DNA of 64,000 bases. Source: Sphingomonas sp. BGYR3. Its GTDB lineage: Bacteria > Pseudomonadota > Alphaproteobacteria > Sphingomonadales > Sphingomonadaceae. Below, piece after piece: positions 1 to 64,000 of the stretch (the stretch's first letter is position 1; each line of letters starts with the position of its first letter). The notes beneath the pieces were generated by a model. It did no database searches. It saw only the letters and a program-made list of their open reading frames with translations, and had not been told where the DNA came from. The DNA is taken from the NCBI RefSeq assembly GCF_025153455.1, contig NZ_JANZNT010000001.1, forward strand, positions 1,932,001 to 1,996,000. Direction: 5' to 3'. Made by a program: the position numbers and the translations under genes.

Positions 1-1
1 A

Positions 2-352
2 ATAGATGTGCCAGCGGCCATCGAAGAAATGCAGTTCCGGCGCCCAGATATACCCGGCCATTCGCCCGCTGGCCGGGCGTTGCCAGATCACGACCTCTGG
101 CGCGGTGGCAAGGCCCGCAATGGTGCGCGCGCGGCGCAGGACGACCCGGTCATATTCGGGCACCGATCCGGTGAAATAATACCATCCGCCCTGACGCAGG
201 ATGTGCGGATCGGCGCGTTGCAGGATCAGCGGGTTGGCTGCCCCGCCCTTGCGCGCCGCCGCAGCGCCGGTGGATGAAGCGCCCATGCCGACCGGCAGGG
301 CAAGCCCGGCGGCCAGGATCTCCCTGCGCCGCATGATGAAATCCGCTCCCAT
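2..352 (-). CDS. GH43-type glycoside hydrolase, N-terminal part (runs off left edge)
   Basis: The 117 visible codons start at an ATG at 352. The N-terminus has a paired-arginine, Tat-like signal (MRRREILAAGLALPVG, from residue 7). This is followed by the first blade of a five-bladed propeller: ADPHILRQGGWYYFTGS near residues 47-63, whose Asp fits the GH43 general base, and a WAPELH motif near the visible end, which is also typical of GH43. Members hydrolyse arabinan, xylan or related side chains, and an export signal fits a periplasmic enzyme. The catalytic acid lies outside the window, so the substrate cannot be set. The gene diverges from thrS. A second in-frame ATG at 334 is possible. Confidence 0.75.
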   Translation of the reverse strand, partial: MGADFIMRRREILAAGLALPVGMGASSTGAAAARKGGAANPLILQRADPHILRQGGWYYFTGSVPEYDRVVLRRARTIAGLATAPEVVIWQRPASGRMAGYIWAPELHFFDGRWHIY

Positions 353-494
353 ATCGTGAGTGTGCCGTGTCGGGCGGCGGCGGGCAAGGTTTGTCGGACA
401 AATGAAGGGTGCAAACAGCCTGCTTGCCACTTTGCCCCGCGCGCGGGCATAAGCCGCGCGATTTATCCACAGTGCAACGAAAAGGGTTTCCCCC

Positions 495-2492
495 GTGTCC
501 GAGATGTTCCGCATTACGCTGCCCGACGGTTCCGTCCGTGAGGTAGCCCCGGGGACTACCCCGGCGGACATTGCCGCCGCGATCGGGCCTGGCCTTGCCA
601 AGGCGGCGATGGCCGCGCGTGTCGATGGCGAGGTGCGCGATATCATGCGGCCGTTCGAGGGCGATGCGCAGCTGGCGCTGATTACGGCGAAGGACGAGGC
701 GGACGCGCTGGAACTGGTGCGGCACGATTATGCGCACATCCTGGCCGAGGCGGTTCAGGCGCTGTATCCCGGCACGCAGATCACGTTCGGTCCGGCGACG
801 GATGACGGCTTTTATTACGACGTGAAGGCACCCGCGACGCGTGAGCCGTTCGGCATGGACGACCTGCCCGCCATCGAGGAAAAGATGCGGGAGATCATCC
901 GCGCGGACAAGCCGCTCAAGCGCGAGGTGTGGAGCCGAGAGGCGCTGATCGAGAAGTGGCGGGCCGAGGGCGAGACGTTCAAGGCGGAATGGGCCGCCGA
1001 ACTGCCCGAGGGCGAGGAGCTGACGGTTTACTGGTCCGGCGGCGACTGGCTGGACATGTGCCGGGGGCCGCATCTGGCCAGCACGGGCAAGGTGGCGGCA
1101 GATGCTTTCAAGCTGACCCGCGTGTCGGGCGCGTACTGGCGCGGGGATCAGAAGAATGCGCAGCTGACGCGCATTTATGGCACCGGCTGGCTGAACAAGA
1201 AGCAGCTCGACGCGCATCTGACCAAGCTGGAGGAAGCGGCCAAGCGCGATCATCGCCGGCTGGGCGCGGAGATGGACCTGTTCCATCTGCAGCAGGAGGC
1301 GCACGGGTCGGTGTTCTGGCACCCCAAGGGATATCTGATCTGGCGTGAGCTGGAGGCGTATATGCGCCGCGCGATCGACGCTGCCGGATACCGCGAGGTC
1401 AAGACGCCGCAGGTGATGGACGCGCGCCAGTGGGAACAGTCGGGCCATTGGGGCAAGTATCGCGAGAACATGTTCGTCATCCCCGACGAGGTGCCGAACG
1501 TCGATGACGAAGGGCCGATCGTTTCCGACGATGCGGACTGGATGGCGCTGAAGCCGATGAACTGCCCGGCGCACGTCCTGATCTTTCGCCAGGGGATCAA
1601 GTCGTACCGCGACCTGCCGATGCGGTTTTATGAGAATGGCTGCTGCCACCGTAACGAGCCGCACGGCGCGCTGCATGGCCTGATGCGGGTGCGCCAGTTC
1701 ACCCAGGACGATGCCCATATCTTCTGCCGCGAGGATCAGATCGTCGCCGAGGTGCAGGCGTTCTGTGAACTCGCCGACCGTATCTATCGCGATTTCGGCT
1801 TTACCTATTCCATCAAGCTGGCGCTGCGCCCCGAAAAGCGGTTCGGCAGCGAGGAGATGTGGGACAAGGCCGAGGCGGAACTGCGCGATGCCGTGGTCCG
1901 CGCCGGGCTGGCGACCGAGCAATATGGCTGGGAGGAACTGCCGGGCGAGGGGGCGTTTTATGCCCCCAAGCTGGAATGGCACCTGACCGACGCGATCGGG
2001 CGGACCTGGCAGGTCGGTACGATCCAGTCCGACCGGGTGCTGCCCGAACGGCTGGACGCCAGCTATGTCGCCGAGGACGGCGAGCGGCACCGGCCGGTGA
2101 TGCTGCACCGCGCGATCTTTGGCAGCTATGAACGGTTCATCGGCATCCTGATCGAGCATTTCGCCGGGCGTCTGCCGGTGTGGCTTGCCCCGGTTCAGGC
2201 GGTGGTGGCGACGATCGTGTCCGATGCCGATGATTATGCGCGCGAGGTGGCCGAGGCGCTGAAGGCGGCGGGCATCCGCACCGATACCGACCTGCGCAAC
2301 GAAAAGATCAATTACAAGGTGCGCGAACACTCGCTGGCCAAGGTTCCGAACCTGGTCGTGGTCGGCAAGCGCGAGGCGGAGGAGCGCACCGTGGCGCTGC
2401 GCGTGCTGGGCGGCGAGGGGCAGCGGGTGATGCCGCTGGATGATCTGGTCGCGCTGCTCAGCGGCGAGGCGACACCGCCGGACCTGCGCTGA
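495..2492 (+). CDS. thrS: threonyl-tRNA synthetase
   Basis: This cytoplasmic class II synthetase charges tRNA-Thr with threonine. Its 665 residues match the usual full length. Domain order is normal: an N-terminal TGS domain (about 1-65), the editing domain with HxxxH (H77, H81) and a later CRGPH motif, the catalytic core with motif 2 around [16 protein letters not shown] and RQFTQDD, motif 3 at [13 protein letters not shown], and a C-terminal anticodon-binding domain. The start is GTG at 495; the next ATG (504) would remove three residues. A 7-bp GC hairpin (440-460) lies about 35 bases upstream of the start and could affect expression, although no U-tract follows. Its 3' end overlaps the convergent glycosyltransferase gene by 35 bp. 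A tRNA-Thr gene lies 3.3 kb downstream. Confidence 0.98.
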
Positions 2493-3999
2493 GCACGCAC
2501 ATCGCGTAAACCGGCGGCGGTGCCACGAATAGGTGCCGCTGGCGCAGCCAGCCGATCGCACCGCCTGGTTGCCGCTGCTGAAGCCAGCTGCGTTCGACCC
2601 GCCAGTCGCCGAAACCGGCGGCTGTTGCGGCGGCGGCACATCCGCGTTCGCCGATCAGCAGGACCCGGCCGTGTCGCTGACCCCGATCGGCCAGCGGCAG
2701 CGCCCGGACCGCGGGAACGAGCGCCAGGAACCGGGCCGTGCGCGCCTCGACAAACAGGGGGGCGGGCGTCTGTTCGATCCAGCGCGGGGCGGCTGCGGCC
2801 TGATCCCACAGCCCCGCCCGGTCATGAACGGCGGCCAGCCCCTTGAGCAGGATCAGCGCGCCGATCACCACCGTCAGGCTGCGGTAGCGGGGCCAGAGCC
2901 GGACGGAGAGGATGCCGAAGAACAGGCTGGCCGTCGCGGCGACGGGCAGGAACATCCGCGGCTTGGGATCGACCGCCAGGCCATAGGTCAGCACGCCGAA
3001 CCACAGGATCGCCATCGCCGCGAACAGCCTGAGCACGCACTCTGCACGGCCCGAGGCACGCAGCCAACCCGGGTGAAGCAGCGCCAGCGCAGCCCCGCCC
3101 AGCAGGGTGATCGACACGCCGGGGTGCAGCACGAAGTTCAGCAGGCCGTCGATCAGCCAGTGCACCTCAATCCCCAGCGGCCGACGCCATCCCCCGATAT
3201 ATTCCGGGTTGAACAACGGGCTGTGCGACGGATCGACGCCCGGCAGCAATTCGGTGGACGGGATGGTCGTGTGGCCGAGCGACAGCCGCCATGGCAGCAA
3301 TGGATCGCCGGCGGCGATGCCATAAATGGCGGCTTCTGCCATGCTGGGCAGGGCCGCTGCGCCGATCAGCGGCAGGAAAAACCGGCGATCGGCGGGGCGC
3401 AGCAGCGTCAGACCGGCCAGCGGGAGCAGCGCCAGCGCGGTCGGCCGCGCCTGAATGGCCAGCCCGACGGCCAGCCCGGCGGCGATCGCCCAGCATTGCC
3501 GGCGGTCGTCCATCAGCCGGACCGCGCACCCCATGGCAAGCAGCGTGAACGCCAGTTCCGGCATGTCGATGTTGAGTTCGGTCATCCCGCTGGTGAACAC
3601 GGGCGTGAGCGCAAGCGTCGACCCGGCGATGATGCCCGCCCGCGCCCCCGCCACCCGCCGCACCAGATCGGTCAGCAGGGCAAGCGCCGCCAGCGCATAG
3701 GCCAGCGGCGCGGCGGCAAGCGCCAGCTGCCCCTCGCCCAGCAGGCGCAGCGACAGGCCCGTCGGCAGCACGATCGGCCAGCGTCGCCACCAGTGATCGA
3801 CGGGCAGGCACGCGCCATGTTCCGATGCGCATCGCGCCGCGACCAGATAATGATATCCATCGCCGCCTCCGCCCAGATAGCCGGTCGGATTGATCGCCGC
3901 GAGGGCGAGCGCCAGCAGCAGCACGGCCAGCACCGGCACAATCCCGGATGATCGGCCCGTTCGGATCGGGGACAGGGGGGCGGAAGGGGGCAGGCGCAT
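2458..3999 (-). CDS. polytopic membrane glycosyltransferase (GT39/ArnT-like)
   Basis: The 513-residue protein has an N-terminal membrane anchor ([14 protein letters not shown]) followed by a loop with GGGGDGYHY, then about ten further hydrophobic segments. This topology is that of GT-C fold enzymes such as PMT/ArnT, which use polyprenyl-phosphate sugars on the periplasmic face of the inner membrane. The Asp in the first loop fits the GT-C catalytic position, but no family-specific signature proves the substrate. It converges on thrS with a 35-bp overlap. The start at 3999 gives a charged Pro-rich leader before the first helix. A direct repeat copy (3999-4071) abuts the start codon. The call is firm at the level of fold class and weak for function. 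Confidence 0.75.
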
Positions 4000-4071
4000 T
4001 TCCTGAACGGCAACGGACGAATGCCCCTGGGGTTAGTCCATCATGGCTAATGCCCGGTTAAGCGCGCCCGG
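3999..4071. repeat. direct repeat copy A flanking an unknown membrane gene
   Basis: This stretch matches 5021-5094 in the same orientation at roughly 80% identity over about 74 bases with one single-base gap. Shared blocks include TTTCCTGAACGGC, CCATCATGGC and AATGCCCGGT. It begins at the start codon of the glycosyltransferase gene. The two copies enclose the gene at 4288-5028, which suggests a duplication or recombination event that brought the gene in. Confidence 0.7.
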
Positions 4072-4287
4072 CGTGCCCTGACCCGGCGCTTGCCTGCAAC
4101 CCCGCAAGTTTCCTGTGCACGCCCGGCCTGCTCGACGAGCCGGGACCACGGACGCCAGCGCTGAGCCAGTGGCGTTTGGTCAGGGCCGCCATCCTGCGAA
4201 GTCGGCATCGAATGGACACGAATGGGACGGTGCGCCGGACATGAAAGGTTTCAGTTATGTTAAGATTGTGCTCTATATTTGTTACAC

Positions 4288-5028
4288 ATGCAGAAATTCT
4301 CACCCGAATGGATCCTGCGTCGTCACCTTCAGATCATTCTGATCCTGGTCGCGGCCCATATTGTTGTCGGCATTTTCGCCGCGATGGGCCGTGCCGGGTT
4401 GCTGGGCATGTCGCGTCTGTTCCGGCTATCGGGTGAAGCCAATTTCCCCTCGCTGTTTTCCGCCGCGGCATTGTGTGCGTCCGGTGTCGTCGCGGGCGCG
4501 GTCGCGCGGCGGACCGAGGGGCATGCAAGACTTGGCTGGAACCTGATCAGCGTCTTTTTCCTTATCCTCGCCGTCGACGAGGGTGTCAGCCTTCATGAAC
4601 AGCTGAACCGGGTTGAGGCCTATCTGGACCCGCGGCTGTCGTTCAAACTGTTGGGGGTAAGCCTGTATTTGCTGGCAGGCCTGACCCTTGCCTGGTACCT
4701 GTTTGGCTGGTGGCGGACATTGCCCCGGCCGTTGGGGCAACGCCTGCTCGGTGCCGCACTCCTCTACGCCGTGTCGGCCGCGGGCGTGGAAGTCATCGAA
4801 ATCCAGATCTTGCCCAATGCGGGACTTGATGAGTTTTCCTGGCCCGCAACGCTCCTGTTTGCCATCGAGGAAGGGGGCGAGATGGTGGCGGGGGCGTTGT
4901 TTCTCCACATCTTCCTGACCCGCTTTGTCCAGCTTGGTGGCGGGACGATCGGGGTTTCCATCGTGGCGAGCGATCACTCTCCGGAGCGGGAGCACGGGAA
5001 GGTGGAAGGGGTCACGCGCTTTTCCTGA
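4288..5028 (+). CDS. unknown integral membrane protein (about six helices)
   Basis: I do not recognise the family. The 246 residues contain about six hydrophobic segments, starting with ILILVAAHIVVGIF. Two acidic and His-containing motifs sit in or beside helices: LAVDEGVSLHEQL and EEGGEMVAGALFLH. Acid/His pairs of this kind occur in metal-binding and in lipid- or redox-active membrane proteins, but this is only suggestive. The chosen start is ATG 4288. There is no Shine-Dalgarno sequence, and a TATATT box lies about ten bases upstream, so a leaderless mRNA is possible. An upstream in-frame TTG (4279) is the alternative. The gene sits alone between the two direct repeats, and its last codons lie inside copy B. 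Confidence 0.6.
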   Translation: MQKFSPEWILRRHLQIILILVAAHIVVGIFAAMGRAGLLGMSRLFRLSGEANFPSLFSAAALCASGVVAGAVARRTEGHARLGWNLISVFFLILAVDEGVSLHEQLNRVEAYLDPRLSFKLLGVSLYLLAGLTLAWYLFGWWRTLPRPLGQRLLGAALLYAVSAAGVEVIEIQILPNAGLDEFSWPATLLFAIEEGGEMVAGALFLHIFLTRFVQLGGGTIGVSIVASDHSPEREHGKVEGVTRFS

Positions 5029-5094
5029 ACGGCGAAGGGCGGGATGCCCGTGGCATCGGGCCATCATGGCCAATGCCCGGTCAAGCATGCCCGG
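5021..5094. repeat. direct repeat copy B
   Basis: This is the partner of 3999-4071. It starts within the last codons of the unknown membrane protein gene (stop at 5026-5028) and ends about 85 bases before infC. The block ATGGCCAATGCCCGGTCAAG differs from copy A at only two positions. Confidence 0.7.
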
Positions 5095-5178
5095 CCCGCT
5101 GTCCGCGGCGGCCCTTCTCATTTGCCGTGTTCAACGCTATGTATCGCGCCGAAGTGTAAGAACGAAGGAGCTGTTTCT

Positions 5179-5727
5179 ATCCGTCCTCCCCTGACCCGGC
5201 GCTCGATGCAGGCGCCCGTACCGCTTAACGGCCCGCGGTATAATGAATTCATTCAGTCGCCCAAGGTGCGCGTCATCGACGAGAATGGCGAAAATCTCGG
5301 CGTGATGTACACGCGTGAGGCGATGGCCCAGGCCGCGGAGGTCGGGCTCGATCTGGTTGAGGTGTCCCCCAATGCGGACCCGCCGGTCGCCAAGTTCCTG
5401 GATGTCGGCAAGTTCAAGTACGAGGCCCAGAAAAAGGCCAATCTCGCCCGCAAGAGCCAGAAGACGCAGGAGATCAAGGAGATCAAGATGCGTCCGAACA
5501 TCGACGATCATGATTATGATACGAAGATGAAGTCGATCCACAAGTTCCTGGGCGAAGGCGACAAGGTCAAGGTGACGCTGCGCTTTCGCGGCCGCGAGCT
5601 GAGCCATGGCCAGCTGGGCATGCGATTGTTGCAGCGGGTGCAGGAAGATTGCGCCGAGGATGGCAAGGTCGAAGCCTATCCCCGGATGGAAGGGCGCCAG
5701 ATGCTGATGGTGCTCGCGCCGAAATGA
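5179..5727 (+). CDS. infC: translation initiation factor IF-3 (ATC start)
   Basis: IF-3 binds the 30S subunit, enforces start-codon fidelity and prevents premature 50S joining. The 182-residue product has the IF-3 N-domain ([26 protein letters not shown]), a basic linker rich in Lys/Gln, and the C-domain ([17 protein letters not shown], ending QMLMVLAPK). The start is assigned to ATC at 5179 because AAGGAG (5165-5170) lies eight bases upstream and the product then has normal length. The first ATG (5206) has no ribosome-binding site. Rare AUU/AUC/AUA starts are a known feature of infC and underlie autoregulation, since IF-3 itself rejects non-canonical starts. rpmI and rplT do not follow directly; tRNA-Thr comes next. 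Confidence 0.96.
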
Positions 5728-6025
<298 letters not shown>

Positions 6026-8185
6026 TCAGAAGCGGGAACGCAGCCCGACGGACGCGCTGCGCGGCGTGCCCGGCTGAACCCACAGTGTCGAATAGCTGTT
6101 GGCGTACCAGTGTTCGTCGAACAGGTTGCTGATTTCGGCGAACAGCTCGGTATCCTTCACCAGCTCCACCTGCGTGAACAGGCGGACCAGGGTGTGCGAG
6201 GGCAGGGTGAAATCGGTGCCCGTTTCGCCCGCGCGCTTGCCGACATATTGGGCGTTGGCACCCAGCACGACGCTGCGTTCGCCCAGCATGAACCGTTTGC
6301 TGGCCATCAGGTTGAGCGTGTGGTCGGGAATGTTGATCAGCGGATCGCCGGGGCGGATCTGGAACGAGAAATTGGGATCGAGCACGGTCGAGCGCGCCTC
6401 GGCATCGACATAGGCATAGCTTAGCCGCACATCGACATCGCCGGGCAGCGTGCCGCCCAGATCAACCTCGACCCCGCGGCTGCGCGCCCGGCCGATGGCG
6501 ACGGAGAAACCGGGGTTCGCCGTATCGCTGGCCAGCACATTGGCCTTGTCCATCTGAAACACCGCGACCGTGCCGGTCAGTGCGCCGCCAAGCAGGCTGA
6601 GCTTTGCGCCGCCCTCGACCGACTTGCTGGTTTCCGGATCGAAGATCGCGCCGCTGACGTCGGTGCCGATGTTGGCGCGGAACCCCTCGCCATAGGTGGC
6701 ATAGAGGCTGACCGCATCGCTGAGTTCATAGACGGCACCGACCTGCGGGCTCAGCCGGTCGGCCTTGCGGCTGGACAGGATGCCGGTGATCCGGTTGTCG
6801 GTCCGCAGCAGAAAGCTGTCATAGCGGGCGCCGACGCGCAGCTGCAGCCGGTCGGACAGCGTGATCTGATCCTGCACATAGCCGCCCGTGGCCCGCTGGA
6901 CGTCCAGCCGGTCGTTCTGCGGTGCGGGCACCGGCGCGGGGAAGCGGCCATAGGCCGGGTTCAGGATATCGAGCACATAGCCCGCCCGGTCGGACGGATT
7001 GCTGCTGAGCACGGGCGGCCGGAAGCGGCGGAAATCCTGATAATTGTTGAACTCGTCATGATCCGCGCCGATCAGCACGCGGTGCGTGAGCGCGCCCGTG
7101 TCGAACCGCCCCGCCAGTTCGGCACGAACGACGAAATGATCCGAATCATACAGCCGTGAGCGGCGCTGGCGCGACAGCGAGCGGCCGTCGCGAAACAGTT
7201 TCTGCCGCGACGCGACGAGTTCCGCGTCGGACGAGGTGCCGGTCAGCAGCGTCTCGCGATAGCTGGCCCCCAGCGACAGGCTCCACGCGTCGGAAAAATC
7301 ATGCTGCAGGCGCAACTGATGCCCGGTCGCGCGGGCGACATGATCGCCGTCCCCTGGCTCGCCCAGATAGCGGGTGCGCGGCACGGTGTTGAAATCGCCG
7401 TTCAGGACGACGATGCCGCGATCGAACGGCACGGCGACGCGCGTCTTTTCAAGGTCGTAGGTCAGCCGGGTCCGCTCGCCCAGCCGGACGCCGACGGACG
7501 GGAGAAAGCCCCAGCGGTGCGTCTGAATGAACTGGCGGAAGCTGTCGGCCCGTTCGGCATAACCGATCAGGCGCACCGAAACCGGCCCGGCAACGGCCAG
7601 ATTGACGTCGGCATCGCTGCGCCACCGGTCGAAACTGCCCGCCTGCAGCGACACGGTGCCGAACGTCTCGCCAATCTGTGCCTGTTTGGTGACAAGGTTG
7701 ATGGTGCCGCCCGGTTCCCCCCGGCCGAACAGGGCGGCGGCCGGCCCCTTCAGCACCTCGACCCGCTCGATCCCGGCCGAATCGCGCTGCCCGCCAAAGC
7801 CGCGCCCGCCGTTGAAGCCATTGACCAGAAAGCCGCTGGGCAGGTTTTCGTCGCCCGCAAAACCGCGCACGGCAAACGCATCCCACAGGCCGCCCAGCGT
7901 ATTCTGACGGGCGACCGAGGCGTCCAGATCAAGCGCGTCGGTCAGCCGCAGGATGTTGTTCCGCTCCAGCGTCGTGCCGTCTATCACGTCGATCGACTGG
8001 GGAATTTCCCTGAGCTGGAAATCGCCGCGATACGCCTGGCGCACGCCGGTGATGACGATGTCGTCGCCGCCCGGCGCCGCATCGGTTTCCGCAACCGGAT
8101 CGGCCGGTTCGCCCGCCCAGCCGGGCTGGCACCAGCCAGCAATACCGGCGAGCAGGATGGTGCGGATCAGTGCGCCCTTGGTCAT
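6026..8185 (-). CDS. TonB-dependent siderophore-type receptor
   Basis: This is a 719-residue outer-membrane gated barrel that imports ferric siderophores or similar ligands using TonB/ExbBD energy. It has a Sec signal ending near GWAGEP, a plug domain with REIPQSIDVID and VEVLKGPAAALFGRGEPGG (the classic siderophore-receptor plug signature), a barrel of about 22 strands, and a C-terminal strand ending in Phe (SVGLRSRF). The plug motifs place it in the FhuA/FoxA-like group rather than among sugar receptors. It diverges from an ABC exporter operon, with 145 bp between the start codons, so the two are probably co-regulated. The ligand is not determinable from sequence. Confidence 0.9.
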   Translation of the reverse strand: MTKGALIRTILLAGIAGWCQPGWAGEPADPVAETDAAPGGDDIVITGVRQAYRGDFQLREIPQSIDVIDGTTLERNNILRLTDALDLDASVARQNTLGGLWDAFAVRGFAGDENLPSGFLVNGFNGGRGFGGQRDSAGIERVEVLKGPAAALFGRGEPGGTINLVTKQAQIGETFGTVSLQAGSFDRWRSDADVNLAVAGPVSVRLIGYAERADSFRQFIQTHRWGFLPSVGVRLGERTRLTYDLEKTRVAVPFDRGIVVLNGDFNTVPRTRYLGEPGDGDHVARATGHQLRLQHDFSDAWSLSLGASYRETLLTGTSSDAELVASRQKLFRDGRSLSRQRRSRLYDSDHFVVRAELAGRFDTGALTHRVLIGADHDEFNNYQDFRRFRPPVLSSNPSDRAGYVLDILNPAYGRFPAPVPAPQNDRLDVQRATGGYVQDQITLSDRLQLRVGARYDSFLLRTDNRITGILSSRKADRLSPQVGAVYELSDAVSLYATYGEGFRANIGTDVSGAIFDPETSKSVEGGAKLSLLGGALTGTVAVFQMDKANVLASDTANPGFSVAIGRARSRGVEVDLGGTLPGDVDVRLSYAYVDAEARSTVLDPNFSFQIRPGDPLINIPDHTLNLMASKRFMLGERSVVLGANAQYVGKRAGETGTDFTLPSHTLVRLFTQVELVKDTELFAEISNLFDEHWYANSYSTLWVQPGTPRSASVGLRSRF

Positions 8186-8330
8186 TCGGAACCCCCATGT
8201 TGCGGCAGAAACCGGGGCCGCCCGGGCGGCCGGTCAGCGCGCGCTGATGCAGGAGCGCCCGGCGCAAGTCAATGTCATGGTATATCATTCAAATTGACAG
8301 ATCGGTTCCGGCCGTGTTGAGAGCGTGGCC
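8186..8330. promoter_or_regulatory. divergent promoter region with imperfect palindrome
   Basis: This region lies between the TonB receptor and the ABC operon. It contains an imperfect 12-bp palindrome, ATGGTATATCAT (8277-8288, 10 of 12 positions symmetrical), in an AT-rich patch that could be an operator or a -10 region. No matching regulator gene is adjacent. Confidence 0.35.
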
Positions 8331-9059
8331 ATGACCAATTCCGATCCAATTCTGCCGGTCCGGGTCGCGGACCTTGTGGTGAAGCGCGGCGAGCGGACCA
8401 TCATCGATCACTTGTCGCTGAATGTCGGCGCTGGCGAGATCTATGCGCTGCTGGGCGGCAATGGCGCCGGCAAATCGACGACGCTGGCGACGCTGCTCGG
8501 CTTTCTGAAGCCGGTATCGGGCAGCGTGCGGATCGACGGGATCGATCCGGGCGAGGCGCCGGATGCGGCCCGGCGGCGCATCGCGTTCCTGCCGGAGAAT
8601 GTCGCGCTGTACGACCATCTGACCGCGCGGGAGAATATCGATTATTTCCTGGCGCTGGCCGGCGATCCGCGCAGCACCGCGGAAAAGGAAGCCGCGTTCG
8701 ATGCCGCCGGGCTGCAGGTCGAGGCGCGCGGCCGGCGCGTCTCCGGCTTTTCCAAGGGAATGCGGCAAAAGGTGGCGATCGCGCTGGCCGTGGTGCGACA
8801 GGTGCCGCTGCTGCTGCTGGACGAGCCGACATCGGGGCTGGACCCGCGCGCGACGGCGGATTTCAACGCGCTGCTGCGGCAGTTGCGCGAACGCGGCACG
8901 GCGATCCTGATGGTCACCCATGACCTGCTGGGCGCGGCCGATTGCGCCGACCGCATCGGATTTCTGGACACCGGGCGCATCGTCGAGGAGGTGACGAGCG
9001 CAGAAGGGTATGACGTGATGGCGCTGCACCGCCGATATGGCGAGGCACGGGCGGCGTGA
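8331..9059 (+). CDS. ABC transporter ATP-binding protein
   Basis: A 242-residue cytoplasmic ATPase subunit. It has Walker A GGNGAGKST near residue 45, the signature SGFSKGMRQKVAIALA, Walker B LLLLDEPTSGLDP and the switch His in MVTHDLL. The signature FSKGMRQK is of the NosF/exporter subclass. ATG 8331 is chosen over GTG 8325 because GAGAG lies at proper distance only for the ATG. Its stop overlaps the next gene by four bases (GTGA), which indicates translational coupling. With the two permeases it forms a complete exporter, probably of the NosFY/DUF3526 type. Confidence 0.92.
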   Translation: MTNSDPILPVRVADLVVKRGERTIIDHLSLNVGAGEIYALLGGNGAGKSTTLATLLGFLKPVSGSVRIDGIDPGEAPDAARRRIAFLPENVALYDHLTARENIDYFLALAGDPRSTAEKEAAFDAAGLQVEARGRRVSGFSKGMRQKVAIALAVVRQVPLLLLDEPTSGLDPRATADFNALLRQLRERGTAILMVTHDLLGAADCADRIGFLDTGRIVEEVTSAEGYDVMALHRRYGEARAA

Positions 9060-10504
9060 CGGCGGGATTGAGGATCGCGCGCGACGAATGGCGGCTGATG
9101 CGGCGCAATCGCGTGGCGTCGCTGGCCATCCTGATGCTGATCGCGCTGTCGCTGGTCGCCGCGCTGACCGCCATTTCGCATCGCCAGGCAAGCGATGGCA
9201 TCCGCAGCCGGTTTCAGGCGCAGGCCGATCAGGAGTTTGACGGCCAGCCGGCCCGCCATCCGCACCGCATGGTGCATTACGGCCATTTCGTGTTCCGCCC
9301 GCTGCCCGTGCTGGCCGGGTTCGATGCCGGCGTCGATGCCTTTACCGGATCGACCATCTTTCTGGAGGGGCACCGGCAGAATACCGCCAATTTCGGCGAT
9401 GTCCGGCAAAGTTCGCTGCTGGTCCGCTTTGGCCAGCTGACCCCGGCATTCGTCCTTCAGGTGCTGGCCCCGCTGGTCCTGATCTTTGTCGGGTTCGGCG
9501 TGGTTGCGCGCGAGCGGGAACGGGGCACGCTGAAAATGCTCTATGCCCATGGGGTCAGCGCATCGTCGGTGATTGCCGGCAAGACGCTGGCGCTGGGCGG
9601 GGTGGCGCTGCTGCTTGGCCTGCCCGCACTGGCGGCGCTGGCGTGGATGACGATGGTCGGCGGCGCACCCCCGGTTGAGGCGGCGGGGCTGGCGCTGGGT
9701 CACGGCGTCTATCTGGCGATCTGGGTGATCCTGGTCACCGCTGCCTCTGCCTTTGCCGGACAGGCGCGGGCGGCGCTGATCGCGCTGATCGGGCTATGGG
9801 CCGTCACGGTGATCCTGTTGCCGCGCATTGCGACCGACGTGGCGCTGGCCGCGCGGCCGACCGCCAACCGGATTGAAACCGACGTCGCCATCCAGCGCGA
9901 CCTGAGGCAGCTGGGCGACAGTCACAATCCCGACGATCCGCATTTCGATGCGTTCAAGCGAGCGACGCTGGCGCGGTTCGGCGTGTCGCGGGTCGAGGAC
10001 CTGCCGCTCAATTATCGCGGGCTGCTGGCGCTGGAGGGCGAGCGCCTGACGTCCGGCCTGTTCGACGCCTATGCCCGGCGGCAATTCGATGCGCAGCGCG
10101 ACCAGTCCGGGACGGTGACGCTGATCGGCCTGTTGAGCCCGACCATCGCCCTGCGATCGCTGTCCATGGCGATGGCGGGCACCGATCTGGAAAGCCATCG
10201 GCGGTTCCTGACCCAGGCCGAACGCTATCGCTATACCATCGTGCAGCAGCTCAACCGGCTGCAGGCGGTGTCCGTCACCTATGCCGATGACGGCGCGCGC
10301 AACAGCGATGTCGAGGCGGCCCGCCGGGTGCGCATCGACCCCGGCAACTGGCAGGAAGTCCCCGATTTCAGTTATCGCGGCACGACCACCGCCGAAAAAC
10401 TGGCCGCCGCATTGCCGGCCATCGGCGTGCTGGCCGCATGGCTGGTGCTGGCCGGCCTGTTCATGACGCTGGCCCTGCGCCGCGTGGCGGAGGCGGGCCG
10501 ATGA
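9056..10504 (+). CDS. ABC transporter permease (DUF3526-type), first copy
   Basis: The 482-residue membrane subunit starts on GTG inside the stop of the ATPase gene. One N-terminal helix (LAILMLIALSLVAAL) is followed by a large periplasmic loop, then a helix cluster (LQVLAPLVLIFVGFGV onward) with the coupling motif RERERGTLKMLYAHGV. A second large soluble domain follows (about residues 275-445), and a final helix. This layout is that of the DUF3526 permeases paired with NosF-like ATPases. The substrate is unknown. It overlaps the second permease gene by four bases. Confidence 0.85.
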   Translation: MTAGLRIARDEWRLMRRNRVASLAILMLIALSLVAALTAISHRQASDGIRSRFQAQADQEFDGQPARHPHRMVHYGHFVFRPLPVLAGFDAGVDAFTGSTIFLEGHRQNTANFGDVRQSSLLVRFGQLTPAFVLQVLAPLVLIFVGFGVVARERERGTLKMLYAHGVSASSVIAGKTLALGGVALLLGLPALAALAWMTMVGGAPPVEAAGLALGHGVYLAIWVILVTAASAFAGQARAALIALIGLWAVTVILLPRIATDVALAARPTANRIETDVAIQRDLRQLGDSHNPDDPHFDAFKRATLARFGVSRVEDLPLNYRGLLALEGERLTSGLFDAYARRQFDAQRDQSGTVTLIGLLSPTIALRSLSMAMAGTDLESHRRFLTQAERYRYTIVQQLNRLQAVSVTYADDGARNSDVEAARRVRIDPGNWQEVPDFSYRGTTTAEKLAAALPAIGVLAAWLVLAGLFMTLALRRVAEAGR

Positions 10505-11757
10505 CCCTGTGGCGGCATGAACTGCGGCTGTTCCTGCGTCAGCGCATGGCGTTGCCCGCGCTAATCCTGACCCTGATCCTGGCCATTGCCAGCATTGCGG
10601 CGGGGCTGGGCGAGATTGCCCGGCAAGAGGCGGCGATCGCCCGCATCCCCGCGCTGCAGCGGGAAGATGTCGGCGCCATTGCCGATTTCGTCCTGCGAAA
10701 GGGGGATGCGGGCGATGCGGCCTATTACACCCCGCACGCGACGTGGGACCCGCCATCGCCGCTGGCCTTTGCCGCGATCGGCCAGCGCGACGTTGCCCCC
10801 TATATGCTGCGCGTCCGCGCCCTGGGGGTAGAGGGGCAGATTTACGATGGCGAACTGTACAATGCCGAACTGGCGCTGCCCGGCCGGTTCGACTGGGCAT
10901 TCGTCCTGACGTACCTGACGCCGCTGATCCTGGTGGCGCTGCTGCACGACCTGGTGTCGGGCGAACGGGAAAGCGGGCGGATCACCCTGTTGCGGGCGAT
11001 GGCGCGCAGCGAACGCGCGCTGTGGCTGCGCCGGATCGCGTTGCGGGTTGGCCTGGTTTATGCCGCGCTGATCCTGCCGCTGATCGTCGGGGCGGTGCTG
11101 TCGGGGGCGGGGTCATGGGATCTTGCGCGGATGATGGCCCATGCGCTTGGCTATTGCCTGTTCTGGACCGGCGTCATGCTGGCCATCGGGGCGGCCGGAT
11201 GGTCGTCGGTCGCCAATGCCGCCACCGGCGCTGCCATGTGGTTCGGCACCACGCTGGTCCTGCCGGCGCTGGCCAATCTGGCGGTCAACGCGGCCATCCC
11301 GGTGCGGCAGGGGGTCGAGCTGACCCTGGCCCAGCGCGAGGCGGTGCATGGCGGCTGGGACCGGCCAAAGGATGCGACGATGGCCGCGTTCTTTCGCACG
11401 CATCCCGAATGGCGCGGGACAAGTCCGGTCGGCCTAGCCTTTCACTGGAAATGGTATTTCGCGTTTCAGCAGCTGGGCGATGAAAGCGTGGCCGGGCAAA
11501 GCCGTGCCTATCGTGCCGCGCTGATCGATCGGGATCGGTGGACCCGCCGGCTGGGCTGGGTGTTGCCGACGGTGGGCATCCAGACGGCGACGCACCGCAT
11601 CGCGCGCACCGACCTGACCGCGCAGATCGCGTATCAGGACCGGATCCGCGCCTATCACGCGGCGATCCGGCGGTTTTTCTATCCCTATCTGTTCAATGAC
11701 GTGCCGTTCACCCGGGCCGATTTCGACCGGATCCCGAAATGGCAGCCCAGCACCTGA
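10501..11757 (+). CDS. ABC transporter permease (DUF3526-type), second copy
   Basis: The 418-residue paralogue of the preceding permease has the same plan: an N-terminal helix, a periplasmic loop, a helix bundle with SGERESGRITLLRAMARSE, and a C-terminal soluble domain. The start is ATG 10501 in an ATGA overlap; longer in-frame reading to 10438 would run deep into the previous gene. With the ATPase and the first permease it should form a heterodimeric exporter. The operon ends at a strong hairpin (11786-11814). Confidence 0.85.
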   Translation: MTLWRHELRLFLRQRMALPALILTLILAIASIAAGLGEIARQEAAIARIPALQREDVGAIADFVLRKGDAGDAAYYTPHATWDPPSPLAFAAIGQRDVAPYMLRVRALGVEGQIYDGELYNAELALPGRFDWAFVLTYLTPLILVALLHDLVSGERESGRITLLRAMARSERALWLRRIALRVGLVYAALILPLIVGAVLSGAGSWDLARMMAHALGYCLFWTGVMLAIGAAGWSSVANAATGAAMWFGTTLVLPALANLAVNAAIPVRQGVELTLAQREAVHGGWDRPKDATMAAFFRTHPEWRGTSPVGLAFHWKWYFAFQQLGDESVAGQSRAYRAALIDRDRWTRRLGWVLPTVGIQTATHRIARTDLTAQIAYQDRIRAYHAAIRRFFYPYLFNDVPFTRADFDRIPKWQPST

Positions 11758-11785
11758 GCCGCGCCTGATCCCAAGGTCATCCGGT

Positions 11786-11814
11786 CCGGGCCACGCGAGG
11801 GGTGCGTGGCCCGG
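11786..11814. terminator. bidirectional hairpin terminator
   Basis: A perfect 11-bp stem, CCGGGCCACGC/GCGTGGCCCGG, encloses the loop GAGGGGT. It lies between the converging ABC operon and TonB receptor gene. There is no T-run, but its strength and position fit a shared terminator. Confidence 0.7.
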
Positions 11815-11826
11815 CCGGGCAGGGGA

Positions 11827-14310
11827 TCAGAAGTCGAACCGGACCGTTGCCAGCACGGTGCGGCCGGCGATGGACCGGGCGCGGACGATGCCATTGGCGG
11901 GGATCGACCCTTCTTCCGCCTCGGTATAGCCGGTGCTGTTGAACAGGTTGGTTGCATTCAGCCCCAGTTCGACCCGATCGACGGGCCGCACGGCAAGGAA
12001 TGCGTTCACCTGAGCATAGGCGGGCAGTTCCAGCTGATTGTCGTCCTGTGCATAGCTGGCGGTCGTGCCGATGACGTTGGCGCCCAGCGTGAAGACGTCT
12101 GACCGGTACTGGGCCGTCGCCTGATACACCAGATCCGCCTGACGCCGCGGCTTATTGCCGACAACCGCTGCATTCAGCGATTCGACGATTTCGGCATCGG
12201 TCCAGGTCGCGCCGGCGGACAGGTTGAACGGCCCGGTGGTGTAGCTGCCCTCCAGTTCGATGCCATAAGCCTTGTACCGGTTGTCGAACAGCTCCAGCGG
12301 CGCGATCTCGACATTGGTTTCGGCGGTTTCGGCATAAAAGCCGGTGGCATAGAGGCCAAAGCCGTTGGCGCGGTATTTCAGGCCCAGCTCAAGCTGATCC
12401 ACGGTTGCGACCACACCCTGATCGCCGCCCGGCGTGCCGCCATCGACGGTGCTGATCGCGGGGGTGAACAGGCTGCGATCGGCAGTGTGGCGACCGCCCT
12501 GGCTGTACCGGGCAAAGACGCCGAGATCGTCGGTCAGCAGGTAGTTGGCGCCCAGCGAGAACGAGAAATAGTCGAAATCGTAATTGACCGGCCGCGCCGC
12601 GCCCAGCGGCAGCACCGCGGTCTGCCGTTCGGCGATGCTGATCACGCCGTCATTGTTGATGTCGACCGCGGCAATCCCCGCGCCAAACCCGGTTTCCGCG
12701 CCGGTGATGGAGCCATCGGCATTGCCGAAGTCATAGCGGACGCTGGCGTCCAGCGTCAGGCGGTCAAGCTTCGTCGACAGCGAGGCGAAGGGCGCATAGG
12801 TGCTGTAGGCCACGTCATAGCTGCGGCGGCAGCAATTGCCGAACGCAGCCGCGCTGTATCCGGGAACGCCATTCTGGGTGACGCGGGTGCCGTCGGCGCG
12901 CAGGATGTCGACCAGCACGGAATCGCCATTGCCCTGCACCGTCTGGACATGGGACGTCCACAGCCAGTCGGTGTTCACATCCTGACGCGAGAAATAGAAG
13001 CCGCCGGTCAGCGTTGCCGTGGCCCCGCCCAGGTCCAGATCCTTTGCCACGCGGAAATCATTGGTGACATTGTCCAGGCTGTTCAGCCGGGTGTTAAACA
13101 CCACGACATTGGTGAGCAGGCCATTGCCGCCGATCGACGCCGCATTGGCGGCGTTGCCGGTTTCCGGGCCGGATGCGAAGCGGATCGTCGCGCCGGGGCC
13201 GCCGATGCCGTTGGCGATTTCCTGTGCCGCGCCCACGGCGGCGGGGAAGGGCGAGAGGAAGCCGCCGCTATTGTCGGCAAAGCGGAACCGGTTGGTCAGC
13301 GTCCAGCCCGAACCCACTTCCACCTGCGATTCGATTCCCAGCGCCAGGCTGCGCACCGACAGGCCGTCGCGATAGTCATAGGTGGCGGGATTGTTGTTGC
13401 CATCCAGCGTCAGGACGGGGGGCAGGAACCGGCTGTACAGCGATCCGGTGCGCGGATCGAACCCGGGCAGGCCGCGATATTCGGGGCTGCCGTTGCTGCC
13501 CGTCACCTGCACCGGCTGGGGCAGGATGGTCGGCGTCGTGTCGTCCAGATACTTGGCCGACAGGCGGATATAGCCATTGGCGAACGACTTGGTCAGGTTC
13601 GCCTTGATCTGCCCGCCATTATAGCCGTTGTAGCCGATGTCCCGCGGCCCTTCGCCGGTCCGGTAGAAGCCACCGACATGAAAGGTGAGGTCGTCGGCGA
13701 TCGGCGCGCCATAGTCGAAATCGATGCGATAGGTTTCGAAATCCAGGCCGACGGTGCCCTGAATGGCGCCGCCCTCGCTCGTGCCGGTTTTCGAGATGAA
13801 GTTGATGACCGCACCCGGCGCGTTGGACGCAAAGGTGGAGGCGGAACCGCCGCGCACCGCCTCGACACGGGCGACATTACGGTCGGCGCGCAGGAAATTG
13901 TCGGCATTGCCGAACACGATGTCGCCAAACTCAAGGATGGGCAGGCCATCTTCCTGCAGCTGGATATAGCGTGCGCCGCCGGTCGATACTGGCAGGCCGC
14001 GCACGGCGATGTTCGCATTGCCCTCGCCGCCCGACGCTTCGGACCGGATGCCCGGGATCTGACGGATCAGGTCGGCGGAGGAGGGCGGGTTCAGCCGGAC
14101 CAGGTCGTCGCTGCTGATCGAGCTGACCGAGATCGAGCTTTCCAGGCGGTTCTGGCCGCGGGCGACGGCGGTGACGATGATCGCCTCATCCTCGGCGGCT
14201 GCATCGGCCGTGGCGGCGACGGCGGCCGGATCGGAAACTTCCTGGGCATGGGCGGGGATCGCAAGTGCGCAGATCGCTGCGGTGGCACATAGTGCTGACC
14301 GGACGGTCAT
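11827..14310 (-). CDS. TonB-dependent receptor, likely for sucrose or fructo-oligosaccharides
   Basis: An 827-residue outer-membrane receptor with signal peptide (MTVRSALCATAAICALAIPAHA), TonB box-like EAIIVTA, plug motifs IRQIPGIRSE and VEAVRGGSASTFASNAPGA, and a final strand ending in Phe (VLATVRFDF). ATG 14310 is chosen because GAGGAGAG lies just upstream; a GTG at 14325 would place that site inside the gene. It diverges from the MFS transporter, and two LacI-type operators lie in its promoter region. Substrate is inferred from the neighbouring GH68 enzyme. The barrel sequence itself does not prove it. Confidence 0.88.
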   Translation of the reverse strand: MTVRSALCATAAICALAIPAHAQEVSDPAAVAATADAAAEDEAIIVTAVARGQNRLESSISVSSISSDDLVRLNPPSSADLIRQIPGIRSEASGGEGNANIAVRGLPVSTGGARYIQLQEDGLPILEFGDIVFGNADNFLRADRNVARVEAVRGGSASTFASNAPGAVINFISKTGTSEGGAIQGTVGLDFETYRIDFDYGAPIADDLTFHVGGFYRTGEGPRDIGYNGYNGGQIKANLTKSFANGYIRLSAKYLDDTTPTILPQPVQVTGSNGSPEYRGLPGFDPRTGSLYSRFLPPVLTLDGNNNPATYDYRDGLSVRSLALGIESQVEVGSGWTLTNRFRFADNSGGFLSPFPAAVGAAQEIANGIGGPGATIRFASGPETGNAANAASIGGNGLLTNVVVFNTRLNSLDNVTNDFRVAKDLDLGGATATLTGGFYFSRQDVNTDWLWTSHVQTVQGNGDSVLVDILRADGTRVTQNGVPGYSAAAFGNCCRRSYDVAYSTYAPFASLSTKLDRLTLDASVRYDFGNADGSITGAETGFGAGIAAVDINNDGVISIAERQTAVLPLGAARPVNYDFDYFSFSLGANYLLTDDLGVFARYSQGGRHTADRSLFTPAISTVDGGTPGGDQGVVATVDQLELGLKYRANGFGLYATGFYAETAETNVEIAPLELFDNRYKAYGIELEGSYTTGPFNLSAGATWTDAEIVESLNAAVVGNKPRRQADLVYQATAQYRSDVFTLGANVIGTTASYAQDDNQLELPAYAQVNAFLAVRPVDRVELGLNATNLFNSTGYTEAEEGSIPANGIVRARSIAGRTVLATVRFDF

Positions 14311-14364
14311 AATCTCTCTCCTCACAGACCGGGCTTATGCCCTTGACGGTATCAGCTATCGTCT

Positions 14365-14380
14365 TTGCAATGGATTGCAA
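14365..14380. promoter_or_regulatory. LacI-family operator O1
   Basis: The 16-bp near-palindrome TTGCAATGGATTGCAA lies 55 bases upstream of the TonB receptor start. It shares the half-site TTGCAA with O2 and O3 and is the expected form of operator for the LacI regulator at 17126-18136. Confidence 0.8.
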
Positions 14381-14388
14381 AACAAAAA

Positions 14389-14404
14389 TTGCAACCGATT
14401 GCAT
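14389..14404. promoter_or_regulatory. LacI-family operator O2
   Basis: TTGCAACCGATTGCAT, a second half-site pair with a central CG, lies 24 bases from O1 centre to centre. Repression through paired sites near the receptor promoter is likely. Confidence 0.8.
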
Positions 14405-14499
14405 GAGGCGGATCGCTTGTTGCCGAAATGCCACATCCGTACTATTCCGGGGGCTATCGGCCCAAAACCCGTCCGAAGTCCAAGCCTGCGCCTGATTTC

Positions 14500-14515
14500 C
14501 TGCAATCGGTTGCAA
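14500..14515. promoter_or_regulatory. LacI-family operator O3
   Basis: CTGCAATCGGTTGCAA lies 60 bases before the MFS transporter start. It carries the central CG step that is characteristic of LacI-family operators. Confidence 0.8.
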
Positions 14516-14574
14516 CCAGTCCCGATTTCTGCTTTCCCTGTGGCAGGAGCAGGATAACAGGCCAGAGCAGAACC

Positions 14575-15810
14575 ATGACAAACGCCGCCAATCCGGGATC
14601 GTCATCGAACCGAATCCTGAAGTTGCTGATCTTTCTGATGTTCGCGGCGTTCGCAATGACGACCGATTCGGTCGGCACGGTCATCCCCAGCATCATCAAG
14701 GAATTCCAGCTTGGCCTGACCGCGGCCGGATCCTTTCATTACGCCACGATGAGCGGCATCGGCATTTCCGCTCTGTTCCTCGGCTTTCTGGCCGACCGGC
14801 TGGGCCGCAAATGGACCATCCTGATCGGCCTTGGCCTGTTCGGGCTGTCATCGGCCGCCTTTGCGGTGGGGCATGATTTCACGCTGTTCGTCGTCCTGTT
14901 GTTCCTGTCGGGTCTGGGCATCGGCATCTTCAAGTCCGCGGCGCTGGCGCTGATCGGCGACATCACCGGTTCGACGCGGGAACACGCATCGACCATGAAC
15001 CTGGTCGAGGGGTTTTTCGGCACGGGCGCGATCATCGGCCCGGCCATCGTCGCCTATTCGATCCAGCAGGGCGCGAGCTGGAAATGGGTGTATCTGATCG
15101 CGGCGATGCTGTGCCTCGTGCTGATTGCCGGCATGGTCGCAACGCCGGTCCGCAGGCATGAAGTGCGCGCCGAGGCACCGGCCAGCGCCGGACAGTCGCT
15201 GGCGTTGCTGCGCGATCCGGCGACCTGGATCATCGGTGTCGCCCTGATGCTGTATGTCGGGGCAGAGGCCGCGATCTATGTCTGGGCGCCCACTTATTTC
15301 ACGGGCTATGACGGATCGCTGGCGGTGCTTGCCGGCTATGTCGTCTCCATCTTTTTCGTGCTGCGTGCCGCCGGGCGCTTTGTCGGTGCCTGGTTGCTGG
15401 CCCGCCATGACTGGAAACGGGTCATCGCGATCTGCAGCACCGGCATGGCGGCGTTGTTCGTCATCGCCCTGATCGGCGGACGCGACGTTGCGGCGGTTGC
15501 GCTGCCCGCGACGGGCATTTTCATGTCGGTCATCTATCCCACGCTCAATTCGACGGGGATCAGCTGTTTCGAGCGGGACCGCCATGGCTCCATCGCCGGG
15601 CTGCTGCTGTTCTTTACCTGTGTCAGCGCGGTGCTGGCGCCGCTGGCGATGGGGGTGGTCGGCGACCTGTTCGGCACTGAATACACCATCGTGCTGGGCG
15701 GCCTGTTCGCCGTGGCACTTGCCCTGCTGGCGCTGTGGACGCTGCGCCGCGACCCGCTGGGCGCGCGCCTTGATGCCCGCAACCAGTCCATCCCATCCGA
15801 AGCCCATTGA
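14575..15810 (+). CDS. MFS transporter, probable sugar permease
   Basis: The 411-residue inner-membrane protein has about twelve helices and the MFS loop 2-3 motif (FLADRLGRKWTIL). ATG 14575 is chosen because longer reading back to 14428 would add a hydrophilic leader and cover operator O3. It lies between the operator region and the GH68 gene (18 bases apart), so it probably brings sucrose or a fructoside into the cytoplasm. Specificity is inferred from context. Confidence 0.85.
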   Translation: MTNAANPGSSSNRILKLLIFLMFAAFAMTTDSVGTVIPSIIKEFQLGLTAAGSFHYATMSGIGISALFLGFLADRLGRKWTILIGLGLFGLSSAAFAVGHDFTLFVVLLFLSGLGIGIFKSAALALIGDITGSTREHASTMNLVEGFFGTGAIIGPAIVAYSIQQGASWKWVYLIAAMLCLVLIAGMVATPVRRHEVRAEAPASAGQSLALLRDPATWIIGVALMLYVGAEAAIYVWAPTYFTGYDGSLAVLAGYVVSIFFVLRAAGRFVGAWLLARHDWKRVIAICSTGMAALFVIALIGGRDVAAVALPATGIFMSVIYPTLNSTGISCFERDRHGSIAGLLLFFTCVSAVLAPLAMGVVGDLFGTEYTIVLGGLFAVALALLALWTLRRDPLGARLDARNQSIPSEAH

Positions 15811-15828
15811 TAAGGCCTGCCCGATCCC

Positions 15829-17013
15829 ATGTCCCCTTCCAGCGCACAATCCGATTCGACCAAGGCAACGACACCCCTGTCCGGCACGGGAACGCCGCGC
15901 GTCAGCCAGTGGAATGCCGACATGGTTGCGCGCATCGGTGACGGCGGGGAGGCCCCCCGGCTGATCGGAGAGGCGGATATTCAGCGGATTTCCAACGATC
16001 TGGACATCTGGGACGCCTGGCCGGTGCAGGATCGGGGCGGCGCCCCGGCCCGGATCGGCGGCGATGGCGATACGCTGTGGATGGCGCTGGGCGCGCCGCG
16101 GTTCGATGATCCGGACCAGCGGCACGGCCATGCCCGCATCCACCTGTTGCTGCACAGGGCAGGGAAGTGGCAGCCGCTTGGCCCGGCCATGCCCGACGGA
16201 TTTTCGCCCGGCAGCCGCGAATGGTCCGGATCGGCCGTGCTGGACGATGACGGGCACACGCTGCTGCTCTATTTCACCGCCACCGGACGCCGGGGCGAGG
16301 CGACCGAGAGCTTCGAACAGCGCCTGTTCACCGCCACTGCGACGCTGACCGGGGCTGCGGATGGCTATGCGCTGACCGACTGGCGGGCGCTGCGCGAAAT
16401 CGTGGCGCTGGATCCCGCGCACTATATGCCGACGACCGGGCCGGGCGGCGGCGTGGGCACGATCAAGGCGTTTCGCGACCCGGCCTATTTCCTGGACCGC
16501 GACACCGGCTTGCATCACCTGTTCTTTGCCGGATCGCAGGCGGGATCGTCATCGCCCTATAACGGCGTGATCGGTTCGGCGCAGTCCCATGACGGCGAGC
16601 AATGGGTGCTGACCGCGCCGCTGCTGAGCGCGGACAGGCTGAACAACGAACTGGAGCGGCCGCATGTCGTGCGCCGTGAAGGGCGATATTATCTGTTCTG
16701 GTCGACACAGCGCCATGTGTTCAATCCCGAAGGGCCGGCGGGGCCGACCGGCCTGTACGGGGCGGTGGCCGATTCGCTGGCGGACGGGCAGTGGCGACCG
16801 ATCAATGGCACCGGCCTTATCTTCATGAACCCCGGCGATGCGCCGCGTCAGGCCTATAGCTGGCTGGTCCTGCCGGACCTGTCGGTCATCAGTTTCATTG
16901 ACGATTGGGGGATGGGCGAGCGGACCGGGCCCGATCGCCGGTTCGGTGCGACCTTTGCCCCGACGCTGCGCCTGTGGGTCGATGGCGACCGGGCAGGGCT
17001 GGCGCAGGAATGA
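15829..17013 (+). CDS. GH68 levansucrase/beta-fructofuranosidase-type enzyme
   Basis: GH68 enzymes cleave sucrose and transfer the fructosyl unit to water (invertase) or to a growing levan or inulin chain. The three catalytic residues of the family are visible: nucleophile D62 in WDAWP, stabiliser D217 in FRDP and acid/base E276 in ELERPH, followed by GRYYLFWSTQ. The 394 residues carry no signal peptide, like the Zymomonas GH68 proteins, so either it works in the cytoplasm on imported sucrose or it leaves by a signal-independent route. It is the middle gene of the MFS-GH68-LacI set. Hydrolase versus polymerase activity cannot be read from the sequence. Confidence 0.88.
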   Translation: MSPSSAQSDSTKATTPLSGTGTPRVSQWNADMVARIGDGGEAPRLIGEADIQRISNDLDIWDAWPVQDRGGAPARIGGDGDTLWMALGAPRFDDPDQRHGHARIHLLLHRAGKWQPLGPAMPDGFSPGSREWSGSAVLDDDGHTLLLYFTATGRRGEATESFEQRLFTATATLTGAADGYALTDWRALREIVALDPAHYMPTTGPGGGVGTIKAFRDPAYFLDRDTGLHHLFFAGSQAGSSSPYNGVIGSAQSHDGEQWVLTAPLLSADRLNNELERPHVVRREGRYYLFWSTQRHVFNPEGPAGPTGLYGAVADSLADGQWRPINGTGLIFMNPGDAPRQAYSWLVLPDLSVISFIDDWGMGERTGPDRRFGATFAPTLRLWVDGDRAGLAQE

Positions 17014-17125
17014 TCGCCGCGCGGTCAGCCCCCGTGCCGCGCCGCTTGATCGCCCCGACCCGCAGCCTAAAAGCGGTGCGGTGACAGGCCATCGGCGTGT
17101 CGATGACCTGGGCAGGAGCGGCGAT

Positions 17126-18136
17126 TTGGACCCTAAAAAGGTAAGGACGATCCACGATCTTGCCCGGTTGGCGGGGGTATCGCCGTCGACGGTCAGCCGC
17201 GCCCTGGCCGGCAAGAGCGTGGTCAACGCCGAAACATCGCAGCGCATCATCGACCTGGCCGCCCAACATTCGTTCCGGCCGAGCAGCTATGCCCGCAACC
17301 TGCGGATCAAGCGGCGCGGCGCCATCGGGGTCATCATCCCGCTGGGCCATGAACGCGGACAGCATATTTCCGACCCGTTCTTCATGGCGATGATCGGCGC
17401 GCTGGCCGACGAACTGACCGAGCGCGGGTTCGACCTGATGCTGTCGCGCGTCATTCCGGACGGGGACGACTGGCTGGACCGCATGATCGCGCTCGACCGC
17501 GTCGACGGATTTATCCTGATCGGCCAGTCGGACCAGATCGGCGTGCTGGAGGCGGCGGCCGATCAGTATCTGCCGCTGGTGGCATGGGGCGCGCATAATC
17601 CGGGCCAGCGCCATTGCTCCGTCGGCACCGACAATTTTGCCGGCGGGCAGATCGCCGTGCAGCATCTGATCGACCGCGGGTGCCGGCGCATCGCCTTTCT
17701 GGGCAATCCTCAGGCGGTGGAGATCGAGCATCGCCTGGCCGGTGCGCGGCACGCCGTTGCGCAGGCGGGGGGACAGGTGATGCTGATCGATTCGCCCACG
17801 CACCTGGTCCGCGATCTGAGCACCGACGATATCGGCGCCTTTCTGGATGCTCAGCAAACCCTGCCGGACGGGATGTTCGCGGCGTCCGACGTGATTGCGC
17901 AAAGTGCGATCCAGGTGCTGGCCAGCCGGGGCATCACCGTGCCCGGCGATATCCGGCTGGTCGGGTTCGACGATCTGCCCTTTGCCGCCAGCATGATCCC
18001 GGCGCTGACCACCGTGCGGCAGGATATCGCCAAGGGCGCGGCGATGCTGGTCAAATCGCTGCTCGAACGCATTGCGGGCGAGGCATCCGGGTCGATCGTC
18101 CTGCCCCCGCGCCTGATCGTCCGGGCCACCAGCTGA
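17126..18136 (+). CDS. LacI-family transcriptional regulator (TTG start)
   Basis: The 336-residue repressor has an N-terminal helix-turn-helix (VRTIHDLARLAGVSPSTVSR) and hinge, then a periplasmic-binding-like effector domain (GAIGVIIPLGHERG, VGFDDLPFAASMIPALTTVRQD). The start is TTG 17126 because AGGAG (17114-17118) lies seven bases upstream and no ATG or GTG precedes the HTH at a useful distance; reading further upstream would run into the GH68 gene. It probably controls the receptor and transporter through the three TTGCAA-type operators. Its effector is probably sucrose or a fructose derivative. Confidence 0.9.
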   Translation: MDPKKVRTIHDLARLAGVSPSTVSRALAGKSVVNAETSQRIIDLAAQHSFRPSSYARNLRIKRRGAIGVIIPLGHERGQHISDPFFMAMIGALADELTERGFDLMLSRVIPDGDDWLDRMIALDRVDGFILIGQSDQIGVLEAAADQYLPLVAWGAHNPGQRHCSVGTDNFAGGQIAVQHLIDRGCRRIAFLGNPQAVEIEHRLAGARHAVAQAGGQVMLIDSPTHLVRDLSTDDIGAFLDAQQTLPDGMFAASDVIAQSAIQVLASRGITVPGDIRLVGFDDLPFAASMIPALTTVRQDIAKGAAMLVKSLLERIAGEASGSIVLPPRLIVRATS

Positions 18137-18177
18137 TTGGCAGCCGATCGGCGGATCGCTGCACGCCATCATCGCGG

Positions 18178-19476
18178 TCAGTAATCGACGGCATAATCCT
18201 TGCGGAACGCCATCCCGGAATAGGCGCGGCGCATGGTCCATGGCTCGGCAGGGGCGGTCCAGTACGGATGGTCCGGCGGCAGGCCAAGCGCAACCAGCCC
18301 TTCCGATGCGATGTACATGCTGCCCGCGTTGGAATAGCGGTCGCCCAGTTGCGGCTGATACCCGACAAACCCGATGGTCAGAAATCCGCGATCGTCAAAA
18401 TTGGACGGCGCGGAAAAGATGCGACGCTGAACCGCCATGCTGGCGCTGCGCACCTGTCCGGGAGCAAGCGTGTCGGGCAGCAATCCCCGCCACGCCAGAT
18501 ATCCCAGCGGCTGAAGCACGGCCGTGCGATAGGTCAGCGACCGGCCGATCGGCGGATAGGCGCCGTCCGGCCCGATCAGGCGTTCGAGATGCTCGGAAAA
18601 ACGCTGCATCCGGCGGATCGCCAGCGCCAGTTCCTCAGCCGGTTTCAGGTTGTTGAACCGCGGTTTTTCCCTGACCAGCACTTCCAGGATCTGCACCAGC
18701 ATGGGGTGGATGACATAGCTGTTGTAGTAATCGAAATGGAACCGCTCGCCATCGCCATACCAGCCGTCGCCGGCATACCATTCCTTGAACTTCTTGATCG
18801 TCAGGTCGACCCGCATCGGGTCCCATTCCTCGCCAACCGAGAGCAGGAATACCTCGTTCATCGCCGCAAACAGCAGCCAGTTCTGATAGGGCGGCGACAC
18901 GCTGCGCAGGCGTTTGATTTCCTCGACGATCCTGCGTTTGGCGGATGCGTCCAGCGGATCCCACAATGCCTGTGGAGCGCGGATCAGCGCACTGGTGAAA
19001 TAGGCGGAATCGACCAGCGCCTGCCCCGCGCCGCGCCACAGCAGATAGTCGGGATCGCCGGGCGTGACCGACCGCGTCAGGCAGGCCAGCATATCGTCGC
19101 GCATTGCCCCGCGCAGTTTTCCCTCTTCACTGGAATCGACGGGCAGGGCCAGCCAAGGCGCGATGCCATCGGCCAGCCGGGCAAATGCCTCCATATAGCC
19201 AACGCGCGGATTGCGGCCGTCCCAGATCGGACTCAGTTCGGGGGACCATTCGCGCTGAAGCCGGCCCTTCGCCATGCGACTGACCACCGGCTGGGCCATC
19301 CGCCGCAACAGGGCGACCGCATCGGCCCGGTCGGTAACCCCGTCGGGCAGCTGGGGCGCAGGCCCCGTCTGCGCAAGCGCCGCCGCACCACCCGCGCCCG
19401 TTCCGGCAATCAGCGGAACGGTCATCACGCCGGCCGCCTGACGCAGGATGCCCCGCCGGTTCGTCTGACCCGTCAT
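18178..19476 (-). CDS. DUF2264 domain protein
   Basis: The 432-residue protein starts with NRRGILRQAAGVMTVPLI, a Tat-like signal with paired Arg. The body matches the DUF2264 family: an alpha-helical, (alpha/alpha) barrel-like fold with Trp/Tyr-rich motifs such as PPYQNWLLFAAMNE and GDGWYGDGERFHFDYYNSY. Such proteins recur in polysaccharide loci for uronic-acid or rhamnogalacturonan substrates; the reaction is not established to my knowledge. It overlaps the upstream DUF4861 gene by ATGA (19473-19476), so the two form an operon. Confidence 0.82.
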   Translation of the reverse strand: MTGQTNRRGILRQAAGVMTVPLIAGTGAGGAAALAQTGPAPQLPDGVTDRADAVALLRRMAQPVVSRMAKGRLQREWSPELSPIWDGRNPRVGYMEAFARLADGIAPWLALPVDSSEEGKLRGAMRDDMLACLTRSVTPGDPDYLLWRGAGQALVDSAYFTSALIRAPQALWDPLDASAKRRIVEEIKRLRSVSPPYQNWLLFAAMNEVFLLSVGEEWDPMRVDLTIKKFKEWYAGDGWYGDGERFHFDYYNSYVIHPMLVQILEVLVREKPRFNNLKPAEELALAIRRMQRFSEHLERLIGPDGAYPPIGRSLTYRTAVLQPLGYLAWRGLLPDTLAPGQVRSASMAVQRRIFSAPSNFDDRGFLTIGFVGYQPQLGDRYSNAGSMYIASEGLVALGLPPDHPYWTAPAEPWTMRRAYSGMAFRKDYAVDY

Positions 19477-20402
19477 CGTGCCGTCCGCTTTCCGGTATCG
19501 TTGCGCCCGAATGCGACCACCGTGTCGCGGGCATAGGCATCCCATTTCGCGCGCGTGGTGAAGCCCCCTTGCCCGCCGCTCCATGCTGATCCGGAATAAT
19601 AGGTGAACGGCTCGCCCGGCATCACCCGGATCAGGGCAAGGTGATTGTCGGCATCGGTGATGACGCGGACAAGGCGCCGGGGATCAACGCGGATCGCCAC
19701 GGCCATTCGCCCGCGCCCGTCCTCGTCCGGCCCCCACCAGCTCAGCAGCCCATGCGCAGGATCGACGGTCAGCTCGCCCTCGCGCGGCCCGGTCGTGCGG
19801 CGGCCGATACCGATGCCGATCAGCAGCGGCTCATCGGTGTTGGAGTGGATGGTCGAGACAAGCTGCGTGAAATGTGTGCCAAGCGGCAGGGTGAAGCGGC
19901 GCGTTTCCCACACCCGCCGATCGACACCGACCGGCCATGGCGCATATTCCACCTCGAATTCGGCGACCGGGCCGCCGGTTTGCAGGATCCGGTGCGCGGC
20001 ATAATTGCGCGACGTCCACAGTTTGTTGTCGTGCCAGACGCCCAGCCCACCGGCCCCCCTGCCGGTGCCGACGCTGTAGAAATCGAGGCCGGAACCCTGG
20101 TCGCGATGATAATCCCCGCTGCGCAGCTGACGATCGGCAAAGGGCAGGGCGGTCCGTTTGCCCCAGGCATCGATCCCGGATCCCGACGGCGGCTCGGCCG
20201 CTTCAAGGGGGCGGCCATAGATGCGATGCGCTGTCCGGTCGTTTTCCCACAACAGGTCGCCATACCGGTATGTCGCCAGCGTCACGACGGCCGCCGGCTT
20301 GCCCGTCCCGGCGTCAGCCCCCCGGTCCTGCACCGGCGCGGGCTGTGCCCACAGCGCCGTCAGCCCAAGGGTTGCCACCATGGCGGTCATTGCATAGCGC
20401 AT
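19473..20402 (-). CDS. DUF4861 family secreted protein
   Basis: The 309-residue protein has a signal peptide (MRYAMTAMVATLGLTALWAQ) and a beta-rich body typical of DUF4861 (LLWENDRTAHRIYGRP, LDFYSVGTGRGAGGLGVW, FTYYSGSAWS), a family found in pectin and uronate clusters. ATG 20402 is preferred because GGGAG lies six bases upstream; reading back to 20441 would pass through the operator palindrome. It is the first gene of the DUF4861-DUF2264 operon and diverges from the FadR-like regulator. Confidence 0.82.
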   Translation of the reverse strand: MRYAMTAMVATLGLTALWAQPAPVQDRGADAGTGKPAAVVTLATYRYGDLLWENDRTAHRIYGRPLEAAEPPSGSGIDAWGKRTALPFADRQLRSGDYHRDQGSGLDFYSVGTGRGAGGLGVWHDNKLWTSRNYAAHRILQTGGPVAEFEVEYAPWPVGVDRRVWETRRFTLPLGTHFTQLVSTIHSNTDEPLLIGIGIGRRTTGPREGELTVDPAHGLLSWWGPDEDGRGRMAVAIRVDPRRLVRVITDADNHLALIRVMPGEPFTYYSGSAWSGGQGGFTTRAKWDAYARDTVVAFGRNDTGKRTAR

Positions 20403-20425
20403 ACCATCTCCCGTGGTTGAAACAG

Positions 20426-20439
20426 GTATGATATCATAC
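20426..20439. promoter_or_regulatory. operator palindrome between DUF4861 and FadR-like gene
   Basis: GTATGATATCATAC is a perfect 14-bp palindrome in the 59-bp divergent region. It is the likely binding site of the adjacent GntR/FadR protein and would control both directions. Confidence 0.7.
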
Positions 20440-20461
20440 AACTGGTTGGCAAGCGGGATGT

Positions 20462-21229
20462 GTGGATCAGCCCATGGGTTTTGCAGTTAAGGCAGGCATG
20501 ATGAAAACGGGGTCGCTGGCCGATCGGCTGTTCGTGAAGTTCGAATCGCGCATCCTGTCGGGCGAATGGCAGCCCGGATCGCGGCTGCCCGCGCAAAAGG
20601 ACATTGCCAGCAGCGAAGCGGTGAGCCGGACGGTGGTGCGGGAGGCGGTCGCCCGGCTGGAGGCGCAGGGCTATGCCGTGGCGCGGCAGGGCGACGGCGT
20701 GTTCGTGGCGGATAGCGCCCGGTATCGCGCGTTTCAGGTTACCCGCGACGAAATGGCCGATATCGGCGATGTTGTCCTGTTGCTGGAAATGCGGCTGGCG
20801 TTCGAAACCGAAATGGCTGCCCTGGCCGCGATGCGCCGGTCCATGGCGGATGTCGATGCGATGCAGGCGGCACTGGCGCATATGCGCGCGGTCAGCGCCG
20901 ACCCGGCGGCGGCTGCCGAAGCCGATGCGCAATTTCACCTGACCATCGCGAAGGCATCGAAAAACCCGTATTTCATCCGCTTCTGCGAGTTTCTGGGCGT
21001 GCGACTGGTTCCGCCCCGCGAACTCGCCTTTCGCGCCGATCCGGGCGCGGGTGCGCAGGAATATGCCGGCCTGGTCGACGCGCAGCATGTCGCGATCGTC
21101 GATGCCATTGCCCGGCTGGACGTGGAGGGCGCGCGAGCGGCCGCCCGCCGACATATGCAGGAAAGCCTGGCGCGGCACATCCGCCTGGCCGACGGGTCGC
21201 ACCATGCCGAACCGCCGATCAAGGATTGA
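20462..21229 (+). CDS. FadR-subfamily GntR transcriptional regulator
   Basis: This is a 255-residue regulator with a winged helix (SRLPAQKDIASSEAVSRTVV, then the wing GYAVARQGDGVFV) and an all-helical FCD effector domain. The metal-ligand pattern has Asp/His in DAQFHLTIAKASKNPY and a later QHVAIVDAI. FCD regulators of this kind usually sense sugar acids in uronate or aldonate pathways. The start is uncertain: GTG 20462, ATG 20474 and ATG 20498 are all in frame, and the last has an AAGG close upstream. It sits between the DUF4861/DUF2264 operon and the GH105 gene. Confidence 0.88.
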   Translation: MDQPMGFAVKAGMMKTGSLADRLFVKFESRILSGEWQPGSRLPAQKDIASSEAVSRTVVREAVARLEAQGYAVARQGDGVFVADSARYRAFQVTRDEMADIGDVVLLLEMRLAFETEMAALAAMRRSMADVDAMQAALAHMRAVSADPAAAAEADAQFHLTIAKASKNPYFIRFCEFLGVRLVPPRELAFRADPGAGAQEYAGLVDAQHVAIVDAIARLDVEGARAAARRHMQESLARHIRLADGSHHAEPPIKD

Positions 21230-21243
21230 CCGGCAACGACCCG

Positions 21244-21256
21244 GTTATATGATAAC
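21244..21256. promoter_or_regulatory. possible second FadR-like operator
   Basis: GTTATATGATAAC has 5-bp inverted arms and lies 89 bases before the GH105 start. It resembles the palindrome at 20426 in its TATGAT core. It could be a second site of the same regulator. Confidence 0.4.
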
Positions 21257-21344
21257 TGAAAGACGACTGGCATCCGATGAACGACCCGTCCCGTGACGGC
21301 GTGCTGGCCCGGATGACCGATCGCCCCGAACTGGAGGATGGAGC

Positions 21345-22478
21345 ATGATGACGCGTTGGATGGCTGGCGCAGCGTTGGCGGCCCTGCCGGTAATGGTCGC
21401 GGCCCAGCCGGCGGTTCAGCCGATCGAAAGCGCCGTCCGGCTTGCCGACTGGCAGCTCAGGCGGATGAGCGATCAAACCCATATCAACCGGGCCACCGGC
21501 GAATCCGGCAACGCCCGCGCGTGGGAACAGGCGGTATTCTGGGTCGGGATGACGGCGCTTGCCGATGCCGGTGCCCCCGACCGCATCCGGCAGGCGATCA
21601 TGGACCATGGCCGGCGAAACGAATGGACGCCGGGCAGGAAGGTCTATTTCGCCGACGACCACGCCATCACCCAAAGCTATCTGTGGGCCGCGGCCAATGG
21701 CGCCGGGCGGGCCGCGCTTGCCCCCACCCGGGCAACGTTCGATCAGGTGGTCGACAAGCCCGCGGTCACGACGCTGGCCTTCGTCGTGCCGCCCACCGGA
21801 TACAGCAATGCCGAATGTCTGACCCGATGGTGCTGGTGCGACGCGCTGTTCATGTCGCCGCCCGCGCTGGTCGAGCTGTCGCGACAGACGGGCGAGCGGA
21901 AGTATCGCGACTTTGCGATGCGCGAATTCTGGGCGACGACCGACTTTCTCTACGATCCCGTCGAAAAGCTCTATTATCGCGACAGCCGCTTTTTCGACCG
22001 CCGGGATGACCGGCAGCGCAAGCAATTCTGGTCGCGCGGCAACGGGTGGGTGTTCGCGTCTATCCCCCGCATCCTGCCGCTGTTGCCCAAAGGGAGTGCG
22101 GACCGGATCCGGCTGGAGCGCCTGTTCGCCGACATGGCGTCCCGGCTCGCCACGCTTCAGAAAGCCGATGGCTATTGGGCGCCGTCGCTGCTGGCGGCGG
22201 AGGGTTCGCCGCCGGAAACCAGCGGCACTGCATTCTTCACCTATGGGATCGCATGGGGGATCAATACCGGCCGGCTGTCCGCGGACCGATATGGCCCGGT
22301 CGCCCGGCGCGGCTGGGATGCACTGAGGCGGGCCATCCGCCCCGACGGCCGCCTGGGCTGGGTCCAGCAGGTCAGCGATCGCCCGGAACAGGTGAACCCG
22401 GACGACACCCAATATTATGGCGTCGGTGCCTATCTGCTGGCGGCGACACAGATGCAGCAGCTGCAAGCGCGCCGGTAA
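21345..22478 (+). CDS. GH105/GH88 unsaturated uronyl hydrolase
   Basis: The 377-residue protein has a signal peptide (MMTRWMAGAALAALPVMVAAQ) and an (alpha/alpha)6 barrel. Family signatures include YFADDHAITQSYLW with the catalytic Asp region, RWCWCDALFMSPPALV, WSRGNGWVFASI and GTAFFTYGIAWGIN. Members hydrate the unsaturated uronyl end left by polysaccharide lyases, notably on rhamnogalacturonan or ulvan fragments. GGAGG lies ten bases before the ATG. Together with the DUF2264/DUF4861 operon and the FadR regulator it suggests a small pectin-type locus. Its stop codon directly abuts the left island repeat. Confidence 0.88.
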   Translation: MMTRWMAGAALAALPVMVAAQPAVQPIESAVRLADWQLRRMSDQTHINRATGESGNARAWEQAVFWVGMTALADAGAPDRIRQAIMDHGRRNEWTPGRKVYFADDHAITQSYLWAAANGAGRAALAPTRATFDQVVDKPAVTTLAFVVPPTGYSNAECLTRWCWCDALFMSPPALVELSRQTGERKYRDFAMREFWATTDFLYDPVEKLYYRDSRFFDRRDDRQRKQFWSRGNGWVFASIPRILPLLPKGSADRIRLERLFADMASRLATLQKADGYWAPSLLAAEGSPPETSGTAFFTYGIAWGINTGRLSADRYGPVARRGWDALRRAIRPDGRLGWVQQVSDRPEQVNPDDTQYYGVGAYLLAATQMQQLQARR

Positions 22479-22557
22479 GATCCCACCGGTCCTAGGCGAA
22501 CGCGAGTGGAATGGCCGGTGGCGGAGCGGGAGGGATTCAAGCCAATCTGATCAGCGA
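22479..22557 (-). repeat. island boundary repeat, left (attR-like, tRNA-Ser 3' end)
   Basis: This region matches 47196-47274 in the same orientation without gaps; about 66 of the first 78 positions agree. The core at 22519-22543 reads, on the minus strand, as the last 25 bases of a tRNA-Ser gene including CGCTCCGCCA and most of the T-arm. The rest of the tRNA is absent. It starts immediately after the GH105 stop codon. Confidence 0.78.
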
Positions 22558-22815
22558 CCGTTTCGCGACCCTTAATGTTAATCCGCGCTATTCGGGTACC
22601 TTGGAAAATGTCCAAACGAATCCGAAAAGCTCTCACCTGATAACCGACACTTGTCAGCTCACTTCGACAGAGGTTTTCTCTGTCGAGCTTACGATCGATC
22701 CGCAACATTATGCTGCTGCGGACACTATGGGTACGGCAGCGTAACGCACAACCCATTGCTTCTGGTAAGCCCTGGGGCGTTTCATCCTTGCGCCGTGATA
22801 TGTCGCTCCCAGTTG
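22558..22815. other. gene-free stretch inside left island end
   Basis: The first 60 bases weakly resemble the sequence beyond the right repeat, including TACCTTGGAAAAT against TACCTCGGAATAT. I see no coding or RNA gene. Confidence 0.3.
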
Positions 22816-23838
22816 TTAAAATGTCAGCACCACGCGGCCCCCAACGTCGCCGGATTGCAGCCGGTGGAACACGCTGTTGATCGCTTCCAGCGGTTGGGTC
22901 TCGATCCGGGATCGCACTTTCCCCTCAATGGCGAAGTCAATCGCTTCGGCAAGGTCGGCGCGGGTGCCGACGATCGACCCGCGTATAGTGACGCGCTTGA
23001 GCACCACGTCGAAGATCGGGATTGGAAACTCGCCCGCCGGGAGACCAATCAGGCTGACGGTCCCGCGGCGGCGGACGATATCAATGGCCTGTCGAAAGGC
23101 GGGAAGCGATGGCGCGGTGACCAGAACGCCATGCGCGCCCCCTTCGGTTTCCCTGCGCAGCTTGGCGACGAACTCGGGATCAGCGGCGTTTACCGTGACA
23201 TCGGCACCGAGTGCCCGCGCCAGCGCAAGCTTCTTCTCGGACACGTCGACCGCTGCGACATGCAAACCCATCGCCTTCGCATATTGGACTGCAATATGGC
23301 CAAGTCCGCCAATCCCGGAAATCACGACCCATTGACCGGGACGCGCCTCGGTCTCCTTCAATCCCTTGTAGGTCGTCACCCCGGCGCAGAGGATTGGCGC
23401 CATTGCCGGAAAATCGACGTCATGCGGTAATCGGGCGACATAGGCTGCGTCGGCAAGGACATAGTCAGCATAACCCCCATCGACGCCGTAGCCAGTGTTG
23501 TGCTGGCTTTCGCAAAGCGTCTCCCATCCAGTCTCGCAGTGCTCGCAGCATCCGCAAGCGTCATGCAGCCAGGGTACACCCACCGCGTCGCCTTCCTTGA
23601 TCCCGCAGACGCCCGGGCCCAGTGCCGCAACCCTGCCAACGGCTTCGTGACCGGGGACGAAAGGCAAGGTCGGCTTGACCGGCCAGTCGCCGCGTGCGGC
23701 ATGCAGGTCGGTGTGGCAAACTCCGCTCGCATGGACCCGGACCAATATCTGGCCGGCACGCGGACTAGGCACTGATCGTTCCTCGATATCCAGCGGTGCA
23801 CCAAAGCTTCGTACGACCGCCGCGCGCATTTTCTCCAT
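22816..23838 (-). CDS. adhP: zinc-dependent alcohol dehydrogenase, AdhP type
   Basis: The 340-residue medium-chain dehydrogenase oxidises short alcohols or reduces aldehydes with NAD(H). The catalytic zinc ligands are present (C in GVCHTDLH, GHE in PFVPGHEAVGRV, and a later Cys in ILCAGVTTY), as are the four structural-zinc cysteines in CGCCEHCETGWETLC and the Rossmann motif GIGGLGHIAVQYAKAMG. A GGGAGG-type site precedes ATG 23838. It is the first gene inside the island. AdhP and universal stress proteins often share oxygen-limitation regulons, and a FixLJ pair lies 2 kb away. Confidence 0.93.
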   Translation of the reverse strand: MEKMRAAVVRSFGAPLDIEERSVPSPRAGQILVRVHASGVCHTDLHAARGDWPVKPTLPFVPGHEAVGRVAALGPGVCGIKEGDAVGVPWLHDACGCCEHCETGWETLCESQHNTGYGVDGGYADYVLADAAYVARLPHDVDFPAMAPILCAGVTTYKGLKETEARPGQWVVISGIGGLGHIAVQYAKAMGLHVAAVDVSEKKLALARALGADVTVNAADPEFVAKLRRETEGGAHGVLVTAPSLPAFRQAIDIVRRRGTVSLIGLPAGEFPIPIFDVVLKRVTIRGSIVGTRADLAEAIDFAIEGKVRSRIETQPLEAINSVFHRLQSGDVGGRVVLTF

Positions 23839-24205
23839 TGCCTGCCTCCCGCCAAGACTTCTCCGGGAAGCCTGGCTGGTCAGCCTATGAGGAGACCAGG
23901 GGGTCGGCGATCAGTAGATACACGGATCGCTGTTCTCGGGTGATCGAAGCAGCTTTACCGGACGGGGCGCTTTCCGTCCTGGGCGCAACGGCTCCGATCC
24001 TTGCCCTTCTGCTGCTTGTTGTCAGGTGCGCGCGGAAAGCCGCGATGGTCGCCAGAGGGACAGGGCGTGATCGGGTGTCCGATGACACTCGCGCCTGTAC
24101 CGGCCGATGCTGGTGCCGGTCCTCGCTGGCAAGCCATTGCTGGCGGAGTTGGTGCATCATTGCAGCCCGGTCCGGAGCATCGCATGCCCCGGACCGCATC
24201 GTCGT
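23839..24205. other. intergenic region between adhP and stress-protein gene
   Basis: Both flanking genes are on the minus strand, so this holds the adhP promoter. The only structure I can support is the hairpin at 24169-24195. No FNR-type TTGAT-N4-ATCAA site is visible. Confidence 0.4.
24169..24195 (-). terminator. possible hairpin after universal stress gene
   Basis: A 7-bp stem, GGTCCGG/CCGGACC, lies ten bases past the stop of the minus-strand stress-protein gene. No T-run follows, so termination would be weak. Confidence 0.35.
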
Positions 24206-25006
24206 TCAATGCGCCAGAAACAGAGGCACCGGACACTCATTGATCATGCGTCGGCTCACGCCGCCGAATGCCCCTTCCATAAAGCGGCTGTGGCCGAACC
24301 CGCCCATCACCACATAGGCGGCATCGGTGGCCTCTATCGTGTCCAGGATGATCGTGCTGGGCAGGTCGACAAGGCTGCGTTCACGCTTGATCACCGGCTT
24401 GATGTCGTGGCGCGACAGATATTCGGCACCATCCTCTGCCGGGGTCACTACCGATCCTTCATCAATCTCAAGAATCATGACGGTTTCTGCCTTGGCAAGC
24501 AGAGGAGTGGCGGCTTGCAGCGCTGCCACCGCCTCTCGCGAGCCATCCCAGGCCACAAGCGCATGGCCGGAGACACAGAAGGTGCGGACCGTTTCCGGCA
24601 CCGCGATGATTGGCTTGCCGGACTTGATCACCATGTCGCCGACCAGCTGGCGCATGTCGGGATGCTTGATGCTCTCGAGCCTGCGGTTGAGCACAATCAA
24701 GTCGGCAAGTCCGGCGTGAGCGAGCAGGGTGGGGGTAAGAAACCCGGTCTCATCCAGCCAGTCATAGGGCACGTCTTCGGCATGAAGACGTTCCAGCATC
24801 CGCGTCTTGTTGGCTTGCTCCCGGTGCTGTTCGTCCGCCATCAGCAGCGCTCCACCCTGCATGGCAAAGTCGTCAGCCAATGCCAGCGCAATCGACACGT
24901 CGATGCAGGTCAGGTGCCCATCAAGCGCACGGGTCAAATCGAGTGCCGCCTGGAATCGCGCTTCCTGGCCGACGTCATCGTGAATCAACACAAGTATGTT
25001 CTTCAT
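24206..25006 (-). CDS. tandem-domain universal stress protein
   Basis: The 266-residue cytoplasmic protein has two UspA folds. The first starts MKNILVLIHDDVGQE and the second begins near residue 150 (GHALVAWDGSREAVAALQAA). It ends with the nucleotide-binding loop GGFGHSRFMEGAFGGVSRRM, which fits the G-2x-G-9x-G(S/T) rule of ATP-binding members. Such tandem proteins are induced by oxygen limitation, starvation or respiratory inhibition. AGGAGG precedes the ATG. It is transcribed toward adhP. Confidence 0.9.
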   Translation of the reverse strand: MKNILVLIHDDVGQEARFQAALDLTRALDGHLTCIDVSIALALADDFAMQGGALLMADEQHREQANKTRMLERLHAEDVPYDWLDETGFLTPTLLAHAGLADLIVLNRRLESIKHPDMRQLVGDMVIKSGKPIIAVPETVRTFCVSGHALVAWDGSREAVAALQAATPLLAKAETVMILEIDEGSVVTPAEDGAEYLSRHDIKPVIKRERSLVDLPSTIILDTIEATDAAYVVMGGFGHSRFMEGAFGGVSRRMINECPVPLFLAH

Positions 25007-25533
25007 GACTGCCTCCTCATGTCCGCTATGGAAATTGAGGCTATTGCCGGGTCCCGTGAGCCGACATGCGGGATTTTACGGACTGCGAATGATCGCGTTA
25101 GCTGCGAGCGGGTGGATCATGCACATCATGTCGATCGCCGCTGAGTCGCGCTTCCCTGCAAACCGGCAGTCGAGCGCCATCACAAGCGCCGGGCGGTGCT
25201 CAGCCAGCAGCAGATGGGAATCAGGTGTCGTTGAGTATTTCTGAAATCTATGGATAGGATATTCGTTAAACAATTCCGATGGCCGATTCCAATACAATAA
25301 TTTGTTCAATTAAACATGAGCATAATTTGTAAAATACGGACCAGATTTAACTATATAATATCCAGTTCATTATATGATTTTTTGGACGAATAATCCCTGA
25401 TTTCACCCAGGATCATTTTGGCGTGCCCTGCATAATAATGGGATCAATTTGAAAAATATTCCATTTTGGTCAAAATCGTGCGATAATCGAAAAAAAAGAG
25501 CAGAAAGGCGGCCGGAGCGATCGGCGGCAAGGG
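25007..25533. other. AT-rich divergent control region before fixL
   Basis: The 527 bases between the stress-protein gene and fixL include a stretch from about 25200 to 25490 much richer in A/T than the surroundings. An imperfect palindrome ATTTTGGTCAAAAT (25471-25484) lies 50-60 bases before fixL and is a candidate operator. No gene is visible. Confidence 0.4.
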
Positions 25534-27420
25534 GTGGGAGGCGCTGTGCTGGACGGCCACGACATCCGCGCGATGGGCCCGGTTCGCCGCTACGGAATTG
25601 CCGTCGCGACGGCTTGTGTCGCTATAGCACTTCGGCTTGCCCCCGAACCGCTGTTGGGGGATCGCGCCTATTTTCTGCTTTTTACGGCAAGCATACTGGT
25701 TGTGGCCATTTTTGGCGGCATTGCTCCCGCCATTTTCACCGCTGTGCTTGCCGGTTTGTTCGTCATCCAAGCAAACGGCCTGTCGGGTGCGGACAGGATG
25801 GTCGAGCTCTTCTCCTTTGCCCTGACGTGTGGGATCATTCTCTGGATTGGCCATTGGGTCAGAAGTATTGAACGCGTTTCCCGGGAAAATGCCGCTCGTG
25901 CGGAGCGGCGGGCAAACCTTGCCGACGAACTGGCCGAAGAACTCAACCTGTTGATCGACGGAACGGCGGGTTACGCCATCTACATGCTCGACCCCCAAGG
26001 GGTTGTGACAATCTGGAACAAGGGCGCCCAGCGGCTGAAGGGCTGGGCCGAGGATGAAGTCATCGGCCAGCATTGCGCAATCTTTTATCCCGAAGCGTCG
26101 GTCGCGGCTGGCCAGCCCGATGCTGACCTTAAGCGTGCAGCTGACCAAGGCCGGTTCGAAGCGGTGGATTGGCGCATTCGAAAAGATGGCTCGTCATTCC
26201 TGGCACATGTGACCGTTACAGCATTGCACGGGCCCGATGGCGACCTGCGCGGATTTGGAAAGATCGTCCGCGACATCACCCATGAGCGTGCGTCCGAACA
26301 GCAAATCGCAGCCAGCGAAAGTTTCCACAAAGCGATCCTGACCACCGTTCCCCAGGCAATGGTGGTGGCCGACGAAACGGGTCAGATCCTCTCTTTCTCG
26401 GCCGCGGCAGAGCGATTGTTCGGCTATTGCGAGCACGAAGTGGTCGGGCAAAATCTGGGTATTCTGATGGCGACCCCGGATCGCCATGCGCATGACGGAT
26501 ATATCCGGCACTATCTTGCCACCGGAGAAAAGCGGATCATCGGACGCGGGAGAGTTGTCCTTGGTCAAAAACGCGACGGCACGACCTTTCCCCATGACCT
26601 TGTGATCGGGGAGGTGGTGGCCGGCGAGCGGAGGATGTTCATTGGCTTTATCGACGATTTGACGGAGAAGCTGAAGGCCGATGCGCGGATCGAGGAGCTG
26701 CGTTCGAGGCTCGTCCATGCCGCCCGGATCAGCGCCATGGGGACCATGGCCTCGACGCTGGCGCACGAACTCAATCAACCGATCACGGCAGTCATTACGT
26801 TCGTAGGCGGCGTCCGAAACCTGCATCGAGAAGGCAATGCCGACGATCAGGCCATGATCGAGGAGGGCCTGGACCGTGCCGTGGACGAAGCGCTGCGAGC
26901 CGGCAGCATCGTCAGTCGGCTGCGTGAATTTGTTTCGCGCGGCGATATCGAGAAGACAGTCGAGCCGCTGTCTCAACTGATCGATGATGCCGCGAAACTG
27001 GCATTGATTGGCGCGCGCGAGCTAGGCGTTGAGGTCGCTTTCCAAATTGACCGCCATCTGGATGCCGTGCTCGTCGACAGGGTTCAGATTCAACAGGTCC
27101 TGATCAACCTGATCCGCAACGCCGTCGAAGCGATGGCGCATTCGGAGCGGCGCATATTGACGATCGCGGCTGCAACTGATGACACGGCTTTCGTCCGTGT
27201 CACGGTTTCCGACACGGGGCCGGGCGTGGCGCCTGAGATCGTCGATCATCTGTTTCGAGCCTTTAACAGCACCAAGCTGGACGGCATGGGGCTGGGGCTC
27301 TCAATCTGCCGAACGATCGTCGAGGCGAATGGCGGCAGAATCTGGATGGAGCCCGTCCCGGCTGGGGGCACCGCCTTTCATTTCACGCTGGTCCGGGCCG
27401 ACACGGAGGCTTTGGCATGA
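25534..27420 (+). CDS. fixL: membrane-bound oxygen-sensing histidine kinase, FixL type
   Basis: This 628-residue sensor starts with a DUF4118-like membrane block of about three to four helices (residues 20-110). A first PAS domain follows (about 135-255), then a second (265-380) of the FixL heme class. H320 in PDRHAHDGYI and R340 in IIGRGRVV align with the heme-ligating His and the oxygen-sensing Arg of rhizobial FixL, with the same 20-residue spacing. The kinase core has phospho-acceptor H411 in LAHELNQP, an N-box LINLIRNAVEA and G-boxes DTGPGVAP and GMGLGLSI. The GTG start at 25534 is weak; GTG 25546 has GGAGG upstream. An ATGA overlap couples it to fixJ. It should autophosphorylate when oxygen leaves the heme. 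Confidence 0.93.
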   Translation: MGGAVLDGHDIRAMGPVRRYGIAVATACVAIALRLAPEPLLGDRAYFLLFTASILVVAIFGGIAPAIFTAVLAGLFVIQANGLSGADRMVELFSFALTCGIILWIGHWVRSIERVSRENAARAERRANLADELAEELNLLIDGTAGYAIYMLDPQGVVTIWNKGAQRLKGWAEDEVIGQHCAIFYPEASVAAGQPDADLKRAADQGRFEAVDWRIRKDGSSFLAHVTVTALHGPDGDLRGFGKIVRDITHERASEQQIAASESFHKAILTTVPQAMVVADETGQILSFSAAAERLFGYCEHEVVGQNLGILMATPDRHAHDGYIRHYLATGEKRIIGRGRVVLGQKRDGTTFPHDLVIGEVVAGERRMFIGFIDDLTEKLKADARIEELRSRLVHAARISAMGTMASTLAHELNQPITAVITFVGGVRNLHREGNADDQAMIEEGLDRAVDEALRAGSIVSRLREFVSRGDIEKTVEPLSQLIDDAAKLALIGARELGVEVAFQIDRHLDAVLVDRVQIQQVLINLIRNAVEAMAHSERRILTIAAATDDTAFVRVTVSDTGPGVAPEIVDHLFRAFNSTKLDGMGLGLSICRTIVEANGGRIWMEPVPAGGTAFHFTLVRADTEALA

Positions 27421-28040
27421 GCGAAAGGCTGTTGGTCCACATCATCGATGACGAAGATGCCGTGCGGAGAGGCGCGAGCTTTTTCCTTAAAACATCCGGT
27501 TATGCGGTCCGGACCTGGGAATCCGGGGTCAGCTTTCTGAAGGAAGTCAGGCACGCTGAAACCGGATGCATCCTGCTCGACCTGCGAATGCCGGAAATGG
27601 ACGGCCTGGAGCTTCAGCAGCAGCTGAAGCAGCGCGGCGTGACGATGCCGATCATCGTACTGACCGGTCACGGCGATGTCGGGGCCGCCGTCCGGGCGAT
27701 GAAGGCCGGGGCGGTCGATTTTCTTGAAAAGCCGTTCCACACCGATGTGCTGCATGATGCGGTCGGTCGTGCGTTCAGGTGCATCGAAGCGTCGAGGGAC
27801 ACCATGGTCCGAGCGGCCGACGCGGAAGTCGTTCTCGGGGTCCTGAGCGATCGCGAGCGTGAAGTTCTGGATGGCCTGGCGCAAGGGTATCCCAACAAGA
27901 CGATCGCCTACGATCTCGGCATTAGTCCCCGCACCGTCGAGGTGCATCGGGCGAACATCATGTCGAAACTGCGCGCACGCAGCCTTTCGGAAGCGTTGCG
28001 CATCGCGTTCGCGGCCGGGATGGGCGAAGGTCGATCCTGA
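27417..28040 (+). CDS. fixJ: FixJ-type response regulator
   Basis: The 207-residue regulator has a receiver domain with acidic pocket D11/D12, phospho-acceptor D55 (CILLDLRMPEMDG), the Thr in LTGHGD and the Lys in LEKPF. Its LuxR/NarL-type helix-turn-helix is IAYDLGISPRTVEVHRANIM. The partner is the overlapping FixL. In known systems FixJ activates fixK, and a Crp/FixK-like gene lies at 33610. The C-terminal third is nearly identical in motif to the second regulator at 40029, so the two pairs are paralogues. Confidence 0.93.
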   Translation: MSERLLVHIIDDEDAVRRGASFFLKTSGYAVRTWESGVSFLKEVRHAETGCILLDLRMPEMDGLELQQQLKQRGVTMPIIVLTGHGDVGAAVRAMKAGAVDFLEKPFHTDVLHDAVGRAFRCIEASRDTMVRAADAEVVLGVLSDREREVLDGLAQGYPNKTIAYDLGISPRTVEVHRANIMSKLRARSLSEALRIAFAAGMGEGRS

Positions 28041-28441
28041 AGGGTCATGCCGCTGCCTCGCGGCGACCGACCGCTTCGGTTTCGAGTGCCTCATATGGCG
28101 CAAACCCCGAAGCGTCGCAGATCAGGTTGATCAGAATACGCACTTCAAACCAGCATGCGTCGCCACCCGCGCGAGGCGATAGCGCGTCTGCTCACATCCG
28201 TGGCGGACGCCAGTCCGGGTTGGCAGGGCGATACGTAAAGAACCGAATGGCCGCTTCAGGGGCAGTCGATACGCTGGCATGCATCGGGAAGGCGATGCGT
28301 TGATGGCTGCGCGATCAACCCGCGACCCTTACGCCGCTGTCGGGGCCATGGGCACCAGGATTTGGTTCGGACCAGTCATCGCCAACCCCGCCGAGGCGCG
28401 CGCATCGCTGTGCAATGTTCGGTCATTTGAAGGAAATTGGT
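28041..28441. other. gene-free region after fixJ
   Basis: No convincing reading frame, terminator or RNA gene is visible in these 400 bases. TTGATCAG at about 28126 contains one FNR-like half-site without a partner. Confidence 0.3.
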
Positions 28442-29101
28442 ATGGACGGTCGTGAATCCCAGATCCGACATCTGATCGTCCTCGGTCACCCCGGACCCGC
28501 CGGCTTCAATCACGCGGTCGCTGCCGCCTATGGCGATACCGTTCGCGCTTGCGGGCAGGAAGCGGTGGTTCGGGACCTCTACATCCTCGGCTTCAACCCC
28601 TGCCTGACCGCCGCCGAGCGATCGACCTCTGGTCGGGGCGCGCTCGGCGAAGACGTCAAGATCGAACTCGATCTGATCCGCGATTGCGAGGTGATTGTGC
28701 TTGTCTATCCGATCTGGTTCGGCATGCCGCCTGCAATCGTCAAGGGCTATGTCGACCGCGTCTTTGGCGCCGGTTTCGCCGCCGATAATCTAAAGACCTT
28801 GACGCCCCACCCACTGCTTCATGGCAAACAGCTGATCATCTTCAGCTCGTCGGCATCGACCCGCCCCTGGCTTGAGGAGAGGGGGCAATGGCAGAGTTTG
28901 CACCAGGCCTTCGACCTTTATCTCCAGACCGTCTTTGGCTTTTGCGAGACGCAGCACGTCCATTTCGACGCCGTGGTGGAAGGCGGCGCGACCCAACATG
29001 TCGAGGAATGCCTGGCCAGTGTGGAGGAGCGGGCGCGAAAGCTGTGCGCCGCGCTGCTGCACGGACGCCGCCGTCACCGGTTTGAGCATTCACCGGTCTG
29101 A
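28442..29101 (+). CDS. NAD(P)H dehydrogenase (quinone)-like flavoprotein
   Basis: The 219-residue protein has a flavodoxin-2 fold: the FMN/FAD phosphate loop LIVLGHPGPAGFNHAVA, then IVLVYPIWFGMPPAIVKGYVDRVF, the hallmark of the NQO1/MdaB/KefF group, and SSSASTRPWLEERGQ. It should reduce quinones or electrophiles with two electrons. ATG 28442 is chosen for its AAGGAAA six bases upstream; an ATG at 28415 is in frame. The last 28 bases overlap the convergent histidine kinase gene. Confidence 0.87.
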   Translation: MDGRESQIRHLIVLGHPGPAGFNHAVAAAYGDTVRACGQEAVVRDLYILGFNPCLTAAERSTSGRGALGEDVKIELDLIRDCEVIVLVYPIWFGMPPAIVKGYVDRVFGAGFAADNLKTLTPHPLLHGKQLIIFSSSASTRPWLEERGQWQSLHQAFDLYLQTVFGFCETQHVHFDAVVEGGATQHVEECLASVEERARKLCAALLHGRRRHRFEHSPV

Positions 29102-29937
29102 TAGCCGGGGATATCCATTTGCGCGCGATCGCGCGCTAGCGGGTCTTTGGACCAGCGCGCGGGGCTGGACCATGCGGGCAGGTCGATCGCGATGAGGGTG
29201 CCAGCACCCGGACTGCTGCGAAGACGCAGCCTGCCGTGCATGTCTTCGACAAAGCGGCGGACCTGCTGAAAGCCGGTTCCGTGGGCACCAAGTGTCGGCA
29301 ATTGCGTCAGCAGGTTGCAGCGGACCTCCCCGACCATACCGCATCCGCTGTCAAGGACGAGGAGCCGGATGTGCCCCTGGCGCACCCGCAAGCGGATCCT
29401 GATCGACCCTGGCCGGCTCATCGCAGCCCTGGCGTTGGCGACGAGTTCGATCATCAACCCATCGAAGCGGCTTTGCACGGCCTCGATCAAGGAATCGTCA
29501 TCAACCAGGTCAAGGATCAGGCGATTGCCCCGACCGGCGATCATGTGGAGGAGCGGTTCCAGAAGCAAGATGCGCGCGCGCAGGCCGAATGTCTCGGGCG
29601 GTGGTTCAGACGCAGCGGCGAGCAGATTGGTGACGATCGCTCCTCCGCGCGCTGCAGCTGCCTCGATCGCGTCCAATATCTGGCGCCTGCGCGTGTCGTC
29701 GGGTCCATCCTCGAGCAAATGCCGGGCGGATGCGATCGCCCCGAACAGATTGCGCAAGTCGTGCGCCCATTCGCGAATGTCATGTGGAGCAGTGCCAGCG
29801 CGGATAATGGTCAAGAGGGGTCTCAATCCTGATCGAGGGATGCCCAGAATGGGGCGGTCCGGAACCGGATCGAATCCGCAACATCCCTTAGCCAGCCGGC
29901 ATTTGCGGGTGTCGGATTGTCGGATGCGCGACGCCAT
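29074..29937 (-). CDS. soluble histidine kinase without recognisable sensor domain
   Basis: The 287-residue protein has an H-box DIREWAHDLRNLFGAI with the phospho-acceptor His, an N-box MIELVANARAAMS and a G-box LVLDSGCGMVGE, then GTGFQQVRRFVEDMHG. The Asp-Leu-Arg-Asn after the His places it in the HWE-like or NtrB-like (HDLRN) group rather than with the FixL-type HELNQP kinases. The N-terminus is uncertain: ATG 29937 is chosen, but ATG 29994 and TTG 30063 are in frame with little sign of coding. No partner regulator adjoins it. It diverges from the BON gene. Confidence 0.75.
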   Translation of the reverse strand: MASRIRQSDTRKCRLAKGCCGFDPVPDRPILGIPRSGLRPLLTIIRAGTAPHDIREWAHDLRNLFGAIASARHLLEDGPDDTRRRQILDAIEAAAARGGAIVTNLLAAASEPPPETFGLRARILLLEPLLHMIAGRGNRLILDLVDDDSLIEAVQSRFDGLMIELVANARAAMSRPGSIRIRLRVRQGHIRLLVLDSGCGMVGEVRCNLLTQLPTLGAHGTGFQQVRRFVEDMHGRLRLRSSPGAGTLIAIDLPAWSSPARWSKDPLARDRAQMDIPGYQTGECSNR

Positions 29938-30062
29938 GCCGGTTACGGCTCCAAGCGGCCAACGCGAACTACGCAACACTCCTGATTCTCGCATCGGTGT
30001 CGTTGGTTGAAAGTCCGGCAGGCCGGGGTCCTGATGCCCCGCACCGTTGATGGCGGAGACCA

Positions 30063-30716
30063 ATGATGAAAACGGATACCCAATTGCAGAAGGATGTCGT
30101 CGAGGAGCTCAGCTGGGCACCCGATGTCGAGCATGGCCATATCGGCGTCGCGGCGCACGGCGGCGTGATTACGCTCAGCGGCCATGTCCCAAATTATGCG
30201 ATGAAAATGGCCGCCGAGCATGCTGCGCGCCGTGTTATCGGCGTAAAAGCTGTCGCACAGGAAATTGAGGTTCGCTTCGCGAGCGATCCCAAAACTTCTG
30301 ACGAGGAAATCGCGCAGCGGATCCTCAGCCTGTTCGCCTGGGATGTTTCAATCCCCGACAGAAGGGTCCAGGTGAAGGTGGAGAAAGGATATGTGACGCT
30401 GACCGGCGAGGTGGACTGGCACTATCAGAAACAGGCCGCCTCGAAAGCGGCTGGCCGGATCAGCGGCGTGAAGAGCGTGGTAAACAGTCTTAACGTCAGA
30501 GAGCGTCCAGCAGCCTTTGACGTTCGCGAGCGCATCATTGCTGCACTCAAGCGCTCTGCTGAAGTCGACGCGAACTCGATCGAGGTGTCGGTCGACGGAT
30601 CGACCGTCAGGCTCGGCGGGTGGGTTCGTGCATGGAATGAGCGGCGGATCGCAGAGGCAGCTGCCTGGGCCGCCCCAGGCGTGCTTCGCGTCGACGACAA
30701 TATCGTCCTGGCCTGA
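30063..30716 (+). CDS. BON-domain protein (three BON repeats)
   Basis: The 217-residue protein has three BON domains, each ending in a GVI/GYVTL(S/T)G-type strand: GGVITLSGHVPNY, KGYVTLTGEVDWHYQK and GSTVRLGGWVRAWNE. No signal peptide is visible, so it may be cytoplasmic, unlike OsmY. BON proteins bind membranes or stabilise envelopes under osmotic and other stress. GGAG precedes the tandem ATGATG start. Similar three-BON proteins commonly sit with Usp and FixLJ genes in alphaproteobacterial stress islands. Confidence 0.88.
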   Translation: MMKTDTQLQKDVVEELSWAPDVEHGHIGVAAHGGVITLSGHVPNYAMKMAAEHAARRVIGVKAVAQEIEVRFASDPKTSDEEIAQRILSLFAWDVSIPDRRVQVKVEKGYVTLTGEVDWHYQKQAASKAAGRISGVKSVVNSLNVRERPAAFDVRERIIAALKRSAEVDANSIEVSVDGSTVRLGGWVRAWNERRIAEAAAWAAPGVLRVDDNIVLA

Positions 30717-31050
30717 GCCCGATGATGCGCAGCAAAAAAGGCCCCGCAGCCGGCTCCAGGGCCCTTGCCTGGCCGTAGCCAGCGGCACAGCGAAAGCAGG
30801 GCGACTTCGCAATGCGCCGCCCAGCGACCCCAGTCGAGCGCAAGACCGAGCGCCACTGCGGCACGCGTCAAATCGCTCGCACGTCGGATGTGGCATATGC
30901 ATCGCGGACGAATTCGGCGGACAGGGATTGTCCCTCCGACGCAAATACCCGACCGCCTCGGGCAAGGGCCACGGAATGTTCGCAACCGGTCGCAGGGTCG
31001 GTGCTGAGTACACCCGTCTATCCACGATCGAGATCATGAGGGATCATTCG
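30717..31050. other. gene-free region before glycosyltransferase
   Basis: An open frame in this region runs in phase into the glycosyltransferase, but its composition is not protein-like and the first ribosome-binding site occurs at the chosen start. Just after the BON gene, GGCCCCG...CAGGGCCC could form a weak hairpin. Nothing else is supported. Confidence 0.35.
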
Positions 31051-32358
31051 ATGAGGTCGATTCCCGTTGCCCGTGCGGAGATGGAGCCAGGTTCGGCAAG
31101 GGGCGCGCCATCCCGAATGCCCCCTGGCCTTCGCATCGTTCGTCCACAGCTGCGACATATTGCGTTGGTCGGCAACGCTTTGCCGAGGCTTTGTGGCCTC
31201 GCGACCTATTCCAGCCATGTTCGCGACGCGTTGCTGGAGACTGCACCGGGGATTGCGGTGGATCATTATGCCATGATCGATCCCGGCGGGCGATACGCTT
31301 TTCCCACCAGCGTCTGTGGTACCATCGAACAGGAAGAACCGGCTGCGTATCGCGCAGCTGCATTACGGATCGATCGCAGCGGGGCAGACCTGATCTGGGT
31401 CCAGCATGAATTCGGCATCTATGGCGGGCTGGCTGGCAGACACCTGTTCGAGCTGCTCGATGCTACCAACCTTCCGGTTGCCGTGACGCTCCACACCGTG
31501 CTCGGCCACCCAGATAACGATCAACGGCACGTGATGGAACGCCTTGCCCAGCGAGCAGAGCTGTTCATCGTCATGGCCGAACGCGCCCGGACCATGCTGA
31601 TCGACACCTATGATGTGCCGGACGCGCGAATTGCTGTTATCCCGCACGGATCGCCGGATCGTCCGCGGATCTCCCCGGTCGCCATGCGGTATCTTCTCGG
31701 ACAGGAGAATCGCAAGACGATCCTGACCTTTGGCCTCCTTTCGAGAGACAAAGGCATTGAGACCATGCTCGAGGCCATGCCCGCAATTCTCGATCGCTGT
31801 CCGGAAACCCTGTACCGGATCGTGGGCGCCACGCATCCGCACCTCGTCGAACGTGAGGGGGAAGCCTATCGCAAGTCGTTGATCGCCCGCGCCCAGCAGC
31901 TCGGCATTGCCGCCAATCTGCGCTGGGAACCGCGTTTTCTCGACGAAGAAGCCCTGCTCGACCGGATCGCGGCGGCCGACGTCTATGTGACCCCCTATGG
32001 CAATCCCGCGCAGATCACCTCCGGCACGCTCGCCTATGCCTTTGCACTGGGCAAGCCGATCGTGTCGACGCCCTATGTCCATGCCGAAGAGCTGCTCGGT
32101 AATGGGCTTGGAAGACTCGTTGGTTTCGGAGACGTGCCAGCAACCGCCGAAGCGGTTGGATCCTGGCTTGCCGACGATGCCGGGAGAGAAGCCCGGGCCG
32201 CGCGCGTTTGGCGGGCCGCAAGATCGACCATCTGGCCGACGATCACCGCACGAACCATGCCCCGGCTGGAAGCACTGCTTTCCAGACAGACAGAGGGTCC
32301 GCCCGCGGCTCCTCGCCCGAACCTCAAGGTTAGCCGGAAAGTTGGGTTGCACTCATAA
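31051..32358 (+). CDS. GT-B fold glycosyltransferase (family 4-like)
   Basis: The 435-residue cytoplasmic enzyme has an N-terminal acceptor domain (ALVGNALPRLCGLATYSSHV) and a C-terminal nucleotide-sugar domain (TILTFGLLSRDKGIETMLEA, then GTLAYAFALGKPIVSTPYVHAEELL). The latter is the E-x7-E-like region of GT4. ATG 31051 is favoured by GAGGGA upstream; ATG 31036 is possible. It lies close to the decayed GH130 gene; a GT4 gene beside a mannoside phosphorylase gene is a recurrent pairing. Donor and acceptor are unknown. Confidence 0.85.
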   Translation: MRSIPVARAEMEPGSARGAPSRMPPGLRIVRPQLRHIALVGNALPRLCGLATYSSHVRDALLETAPGIAVDHYAMIDPGGRYAFPTSVCGTIEQEEPAAYRAAALRIDRSGADLIWVQHEFGIYGGLAGRHLFELLDATNLPVAVTLHTVLGHPDNDQRHVMERLAQRAELFIVMAERARTMLIDTYDVPDARIAVIPHGSPDRPRISPVAMRYLLGQENRKTILTFGLLSRDKGIETMLEAMPAILDRCPETLYRIVGATHPHLVEREGEAYRKSLIARAQQLGIAANLRWEPRFLDEEALLDRIAAADVYVTPYGNPAQITSGTLAYAFALGKPIVSTPYVHAEELLGNGLGRLVGFGDVPATAEAVGSWLADDAGREARAARVWRAARSTIWPTITARTMPRLEALLSRQTEGPPAAPRPNLKVSRKVGLHS

Positions 32359-32752
32359 GGTCGCACAACAAGGCGGGAAAATGGCGCCGTTGGCCATCCG
32401 CAATGTTGCCTGCCGCCCTGCTGCGGATACGGACAACTACGCATTGGGCACGCTGGCCGAGGCGGCTTTAACCTGGAGACCAGTTCCGGGGCCATCGTCA
32501 TGACACTTGCACGGGTCATCGCCGCAATTTTGCCGACTGGCGGCGCAACCGGGCCGATCGGGAACACGGGATGGCCGGAACCCGGGGCTGTTTCCAACGC
32601 GGCCGCGTTGGTCGTTGCACGTCCTGCGGCGCAACGCCGGGTGTCGCTTGTTCGAGCGAGCCGCGACGCCAGCTTCATTTGTATGAGCCCGGTTGTCGCC
32701 CGGCGCGCCAGCAGGGATGCCGTAACACGATGGCCCGCAACCTGTCCCGGCC

Positions 32753-32953
32753 ATGGCGACCATCTCGTCAATATGGGTGCCGGTGCAACTGGCCGCCGTG
32801 CCCGCACCACCGGAAAGTGAGGTGGAAAGGCGCAGCACCCGGACGCTCGGTGCAGTTGTCGGCTTGTCACTGACGCTCGCTGTGCTCGGCTGTCTTTCCT
32901 GGGCGGTGTTTCGGGATTTCTGGGTGCTGGTCATTGTCTTCCTTCAGCCCTGA
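32753..32953 (+). CDS. possible small single-pass membrane protein
   Basis: Sixty-six codons encode a polar N-half and a strong hydrophobic stretch, LGAVVGLSLTLAVLGCLSWAV, ending in FLQP. The product looks like a small membrane protein, but there is no clear ribosome-binding site and no family match, and the surrounding 600 bases (32359-32966) otherwise hold nothing I can support. Confidence 0.35.
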   Translation: MATISSIWVPVQLAAVPAPPESEVERRSTRTLGAVVGLSLTLAVLGCLSWAVFRDFWVLVIVFLQP

Positions 32954-32966
32954 GCCGCTGGACCTC

Positions 32967-33390
32967 GTGTTGCGTCCGCAGCCCTCGCGCGTCGTCTTGC
33001 GGCCCTATGTCCCGGCCGACACGGTGACATCGGGCGCGTGCTTGAGCGACGCTTTTGCGATCTGGCCGAGCTGCAGGCAAAGGGATGCGCGGTAACGCCT
33101 GCTCAGGCCCGGCTTGCGGGGGGCCTGTTTCGTCGAGGAATATTCGTTCGAGGCAGCGGCCTTGTTCAATCCCGGCATCGTCGCCCATCCCGACCCGTGT
33201 GGCGCACCCGACGATCCGGACGTTCGTCTCTGTTTTGGTGAGCGGGAAGACCGATCCCAACGGGTGATCTTTGCGGTGACCCTGCGCCAGCGCCACCGGA
33301 TCGAGGACATGCGCCTGGTCCGCTTCGTCGAGGACCATGCCTGTCGCAACTTCAAGCCGCAGGCGAGCCTTCACCCAGCGAGTTTTGCTG
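32967..33390 (+). pseudogene. decayed GH130 mannoside-phosphorylase-like N-terminus
   Basis: A GTG at 32967 opens a frame with PSRVVLRPYVPAD, as in GH130 N-termini. Recognisable sequence then moves to another frame (LERRFCDLAELQ) and returns to the first at about a G6 run (33116-33121). There it reads EEYSFEAAALFNPGIVAHPD, a diagnostic GH130 stretch. An in-frame TAA at 33093 and two frame changes break it, and the rest of the roughly 500-residue family is missing. It therefore cannot make the enzyme. Sequence up to 33609 has no other gene. Confidence 0.55.
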
Positions 33391-33609
33391 CTTTTGAGGT
33401 GCGGCCGGAAACGGACATTGGCGTGCGGCCTGCTCGCGCTTCTGCCCATGGTTTGCAAGTGTTTGCCGACACTCAGGTAAACTACGGATTCTGGCCCAGT
33501 GTGACGGCCCCTAGCCTTTGATCTGTCCGACGCCTTTGCGCGTCCTGGAACGTGAACATCTGCAAACTGAACAACATTGTAGCAAAATGTTTCAGATAAG
33601 GGGCGAGCG

Positions 33610-34266
33610 ATGACCGATCGGTTTTATGCAATAATCGATGATCAGACGATGATAAGATTTGAGCCCAAATCCATTGTCTTCGATCAGGGGGAAGAGAATT
33701 TCGCGTGGTTCGAGGTGATCGAGGGCGCGCTTCGACTTTGCCGCTATCTGGAAGATGGAACGCGGCATATCGATCGGTTTGCACTCGCTGGAGATATTCT
33801 GGGCACCAACAGCGAGGTCTATTCCGCATCTGCCGAAACCCTGCAACCGACGGTGCTTCGGCGACACGCGCTATCCGGAATGGACGGTGAGTGGCTCAAC
33901 GCCCATGCCGCACAGGCGATCGCGAGCCTAGAACAAAGCGTTCTGCTGTTGCGGCGTCCGAGCGCGATCCAGCGGATCGCAGCCTTTATCGACCGGCTGG
34001 TATCCCGGATCGGCAGGGGCGACATTGTCGACCTGCCGATGTCGCGTGTCGACATTGCCGACCATCTCGGCCTGACCCCCTCAACCGTCAGCCGATCACT
34101 GGGCACCCTGGCCCGGATGGGCATCATCGAAACGGACGGGCTTCATCGAATATCCGCGATTGATCGACGCCGCCTGGCCCTGTTGGGCGGGCTTGACGAC
34201 CCGTCATCGCTGATCGTTGATCGCGATGACACTCGCCTGTTCGGACTTGCAGGGGCAACGCTGTGA
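33610..34266 (+). CDS. Crp/Fnr (FixK-like) transcriptional regulator
   Basis: The 218-residue regulator has a cyclic-nucleotide-fold sensor domain, a dimerisation helix and a C-terminal winged helix, DIADHLGLTPSTVSRSLGTL. The recognition helix T-V-S-R-S is of the Fnr/FixK kind. No N-terminal four-cysteine cluster is present, so it should not carry an Fnr iron-sulfur cluster, like FixK. It could be the output of the FixLJ pair on the same island. It overlaps the downstream barrel gene by four bases (GTGA), so the regulator and the FapF-like exporter are co-translated. Confidence 0.9.
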   Translation: MTDRFYAIIDDQTMIRFEPKSIVFDQGEENFAWFEVIEGALRLCRYLEDGTRHIDRFALAGDILGTNSEVYSASAETLQPTVLRRHALSGMDGEWLNAHAAQAIASLEQSVLLLRRPSAIQRIAAFIDRLVSRIGRGDIVDLPMSRVDIADHLGLTPSTVSRSLGTLARMGIIETDGLHRISAIDRRRLALLGGLDDPSSLIVDRDDTRLFGLAGATL

Positions 34267-35558
34267 GCGCGCGGCTGTTCGTCGCGCTCCTGGGATCGAG
34301 CATTTGCACATCCACAGCCTGGGCCAGCCCTCAGGTGTCCGATGCCGAAGCGTTGAAGGCTGCCATTGCCGAACAGCAGCGGCAGATCGAGGCGCAGCAG
34401 CGGATCATCGAACAGCAACGGATCGCTATTGATGATCTACAAGGCCTTTTGCTCGGCGCGGATATCGTGACCTATCGGGGCCGCGGCGTGCAGGGGCTGA
34501 ACCCATCGTCAAGCGACGTGGCTCAGAAATCGCCCCAGGCTGGCGCTCCGAGACCGGAGGCGGCGCCGCCTGCCGCGCAGCAGACCGCGGAGCCGGCCAT
34601 GCCGGACGCGCCGGTCGGCGACCAGCCCGAGGTCGAACGCGACGTTCGCAACGAGGTCGCGGCGGTGCCTCAAGATGTGGGCGTACTGACACCCGCCGGG
34701 CGGATCGTCATTGATCCGACGTTCGAATATACCCAATCCGCCACCGACCGGCTGGTTTTTCGAGGTTTCGAGCTGGTCCCGGGGATCCAGATCGGCTTGA
34801 TCGAGGCCAGTCGAGCCCGCCGCGAAACGATCGCGTCGACCATGGCCGTACGCTACGGCCTGACCAACCGGCTGGAAATCGAGGCACGGATCCCCGGACT
34901 GCACCGGTACGACCGGATCGAGGTGGCGCAGCAGCGCGACGAGGGGATTGTGCGATCCATCAGCCTGAAGGAAGACGATATCGGCGATATCGAGTTTGCA
35001 GCACGCTATCAGCTCAATTCGCAACGCGGTCAGAACCCGATCTGGGTCGCATCGCTGCGGGTCAAAAGCGATACCGGCAAGGGGCCGTTCGATATCGCCT
35101 ATGACGAATTCGGCGTGGCGACGGGGCTGGCGACAGGATCCGGTTTCTGGGGTGTGCAGCCAGGTCTCAGCATGTTGTTGCCGTCCGATCCCGTGGTGAT
35201 TTTCGCGGGTGCGACCTATCTTTGGCATATCGGCCGCGACGTTGATCGCCTGATCGGCAGTGCGCCGATCGGCCATGTCGATCCCGGCGATGCAATATCA
35301 GGCAATTTGGGATTTGGATTCGCGCTGAACCCGCGATTTTCCTTCGCACTGGGGTATCGCCATTCCTATCTGATGGCGACCAAGACCGAGATTGGGGATG
35401 GCATTGAACGATCCAGACCCCTGCAGGTCGGATCAATGACGCTCGGCATGTCCTATCGTCTGAATGTGCGCCAGACCATCAGCTTCGGCGTGGAGTTCGG
35501 CGTGACTGAGGATGCGCCCGACGTCAGCGTCACGCTCCGGTTCCCGTTCGTATTGTGA
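34263..35558 (+). CDS. FapF-like outer-membrane barrel with coiled coil
   Basis: The 431-residue protein has a signal peptide ending near AWAS. A Gln/Glu heptad coiled coil (about residues 30-60, KAAIAEQQRQIEAQQRIIEQ), a Pro/Ala-rich linker and a beta-barrel of about 280 residues follow, ending in FPFVL. The barrel starts with VGVLTPAGRIVIDPTFEY and contains VRYGLTNRLEIEARIPG, as in FapF, the trimeric exporter of Pseudomonas functional amyloid, and related 'transporter' (Phenol_MetA_deg-like) proteins. The coiled coil plus barrel layout is that of FapF. It is coupled to a Crp-like regulator and converges on the C39 peptidase operon. Role as amyloid exporter is inferred. Confidence 0.75.
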   Translation: MSARLFVALLGSSICTSTAWASPQVSDAEALKAAIAEQQRQIEAQQRIIEQQRIAIDDLQGLLLGADIVTYRGRGVQGLNPSSSDVAQKSPQAGAPRPEAAPPAAQQTAEPAMPDAPVGDQPEVERDVRNEVAAVPQDVGVLTPAGRIVIDPTFEYTQSATDRLVFRGFELVPGIQIGLIEASRARRETIASTMAVRYGLTNRLEIEARIPGLHRYDRIEVAQQRDEGIVRSISLKEDDIGDIEFAARYQLNSQRGQNPIWVASLRVKSDTGKGPFDIAYDEFGVATGLATGSGFWGVQPGLSMLLPSDPVVIFAGATYLWHIGRDVDRLIGSAPIGHVDPGDAISGNLGFGFALNPRFSFALGYRHSYLMATKTEIGDGIERSRPLQVGSMTLGMSYRLNVRQTISFGVEFGVTEDAPDVSVTLRFPFVL

Positions 35559-35585
35559 CTGTGACCACGCGGAAAAGCGCCACGA

Positions 35586-36170
35586 TCAGAAACGGGCGGC
35601 GCTGATCGACAGGCGGGCGATCGTGTCGTTCAGGTTGCCTGCAAGCGATGCCTGTCCGATCACGTCGCCAAAGGGCTGATAGCCGGTCACATCCAGCGCC
35701 ACGTCCATTTCCTGGCGCATGGCAGTGGCGCTTGCGGTGTTCAGCACGATGTTCTGAATGCCGCCGTCCGTTCGCTGAATGAGTGCGGTCTGGCCTGCAT
35801 TCGCAAGGAATACAGGCTGGCTGCCAACGCTGAGCCGCAGGGTCCCCGTTTCGATAAAGCCGGTTTGCAGCTGTTCCGCTGTCGCCGGCGTCAGCGCGGC
35901 GGATACCCAGCGTTCGGTCTGTGCGCCGCCGTCCTGCCAGCGGACCGTGGTTTGCATCACCAGATCGCCGTTGAGATAGGTCCGCATGTCGGCGCCCAGC
36001 GAAATGGTCATGCCCCCGATGACGAATCCGCCCCTCTGGGCATCCAGTGTCGCATCATCACATGGCTCGATCGATTCAAGCGCCAGTTCCTCTGCTCTGG
36101 CGGTTGATACCAGCCCTGCCAGCAGCATGCCGGTGGTCATCATGAAGCGAATGATTGCAGGTACGCGCAT
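35586..36170 (-). CDS. exported protein with double-glycine motif, amyloid-module partner
   Basis: The 194-residue protein has a Sec signal (MRVPAIIRFMMTTGMLLAGLVSTARA). About 20 residues later comes ATLDAQRGG (GG at 47-48), resembling the double-glycine leader end of its neighbour at 36951. The remainder is beta-rich, with Thr/Gln/Asn-rich strands (ISLGADMRTYLNGDLVMQ, GIQNIVLNTASATAMRQ). I do not know a named family. It is the last gene of the four-gene operon, ten bases after the C39 peptidase gene. It could be a minor fibre subunit or a peptidase substrate. Confidence 0.7.
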   Translation of the reverse strand: MRVPAIIRFMMTTGMLLAGLVSTARAEELALESIEPCDDATLDAQRGGFVIGGMTISLGADMRTYLNGDLVMQTTVRWQDGGAQTERWVSAALTPATAEQLQTGFIETGTLRLSVGSQPVFLANAGQTALIQRTDGGIQNIVLNTASATAMRQEMDVALDVTGYQPFGDVIGQASLAGNLNDTIARLSISAARF

Positions 36171-36180
36171 GTCGCTGATC

Positions 36181-36954
36181 CTAGTTTGCGGTGCCGACCC
36201 GGACGTCGAGCAGGATTTGAGGGGAGATCTGGTAATCGGGCGGCAAGAAGCTGGTCAGGTCGCCAACCGATGTCAGCATGGCGCCCTGATCGTCCATTGG
36301 GGCCTGGGACCAGGGTCCCCAGTCACTGGCCAGATCAAAGGTCGGGCGCCGCCTGTCCGGCGTGGCGAGGATTGCCAGCGCGATGCCATTCCAGTGCTTT
36401 GCGAACGTCGAGGCGGGATATTGGGTCAGGCCCAGCATAGGGTCGCCGGTTAGCACCTTGTTGCCGCGCATTCCCTTGATCACCACAAAATGCTTGAACC
36501 CGTTCAGGTCGAGCAGGACGATCGTTGGCCGCCGCACCTGGCGAAGCTGGTCCATCGTCAGCATGAACCCCTCCGCGCGATAGCCGATCGATGTCAGATA
36601 GGTCCGCATGTCGAGTAGGGAAAAGCCATGCTTGCGGATCGCGTCCCGATCGCCTGTTCGCCACATCGCGGCAAAGCTCTCACGTTCCGACACCGGACGC
36701 CCGTAATGATAGCTGAGCAGGGTCGAGATGGCCGCCGAACCGCAGCTGAAGTCATAGCCTTGCCGCGTGACGGTGCGGAATGGGATTTCCCACCAGCTCA
36801 TTACGCGGACGGTATAGTTGCCACCCTGCTCAGGGCCTAACCTGACCTGGCCATGCGCCTCTGCCGCGGATAGCGCGCACAGCGCGATCAGCGCTGCGCG
36901 CGCGAGCCCAAGGCTCGGCAGGTGGAGGTGCATGGACGGTGCGGACCGGATCAT
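36181..36954 (-). CDS. periplasmic C39 peptidase, FapD-like
   Basis: The 257-residue protein has a signal-anchor or signal peptide (to about residue 34) and one C39 papain-like domain. Catalytic C71 lies in GYDFSCGSAAIS, H155 in GFKHFVVIKG and D171 in TGDPMLG. FapD of the Pseudomonas amyloid operon has this same stand-alone exported C39 design, and the sequence around WWEIP...QGYDFSCG fits that group rather than bacteriocin ABC transporters. C39 enzymes cleave after Gly-Gly leaders, and both neighbouring small proteins contain RGG motifs. The start overlaps the upstream stop (ATGA). Confidence 0.87.
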   Translation of the reverse strand: MIRSAPSMHLHLPSLGLARAALIALCALSAAEAHGQVRLGPEQGGNYTVRVMSWWEIPFRTVTRQGYDFSCGSAAISTLLSYHYGRPVSERESFAAMWRTGDRDAIRKHGFSLLDMRTYLTSIGYRAEGFMLTMDQLRQVRRPTIVLLDLNGFKHFVVIKGMRGNKVLTGDPMLGLTQYPASTFAKHWNGIALAILATPDRRRPTFDLASDWGPWSQAPMDDQGAMLTSVGDLTSFLPPDYQISPQILLDVRVGTAN

Positions 36955-37271
36955 GGCTGAACAGTGACCGTCAGCGTCATGCCAGCCTGAAGATTGTTCT
37001 GAGCGCCAGTATTGATCACGAAATTACCGATGCCATTGAAGTTGGACAAGGCATTGTCCGCCAGGGAGATGTTGCCAGCGACATTGTCGCCCATGATGTT
37101 GCCCGATGTGGTTGCGGCAAGCGTCTGGTTGTTGACCACGATCGTCTGACCGCCGCGCAGCGCGGCGAGCTCTGTCTCCGCAAGCTGCACCGGCAAATCG
37201 TTCGATTGAGCAAGGGCAGGTGTCGCGCAGCAAAGCGCGGTCCCCAGGGCGAGGGTATGACTTATATTCAT
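36951..37271 (-). CDS. small exported protein with GG leader-like motif (candidate fibre subunit)
   Basis: The 106-residue protein has a signal peptide (MNISHTLALGTALCCATPALAQ). LAETELAALRGG follows directly (GG at 40-41), a close match to double-glycine leaders of C39 substrates. The mature part is Asn/Gly/Ala-rich (SGNIMGDNVAGN, NTGAQNNLQAGMTLTV) with no Cys. AAAGGAG lies seven bases before the ATG. It is coupled to the C39 peptidase gene by an ATGA overlap. It shares the NTG-x-N-x-QA pattern with the upstream 180-residue protein. I infer a fibre or nucleator role; no named family is recognised. Confidence 0.75.
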   Translation of the reverse strand: MNISHTLALGTALCCATPALAQSNDLPVQLAETELAALRGGQTIVVNNQTLAATTSGNIMGDNVAGNISLADNALSNFNGIGNFVINTGAQNNLQAGMTLTVTVQP

Positions 37272-37349
37272 GGAATTGCTCCTTTGCTTCCGGCCTGAAA
37301 AAGCTTCCGGACCGGGGCAGGGGGTGCCCCGGTCCGGACAGGCAGGGGG

Positions 37350-37892
37350 TCAGTCGGCGTCGCCGCCACCGCTGCCAGCGCTGCCGCTGACACCGAAGTT
37401 GACGGTCCCTTGCGCCGCAATGTTGGTGGCGGCCTGGGTGTTGGCGTTGATCCCGGTGTTCCATGCGGCATTGTTGATGCCTGCAAACGCCGCGAATGCA
37501 TTGTCATTGACCGAGTTCGACCCGCTATTATAGCCAACAGCAGTGTCCGAACCGTCCTCGCCGTCCAGATCGACGACTTCGTCCAGCTCGCGATTGATGT
37601 TCATCGCTTTCAGGGACTGGCTTGCGACAATCATCGTATTGCCGTTGTGCGAGTTGTTGCCGTCATTGTCCTGATCGGCGCTCGCATAGGTCTTGGTGTA
37701 GCTCTCGCTGTAACTGTCAGCGGCGTTGTCGACCGAGAACACGTCGAGCAGATCGTTGATGACGACGTTATCATCGCTGTTGTCGTCGATGGTGGTATTG
37801 GTCTGGCCGCCTGTGGTCTGGGCAAATGCCGGCATGGCGACGACGAAGCCTGCAGCCGCAACCGACGCCTTGATGATGATGGACACACGCAT
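37350..37892 (-). CDS. Asn/Asp-rich exported protein, candidate amyloid subunit
   Basis: The 180-residue protein has a signal peptide (MRVSIIIKASVAAAGFVVAMPAFA). The mature chain begins QTTGGQTNTTIDD and is rich in Asn, Asp, Ser and Ala (DDNSDDNVVINDL, GYNSGSNSVNDNAF), with a C-terminal NTGINANTQAATNIAAQG segment and no Cys. Low-complexity Asn/Gln/Ala sequence of this kind is typical of functional amyloid subunits, though no FapB/FapC repeat is exact. ATG 37892 has AAAGGAG six bases upstream; longer reading to 37964 is unlikely. It is the first gene of the operon, 78 bases before the next. Confidence 0.72.
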   Translation of the reverse strand: MRVSIIIKASVAAAGFVVAMPAFAQTTGGQTNTTIDDNSDDNVVINDLLDVFSVDNAADSYSESYTKTYASADQDNDGNNSHNGNTMIVASQSLKAMNINRELDEVVDLDGEDGSDTAVGYNSGSNSVNDNAFAAFAGINNAAWNTGINANTQAATNIAAQGTVNFGVSGSAGSGGGDAD

Positions 37893-38814
37893 GTGGATCT
37901 CCTTTCGTTGGAAGGGCTGACACCGCATCGGCCGTGCCGTCCCGCGCCTCGTCAATCGAGACAACAGCGCTTTAGGGCCGGTCCGATCGACGTGCCTTGT
38001 CGGCAGGCAATTCGCACGATCAGGAAATTCCCGTATTCGGCGGTGTCGTTCCAGCCAGGGCCATTGGCATCCAGTGCGTTTGCCAGGGGAATATTAGCGT
38101 GGGCTGCGCGGATACGTGAACCCTTGTCACCGAGCGCGCCGGGAATGGCTGATCCCCCAGCGCTGCGCCTTAGCAATTCGACTTAAGGATCATGACGGAC
38201 TCACCTCCGCGCTGGCTTACGTCATACCGGCATCGTCGGGATTGAGCGATCGATAGCCGGCCGGAACCGGGAACAGCGAAAGCCGTTCCCGGTTCTTGTT
38301 TGGGGCCTGAAACGCGCCTGGTTCAGTCAATCCCGCCCGTTAGTCGCAAGGCAATGGCTGCCTGCCTCGAAACCGGGGCACCGAAAGCTAACGGCACGAT
38401 TTCGACGCTTTCGAATGGCAAGCATCACTGCCCCCGGCACATTGATGGCTGCAGGGTCCTGTTTCATGCAGCGCCCCGGACCCGCCTTTCCTGCGATCAG
38501 TGGATTGGAACGCAGCGTCAATTGGCGACTGGCACCGTGCTGAATTCATCATGATCGACAGCGGGGCGATCGAGCAATGCCGCTGTCCGGCCGGGCGATT
38601 GCCTAGTCCGTCCCCCATTGTTCATCGCCGAAACGATACCGGGATCGATGAATGGCTTTGTCGCGTCCCATCAGCTGGGCGAATCGCGCAACCGGATCAT
38701 CCGGGGCCTGGCAAGCGTCGGCGCAGGCTTACGGGATTCTCCTTATGGCAGATCGCCAGTGGTTGTGGCGACAATAGACGTGATCGAGTATGGGTAATCG
38801 ATAGTCGAGAACAT
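37893..38814. other. long intergenic region upstream of amyloid operon
   Basis: These 922 bases separate the divergent amyloid operon and the second kinase gene. They hold the hairpin at 38265-38301. A minus-strand open stretch at 37952-38176 lacks a ribosome-binding site and a recognisable product, and another frame leading into the kinase is not protein-like. A regulatory RNA is possible here. Confidence 0.4.
38265..38301 (+). terminator. intrinsic terminator without an upstream plus-strand gene
   Basis: The perfect 10-bp stem AACCGGGAAC/GTTCCCGGTT encloses a loop that can itself close as GC-GAAA-GC, and CTTGTTT follows. It looks like a plus-strand Rho-independent terminator. No protein-coding gene precedes it on that strand for about 2.7 kb, so it may end a small RNA. 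Confidence 0.6.
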
Positions 38815-40029
38815 ATGATGATGCCATCTCAATTCATCAGTAAAAATCTTCATGCCAACGGATCTACTGAAAAGTATGACGTGTTGGATGGGCATGAAAA
38901 ATTTCGCGATCCCATCGATGGCGACTTCATAAGTAAAATTGATTCATGCCAGATGAATAAAATTATTCATGCGTTTCCTGATGCCATGATCGTCATGGAT
39001 TCCCGCGGGATGGTTCTTTTCTTTAATGCGGCGGCTGAGCAAATTTTCGGGTTTGGCAAGCATGAGGTGCTGAACCAAAGCATTGGAAAGCTGATGTCGT
39101 TGCCAGCTGGCACCCGGCAGGACATTGATATCGTCTCATATTTTGGATCGGAAGACGTGACGGGCGGCCAGCGCTTTCGTCATGCCGTTGGCGTGCGCCG
39201 CGACGGCACGTCTTTTCCATACGAGATGATCGTCGATCGGATCCGCGTGCAGGGCAAGCAGGTTTTTGTCGCCTTCATCCGCGATCTCGAGGAACAGGAG
39301 CAATCGGCCAGGCAGTTGCGGTCGCTGTACGATGACCTGCTGCACCTATCGCGGGTTGGTGCGATGGGGGTCATGGCGGCGGCGCTCGCCCATGAGCTCA
39401 ACCAACCGCTTGCCGCAATCACCAGCTTCGTACAGACCGCCGCGGCCTTGCTGCGATCCGGCGGTACGATCGAATCGACTTGTGGTGCCCTTGATGCCGC
39501 AGCGACCGAGGCGTTGAGATCGGCCAACATCGTTCGCCGGCTGCGCGCGTTCGTCATGCGCGACGACTTGCAGCGTAGCTTTGAACATCTCTCGCGGCTC
39601 ATCGAAGATGCCATGACCCTCGCTATGGCAGGCGCCGCAGAAATGCACGTCCGATCCGAAGTCGATCTGGATGGTTTCGATCCCCTCGTCTGTGTCGATC
39701 GGATTCAGATGCAGCAGGTGCTGGTCAACCTCATCCGCAATGCGATCGACGCGATGCGGGGTGGCGGTGGCACCATCTTTGTCCGCGCCCGTCCGGCTGG
39801 AAGATTTGCCGAGATAATCGTGGCGGATACCGGTCCGGGGCTTGGTGCCGGACAATGTTCCCAGCTCTTTGATGCCTTCGTCACGGGTAAGCAGGACGGT
39901 CTCGGAATCGGTCTGGCGATTTGCAAGATGATCGTGGAGGCGCATGGCGGCAAAATCTCGGCGCGCAATCAGGTCGGCGGAGGTGCTGCGTTCTGCTTCA
40001 CATTGCCACTGACCGAAGGCGTTTCCTGA
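38815..40029 (+). CDS. soluble PAS histidine kinase, heme-less FixL paralogue
   Basis: The 404-residue protein has one PAS domain (about 45-165) and a FixL-type kinase core: phospho-acceptor H193 in LAHELNQP, N-box LVNLIRNAIDAM, G-boxes DTGPGLGA and GLGIGLAI. The PAS aligns with FixL (FNAAAEQIFGFGKHEVL, RRDGTSFPYEM), but the heme-ligand position is Q102 in TRQDIDI and the IIGxGR segment is replaced. It probably does not bind heme by the FixL mode. There are no membrane helices. ATG 38815 is preferred; upstream in-frame sequence from 38500 is not protein-like. It overlaps the next gene by one base (TGATG). Confidence 0.88.
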   Translation: MMMPSQFISKNLHANGSTEKYDVLDGHEKFRDPIDGDFISKIDSCQMNKIIHAFPDAMIVMDSRGMVLFFNAAAEQIFGFGKHEVLNQSIGKLMSLPAGTRQDIDIVSYFGSEDVTGGQRFRHAVGVRRDGTSFPYEMIVDRIRVQGKQVFVAFIRDLEEQEQSARQLRSLYDDLLHLSRVGAMGVMAAALAHELNQPLAAITSFVQTAAALLRSGGTIESTCGALDAAATEALRSANIVRRLRAFVMRDDLQRSFEHLSRLIEDAMTLAMAGAAEMHVRSEVDLDGFDPLVCVDRIQMQQVLVNLIRNAIDAMRGGGGTIFVRARPAGRFAEIIVADTGPGLGAGQCSQLFDAFVTGKQDGLGIGLAICKMIVEAHGGKISARNQVGGGAAFCFTLPLTEGVS

Positions 40030-40820
40030 TGAACGAGGCAGCGCCCAGCCTGACCGTGCATATCGTCGATGATGATGGTGTGTTCAGACGTGCCCTCAGT
40101 TTCATGCTGCGCGCCGCAAGCTATCAGCCCCAATGTTGGCCAAGCGGCTCGCATTTTCTTCAACAGCAGCGACCCCCGGGCACTGGCTGCATGTTGCTGG
40201 ACCTGCAGATGCCCGGAAAAGACGGCCTTGAGACATTATGGGAGATGAGGGAGCGAGGATTTGTTGTGCCTGTCATCGTGCTGACAGGACATGGCGATAC
40301 CGCCGCAGCCGTAAACGCGATGAAAGCTGGGGCCGTAGACCTGATCGAAAAGCCTTTTGATCGCGGGGTGCTTCTGGAAATGGTCAAGGCAGTATTCGAT
40401 CACGTGCTGCAGGCGGAGCGCTGGATCGCGCGCGAGGACTTGGCAAGGCAAAAAATTGCTGCGCTCACTCCGCGCGAAATCGACGTCCTGGAGGGGCTTG
40501 TTCGTGGCTTTCCAAACAAGACAATCGCCTATGATCTGGGGATTAGTCCGCGAACGGTTGAGGTTCACCGTTCGCATGTCATGCATAAGCTCGGTGCCAA
40601 ATCCTTTCCCGACGCGCTCCGGATTGCATTCGCTGCCGGACTGGGAGAGCCTTTCATGGTTCCGTCCGGTTCGCCTTGCTCTGGGCTGACGCCGCCCGAT
40701 TTCGACCTACATCAGCACGGCGGCGCTGGCGGCAATGCCTATCAGCCGGTTTGTTCATTGAACGCACGCAACACGCTGCGCGACGGCGATATCCGAAACC
40801 AATTCGGCAATAGCCGATAG
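40029..40820 (+). CDS. FixJ-type response regulator, second copy
   Basis: The 263-residue regulator has a receiver with D58 (CMLLDLQMPGKDG), LTGHGDT and IEKPF, and a LuxR-type helix-turn-helix, IAYDLGISPRTVEVHRSHVM. About 55 extra C-terminal residues after the usual end (from PFMVPSGSPC) have no match in the first FixJ and look unstructured. It is coupled to the heme-less kinase. It may merge another signal with the FixLJ oxygen response, since the DNA-binding helices of the two regulators are almost the same. Confidence 0.9.
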   Translation: MNEAAPSLTVHIVDDDGVFRRALSFMLRAASYQPQCWPSGSHFLQQQRPPGTGCMLLDLQMPGKDGLETLWEMRERGFVVPVIVLTGHGDTAAAVNAMKAGAVDLIEKPFDRGVLLEMVKAVFDHVLQAERWIAREDLARQKIAALTPREIDVLEGLVRGFPNKTIAYDLGISPRTVEVHRSHVMHKLGAKSFPDALRIAFAAGLGEPFMVPSGSPCSGLTPPDFDLHQHGGAGGNAYQPVCSLNARNTLRDGDIRNQFGNSR

Positions 40821-40942
40821 CGCCGCGCGCACCACTTTGAAATCATGGATCAACGATCTGCGCTCCATTCCATCCGTTTCGGCGCTACATCAAACACCAA
40901 CCGTGACGATGTGCGCATTGGCAGGGTTCAAGGAAAGCGGCG

Positions 40943-42445
40943 ATGAGGCATGAACCCATGGACCAGGGCTATGCAATATTGACCACCGATCAGATGGCGC
41001 AGACTGATCGTCTGGCTGTCGCAGCGGGCATTTCCGAACAGCAGCTGATGGAAAATGCAGGCGCGGCAGTTGCAGCCTGCATCATGGACCGCTGGTCGCG
41101 TCGTCCGGTTGCGGTCCTGTGTGGGCCCGGCAAAAATGGGGGTGACGGTTTCGTCGTCGCCCGCAAACTGCGGGACGCAGGCTGGCCGGTTCGCCTCGCC
41201 CTGTTCGGTGAACCGGTGAAGCTGGTGGGCGTTGCCAAGGTCAACGCCGACCGCTGGGCGTCCCCGATCGAGCCGTTCGGCCTGCACGTGCTTGATCAGG
41301 CCGAACTCATTGTCGACGCCGTGTTTGGCGCGGGCCTTGATCGAGCGTTGCCGCGCCTTGTGATCGAAGTGCTTATGGCGGCCTCGTCCCGGGCGATCCC
41401 CATCGTGGCTGTCGATTTTCCAACCGGCGTCATGAGCGATACCGGCGTCGCGGCCGGTGCTGTTGCCGCTTCGCTTACCGTCTCATTCGTTCGAAAGAAG
41501 CCGGGACATCTCTTGCTTCCGGGCCACACGCTTTGCGGGGAGCTTGTCATCGCCGATATCGGCATAGCTTCCGGCATCATCGATGCCGTCAATCCCCGGA
41601 TCTTCGAAAACAGTCCAGACTTATGGATCGATCAGCTTCCGCGTCTGCACGAAACCACCCATAAATACGACAGGGGACACGCGGTTGTTTGGGGCGGCTT
41701 CCCGGCCACCGGCGCTGCTCGCCTGGCTGCGGCAGCGGCGGCGCGAGCGGGGGCAGGACTGGTGACGGTTGTTGTCGGGCCCGAAGCCTTCCCAATCTAC
41801 GCCACCGCACTGACCAGCATCATGGTTCATCCGGTCGCAGATGCCGATGCACTTGAACGGTTCCTCAGCGACCAGCGCATCGGGGCAATGCTGATTGGTC
41901 CGGGGGCCGGCGTGACAGCGGCAACGCGCGGCGCTGTCCTGGCCATGTTGGCGACGGGTCGTCCAACCGTCCTCGATGCCGACGCCCTTACGGTATTCAG
42001 CGGGAAACTCGATTCACTCCGTGCAGCAATAACCAGTCCCTGCGTGCTGACGCCGCATGACGGGGAGTTCGCCAGGTTATTCAACATTGCTGGCGATCGA
42101 CTGGAACGCGCGCGTGCCAGCGCTGCCCAGAGCCGCGCAACCGTTGTGCTGAAGGGCAGCGACAGCGTCATTGCCGCGCCTGACGGGCACGCGATCATCA
42201 ATACCAACGCACCCCCGACGTTGGCGACGGCGGGATCCGGCGATGTCCTGGCTGGCATCGTGCTTGGCCTGCTCGCCCAAGGCATGTCATCCTTTCACGC
42301 TGCGGCTGCCGCGACCTGGATACATGGGGCTGCGGCGACGCAATTCGGCCCTGGCCTGATTGCAGAGGATCTGCCTGAAATCATGCCGGCGGTGATTGGA
42401 CGGCTCGAGGCGATGAAGTCGCCCTTGCTGCGCCGGACCCGCTGA
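40943..42445 (+). CDS. nnr: bifunctional NAD(P)H-hydrate epimerase/dehydratase
   Basis: The 500-residue repair enzyme restores NAD(P)H from its hydrated forms. The N-terminal YjeF_N epimerase domain (1 to about 215) has CGPGKNGGDGFVVAR. The C-terminal ribokinase-like ADP-dependent dehydratase domain (about 225-490) has VLDADALTVF, LTPHDGEFARLF and the catalytic GSGDVLAG. AAGGAAA lies before ATG 40943. Chromosomes usually carry one nnr elsewhere, so an island copy in a stress cluster is probably an additional gene. Confidence 0.93.
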   Translation: MRHEPMDQGYAILTTDQMAQTDRLAVAAGISEQQLMENAGAAVAACIMDRWSRRPVAVLCGPGKNGGDGFVVARKLRDAGWPVRLALFGEPVKLVGVAKVNADRWASPIEPFGLHVLDQAELIVDAVFGAGLDRALPRLVIEVLMAASSRAIPIVAVDFPTGVMSDTGVAAGAVAASLTVSFVRKKPGHLLLPGHTLCGELVIADIGIASGIIDAVNPRIFENSPDLWIDQLPRLHETTHKYDRGHAVVWGGFPATGAARLAAAAAARAGAGLVTVVVGPEAFPIYATALTSIMVHPVADADALERFLSDQRIGAMLIGPGAGVTAATRGAVLAMLATGRPTVLDADALTVFSGKLDSLRAAITSPCVLTPHDGEFARLFNIAGDRLERARASAAQSRATVVLKGSDSVIAAPDGHAIINTNAPPTLATAGSGDVLAGIVLGLLAQGMSSFHAAAAATWIHGAAATQFGPGLIAEDLPEIMPAVIGRLEAMKSPLLRRTR

Positions 42446-42541
42446 ACGCAGTCGCACTCAATCCGGCATCCATGGCAAGTCGGCATCGAACCGGCATCCG
42501 GCATAGCGGCATCCCGTCGGGCCGTGGGTCTGCGCCCCCGG

Positions 42542-45136
42542 TTACGACTCCTTTGCCTTGGCATGTTTTGCCACCTGAAGCGTGCCAAGCACGGCTGTGC
42601 CTGCGCCTAGCGCCACCAGCCCATCGGTCCAGCCGAGCGCGGTCATTCCCAGCAGCTGACCCGCAGCGGGAAGGAATTCGGCGATGAGGAGGACCGCCGC
42701 TGCCAATGCCGCAATCACCGCTAAAGCCATGTTGGGGCGACCGAAACCAGCCAGCAGGGTCGCCGAGAAGGAGCGATTGACCAAGACGAGACTGAGGATC
42801 GCGCCCACAAGTGCGAAGAACACCGTTCCGCGCAGCTCTGTCTCGGGCGCACCGCCCGTCAGCATCCACATCAACACCGCCGCAACGCTGGCAAGGGCAA
42901 CCAATCCCTGCGCGATGGACCAGCCCAGCAAGGCGCGCGACAGAAGCAGGGTGCCCGCAGGCCTCGGGGGGCGACGCATCACGTCCGCCTCGTCGGTCTC
43001 GGCTTCGAAGACGAGCGAGCAGACCGGGTCGATGATCATTTGCAGCAGCGCGATATGCACGGGTCCCAGAAGGATCGGCAGACCAAAGAGCAGGGGCATC
43101 AGTGCCAGCCCCGCTATCGGGATATGCACTGCGACGATGAACCCCATTGCCTTGCGCAGATTGTCGTAGATCCGCCGCCCCATGCGGATCGCAGTAGCGA
43201 TCGAACCGAAATCGTCGTCGAGAAGCACGATTGCCGCCGCTTCGCGCGCAACATCGGTACCGCGCTTCCCCATCGCGATCCCGATATCAGCCGCCTTGAG
43301 CGCCGGCGCGTCATTGACGCCGTCACCTGTCATTCCGACAACCTCGCCTGCGGACTGGAAGGCTTTGACGATCCGAAGCTTTTGCTCTGGCATGATCCGC
43401 GCGAACACGCCCACGCGCCGAACACGCTGCGCCAACTCGGCATCGTCCATCGCAGCGAGCATCGTGCCAGTGATCACTTCGCCTTCGTCGATTCCGGCGG
43501 CCCGAGCAATTGCCCGCGCCGTTTCGGGATAGTCTCCAGTGATCATCACCACCCGGATGCCGGCACTGCGGCACTGTTTAACGGCCCCAGGCACCGAAGC
43601 GCGCAGGGGATCACGAAGCCCGATCAGGCCGTGGAAAACAAACTTGAACCCGCGCTGGGTCGCGGGAAAATCACTTCCGCGCCAGCGCGCCTCGGCGATC
43701 CCGAGCACGCGCAATCCCTCGCGGGCCATCGCGTCGACTGCGACATGCATCGATGCACGCGCATCCCCGTCCAATCGACAGAGCTCGGCGATGGCTTCAG
43801 GCGCGCCCTTCGAGGCGATAAGATGGTCCTCGACCGCGCTTCCCGTCTGCCAAACATGGGATATGGCCAAGAGGCCCGGATCGAGCGGATATCGGTGTCT
43901 CAAATCCCAATCGGCTCTGGCGGACTTGCGATTTCGTGTGCTGCGCTGCGTTCGGTCAAGGTCGTGAAATGCGATCTCCATCGGATCAACCGCCTGTGGA
44001 GCGCTTGCGAGCAGCGCCAACTCAGCGATCGGCACAAAGGCGTGCGGGAGCGGGGTTCCGTCGGGAGAAAAGACGCTCCCGTCAGAGAGGCGCAGCTCTG
44101 CAACGGTCATGCGGTTCTCCGTGATCGTGCCGGTCTTGTCCGTGCACAGCACGGTTGCAGAACCCAGTGTCTCGATTGCCGCCCCGCGCCTTGCGAGCAC
44201 GCGCTCGCGGGACATCCGCACAGCCCCCATCCCCAGGAAAATGGCGAGCACCACCGGAATTTCCTCGGGCATCATCGACATGCCAAGGGCAATGCCGGCA
44301 AGCGCCGCCTCGAGCCAGGTTCCGCGGAGCAGGCCGAACAGCAGCACGGCGAACCCGCTGATCAGCACTGCGCCGATTGCGAACAGTGCAACCAGCCGGC
44401 GTGTCTCATGATAGAGCCGCGGCGCCTGGACCTCCATCAGCACCAGCGACTGACCAATGCGCCCGATTTCGCTTTGCGCTCCCGTCGCCGCGATCCGGCA
44501 CAGCCCACTGCCGCGCACGACGAGCGTGCCGGAGAAGGCATAGGCAAGACCATTCCCACCCGGTCTTGGCCTGGTCTCGGCCACACCTTCCGTTGTCCTT
44601 GCCTTTGAAACCGGGGCCGACTCTCCGGTCAGCAGCGACTCGTCCATCGCCAGTGTATGATTCTCTACGATCCAGCCGTCAGCGGGCACCCGGTCGCCCT
44701 CGCCAAGCAGAACCAAGTCCCCTCGCACAACCTCGCGGCCCGGAATGTGCCGATGCAGACCATCGCGCAGCACCAGTGCCCGCGGACTGGCCAGGTCGCT
44801 TAGCGCCTCAAGCGAGCGCTCGCTGCGCGTTTCCTGCAACGCTGTCACGCCTATCGAGAAGCCGGCAAAGGCGAGCAGCATCAGGGCTTCACCCAGATCG
44901 CCGAGCGCCAGATAGATGATGCCGCCGGCCACGAGCAACAACAGCATCGGCTCACGCATCACCCCGAGCACAACGGCAATCGTCGATCGGCGTTGGCGGC
45001 GCGCAAGCTCGTTATAGCCTTCCTCCGTCAGCCGCCGTCGTGCCTCTGCTTCTTCCAATCCGACCTGCTTCGGACGCTTTGCATCAGTGCCTTGCGAGAC
45101 GGCGACCCGATCGATCGCATCCGGCTCAGTCGGCAT
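42542..45136 (-). CDS. P-type cation-transporting ATPase (P2-like)
   Basis: The 864-residue inner-membrane pump has an N-terminal cation-ATPase domain (LTEEGYNELARR), the actuator loop LLTGESAPVSKA, PEEIP in helix M4, the phosphorylation site CTDKTGTITEN, TGDYPETA, and the hinge GDGVNDAPALKAADIGIAMG. M6 has IIDPVCSLVFEAE, and VMRRPPR follows, as in Ca2+-type P2 ATPases, but PEEIP in place of PEGLP leaves the ion open (Ca2+, Mn2+ or another divalent). ATG 45136 is chosen over 45208 because AGAGATCG precedes it. It overlaps the Usp gene by 11 bases. Confidence 0.92.
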   Translation of the reverse strand: MPTEPDAIDRVAVSQGTDAKRPKQVGLEEAEARRRLTEEGYNELARRQRRSTIAVVLGVMREPMLLLLVAGGIIYLALGDLGEALMLLAFAGFSIGVTALQETRSERSLEALSDLASPRALVLRDGLHRHIPGREVVRGDLVLLGEGDRVPADGWIVENHTLAMDESLLTGESAPVSKARTTEGVAETRPRPGGNGLAYAFSGTLVVRGSGLCRIAATGAQSEIGRIGQSLVLMEVQAPRLYHETRRLVALFAIGAVLISGFAVLLFGLLRGTWLEAALAGIALGMSMMPEEIPVVLAIFLGMGAVRMSRERVLARRGAAIETLGSATVLCTDKTGTITENRMTVAELRLSDGSVFSPDGTPLPHAFVPIAELALLASAPQAVDPMEIAFHDLDRTQRSTRNRKSARADWDLRHRYPLDPGLLAISHVWQTGSAVEDHLIASKGAPEAIAELCRLDGDARASMHVAVDAMAREGLRVLGIAEARWRGSDFPATQRGFKFVFHGLIGLRDPLRASVPGAVKQCRSAGIRVVMITGDYPETARAIARAAGIDEGEVITGTMLAAMDDAELAQRVRRVGVFARIMPEQKLRIVKAFQSAGEVVGMTGDGVNDAPALKAADIGIAMGKRGTDVAREAAAIVLLDDDFGSIATAIRMGRRIYDNLRKAMGFIVAVHIPIAGLALMPLLFGLPILLGPVHIALLQMIIDPVCSLVFEAETDEADVMRRPPRPAGTLLLSRALLGWSIAQGLVALASVAAVLMWMLTGGAPETELRGTVFFALVGAILSLVLVNRSFSATLLAGFGRPNMALAVIAALAAAVLLIAEFLPAAGQLLGMTALGWTDGLVALGAGTAVLGTLQVAKHAKAKES

Positions 45137-45566
45137 CGATCTCTGCGTCCCGGACAACGAATACCGAGCATTTGGCGTGACGAAGGACGCGCAGTGCGTT
45201 GGCGCCAAGCAAATAGTCGCGCATCACCGGACGATGCGAGGAAAGAACAATGAGATCCGCCTCGAATCGCTCGGCAATCGAAAGGATCGTCGCATGAATA
45301 GCGCCGCAATCCACATGGTAGTCGATATTGCCGGCGCCTTCGATGGTTGCCGCAAGCGATCCAAGTCTTGCGCGCGCTGTTTCGATCATCTCGCGATAGC
45401 CGATCGCTGACCATTGCGCTTTGACCATGGCCACATGCTCAGGCACGACGCTCGCGAGCGAGAGTTTCGCATCAAAGCATCGACTGAGTGCAACAGCCGT
45501 CGGTAGCGCCTTTTTCCAGGAGCGTGGCTGATCGAGATCGACTGGCAAGAGGATGCTGCAGTACAT
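45126..45566 (-). CDS. single-domain universal stress protein
   Basis: The 146-residue UspA-fold protein starts MYCSILLPVDLDQPRSW and ends with LSSHRPVMRDYLLGANALRVLRHAKC...VFVVRD. The ATP loop is of the degenerate G-x-N type. In-frame sequence upstream to 45995 is antisense to the VIT gene and is not used. It is translated just ahead of the overlapping P-type ATPase gene, an arrangement common in low-oxygen regulons. A divergent promoter region (45567-45698) is shared with the VIT-family gene. Confidence 0.88.
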   Translation of the reverse strand: MYCSILLPVDLDQPRSWKKALPTAVALSRCFDAKLSLASVVPEHVAMVKAQWSAIGYREMIETARARLGSLAATIEGAGNIDYHVDCGAIHATILSIAERFEADLIVLSSHRPVMRDYLLGANALRVLRHAKCSVFVVRDAEIDAD

Positions 45567-45698
45567 TGCCTGACTCCATCGACGCGGAACCGATACGCGG
45601 CTGCATCGCATCCACTCGGAAAATAGGCCTGCGCCGCAGATGTGGCGCTTGGTGATGTTACCTAGTGCGGCAATGGACCAAGGGTGAGAGGAAAGGTC

Positions 45699-46400
45699 AT
45701 GCGCAGCGTCACCACTCACCCCGAGCGACACAGTGTAAAGCGGATCGGCTGGCTTCGTGCCGCCGTGCTTGGCGCGAACGACGGTATCGTCTCGACGGGA
45801 AGCCTGATCGTCGGCGTCGCTGCATCGGAAAGCGGCAGCGCGAATATCCTGCTCGCCGGGACTGCAGCACTGGTTGCCGGCGCGATGTCCATGGCGGCCG
45901 GCGAATATGTCTCGGTCAGCTCGCAGGCGGACAGCGAGCATGCCAATCTGGCGAAGGAACGTCGCGAGATTGGCAAGGAGCCTGCGATCGAACATGAAGA
46001 ACTTGTCCAGATCTATATTGCGCGCGGGCTTCAGCCGATGGTTGCTGAAGCGGTGGCAACACAGCTTATGGCAAAGGATGCGTTAGCGGCTCATGCTCGC
46101 GACGAGCTGGGGCTCTCCGAATTCACGACTGCAAGGCCACTTCAGGCGTCGCTGACATCCGCAGCAACCTTTAGCGCGGGCGCTGCAGCGCCATTGCTTG
46201 TGGCCGTATTTTCGCCGGCACCACTGCTGATCTGGCTAGTCAGCATGGTGTCACTCCTTTGCCTTGCCGTGCTCGGCGCGCTTGGTGCGATTGCCGGTGA
46301 CGCCTCTCCGGCACGTTCAGTGGCACGCGTCACGTTCTGGGGCGCGCTGGCGATGGTCGTGACGGCGGGCATTGGCGGACTGATGGGCACGTCAGTCTGA
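45699..46400 (+). CDS. VIT1/CCC1-family metal transporter
   Basis: The 233-residue membrane protein has five predicted helices and the family hallmark GWLRAAVLGANDGIVSTGSLIVG in the first. AAGEYVSVSSQADSE and the cytosolic metal-binding Glu-rich stretch KERREIGKEPAIEHEELV follow. It should move Fe2+ or Mn2+ out of the cytoplasm. ATG 45699 with GAGGAAAGG upstream is chosen over GTG 45684. Together with the P-type ATPase it forms a divergent metal-handling pair at the right end of the island. Confidence 0.9.
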   Translation: MRSVTTHPERHSVKRIGWLRAAVLGANDGIVSTGSLIVGVAASESGSANILLAGTAALVAGAMSMAAGEYVSVSSQADSEHANLAKERREIGKEPAIEHEELVQIYIARGLQPMVAEAVATQLMAKDALAAHARDELGLSEFTTARPLQASLTSAATFSAGAAAPLLVAVFSPAPLLIWLVSMVSLLCLAVLGALGAIAGDASPARSVARVTFWGALAMVVTAGIGGLMGTSV

Positions 46401-46490
46401 TCGACAAAAGGACGTAAACTGCGCCACGCTGGGGTGGTCCCGCCTTCTTGGACGGTTTGGCGGCCAAGTTAAGCTCATCCCGGTTGTCGT

Positions 46491-46967
46491 TCATGTCGCC
46501 TGTTTGTTCATCAGATCATCGGGGGCCTGCCCCCCATGATCGGATTGCCCGATCTGCCGATAGGCCTCGAGCAGGGCGCTCCCGGCGAGGCCCGGGTGCG
46601 GGCGCTGGGTGTTGTACTTGGTGATCCGCCGGCCCCGGCCGTCCACGGAGATGCAGACCTCGGCCTCACGCAGCACCGGGGTGAAGGCCTGCGACGTGAA
46701 CTGGCCGCCCTGGTCGGTAGTGAAGATCTCGGGCTTGCCGTAGCGGGCCAAAGTCTCTTTCAGTGCCGCGACGCAGAAGCCGGCGTCGATCGTGTTCGAC
46801 AGCCGCCAGGCCAGGACCTTGCGCGTTGCCCAGTCCATGATCGCGACCAGATAGAGGAAGCCCCGGCGCATCGGAATGTGGGTCACATCGGCGCACCACA
46901 CGTGATTGGGCCGGTCGATCACCCGCTTGCGCAGCAGGTACGGATAGACCCGGTGCTGCGGATGGGG
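46491..46967 (-). pseudogene. IS3-family (IS407-like) orfB fragment with internal deletion
   Basis: Reading from 46967 gives PHPQHRVYPYLLRKRVIDRPNHVW, then the DDE domain with HIPMRRGFLYLVAIMDWATRKV and TTDQGGQFTSQAF. The frame then jumps to ITKYNTQRPHPGLAG near the C-terminus. The stretch holding the catalytic Glu is deleted, and the N-terminus is missing. The element interrupts the integrase gene after codon 29. The 90 bases at 46401-46490 may hold its end. Confidence 0.8.
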
Positions 46968-47053
46968 ACCATCAAAAACAGGCGATTAGCATCGGCGATC
47001 TTATGGGGTTTCGGGCGCGGTTTAGCGCGGCGCCCCTTTGCATCGGTCAGCAT
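46968..47053 (-). pseudogene. P4-type (DUF4102) integrase N-terminus, truncated
   Basis: From ATG 47053 (GGAG eight bases upstream) the frame reads LTDAKGRRAKPRPKPHKIAD, then ANRLFLMV. This is the start of the DUF4102 arm-binding domain of tyrosine recombinases of tRNA-borne islands. After 29 codons it joins IS3 sequence, so the catalytic domain is lost. It starts 183 bases from the tRNA-Ser core of the right repeat and is read in the same direction as that tRNA, the usual arrangement for such integrases. Confidence 0.8.
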
Positions 47054-47195
47054 CGATCGGTCTCCAGAAATACCTCGTTTTTCGACCGCGCGTACCACGT
47101 TTTCGCCCCTCCAATTCGTCGGATGGGCATGGACGGGCACGGACGGCCGAGGCCGAGCGGGTCTGTCAGGCGAAGGTCATCAGGGAGAAAAAGTC

Positions 47196-47274
47196 GATCC
47201 CACCGGCCCTGTGCGGACCCTTGTGGCATGGCCGGTGGCGGAGCGGGAGGGATTCGAACCAATTTGATAAGCGG
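47196..47274 (-). repeat. island boundary repeat, right (attL-like, tRNA-Ser 3' end)
   Basis: This is the gapless partner of 22479-22557. The core at 47236-47260 on the minus strand reads GGTTCGAATCCCTCCCGCTC then CGCCA, the T-arm half, acceptor strand, discriminator G and CCA of a tRNA-Ser. The 5' part of the tRNA is not next to it, so the intact gene must lie elsewhere. The region 47275-47518 has no gene that I can see. Confidence 0.8.
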
Positions 47275-47518
47275 CTGAGATTTCTTGATTCTTATCGATC
47301 CAAGTTTTCCGCATACCTCGGAATATACCACAGTAAGGCCCAAAAACTTTTTCGTCCTGAACCAACGCTTTGCAGGCTTAGTTCGGTTCCCACCATAATA
47401 ATCGAACCCACGATGCATTTGCAAGACTTCAGGGTTTCACTAGATGGACGCCTCGAAAAACCTCTGACGGTTACTCGGCGTCGTCATTCACTTGCCTTTG
47501 CGATGATGGGAGGCGGTC

Positions 47519-47974
47519 ATGGGGCGGCAGGCTGGTTTTTGGGATTAGGAGGAACATCTGGCGCGTCTGATCAAAGGCGGCGATCCGCTGGTGACATTGG
47601 CCGAGCTGGTCGATTTCGAGCCGTTCCGCTACCGTCTGGATAAGGTGTTGAAGCGCTCGGATGGGGCGAGGGGCGGCAGGCCGCCCTATGATCCCGTTAT
47701 GATGTTTAAGGCGCTGTTCCTCCAGGCGCTGTACAATCTGTCCGACGATCAGGCGGAGTTCCAGATCGGGGACTGGCTGTCGTTCCTGCAATTTCTGGGC
47801 CTAACGCCAAATGCACCGAGCCCTGATGCCAGGACGATCTGGCTGTTCCGCGAGCACCTGGTGCAAGCCCGGGCGATCGAGAAGCTGTTCGCGCTGTTCG
47901 ATGCGCGACTGAAGGCCAGCGGCTATCTGCCGAAGGGCGGTCAGATAATCGATGCGACGGTGATCGCTGCACCG
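47519..47974 (+). pseudogene. IS5-family transposase fragment
   Basis: From ATG 47519 the frame reads MGRQAGFWD, then a TAG at 47546-47548, then EEHLARLIKGGDPLVTLAEL and an IS5-type N-terminal domain (GGRPPYDPVMMFKALFLQ, FREHLVQARAIEKLF, GGQIIDATVIAAP). It stops where IS66 sequence begins at about 47975. Both the nonsense codon and the truncation make it inactive. Confidence 0.8.
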
Positions 47975-47975
47975 C

Positions 47976-49142
47976 CAGCACCTTAGCCAGACCGTGCGCG
48001 AGAAGTTCGCCTGCCGGGACGGCGAGAAGATCTCGCAGCCCCCAGCGCCGTTCCATGTCATGCCGCGCGGATGGGCAGGTCCAAGCTTCCTCGCCATGCT
48101 GCTGTTCGAGAAGTACGGGCAACACCAGCCCCTCAACCGTCAGGCTGATCGCTTCGCCCGTGAAGGCGTGACGCTCAGCACCTCGACGCTCGCCGATCAG
48201 GTCGGTACTGCGGCTCATGCGCTCACCCCACTCTATCGGCTGATCGAGGCGCATGTACTCGCCGCTGAGCGGTTCCACAGAGACGACATCACTGTGCCGG
48301 TGATGGCCAGGGGCAAGACCGATACCGGTCGACTGTGGGTGTATGTGCGCGACGACAAGCCGTTCGCCGGCGCGGACCCGCCCGCCGCGCTGTTCCATTA
48401 CTCGCGCGATCGGCGCGGCCAGCATCCGCAGGCGCATCTCGCCTCCTGGTCGGGGATCCTACAGGCCGACGCCTATGGCGGCTATGGTGAGTTGTATCGC
48501 AACGGCCGTGCGCCTGGACCGATCCTCGAGGCTGGCTGCTACGCGCATGCGCGGCGCAAGTTCTTCGAGCTCGCCAACGTCGAGGGCGCCGCGCGCAAGA
48601 AGAGCCGCGGCGAGCGCGCCAGCATGATCTATCCGATCGCGCTCGATGCCGTGCAGCGGCTCGATGCGCTGTTCGACATCGAGCGGGGCATCAATGGCAA
48701 GGTTCCGGCCGACCGGCTCGCCGTTCGCCAACAACTCAGCGCGCCGCTGATGACCGAGCTCCACACCTGGCTCACCGATCAGGTTGGTAAGCTGTCGCGC
48801 AGCCATGATATGGCAAAGGCCCGCCTCTACATGCTCAAGCGCTGGGACGCGTTCACCCGGTTCCTCGACGACGGACGCATCTGCATGACTAACAAAGCGG
48901 CCGAACGCGCGCTACGCTGCGTGCCCTTGGGCCGGAAGGCCTGGCTGTTTTGTGGCTCTGATCGCGGCGGCGAGCGCGCCGCGGTCATCTACACGCTGAT
49001 CCAGACCGCCAGGCTGAACGATGTCGATTCGTAGGCATGGCTCGCCGACGTCCTTGCGCTCATCGCCGATCAATCGATCAGCTGCCTCGGCGAACTCCTG
49101 CCCTGGAACTGGATCCCGCAGCGCGAGGCCCTCGCAGCCTGA
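47976..49142 (+). pseudogene. IS66-family transposase (tnpC), 5' truncated with internal stop
   Basis: The frame enters in the zinc-finger region (TVREKFACRDGEK), then follows IS66 TnpC through FHVMPRGWAGPSFLAMLLF, LQADAYGGYGEL, GCYAHARRKFFELA, TNKAAERALRCVPLGRKAWLF and GGERAAVIYTLIQTARL. A TAG at 49032-49034 replaces the usual Gln in the D-P/S-Q-A-W motif; the remaining 35 codons (AWLADVLALIADQ to EALAA) are still readable. The N-terminus and accessory tnpA/tnpB genes are missing. Confidence 0.85.
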
Positions 49143-49515
49143 TTACGTTTCTCATGCGGCCCGCACCGGATGGATACTGCGGTGCTGCCCGAACAGGCCG
49201 AACACATGGATGCACCCGACCGGTGCTGATCGCTGCAAAAATGCTCTTCCACTCCAGGGGTCGTCCACACATGCTTCATCGCTCCATAGCGAGGAGGCGT
49301 GATGAATGCGGATTTTGCTGATTTTCAGTCGAACAGTGGTCGCGGATCGAACCACTTTTGCCGCCAGATACTCTGGCGATGCCGTGGATAGATGATGCTC
49401 TCCCCCGTCAAAACTGGACCGTTTTTGACGTAATGTGGTAGACAGCTACTGCACAGCTCTCCTGCTCACGGCCGCCCACCACATTACGTCGCAGCCATAA
49501 TCGACCAGCACTTGT
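49143..49515. other. IS remnants and inverted repeats
   Basis: This gap holds the 3' end of the IS66 copy, then an 8-bp hairpin CGTCAAAA/TTTTGACG (49406-49430). A 13-bp perfect inverted repeat, GACGTAATGTGGT (49427-49439) and ACCACATTACGTC (49478-49490), overlaps it. They look like ends of lost insertion elements. No gene is visible. Confidence 0.5.
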
Positions 49516-49977
49516 TCATGGGTTCCCGGCCCGATCTGATCGACTTTCCATCTCTTTTGATCGTGCAATAACATAAGCCGGATCGAGTGAGTATAAATCC
49601 TTAACCTTGAATACTTCAATCATTATTTCATTATCGCGATTTCTAATCACTCTGCCGCTAATATTGCCTTCGAAGAATACAGCGCCCGCTTCGTCAGAAA
49701 CTATTTTATTTTGCGCCATCATTTCCAATGACATATTATTGTCATTTAGGCGCATTTCAACTCCCTCGGACGTACACCCTGTAGGAAATATTAACGTAGA
49801 TTCTCTATTTCGTCCTTCAATTATAACTGCTCCTTCTACATTCAAACTAGTAGAAATGTCCGATTTATTCCAACATGAGCCCAGACGATATACCTGCTCC
49901 TTACAAGCAGGTAATATCAGAAGTACCGCAATTATCGGTATGCATTGGGGTAGAGTCTCCGCGAGGTGTCTCGGCAT
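49516..49977 (-). CDS. predicted lipoprotein, candidate partner of RHS tip
   Basis: The 153-residue protein starts with a lipoprotein signal whose lipobox is ILPAC (C25). The rest is polar and beta-rich ([34 protein letters not shown]) without a known family. ATG 49977 is chosen; longer reading to 50004 lies inside the RHS gene. It overlaps the last 46 bases of the RHS core gene in another frame. Position directly after the RHS tip and periplasmic anchoring would fit an immunity protein, which is an inference. Confidence 0.65.
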
Positions 49978-52547
49978 GCATGCAATCTTCCAGTGATATC
50001 GCACGATCGAATTGCTCCACTCTGTATCTGACGGTCATTCCAACGGTTTCTACCAAAAGCAGCTCCGATGATAGAATCCATCTGATAGCCCCTCGTTTCT
50101 ACATTAATTCTATCATCAATACTTTTTGGATAAATGTCGAGGATGTGCCGCCCCTCGTGGGCCAACGTAATTACCCCTTCGACGAAGGCCTGCCTCATTC
50201 CAATAGTTTTGTCGATATGGCTCAAAGCAACCGTGTTTAGCGTCAAAGTTCTATTTACACTGTCTGCTTGACCCAATATGAAATTGCCAACTTTATCTTT
50301 CCCAAGATTATCGAAGTCGATCGTAAGTCCGTTACCATCGCCTTCGGTGCCGATTGTCTCTGCCACGCTTTTAGCTTCGGCTTGCTCAGCCCTCGAAAGA
50401 CGATTTGAGTTTGCGGCAGCATTCAGACCACGCACCAGAGCGGCCGCAGTACGACATTCAGCCTTTGTACCCGAACACTCGTATAAACCGTCTGGATCCA
50501 CCCCATTCATCGGATCGTTCCCGACGTAAGCGTAGAGGTTGATCTGGTCGTCGTATCCGATGGGATCGGTTTGGAGGAACCTGCCGAGGGTTGGGGAGTA
50601 GATGCGGGCCTTGTAGTGGTACATGCCGAGTTCCGGGATCCAGGCCTGGCCGGTATATTGGAACCGGCCGGTATTGCCGGCGCCGGGGATGCCGTACTCG
50701 TCATAGGTGTTGATGTTGGTGCGGTTGCCGTCCCGGTCTGCGATCGCGATGATCGAGCCCTGGTGGTCGGCGAACAGATAGCGCTGATAGTCCGTACTGC
50801 TGCCGTCATATTCCACCATGGGATCATCGACCCCGGCGGCGGTGCCATGGACGTAGCGCTTCAGCATGTTGCCGCCGGCGCCATATTCTGCGACCAGTGC
50901 GTCGCCGTCATAGAGGAACTGGGTAACCCCGGTCGAAGGCCCATAGGTCTGCCACAGCCGTCCCAGCGGATCCCAGGTCATGGTCACCCCGGTGGTCGTG
51001 CTCACCAGCCGGTTCTCGATGTCGTAGCCGAACCCGGTGGTACCGTCCGAGGTCAGGTTGCCATTGGGATCATAGGCGAACGAGGCAGGGCCAGCGCTGG
51101 TATATTGGTTGAGCCCGTTGACCGCATAATCGCGGTCCACATTCACATGGCCGGTAAACGCATATTGGTCATTGTCCCGCGTCCGGCTGGTGACCTGGCT
51201 TGCAGGGTTGTAGCCGAACGAGGTCGTGACATTGCCGCCGCTGGTGAAGCTGTGGCCATAGGACGCCATGCGCGAGACGCCATCATAGCCATAATTCGTT
51301 CCGAACGTCCAGTTAAAGGCCGACTGGTTCAGCCGGTACAACACGCTGACCCGACCCGCTGTGTCGTACTGGGGATGGAAGATCGGCGTTGTTCCGTTCC
51401 GATCGGCCCAGTAAAGCCGATCCGATCCATCATAATGATAGTTCAAGAACTGCCCATCCGGATGAGTCACGCGTATCCGGTTACCGTTGGCGTCATGGCT
51501 GTAGGTCAGTGTTCGGCTGGTGCCACCCATGGCGGTGGTGCTGGTGGTGGGGCGGCCGAACCCGTCCCAGCCGCTGAGCACCGCATCGCCGCCCGATGGG
51601 CCGTCGAACCGCGCCGCCGTCTGCAACCCGCGCAGGTCATAGCTGTAATAAACCGCCCGCGCCCCGCCATTGGGATAGGTCTTGGCCGTCACCCGGTTGA
51701 GCGCATCATAGGTATAGGCGATCGTCCGGCTATCCCGCTTCCTTAGAGAAGTCCGGTTGCCGTTGGCATCATAGCCATATTCTTCATAGTCGGCCGCATT
51801 GACCTGGCCGGGCGTCGTTTGCGACGGGAACGTCCATCGCTTCAGCCGGTCATGGCCGTCATAGCTGTACTCGGCACGGTTGCCGTTCGCATCGGTGACG
51901 CTCGCTTGTTTGCCATTGGGGGTATAGGTGTAGGTGACCTCATCCGCCTCGACCGCCGTGCCGAGTGCCTTGGTGACCTTAATCAGCTCGCCTGCGGCAT
52001 TATACTGGTTGCGTGTGATCCGGTCGGGGCCCTGCGTCCCCTCCGCCCCCAGCGTGCAGGCACTGGCCGGCAGACTGGTATAGGCCGCCGGGTTCATCCG
52101 CACCGCCGTGCATTCCAGGCGCCCCACTGCATCATAGCTGTACTGGGTGAGCTGGTAGCGGACGCCGCCTGACCAAAGGATCTCGACCGTCTTGCGGTTC
52201 ATCCCGTCATAAGCGATCTCGGCCGTCTGATGGATGTCGAACCCGCTCCAGTTGACAGGCAGCGTATCGGTCTCCTGCCAGCTTGCCAGAGAGCCCATTT
52301 CCACCTTCACCAGCCGACCCGCCGGGTCATAGGTATTGCGGGTGGCAGGATGAACGTCTGGCGCTAGATCCGGCTTGGGACTGATCACCCCAGTCACCCG
52401 GCCCATCGCGTCATAGCGATAGCCAGTCGTGAACGGCGACGCTGCGCTTTGGGCATGGGCCGGATCAATGCCCGATATGCCCGGGCCAACTCCGACCAGC
52501 AACCCAAGCATCACCAATCCGCGCATCGCTGCCGCCCTCAGTTGCAT
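49932..52547 (-). CDS. RHS/YD-repeat protein with HExxH tip domain
   Basis: The 871-residue protein has its own signal peptide ([20 protein letters not shown]). Many YD repeats ([39 protein letters not shown]) build the hollow shell, and the RHS core ends [16 protein letters not shown]...DPDGLY (about 685). A variable tip of about 180 residues follows, with HEGRH at 797-801 and a possible third ligand E817 ([10 protein letters not shown]), a gluzincin-like zinc-peptidase pattern. The tip is probably the released effector or toxin. The start overlaps the end of the preceding RHS gene by ten bases. The lipoprotein gene follows. Confidence 0.88.
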
Positions 52548-53860
52548 TGTGCCAACCCCGCCTTCGGTGCCGTCTCCCAGATCTTGCGACCCATCGCATC
52601 ATACCCGTAACACGTGCGCAGGGTGCGAATGACGCCATCGGTGTCTTGAGCGGTAACGGCCGTGCCACGCAGCCAGAGGTTATTGGGTCCACTGTCCGGG
52701 CCATACTCATATTGCGTCAGAACAAGGTCATTCACCCCGCCCGCACACGCGCCGCTCGACAAATCCAGCGCCGTCGTCCGGCACGTCCGCATCTCCGACA
52801 ATAGCCAGATCGGCGAAGCTGCCGGGCTAAACCCTCCACTGCCGTTCTTCAGCCACGCATAGCGCTGAACATATCCGTACTTCTTGGCAGGAGACACACC
52901 ATCAACAGCCGGCAAAACCTCCGTCAACACCCCACCATGGACAGAACTGTACGTGTAGCTCGTCACACGACCAAGCGGATCAATGATCGATGTAGGCTTG
53001 TTTTGGCAAACCCGCGCTGCGCAATCGTAGGCTTGAGTGATAACAATGTCAGATTCGCCTGCTGCAGATAGCCTGCTTTCATATAATCTTCTCTGACCGT
53101 CCCACAGCAATGACTTTATTGATCCATTAGGATATCTTATCGTTTTTGTGGGTACAATAAAGCATCTTCCACCAATTGGAGCCTGTTGACAATAATCGCT
53201 TATGGTAGCTCTACCTAGCTGATCAATAACTTGTTCGGGCCCAGGTGTAACAATAAGGGTCTGATCGTCAATTGGCTGAAGCTTACGATATGCACCGTAT
53301 TTCAGTTCAACCTTTTTTCCATTCGAATCAGTATAATAACCTCCCACAATACTCGGAACACCTCCTCCGGCCTGGTCTATGTAATTGTATCCATATGAAT
53401 ATGACTCACCAGTAACAAACTGCTGAGATTCAATACGAAATTGCCAGTAATTATTGAGCGAGCTAAACGAGTTGATAACGTAAGGAACCGCCTCATCCGG
53501 ACGCTGAATTGAAAATGTTCCAAAGTTATTATTTGATATAGTTTTATAATAGTTTGTTATTTTTCCATCAATACTTGTTACAGATGATAGGAAGGATCCC
53601 ACGTATGAGTAAGTGGTGGATGGCCCCGTTGCTGGACATACGCTTGATGTCATTAAAACTTTTGTGAGATTAATCACGCAAGATTTGACTATAGCATTGT
53701 ACCCGCTTGATACAGCAGAATATTCAAGAATTAAAGCGTAACCTCTGCTGCTCACCACACTTCTTAACCGAGTGGTTTCATTTCCTGTTGGATTTGTAGT
53801 ATCGTAATTAAAATCTAATATCGTCCCATCTGGTTGGGTAATTTTTGATACAACGCACAT
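52538..53860 (-). CDS. RHS N-terminal region, part 2 (after frameshift)
   Basis: This frame of 440 codons continues the YD-repeat protein begun at 54525. It includes [29 protein letters not shown] and [14 protein letters not shown], and ends [15 protein letters not shown]. The ATG at 53860 is probably not a true start, since homology crosses into the overlapping upstream frame at the A5 run (53836-53840). If the frame is restored, the gene would encode about 660 residues. It is followed by the RHS core gene. Confidence 0.75.
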
Positions 53861-54525
53861 CTGTTATATGTCGGATTTAGGCAGTCACTACCTTGCAATA
53901 TATTTCGGAGCGGCCGAAACTGAACGATGGTTCCATCACTACCGGTAAATATATAGGTTTTGGGTTGACTTGTTTCTGCAGCAACGAGCCTGCTGTAAAC
54001 AGTTGGAGTTGTAGAAACTTCCTTAAAATTGATATTCGTCGCTGGAGATCGAAATGTTGTACTCAATCCAGAGTACTGTACGGTCATCTGGTAATCGTAT
54101 CCTGATGGATTTGCTGCAGTTGAAACTGGAATACGTTGCTCTATTATACGAATGTCCCAGTTATGGCTGAATAGTTCGCCAAATCCCTGTTTAGATGTTT
54201 GAACTTGATCATAGGACCCCGTGCTAAACTCACGGACAAGCGAAAGCTTCGCGTCGCCTGCACCAATTTCAAGATCGACCTCGCTGTACTGATATTGGCC
54301 TGAACGCAGGTCGACCCCTCCCGGACTGACCGCGTGGTGCTCAGGAGGGATCGGGGCAGGAGCATTGTATTCGCCAGGACACCCAGACGGACAATCTCCG
54401 CCCCCAGGAGCGGCTTGCGGGGAAGCCTCGATGCGCTCGGGCACCATGTCTCTGTTCTGCGCATGGCTTGGCGACCAGCCAAACAAGGACACCAGGCACG
54501 ATAGCAATCCAATTGTTCGAAACAT
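53815..54525 (-). CDS. RHS N-terminal region, part 1 (signal peptide, frameshifted end)
   Basis: The 236-codon frame starts with a signal peptide (MFRTIGLLSCLVSLFGWSPSHAQ). It contains GVDLRSGQYQYSEVDLEIGAGDAKLSLVRE-type N-terminal RHS sequence and KTYIFTGSDGTIVQFRPL. It ends out of phase as [11 protein letters not shown]; slipping back one base in CAAAAAT gives [14 protein letters not shown], which joins part 2. Loss of one A, a sequencing error or programmed slippage would each explain this. Confidence 0.75.
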   Translation of the reverse strand: MFRTIGLLSCLVSLFGWSPSHAQNRDMVPERIEASPQAAPGGGDCPSGCPGEYNAPAPIPPEHHAVSPGGVDLRSGQYQYSEVDLEIGAGDAKLSLVREFSTGSYDQVQTSKQGFGELFSHNWDIRIIEQRIPVSTAANPSGYDYQMTVQYSGLSTTFRSPATNINFKEVSTTPTVYSRLVAAETSQPKTYIFTGSDGTIVQFRPLRNILQGSDCLNPTYNRCALYQKLPNQMGRY

Positions 54526-54596
54526 GCCGCACCGTCACAAAAAATGGAAAATCACATGATAAGATGGTCAATACAGACGCTACCGCAGGTCGAGCC

Positions 54597-54803
54597 CTAT
54601 TGGGCGTTTGCAACGATGACCTTTTTGCGATTATCCGCCTTGTCGTAGCTATATTGTTTATCTGCATTCGCAGCAGGCCCGCCAGAATGAACCACTCTGA
54701 CCAGACGCCCTTTTGCATCATAGGTATATGTGACAGTCTCGGCAGCAAATGCTACAGAAGAAGCTCCGACCAAACCAATGACCATGAGGTGATATACACG
54801 CAT
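54597..54803 (-). CDS. miniature secreted YD-repeat protein
   Basis: The 68-residue product has a signal peptide (MRVYHLMVIGLVGASSVAFA) and only two YD repeats, ETVTYTYDAKGRLVRV and KQYSYDKADNRKKVIV. It lies 71 bases upstream of the RHS gene on the same strand. A longer frame to 54845 is possible. Its N-terminal repeat closely resembles that of the 190-residue protein at 57672, which also precedes an RHS gene copy. Confidence 0.75.
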   Translation of the reverse strand: MRVYHLMVIGLVGASSVAFAAETVTYTYDAKGRLVRVVHSGGPAANADKQYSYDKADNRKKVIVANAQ

Positions 54804-55047
54804 ACGACACGCCCCCCAAGTTCTTCTAGGCGACGAAGAAAACATTATTCACCATCGATGGCAACAGCAATTTTCCGATTTATTGATCGCTATCAGAAAA
54901 GGCGTTCACATAAGCAAAATAGAAAATTAACGTCGTCAACGCAGGTCATTCAAACCTGCAAAGGGATCAGCGGCTATACCGAAGTCGAATAAGGCGTCGA
55001 AAATCGAGCCCTTTTGCATTTTTTTCGATCTGTCCCGAGCGAAAATC
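54804..55047. other. gene-free AT-rich stretch
   Basis: Nothing is recognisable between the mini-YD gene and the IS3 remnant; it should hold the promoter of the RHS operon. Confidence 0.3.
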
Positions 55048-55483
55048 TGAACCGCGCCGGATTTGTCGGAGGCTCCAACTACTGAAAAGGTGGAGCCTGT
55101 ATGAGGAAGATGACGAACAAGCATGCGCCAGAGGTCCGCGAGCGTGCGGTACGGATGGTGCTGGATCCCGAGCGCGATTATCCGTCGCGCTGGGCGGCGG
55201 TGATGTCGATTACGGAGAAGATCGGCTGCGTTCCGCAGACGCTGCATGAGTGGGTAAAGACTGTCGAGGTCGATAACGGCAAGCGGTCCGTCATTTCCAC
55301 CGAAGTCGCCGACAAGGTGAAGGCGCTGGAGGGCGAGATTCGCCAGTCGTGGCAGGTCAACGAGATTCTGCGCAAGGCCTCTGCGTATTTTGCTCAGGCG
55401 GAGCGAGCCAGAGCACCTTGGCGCCCGTTCAAGCGATGATCGCGTTCATCGACGATCAGCATGCCGGTCAGCGTGAAAGCTAG
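55048..55483 (+). mobile_element. IS3-family remnant (orfA and start of orfB)
   Basis: The left end TGAACCGCGCCGGATTTG is of IS3-family type. orfA (55101-55439, 112 codons) has the helix-turn-helix YPSRWAAVMSITEKIGCVPQTLHEW and the zipper ending EILRKASAYFAQAE. orfB starts MIAFIDDQHAG and stops after 15 codons at TAG 55481, where a hydrolase fragment begins. Most of the transposase is lost. Confidence 0.8.
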
Positions 55484-55641
55484 CCCCCTTCGGTCAGCGA
55501 GGCGATGTATCCTTCATGATCGCAGTATTGCCCGGCAAGCGTGACGCCGGCCTTCAGCATATCGTCCTCGGCAACCGCCCGCAGCATTTCCGAACTGCCC
55601 TGGCAGATGCCGAGCCCGATCAGGCGCTCGGGATTGACGCC
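55480..55641 (-). pseudogene. alpha/beta-hydrolase (YcjY-like) C-terminal-half fragment
   Basis: On the minus strand, 53 codons read GVNPERLIGLGICQGSSEML and then AVAEDDMLKAGVTLAGQYCD, containing the nucleophile elbow GICQGS of YcjY/dienelactone-hydrolase-like proteins. Both ends are cut: by IS3 remnant on one side and by the intact IS on the other. Confidence 0.65.
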
Positions 55642-55740
55642 GGGCTGGCAGCCACAACCTCACTAATGAAGGTACTTGACCTGCCACGGGTAATTTACTC
55701 CAGTTGCGATTAGAGTCCGGCCCAGACGAGGACGGACGAG

Positions 55741-56007
55741 ATGAAGCGCAAGAGGTTTACGGAAGAGCAGATCATCGGTGTGCTGAAGGAGGCAGAGGCC
55801 GGCGTGAAGGCCGGCGATCTGGCGCGTCGACACGGCATATCCGAGGCGACGATCTACAACTGGAAGGCCAAGTACGGCGGCATGGAAGTGTCCGAGGCGA
55901 AGCGGCTGCGCTCGCTTGAGGACGAGAACGCGAAGCTGAAGCGCCTTCTGGCGGATGCCATGCTGGACAATGCGGCGTTGAAGGACCTTCTCACAAAAAA
56001 ATGGTGA
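55741..56007 (+). CDS. IS3-family transposase OrfA
   Basis: The 88-residue protein has a helix-turn-helix ([37 protein letters not shown]) and a leucine-zipper tail ([20 protein letters not shown]). It ends at an A7 run (CACAAAAAAATGG, about 55994-56005) where -1 slippage would produce the OrfAB fusion transposase, as in other IS3 elements. Confidence 0.92.
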
Positions 56008-56909
56008 CGCCCGTCGCACAGCGGGAAGCGGTTGCTAATCTCCGGGATCATCACGGGATGAGCGAGCGGCGGGCGTGTCGCGTCATCGATGCCGATCGCA
56101 AGAGCGTTCGCTACCAGTCCCGGCGGCCGCCGGAGACGGAGTTGCGCGCGCGTTTGCGCGAGCTGGCCAATGAACGGCGCCGGTTCGGCTACCGCCAGCT
56201 GCACATCCTGTTGCGGCGGGAAGGAGAGCCATCGGGGATCAACCGTGTCTACCGGCTCTATCGGGAGGAAGGTCTTGGCGTTCGTAAGCGGCGGACCCGG
56301 CGCAGGGCGGTTGGCACACGGGCTCCGATCCTCGTGGCGGCTCGGCCCAATGCCCGCTGGAGCCTGGACTTCGTCCACGACCAGTTCGCCTGTGGCAGGC
56401 GGTTCCGGGTGCTCAACATCGTCGATGACGTGACCAGGGAATGCCTAGCCGCGATCCCCGATACGTCGATCTCCGGCCGTCGCGTAGCGCGCGAACTGAC
56501 CGACATCATCGCCTGGCGCGGCAAGCCTGGCATAATCGTCAGCGACAACGGGACCGAGTTCACCGCCAATGCAATCCTGGCCTGGTGCAAGGATCACAAG
56601 ATCGAGTGGCACTACATCGCTCCCGGCAAGCCGATGCAGAACGGCTACGTGGAGTCCTTCAATGGGCGGATGCGGGACGAGTTGTTGAACGAGACGCTGT
56701 TCCACGGTCTCGACCATGCCCGCGCGGTGATCCGGGAATGGGCGGAGGATTACAACACCTGCCGCCCGCACTCTTCGATCGGATACCAGACCCCGGCCAG
56801 CTATGCCGAAACGATTTTTGCAATGGGGTCAGGCATGCCCGACCCCATTGCAAACAAAGCACCGAAAAGCATAACCACAACTGCCGCGGCTCAAATCAGA
56901 GCTGGATGA
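56001..56909 (+). CDS. IS3-family transposase OrfB (DDE integrase core)
   Basis: The 302-residue protein has HTH_21 ([18 protein letters not shown]) and an rve domain with catalytic [28 protein letters not shown] and [18 protein letters not shown]. It ends with [20 protein letters not shown], normal for the family, and shows no internal damage. It overlaps orfA by seven bases in the -1 frame. Confidence 0.94.
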
Positions 56910-56927
56910 AAATCCCGTGGCAGGTCA

Positions 56928-57284
56928 AAACAAACCCAAGCAGCGAGTTGCATACATACCTGCTGATTTCACCAGATCCATTCTCAATCGTTATTACTTG
57001 TGGGTAAGGACCGCTCGTCTGCACATTTTCGGAAATCGACCAAATTTTAGTAACTCCCAATCTGTAGATCGGTTTGTAGCATTGCGACGAAAAAGATCTA
57101 ATTCAGCATCGCCCGAACCGATCGATGCTTCCCTAAATGCCATGATAAAATCGCCATGTGTCAAGTCAACACCATTTTCATCAAGCTGACGAAAGCGGTG
57201 TTGAGCCACCTGGCCTTGCTCTAACACTGTTGAGTGTGTTGCAAACAATGCGGCAGTTGCAAGTAATTTGAAACGTCTGCTCAT
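56928..57284 (-). pseudogene. 5' fragment of a second RHS gene, frameshifted and cut by IS
   Basis: From ATG 57284 the frame reads a signal-like start MSRRFKLLATAALFATHST, then ENGVDLTHGDFIMAFREASI and GSGDAELDLFRRNA, typical of an RHS N-terminus. Homology then passes into another frame near 57025 (NVQTSGPYPQVITIENGSGE, then ISRYVCNSLLG) and ends at the IS border. It cannot yield a full protein. Confidence 0.7.
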
Positions 57285-57407
57285 ACAAAAACCGATACAA
57301 ACATATAAGTCTACAAAAGAGTTTTAGCTACTAAATCAGGACGGTCACAGCGCCGCCAACTGTCTTGCTGCATCACACAAGACTTGAGGACTCATACCGT
57401 AAAGGTG

Positions 57408-57671
57408 CTATACAATGCCTTTTTCTTTATGGCGCAACTTTGATGCCATTCGACACGATTCGTTAGCAAAACGCACCGCATCCTTTACAACCTTTCCACA
57501 TTCGAATTGAACAAATCCCCTGTTGCGAACAGCTTCAATATATTTTGGCGCTACTATGGCAATAATTGACCCACCCATTGCTTGGTCTACGTTTCGCACA
57601 AGGCAAACTGATTGCGAAGACGTTTGCAATATAAACGCCGATATGGCTGCTGTTATCACCAATAATCTCAT
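57408..57671 (-). CDS. small exported protein of unknown function
   Basis: The 87-residue product has a signal peptide (MRLLVITAAISAFILQTSS) and a short basic mature part with three Cys (SVCLVRN, FECGKVV, NESCRMA). The start directly follows the stop of the mini-YD gene, so they are co-transcribed. No family is recognised. By position, following a YD-repeat gene, it could be a small partner or immunity protein. Confidence 0.5.
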   Translation of the reverse strand: MRLLVITAAISAFILQTSSQSVCLVRNVDQAMGGSIIAIVAPKYIEAVRNRGFVQFECGKVVKDAVRFANESCRMASKLRHKEKGIV

Positions 57672-58244
57672 TTATGGGTAATCGATATTAACGAATACCG
57701 AAGGATGATTGACAGTGACATTTGGATAGCTTGTCGATAAATCCAGATAATAATATAATCCAGCACAATAGGGATTTCCCCATACACGGATATATTGAGT
57801 ACCAGCCTGACTAAAGGTTAGAGAACCACTTAAAGGAGGATAGCCTTGCCCAGATACAGCCGTACCATCTCGCGTCGTATAGTTAACGACTACGGTGTTT
57901 GTGCATCCAGAAGAGAGCGTAACTGATGCCCAAAATGGCGTATCAACATACCCGGCGACCGGATAGGCGCCTTCTGCAGTCAGCGTACATGCTCCGCCAT
58001 CCCCACCACCGCTGACTTCCACGGTTACACGCTGTCGATTATTAGCGGCATCATAAACATAACTCGTAGAAGTTGAAGTGGCTGTGGTGGTTTCGCTAAC
58101 GGAAGTTAGGCGCCCTAACGCATCATACGTATAAGTGACGGTATCACTACTCTGGGCAAAAGCCTCATTATAGTTCGTGATCATAGAGACGAGCGCAGAA
58201 AGCGTAATAACAAACAGTGAAAAACCACGGCTGCGATTTGTCAT
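57672..58244 (-). CDS. secreted mini YD-repeat protein with Calx-beta-like tail
   Basis: The 190-residue protein has a signal peptide ending NEAFAQ. Two YD repeats follow (DTVTYTYDALGRLTSV, TSYVYDAANNRQRV), then a Gly-rich linker and a beta-sandwich with VNYTTRDGTAVSGQGYPPLS and GSLTFSQAGTQYIRVW, the Calx-beta pattern. It is far too short to form an RHS shell. It precedes the wrecked RHS copy just as the 68-residue protein precedes the main one. Confidence 0.75.
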   Translation of the reverse strand: MTNRSRGFSLFVITLSALVSMITNYNEAFAQSSDTVTYTYDALGRLTSVSETTTATSTSTSYVYDAANNRQRVTVEVSGGGDGGACTLTAEGAYPVAGYVDTPFWASVTLSSGCTNTVVVNYTTRDGTAVSGQGYPPLSGSLTFSQAGTQYIRVWGNPYCAGLYYYLDLSTSYPNVTVNHPSVFVNIDYP

Positions 58245-58748
58245 TTTCTGCTCCAGATGGTTCGATTAATGTAGATAAATTCGGAACGATACGCTGAAAC
58301 AGCGTCAAATCTTTATCTACGAAGTTTCCTTCTATTCCAAATGAATCGAGAGACTAAGATAAGTGAAGGCGTCATGCGAATCGCAGCCTATTATGACATT
58401 GAACGACTTTGATTCAAATTTAATATAAGCCGCAATACATTTTTGACTCACTCTAAATTCGTCATCGAAAGTATGTCAAATCAAATCTTCGAGGATGGTA
58501 ATGTTTCAGGAATATGACGAACATGTTACATAATACTGACGAGGTAAACTAGTATTTTACGATCCCAGATTGGCAAACTGCACCTGTCGACGTCCTTTCG
58601 TTGAAGATGATGGTTTTCACTATTTTGTAGATACATGCGTATGAGTTTTGTCATATAGGTCTGAAACCGATATCTTGAAATATCCTGTTGCCAACGAGTC
58701 TAAAGCCAAGCACGCTGCCTCCGGGATTCGTTGTTCTAGAGGTGCAAG
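58245..58748. other. AT-rich divergent region between YD gene and virB operon
   Basis: The 504 bases lie between divergent genes and should hold both promoters. No reading frame, repeat or RNA gene is convincing. Confidence 0.35.
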
Positions 58749-59060
58749 GTGCGAGTGGCTTTGTTTGCGGTCGCTTTCTGGGTGTGCGTTGCGGTATCGG
58801 ACGCTGTTGTGGCGCAGGATCTTGCTGATCCTGCGGGTTCGGGTATCTTCGTATCAGCGGTACAATGGTTGCGCGGCACTCTGCTCGGCACCGTTGCAAC
58901 GGTCGCTGCGGTCATTGCCGTGGCGGTGGTTGGGTTCATGATGCTAACCGGACGGATAAACTGGCGCTATGGCCTCACCGTGATCCTGGGCTGCTTCATT
59001 CTTTTTGGGGCAGCCAGCATCGTGGCGGGTATCCAGTCTACCGCCGCAGTTGGTGGCTGA
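58749..59060 (+). CDS. virB2: VirB2/TrbC-like pilin
   Basis: The 103-residue pilin precursor of a type IV secretion system has a signal peptide (VALFAVAFWVCVAVSDAVVAQ) and two hydrophobic helices, separated by a short basic loop (MMLTGRINWRYG), as in TrbC/VirB2. It starts on GTG. It is the first gene of a tightly packed conjugation operon. Confidence 0.88.
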   Translation: MRVALFAVAFWVCVAVSDAVVAQDLADPAGSGIFVSAVQWLRGTLLGTVATVAAVIAVAVVGFMMLTGRINWRYGLTVILGCFILFGAASIVAGIQSTAAVGG

Positions 59061-59064
59061 CGTA

Positions 59065-59349
59065 ATGTCCTCGCTCGATCGCGACACCGTATTCGTGGCG
59101 CTCACGCGGCCTCAAATGTTCGCCGGTGTCACCTACAGTTACTTTGTGGCTAATTCGATTGTCGCTGCCGAGCTATTCCTGATCTTCAGGTCCTTCTGGG
59201 TCATCGCGCTGGCGCTCATCATCCATGCGGTTGGCGTGCTGCTGTGCCTGCGCGAACCCCGCTTCTTCGACCTTTGGTTGACCCGGATCGCGCGTTGCCC
59301 GCGCGTTGCCAATCACACGTTGTGGCGATGCAATTCCTACCGGCCCTGA
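59065..59349 (+). CDS. virB3: VirB3-like inner-membrane protein
   Basis: The 94-residue protein has the VirB3 N-terminus (VFVALTRPQMFAGVTYSYF) and two adjacent helices. The start is ATG 59065, four bases past virB2. Its end overlaps virB4 by 22 bases. VirB3 supports assembly of the pilus platform with VirB4. Confidence 0.87.
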   Translation: MSSLDRDTVFVALTRPQMFAGVTYSYFVANSIVAAELFLIFRSFWVIALALIIHAVGVLLCLREPRFFDLWLTRIARCPRVANHTLWRCNSYRP

Positions 59350-61700
59350 CGCGCGACCCCAAAGTGATCGCGAAGGAGAAGCCGGTCGGCCATCATCTGC
59401 CTTATGCGCGTCACATCGACGATCACACGATCGAAACCCGTGATGGCTTGATCATGCAGTTCCTGCATCTGCGTGGCCTCCACTTCGAAACTGCGGATAG
59501 CGAGGAGCTAAACTACCGAAAACAGCTGCGTGACGCGATGTTGCAGTCGATCGGTTCTTCCAATTTCGCGCTTTATCATCATGTGGTCCGGCGCCGGGTC
59601 GAGGCTAGCGCTGCCGGCAGTTTTCCCGATGCGTTCTCGGCGGATCTTGACGAGCGCTGGCATCAGCGCCTTGCTGGGCGCCAGCTTTATGTGAACGACC
59701 TCTATCTCACGCTGGTCCGGCGCCCGTTGCAGGGTCGCGTCGGCGCCTTGGACCGAATTCGCGGCTGGCTCGGATCACCGACTGGCAAAACGGCGGTTGC
59801 TGAAGCCTATGAACTTCGCCAGCTCACCAATGCGCGAGAAGCCTTGATGGCAGCACTCGGCACTTATGCCCCCAGGCTGCTCAGCGTGTATGAGACTGCC
59901 ACTGGTCCCTGTTCCGAGCCGCTCGAGTTCCTTTCCAATCTCCTCAATGGCGAGATGCGCCCGATCGCGCTGCCGCTCGAGGACCTCGGCCATTATCTGC
60001 CGATGCGGCGCCTGAGCTTCGGGCAGGATCTGGTTGAACTTGGCCCGATGGGAAGCGAGCCTGCAACATTTGTCGGAATCGTCTCGATCAAGGATTATCC
60101 AGCCCAGACATCGGCAGGGATGTTCGATGAGCTGATGCGGCTGCCGTTCGAACTTACAATCAGCCAAAGCTTTGCCTTTGTCGAACGCCAGGCGTCCCTG
60201 TCGCGCATGAACCTGGCATTGCGGCGAATGAAGTCGGCCGAGGATGAGGCAGTGAGCCTGCGCGGCGAACTCGCGCGAGCAAAGGATGATGTGGCCGCCG
60301 GCCGCGCTGCCTTTGGCGAGCATCATTTGACTGTCGCCATTCGCGGCGAAAGCCCCGCAATTGTGGACGACGGGGTTGCCGAAGTGCTCGCGGCGCTTGC
60401 CGATCTTGGCATCATCGGTGTCCGGGAAGAGATTGCGCTCGAACCGGCCTATTGGGCTCAGTTCCCGGCCAATTTCCGCTATATCGCTCGCAAAGGGCTG
60501 GTCTCTACCAGCAATTTCTCAGGGCTTGCCAGCGGTCATAATTTTCCGCTCGGATCGGTCGATGGCAATCATTGGGGCAAGGCAGTAACGCTGCTCGAGA
60601 CGACGGCAGCAGGCCCTTATTTCTTCAATTTCCATCAGGGCGATCTCGGCAATTTCACAGTGATTGGTCCGTCGGGATCCGGCAAGACGGTGGTGCTTAA
60701 CTTCCTGCTTGCTCAAGCGAGGAAGTTTTCGCCGCGCATCATCTTCTTCGACAAGGATCGCGGCGCTGAGCTCTTCATCCGGGCAATTGGCGGCCAATAT
60801 GACATTCTCCGTCCGGGAGAGCCTTCCGGCCTTAATCCGCTCCAGTTCGACGATACACCCGCCAATCGCGAATTCCTGATCGAGTGGCTGGCGCTGCTGG
60901 CCGGCGGGGCTGATGTGGAAGAACTTGCCCAGATCAAGGATGCGGTGGACGCGAATTTTGAGCAGCCGCTGCCTCATCGGCGGCTTCGGCATCTCGCAGC
61001 CTTGTTCCGAGGGGGGCATCGCCCGCATGCGGCCGACCTCTGGTCTCGTCTGAGGCCCTGGTGGGGAGAAGGCGAGCGCGCCTGGCTGTTCGACAATGAG
61101 CGCGATCTTACGGACCTTTCGGCAGCGACCGTCGGGTTCGACATGACCCAGATCCTCGACAATCCTGTACTCAGAAGCCCGGCGATGATGGTGCTCTTTC
61201 ACCGCGTTGAGGAGCGCCTGGACGGTAGCCCGGCAATCATCGTGGTTGATGAAGGCTGGAAAGCACTCGACGACGACATTTTTGTCCGCCGGATCAAGGA
61301 CTGGGAAAAGACCATCCGGAAACGCAACGGCATTGTCGGCTTTGCCACCCAGAGTGCGCAGGATGCGCTTGAGAGCAGGATTGCCAGCGCGATCATCGAA
61401 CAGGCAGCGACGCAGATTTTCATGGCCAATCCCAAGGCGCGGGCAGAGGATTATATGGGCGGCTTTGGCCTATCGACGCATGAGTTCGATCTGGTCCGAA
61501 CCCTGCCGGACAGCGCGCATTGCTTCCTCATCAAGCATGGCTCGCACAGCGTGGTCGCGCGCCTCAACCTTTCCGGAGAAAAGGATCTGCTGACCATCCT
61601 GTCGGGCCGTGAACGGACCGTGCGCATTCTGGATGAGCTCCGCTCGAGCGTTGGCGACGAGCCTTCGGCCTGGATGCCGCAACTGCTGGAGCGCGCATAA
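59328..61700 (+). CDS. virB4: VirB4 ATPase
   Basis: The 790-residue protein energises pilus assembly and transfer. An N-terminal VirB4 domain precedes the RecA-like ATPase with Walker A GPSGSGKTVVLNFLL (about 446), Walker B AIIVVDEGWKALDD and the family motif IRKRNGIVGFATQSAQDAL. ATG 59328 is chosen; the frame is open back to 59244, inside virB3. Length is normal for the family and no damage is visible. The stop overlaps virB6 by one base (TAATG). Confidence 0.95.
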   Translation: MQFLPALTRDPKVIAKEKPVGHHLPYARHIDDHTIETRDGLIMQFLHLRGLHFETADSEELNYRKQLRDAMLQSIGSSNFALYHHVVRRRVEASAAGSFPDAFSADLDERWHQRLAGRQLYVNDLYLTLVRRPLQGRVGALDRIRGWLGSPTGKTAVAEAYELRQLTNAREALMAALGTYAPRLLSVYETATGPCSEPLEFLSNLLNGEMRPIALPLEDLGHYLPMRRLSFGQDLVELGPMGSEPATFVGIVSIKDYPAQTSAGMFDELMRLPFELTISQSFAFVERQASLSRMNLALRRMKSAEDEAVSLRGELARAKDDVAAGRAAFGEHHLTVAIRGESPAIVDDGVAEVLAALADLGIIGVREEIALEPAYWAQFPANFRYIARKGLVSTSNFSGLASGHNFPLGSVDGNHWGKAVTLLETTAAGPYFFNFHQGDLGNFTVIGPSGSGKTVVLNFLLAQARKFSPRIIFFDKDRGAELFIRAIGGQYDILRPGEPSGLNPLQFDDTPANREFLIEWLALLAGGADVEELAQIKDAVDANFEQPLPHRRLRHLAALFRGGHRPHAADLWSRLRPWWGEGERAWLFDNERDLTDLSAATVGFDMTQILDNPVLRSPAMMVLFHRVEERLDGSPAIIVVDEGWKALDDDIFVRRIKDWEKTIRKRNGIVGFATQSAQDALESRIASAIIEQAATQIFMANPKARAEDYMGGFGLSTHEFDLVRTLPDSAHCFLIKHGSHSVVARLNLSGEKDLLTILSGRERTVRILDELRSSVGDEPSAWMPQLLERA

Positions 61701-62890
61701 TGGCTTGCCCGACCTTGAGCGCGCGCAGCGACTTTGTGGAGACCGTGCTACGCTTCGTCGATTGCGAGGCGCGGAGCATCGGCGCCGAGGGCTATGCAGC
61801 GCTCGCGGCACCCGGTTCGCCGGTAGCAACGCTGCTGTCGGTGGCGCTGACTATTTTCGTCGCGATCATCGGCTACCGGATGCTGCTTGGCTATGTACCG
61901 ACCATCCGGGACGCGGTGCTGGCGGTGGTGAAGATCGGTATCGTGCTGGTGCTCGCGACCAGCTGGCCGGCCTATCAGGTGCTGGTCTATGACACGGCGG
62001 TGCTTGGCCCGGCCGAGCTCTTCGGGAGCATCGGTCGGGCTTCTGGATTGCCGGGTGCCGGCGGCGGCATGACCTTGCGGCTAGCGGCGGTGGATGACGC
62101 ACTTGGCGCCATGACGTTGTTCGGCGCAGGCACGCCGCCGATCGGCGAGCCGCGCCAGGCGCTTGGGCCGTTTGGTGGCTTTGATGCCTTCGCCCTGGGC
62201 AGTGCCCGCATCCTGTTTCTGTTGGGTGTGGTCGGTGCCTTTGCCGCTGTTCGGCTGATCACCGGGCTGGCCCTGGCGATCGCGCCGCTGTTCGCGCTGT
62301 TCCTCCTGTTCGAGACGACGCGCGGCCTTTTCGAAGGCTGGGTCCGCGTGCTGCTGGGGGCGGTGTTGGGCACATTCGGAGTGACATTGATGCTCGGGAT
62401 TGAACTTGCCCTGCTTGAGCCCTGGCTGACCGATCTGCTGGCGGCGCGTTCCTCGCGGATTGCAGTTCCCGATGCACCCGCCGAGCTCTTCGCGATCACG
62501 TTCATTTTCTGCCTTTCGCTGATCGCGGTCATTGGCGCAGCGATCCGCCTAACCAAGGGCTTTCAGCTGCCAAGAGGTTGGCCCTGGTTTGGGTCCCAAA
62601 GCCCAATCGCCGCAGTCCAGCCCGCAAGCGAGCGTCCATCCGGCATCGCTGACCGTTCGGATAGCGAGGAGCGATCGCGTGCGCTCATCATTGCCGATGC
62701 CATCGCCAGCAGCCAGCGCCGGGAGGGTGCGAGCGCGCCAGTCGTGGCGCTGGTCGGTGGCCGCATGGAGGCGTCACCGCCCGATCGCCAGGTCAGCGAT
62801 CCGATGCTGCAACCTCTTGGCCAGTCGTTCCGGCGCCGAACGGTCGGCCGCGTGTCCGCAGGCGCTCTCAAGCGGGAGCAGCGCGGATGA
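61700..62890 (+). CDS. virB6: VirB6/TrbL-like membrane protein
   Basis: The 396-residue inner-membrane protein has about six helices. It contains the central VirB6 block (ARILFLLGVVGAFAAVRLIT, FALFLLFETTRGLFEGWVR), then a charged C-terminal tail of about 90 residues. It forms part of the translocation channel. virB5 is absent between virB4 and this gene. The end overlaps virB8 by ATGA. Confidence 0.87.
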   Translation: MACPTLSARSDFVETVLRFVDCEARSIGAEGYAALAAPGSPVATLLSVALTIFVAIIGYRMLLGYVPTIRDAVLAVVKIGIVLVLATSWPAYQVLVYDTAVLGPAELFGSIGRASGLPGAGGGMTLRLAAVDDALGAMTLFGAGTPPIGEPRQALGPFGGFDAFALGSARILFLLGVVGAFAAVRLITGLALAIAPLFALFLLFETTRGLFEGWVRVLLGAVLGTFGVTLMLGIELALLEPWLTDLLAARSSRIAVPDAPAELFAITFIFCLSLIAVIGAAIRLTKGFQLPRGWPWFGSQSPIAAVQPASERPSGIADRSDSEERSRALIIADAIASSQRREGASAPVVALVGGRMEASPPDRQVSDPMLQPLGQSFRRRTVGRVSAGALKREQRG

Positions 62891-63651
62891 GCGAGCCCGC
62901 CACCGATCGCACCGCCTACTACCGCGAAGCCGCTACCTGGTCGCAGGATCGGCAGGCGGCGCTTCGCCGCTCGCGACGGATCGCCTGGATCGTTGCTGCC
63001 ACCCTTGCCGTGATCGCCCTGTTCGAAGCGCTGGCGATCATGCTGATGATGCCGCTGAAGACGGTCGAGCCCTATACCTTGCTGGTCGATCGCCAGACCG
63101 GTTTTGTCCAGGCGGTGAAGCCGCTTGAGCCGGCGCGGATCGACGGCGACACCGCGCTCACCCAGTCGTTCCTGGTGCAATATGTCGTCGCCCGCGAAAG
63201 CTTCGACATCAACGCGCTGCAGCCGACCTTCCGGAAAGTAGCCTTATGGTCAGCTGATAGCGCGCGTTCGCGCTACATTGCCGGTATGCAGGCGTCCAAT
63301 CCAGACAGTCCGCTTCAGCTTTTTCCAAGGTCAACGATCGTTGAGACCATCGTCAAAAGCGTGACGCCAATGGGTCCCGAAACAGCAATGGTCCGCTTTG
63401 ATCGGCGCAGGATCGATGTCGGCGGCGCAGCAATGCCGCTCGGGAGCTTTGTCGCGGTGATGCGCTTCCGGTTTTCGGGCGAGCCCATGCGTGCCGAGGA
63501 CCGCTTTCTCAATCCGCTCGGCTTCCAGGTTACTCAATATCAGCGCAGTCCAGAGGTCCTCCCTCCGCCACCAGGGCCCGCGGAACGCAGCAGCCCGGCA
63601 ACGCAAGCGCAACCAGTCCCCGTTAATCCCGGCCAGGCAATGACGCAGTGA
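62887..63651 (+). CDS. virB8: VirB8-like assembly protein
   Basis: The 254-residue bitopic protein has a short cytoplasmic N-terminus, one helix (IAWIVAATLAVIALFEALAI) and a periplasmic NTF2-like domain with TVEPYTLLVDRQTG, FLVQYVVARESFD and FLNPLGFQVTQYQRSPE. A Pro-rich tail follows. It nucleates the core complex with VirB9 and VirB10. No virB7 gene precedes it. Its stop overlaps virB9 (GTGA). Confidence 0.93.
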   Translation: MSEPATDRTAYYREAATWSQDRQAALRRSRRIAWIVAATLAVIALFEALAIMLMMPLKTVEPYTLLVDRQTGFVQAVKPLEPARIDGDTALTQSFLVQYVVARESFDINALQPTFRKVALWSADSARSRYIAGMQASNPDSPLQLFPRSTIVETIVKSVTPMGPETAMVRFDRRRIDVGGAAMPLGSFVAVMRFRFSGEPMRAEDRFLNPLGFQVTQYQRSPEVLPPPPGPAERSSPATQAQPVPVNPGQAMTQ

Positions 63652-64000
63652 AAGGCGCGCTTCTCCATATCCTGGCTGCCAGCTGCCTGCTGGCAAGCGC
63701 GGCAACCGCTCAACAATATGGCGGCAATAGCCGGTTCCAAACCATCGAATACCGGCCGCAACAGGTCGTGCAGCTGGACGCTGCGGTCGGCTATCAGCTC
63801 GGCATTGAATTTGCGCCGGATGAGAAAATCGAAAGCGTGGCGCTCGGTGACAGTGGTGCCTGGCAGGTGGTGACCAGCCAGCGCGGCAATCACCTGTTCC
63901 TGAAGCCCAGCCAGTCTGGCGTGGTCACCAACATGACGGTGATCACCGATACGCGTAGCTATTACTTCGACCTGGTGTCTTATCCAGGGCTGCTGCCGAC
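63648..64000 (+). CDS. virB9: VirB9-like outer-membrane complex protein (runs off right edge)
   Basis: About 117 codons are visible from a GTG start. They encode a signal peptide (LLHILAASCLLASAATAQ), then the CagX/VirB9 N-terminal domain (IEYRPQQVVQLDAAVGYQ, IESVALGDSGAWQV, HLFLKPSQSGVVTNMTVITD, RSYYFDLV). It joins VirB7 and VirB10 in the outer-membrane core. virB10 and virB11 are expected beyond the edge. Confidence 0.92.
   Translation, partial: MKGALLHILAASCLLASAATAQQYGGNSRFQTIEYRPQQVVQLDAAVGYQLGIEFAPDEKIESVALGDSGAWQVVTSQRGNHLFLKPSQSGVVTNMTVITDTRSYYFDLVSYPGLLP

Follow-up and report, generated by a model that had tools for sequence, protein, structure and literature searches.

A likely second type of FapD-FapF secretion locus in Sphingomonas and candidate double-glycine leaders in its helper proteins

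A locus of Sphingomonas sp. BGYR3, located in the 64,000-nucleotide stretch of DNA analyzed here (the window), likely represents a second type of FapD-FapF secretion system that is sister to canonical Fap and probably builds an extracellular Asn-rich fiber. This reading draws on computed homologies, gene order, conserved leaders, a hairpin, and the co-occurrence of the genes (Table 1). The initial annotation of this DNA had proposed a diverged Fap-like module with noncanonical subunits, a description that held; it did not mention the S2 and S3 leaders, which are new.

Table 1. Features of the locus (window coordinates)
Feature	Position	Strand	Basis or detail
Crp/Fnr/FixK-type transcription regulator	33610-34266	+	Pfam and NCBIfam profile matches
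FapF-type outer-membrane barrel, N-terminal coiled coil, GTG start	34263-35558	+	NCBIfam FapF, PDB 5o67
RG-centered leader-like 12-mer LLGADIVTYRGR in the periplasmic linker of the barrel	34449-34484	+	score 5.8, rank 158/511
S3, FapE-like exported protein, 194 aa	35586-36170	-	FapE alignment comparison
S3 candidate double-glycine leader CDDATLDAQRGG, residues 37-48	36027-36062	-	matrix score 6.45, rank 135/511
FapD-type exported C39 peptidase, 257 aa	36181-36954	-	Pfam, NCBIfam, and PDB profile matches
S2, small exported protein, 106 aa, leader and one NTG module	36951-37271	-	alignment, co-occurrence
S2 candidate double-glycine leader LAETELAALRGG, residues 30-41	37149-37184	-	matrix score 15.4, rank 27/511
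GC-rich hairpin with T-run, presumed partial terminator/attenuator	37306-37338	-	S1-S2 gap; 14 pairs
S1, Asn-rich exported protein, 180 aa, presumed major fiber subunit	37350-37892	-	sequence, C-terminal module

Components of the locus

A FapF-type barrel gene had been placed opposite a four-gene C39 operon, and both coordinates and gene order proved correct: the minus-strand operon runs S1, S2, C39 peptidase, and S3, and the plus-strand barrel gene faces it. The S2 and peptidase genes overlap by four bases. The signal peptides and the coiled coil of the barrel, also described previously, were recovered by eye (without a signal-peptide program) as signal-peptide-like N-termini in all five exported proteins and a coiled coil at the start of the barrel protein. 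Genes were called with a simple codon-usage method that misplaces some starts, which fall inside or after the signal peptide, for instance, in one S2 (L055), two S3 (L182 and L183), and two FapE genes (L037 and L041). A sigma-70 promoter scan returned one site against 1.9 expected.

The seven window proteins were scanned against Pfam and NCBIfam. The peptidase matched Pfam Peptidase_C39 (E 3.4e-18) and NCBIfam FapD (E 2.8e-42, 144.5 bits, curated cut-off 330), and the barrel matched NCBIfam FapF (E 2.1e-37, 129 bits, curated cut-off 700) and the solved FapF structure 5o67 (E 9.8e-29, residues 146-429); the FapD and FapF profile matches lie far above background and below the curated cut-offs. 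The peptidase is an exported C39 protein with the previously noted triad (C71, H155, and D171) and Q65, which correspond to the catalytic residues of C39 proteases (numbered by hand on the translation). The barrel combines the coiled coil with a barrel homologous to 5o67, as in FapF.

The regulator matched Pfam HTH_Crp_2 (1.8e-15) and cNMP_binding (1.4e-7) and, under the cut-off, NCBIfam FixK (E 8.8e-31). Its coupling to the barrel gene was confirmed (four-base overlap, GTGA), and a Crp-like gene adjoins the barrel in five of the six loci of the window's branch (B1, window included; Pfam-checked for the window and L055). A FixK-box scan gave 31 matches with at most two mismatches in the whole window against 17.2 expected, and within the operon region none came closer than two mismatches. 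A FixLJ-type kinase pair neighbors the module.

FapA, FapB, and FapC had been called unrecognizable, and they remain so: their profiles found no match among the seven window proteins, the window operon holds no further gene, and the canonical Fap repeat G-X4-N-X3-G-X6-N occurs in 0 of 21 S1 and 0 of 21 S2 proteins. In known systems, fapA is described as often deleted (PMC3792158). S1, which is 163 to 567 aa long among relatives, and S2 share a C-terminal module (hhalign of S2 against the S1 C-terminus, probability 95.9) and have no significant Fap subunit match in NCBIfam or Pfam; the 21 S2 proteins had no match in Pfam, and one S2 weakly matched a bacteriocin-like peptide family (E 0.0072). 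Either protein as FapB was rejected on weak profile comparisons (S2-FapB probability 21, S1-FapB 1.3). A Fap-type spacing one residue shorter, G-X4-N-X3-G-X5-N, is present in 13 of 21 S1 (shuffles: mean 2.1, maximum 6) and 7 of 21 S2 proteins (mean 0.2, maximum 2); this pattern was picked after the sequences had been viewed, and the window S1 has no exact fit. Hairpins occur in all 21 S1-S2 gaps, 19 of them below all 20 shuffles, which preserve base composition only, and a hairpin likewise lies 3' of FapC in the fap operons of sphingomonads (class A). Across the region, a terminator-like hairpin scan found four sites against 3.7 expected.

FapE, also declared unrecognizable in the initial annotation, is probably not missing from the module, since the S3 and FapE alignments match each other (hhalign probability 95.8, E 7.4e-9, single comparison). 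A broader S3 profile also matches three fapE loci, and by these profile comparisons S3 is probably a remote FapE homolog. NCBIfam FapE gave no match for the single S3 sequence of the window and 0.013 for the N-terminus of the window S2, and a fold search with S3 had no match below 1e-3; the S3 model has a helix at residues 39-46 and strands from 49. For the comparison set, FapE was chosen by position, as iterative searching with FapE strayed into FapB/FapC via shared repeats.

It is unlikely that the locus instead secretes a non-amyloid product (an adhesin, a surface protein, or a bacteriocin-like peptide), with Asn richness reflecting mere disorder. The absence of significant Fap subunit matches for S1 and S2, the weak bacteriocin-like match of one S2, and the annotation of the related Fil proteins as a putative pilus system would suit such a product, but S1 is followed by a hairpin, like FapC in class A, S3 is FapE-like, and the shorter Fap-type spacing, albeit post hoc, exceeds shuffles in both S1 and S2.

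Double-glycine-type leaders

In S2 and S3, the signal peptide is soon followed by a candidate C39 “double-glycine” leader of roughly the plan L(-12)...E(-8)L(-7)..M/L(-4).G(-2)G(-1), and C39 cleavage is predicted at the end of the S3 leader. L-7, R-3, G-2, and G-1 are invariant in 20 of 20 S3 leaders. In S2, L-7 and G-2 are invariant (21/21), only five leaders have a true Gly-Gly end, and nine have an acidic residue at -8; none of the 21 S1 proteins has a leader motif within its first 110 residues. A C39 recognition rule has been published (PMC6363468). The window S2 leader fits every position, namely L(-12), E(-8), L(-7), hydrophobic(-4), G(-2), and G/A/S(-1), whereas the window S3 leader fits L-7, G-2, and G-1 only, with C at -12, T at -8, and Q at -4. 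As a long-branch outlier whose layout differs, one locus (L048) was excluded from the S1-S3 alignments and from the counts of hairpins and leaders; the matrix scan described below includes it, with its one small protein counted as S3.

Canonical FapE has a related leader. Behind 94 recognized fapD genes, we collected 92 FapE-position open reading frames, from 92 loci outside the window's family that are redundant, some being the same genome twice. Of these, 86 fit hydrophobic(-12)-x3-D/E(-8)-[LMIV](-7)-x2-[LIVMQF](-4)-x-G(-2), with 43 distinct 12-mers, and the six that do not fit keep L-7, G-2, and R/K-1 and lack the acidic -8. These leaders end in Gly-Arg/Lys, with R/K at -1 unlike classical C39 sites, in contrast to the Gly-Gly end of all 20 S3 leaders. 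A matrix was derived from the 43 FapE 12-mers, which are non-alphaproteobacterial and were admitted by a pattern based on the published C39 rule, and was run on 511 proteins in 34 sphingomonad neighborhoods. Ranks 1-39 comprise only FapE, S3, S2, and FapF, with G at -2 in 36 of 39, and include three FapF coiled-coil stretches. Only 5 of 21 S2 and 8 of 33 FapF proteins exceed the 99.9% shuffle level, and three of these eight FapF matches are coiled coil without G(-2). The window's S3 leader and barrel 12-mer are themselves weak matches to the matrix.

The RG motif is present in the linker of all six B1 barrels and of 12 of 12 class A barrels; in class A, conservation of its columns does not exceed that of the preceding coiled coil (entropy 1.57 versus 1.59), and inspection by eye of the Pseudomonas FapF N-termini listed found no such leader motif. 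The presence of a similar motif in the barrel itself speaks against another interpretation of the conserved L..xRGG segment, as a helix that docks S2, S3, and FapE to the barrel or its coiled coil rather than a protease site. Such docking would resemble the binding of the CsgF N-terminus to CsgG in curli. The segment is helical in the models of S2 (pLDDT 54, low confidence) and S3, and a 2025 review likens FapE to CsgF (PMC12822426). However, most S2 and S3 segments agree at each position with the published C39 rule, and FapE N-terminal peptides are described as not seen in cell lysates (PMC5557850), so that we consider a docking helix quite improbable and retain C39 cleavage as the preferred reading.

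Distribution and relation to known systems

The S1-S2-C39-S3 layout with a FapF barrel (class B) was found in the window and in 20 other genomes among 199 sampled from the family, spanning 17 genera; in one of these loci (L051), the contig fragment ends before S3 and the barrel. The S2 and S3 profiles match the same 21 of 199 genomes, those with this C39 type, which is more than chance, and the small proteins S2 and S3 were never seen in these relatives without the peptidase, in line with the initial annotation. The module is absent from both same-genus genomes in the family sample and, by the S3 profile, from all five in the phylum sample, as might be expected of a decayed or nonfunctional fap remnant, but this is very improbable given that all window frames are open, the catalytic residues, leaders, overlaps, and hairpin are present, and the layout is retained across those 21 genomes.

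The suggestion of an alphaproteobacterial branch was not borne out. Similar operons occur elsewhere in Pseudomonadota, other classes included, with at least one in a Halomonas that also carries canonical fap, and near-canonical fap is present in the window's own family too, which points to a second Fap-like lineage rather than an alphaproteobacterial one. In samples of 398 Pseudomonadota genomes, the FapE profile matches 20 and the S3 profile 17, three of them at fapE; a minority of the 14 left were checked by neighborhood, and four of these 14 genomes supplied profile rows. On these sequence counts, the second lineage is perhaps of similar frequency to canonical Fap. A search of the literature on Fap in sphingomonads had no “fapC” or “Fap amyloid” among the matches listed.

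The module shares with Pseudomonas Fap the FapD-type peptidase, the FapF-type barrel, and a leader-bearing FapE-like protein encoded directly 3' of the peptidase gene. It differs in the lack of a detectable FapA and of Fap-repeat FapB/FapC, in having S2 as an additional small protein that bears a leader itself, in the divergent barrel gene adjoining Crp, and in its peptidase, which belongs to a clade apart from canonical FapD (99/97). The Fil system (FilB C39, FilC barrel, and DUF6160) likewise pairs a C39 peptidase with a FapF-like barrel, and in one locus (L204), the DUF6160 neighbor of the peptidase has a leader built on the same plan, LKALDDSALADVTGQAGI. Membership in Fil was rejected: the window proteins score lower against FilB (E 1.1e-32, 113.6 of 475 bits) and FilC (E 8.7e-21, 74.7 of 630 bits) than against FapD and FapF, and the window operon encodes no DUF6160. 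The C39 family and the leader rule (L-12, E-8, L-7, hydrophobic -4, and G-2) are shared with PCAT/AMS exporters (ComA, LahT, and bacteriocins), and among solved structures the FapD alignment matches PDB 6mpz best (E 4.2e-12, profile). Unlike in these exporters, the window peptidase is free and exported, the leader follows a signal peptide, and cleavage would be periplasmic instead of cytosolic. Curli (CsgA-G), with Asn-rich subunits, a minor subunit, and an outer-membrane pore, are a functional analogy only; no Csg family is among the Pfam/NCBIfam matches of the seven window proteins, and curli are not known to include a C39 peptidase.

Proposed mechanism and implications

From these observations, we infer cleavage, export, fiber formation, and regulation as follows. 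Judging by their N-termini, all products except Crp would reach the periplasm by Sec, where the C39 peptidase would cut the second, double-glycine leader off S2 and S3 and, in the window's branch, may also cut the periplasmic linker of the barrel. Leader removal would license S2 and S3 to initiate or anchor export via the barrel. S1 would be the main fiber subunit, and the hairpin 3' of its gene is proposed to account for its synthesis in excess; S2, with its S1-type C-terminal module, would be a minor or nucleating subunit, and S3 would act like FapE. Crp, perhaps together with the FixLJ-type kinases, would switch the system on under particular growth conditions.

In Pseudomonas, FapD is described as essential for Fap amyloid secretion, with a substrate called undetermined in 2018 (PMC6173800), and its Cys as required for FapC secretion (PMC5557850); in 2025, the FapE N-terminus and the FapF periplasmic region were “thought to” be its substrates (PMC12822426). 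The published substrates being unproven, the leader sites of S2, S3, and FapE are directly testable. By their sequences, the helper proteins S2 and S3 probably mark where the protease of the system cuts, a point left open for Pseudomonas: the true Gly-Gly end of the S3 leader makes the site readable, and canonical FapE has the same register (...E-L-x-x-L-R-G-R). The leaders thus provide exact candidate cleavage sites and a possible new substrate, S2. It is plausible, although evenly balanced, that double-glycine-type leaders placed behind a Sec signal peptide serve generally as a sorting code in the periplasm, under which free exported C39 peptidases (FapD, FilB, and class B) cut FapE/S3, S2, DUF6160-type proteins, and, in some alphaproteobacteria, the barrel linker. 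If so, the cut in Pseudomonas FapE would fall at L-x3-E-L-x2-L-R-G-R, and a single cleavage would at once mature the cargo and gate the secretion channel, opening or closing it.

Organization and relatives of the window locus

The operon for three small exported proteins (S1, S2, and S3) and a C39 peptidase, in the order S1-S2-peptidase-S3 on the reverse strand, faces a forward-strand pair of genes encoding a Crp-like regulator and a FapF-type coiled-coil barrel. The gene set, the positions, and the coupling of the barrel gene to the regulator are all as described in the initial annotation. Barrel and peptidase are clear relatives of FapF and FapD from the fapABCDEF amyloid system of Pseudomonas, yet both score below the equivalog cut-offs; profiles of Fil, a related system of a C39 peptidase (FilB) and a barrel (FilC), match the window proteins more weakly than the Fap profiles (FilB, 1.1e-32; FilC, 8.7e-21). 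Pfam and NCBIfam profiles gave nothing above noise for S1, S2, and S3, except that residues 1-42 of S2 matched the FapE profile (E = 0.013).

Genes, candidate leaders, and neighboring features in the window
Feature	Position	Strand	Characteristics
Crp/Fnr-type regulator	33610-34266	+	overlaps barrel gene by four bases
FapF-type barrel	34263-35558	+	NCBIfam FapF, E = 2.1e-37, 129 bits (cut-off 700); residues 146-429 match solved FapF 5o67, E = 9.8e-29
S1	37892-37350	-	
S2	37271-36951	-	
C39 peptidase	36954-36181	-	4-base overlap with S2; Pfam Peptidase_C39, 3.4e-18; NCBIfam FapD, E = 2.8e-42, 144.5 bits (cut-off 330)
S3	36170-35586	-	
S2 leader (putative)	residues 30-41		LAETELAALRGG; shortly after signal peptide
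S3 leader (putative)	residues 37-48		CDDATLDAQRGG; shortly after signal peptide
Universal stress protein	24206-25006		
FixL/FixJ-type PAS-kinase/response-regulator pair	25546-28040		
BON-domain protein	30063-30716		
FixL/FixJ-type PAS-kinase/response-regulator pair	38815-40820		NCBIfam FixL, 2.8e-96, below cut-off
Cation P-type ATPase	42542-45136		
Mobile DNA	46491-56909		rve integrase, IS66 transposase, and an IS3-type transposase around the RHS-repeat protein
RHS-repeat protein	49932-52526		
Conjugation genes	59328-63651		TrbE/VirB4, TrbL/VirB6, VirB8

At E <= 0.001, the FapD profile matched 43 of the 199 genomes of the same family. Thirty-three of these contain 34 matches with E < 1e-36 (two in G121; the window's own included), and the weak matches in the other 10, located in open frames of at least 700 aa, were taken for transporter-type C39. 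The neighborhoods of the 33 strong matches besides the window's (L031-L063) were examined. Class A consists of 12 near-canonical loci (FapD match E 1e-61 to 1e-71) that, by eye, encode a LuxR-type regulator, a FapA-like protein, both FapB and FapC with Fap repeats, FapD, FapE, an extra exported protein, and FapF. In one of these, L031, profile matches below cut-off agree with this reading (FapB, 7.1e-22; FapC, 6.9e-20; FapE, 7.5e-17); this locus also encodes a LuxR-type HTH protein, as well as one with a peptidoglycan-binding domain. The extra exported gene of class A lies between fapE and fapF (L031, 8766-9380, and other loci); its L031 product contains PG_binding_1 (E = 3.3e-11) and might anchor the secretion machinery to the cell wall.

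Class B includes the window and 20 loci with the S1-S2-C39-S3-barrel content; L048 is a long-branch outlier of other layout. In subclass B1 (window, L047, L055, L061, L062, and L063), the barrel is on the strand opposite the operon, with a Crp-like gene beside it in all loci but L047; in B2 (the other 15), it is on the operon strand, except at L051, where a contig end cuts the locus. The S2 and S3 profiles each matched 21 of the 199 family genomes, an identical set in which all have the class B peptidase, and neither was found in the remaining 178. This co-occurrence speaks for a real module; the initial annotation had named, as one refuting case, small proteins found in relatives without the barrel and peptidase, and S2 and S3 were never seen without the peptidase in these family genomes. 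The two same-genus genomes in this sample lacked the system.

In an IQ-TREE phylogeny of 61 FapD-type peptidases (midpoint-rooted only for drawing), one group (27 sequences; 99/97) brought together B1 and B2 with a further six sequences from alphaproteobacteria. B1 (100/99), B2 (100/95), class A (99/94), and 18 sequences from outside the taxonomic class (96/87) each fell on one side of a branch, and class A, these 18 sequences, and the alphaproteobacterial L180 fell together (94/96). The window peptidase belongs to a lineage apart from canonical FapD.

Among 190 genomes of the class, 27 had a match, and nine matches at E <= 1e-29 fall in eight genomes from outside the family of the window (G688, twice; G703, G712, G742, G651, G711, G705, and G728). 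Neighborhoods were examined for the nine, together with those from G696 and G641; they included class B-like layouts at L181, L182, L183, L185 (without a visible barrel), L186 (S3 absent from the gene calls), and L187, a canonical-like locus (L180), and distant short C39 at L188 and L190; no peptidase was recognizable among the gene calls of L184 (G742) and L189 (G696). The FilB profile matched 33 of 299 phylum genomes. Among 13 neighborhoods examined, L209, L210, L211 (by layout, a 396-aa protein occupying the S3 position), and L213 were class B-like; L201, L204, L205, and L206 were Fil-like; L212 combined C39 and barrel, with poor gene calls; and at L202, L203, L207, and L208 the peptidase was not recognizable in the gene calls. 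L213, with no barrel among the genes printed, contains a tandem duplication of the S1-S2-C39-S3 block (5988-11370), the copies of S2, peptidase, and S3 being similar in length and N-terminus. Canonical-like and class B operons occur together in G688 (L180 and L182) and in G283 (L082 and L210), taken as Halomonas sp. NO4. Of the diverged alphaproteobacterial branch suggested initially, the divergence is supported, and the limitation to alphaproteobacteria is not.

S3 as a probable FapE relative, and the S1-S2 pair

Comparison of 20 S3 with 15 FapE sequences using hhalign gave a probability of 95.8 (E = 7.4e-9, for a single comparison) over 192 columns, contrary to the initial view that FapE is not recognizable. 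A broader S3 profile matched 17 of 398 phylum genomes, and three of its matches coincide with FapE-profile places (G558, 3.8e-5; G532, 4.4e-4; G340, 7.8e-4), independent support for homology. The S3 gene is directly 3' of the peptidase gene, the position of fapE. The AlphaFold model of S3 (pLDDT 71.7) consists of a helix (39-46), RGG, and strands from 49, and had no match below 1e-3 among solved structures. Judging from the sequence comparisons, S3 is probably FapE-like.

The C-termini of S2 and S1 match each other (probability 95.9, E = 5.6e-9), and the S2 profile also matches within the S1 gene in five genomes; S1 length ranges from 163 to 567 aa across class B. Similarity to FapB is weak for S2 (probability 21) and negligible for S1 (1.3). 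A pattern search for the minimal Fap repeat spacing described in PMC3792158, G-X4-N-X3-G-X6-N, found it in 0/21 S1 and 0/21 S2. A one-residue-shorter spacing, a form picked after viewing the sequences, is present in 13/21 S1 (2.1 on average and 6 at most after shuffling) and in 7/21 S2 (0.2 on average and 2 at most); the window S1 has no exact fit.

Putative double-glycine-type leaders in S2, S3, FapE, and the barrel linker

C39 leaders follow the rule L(-12)-x3-E(-8)-L(-7) with a GG, GA, or GS end, -1 being the last residue before the cut, and the hydrophobic pockets of LahT take residues -4, -7, and -12 (PMC6363468). The 20 aligned S3 share L-7, R-3, G-2, and G-1 without exception; 19 have a hydrophobic residue at -12, 13 an acidic one at -8, and 13 a hydrophobic one at -4. 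Among 21 S2, L-7 and G-2 are invariant, with hydrophobic residues at -12 in 21 and at -4 in 17; just 5 end in G-1 (the others have R, M, K, or Q there) and just 9 have an acidic -8, so the exact bond cut could be one residue off. The pattern is absent from the first 110 residues of S1 (21/21).

The survey of canonical FapE drew on 92 non-family loci (18 from other classes; 74 mostly from Pseudomonas and Halomonas; genomes partly repeated). Ninety-two of 94 recognized fapD genes are directly followed by a same-strand ORF of 150-420 aa, and 86 of these 92 match the leader rule, with 43 distinct 12-mers that all contain E-8, R-3, and G-2; their position -7 is either L or M, and their last residue is R (42) or K (1). 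The six others keep L-7, G-2, and R/K-1 and lack acidic -8. These matches argue that Pseudomonas FapE (...L-K-D-Q-E-L-A-N-L-R-G-R-Y...) bears a leader of this type, its N-terminal segment being a predicted double-glycine leader with Arg replacing the last Gly. According to Rouse et al., canonical C39 sequences are missing from Fap proteins; their suspicion fell on FapE and on the linker of FapF, and they did not detect peptides of the FapE N-terminus (PMC5557850). The FapD substrate is called undetermined in a 2018 review (PMC6173800), and FapD is "thought to" process the FapE N-terminus and FapF periplasmic region in a 2025 review (PMC12822426); we found no paper naming the cleavage site in the accessible parts of the open-access literature.

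A weight matrix built from the 43 FapE 12-mers was scanned over 511 predicted proteins from 34 sphingomonad neighborhoods, none used in training. Ranks 1-39 are exclusively FapE, S3, S2, or FapF, with the first unrelated protein at rank 40; 36 of these 39 have G-2, and ranks 30, 32, and 36 are FapF coiled-coil stretches. The 99.9% shuffled level was exceeded by 11/12 FapE, 16/21 S3, 5/21 S2, 8/33 FapF, 0/22 S1, 0/34 FapD, and 3/322 other proteins. The window S2 ranks 27, S3 135, and the barrel 158, so that the leader-like sites of the latter two rest on alignment with relatives. In 24 further loci (297 proteins), 14 of the top 20 are within two genes of the peptidase, compared with 73/297 overall. 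L183 has true Gly-Gly leaders in all three partners (S2, ISTEELAEARGG; S3, LSNEELADLRGG; barrel, LSDDELGEARGG).

Between coiled coil and barrel domain, all 12 class A barrels contain an RG-centered motif (e.g., ISPVEAAGMRGTF and LAPDDLVTMRGRY) with invariant R-3 and G-2. With a mean entropy of 1.57, the motif columns vary less than the following linker (2.23) and no less than the preceding coiled coil (1.59); the barrel has 0.76. The motif occupies this place in 6/6 B1 and, by eye, 2/14 B2 barrels (L053 and L054), and was not seen in the Pseudomonas barrels printed. Cutting of the linker by the peptidase is a possibility that would be branch-specific.

Leader-like segments appear in other settings. 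L204 encodes a FilB-like peptidase and a FapF-like barrel; the DUF6160 protein next to them (Pfam E = 3.5e-27) begins ...LKALDDSALADVTGQAGI..., which keeps the leader register and has Gln as residue -1. By eye, L206 looks similar. The S2 leader region of L047 matches a bacteriocin-like peptide family (E = 0.0072). S3-position proteins of L187 (7445-8461) and L181 (8019-9437) have long N-terminal extensions and keep the inner RGG leader (ALDDGALAGMRGGF and LDEGELSGHRGGF); one of the two has a SPOR domain (E = 3.8e-8). At L188 (5915-7990), a distant short C39 (184 aa) and a barrel accompany a small exported protein containing MLSDTQMDSVVGG, strongly resembling a classical double-glycine leader.

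Expression, neighborhood, and proposed function

The S1-S2 gap contains a hairpin in 21/21 class B loci (-22 to -37 kcal/mol), in 19 with an energy lower than in any of 20 shuffled versions of that gap (exceptions, L049 and L055); the window hairpin has a T-run. Class B junctions downstream are mostly 0-15 bases. Hairpin energies are likewise below all shuffles in 9/10 further class B gaps and in the gap after FapC in 10/12 class A loci (exceptions, L036 and L040). We infer partial termination that leaves the upstream gene most expressed; S1 would therefore be the main subunit, in the role of FapC. Gene positions lead us to guess that Crp and the neighboring FixL/FixJ-like pair act as regulators; a FixK-box scan of the window found no convincing box.

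Both flanks of the operon region (24206-30716 and 38815-45136) carry FixL/FixJ-type pairs, together with the stress-protein, BON, and ATPase genes. By eye, class A fap also has similar stress-protein, BON, HSP20-like, or FixLJ-like genes close by at L032, L033, and L036, and the setting looks like a common stress/low-oxygen neighborhood. Farther right, the conjugation genes suggest that a conjugative element may occupy the end of the window.

FapA and FapB/FapC repeats were tested for and not found in the window system, which was therefore not filed as canonical Fap, although it is proposed to work alike. We consider it likely that class B is a second kind of FapD-FapF system, in which the exported C39 peptidase would free S2 and FapE-like S3 from their bipartite signal-peptide/double-glycine leaders, perhaps cutting the barrel linker too, so that S1 with S2 would build an extracellular fiber.
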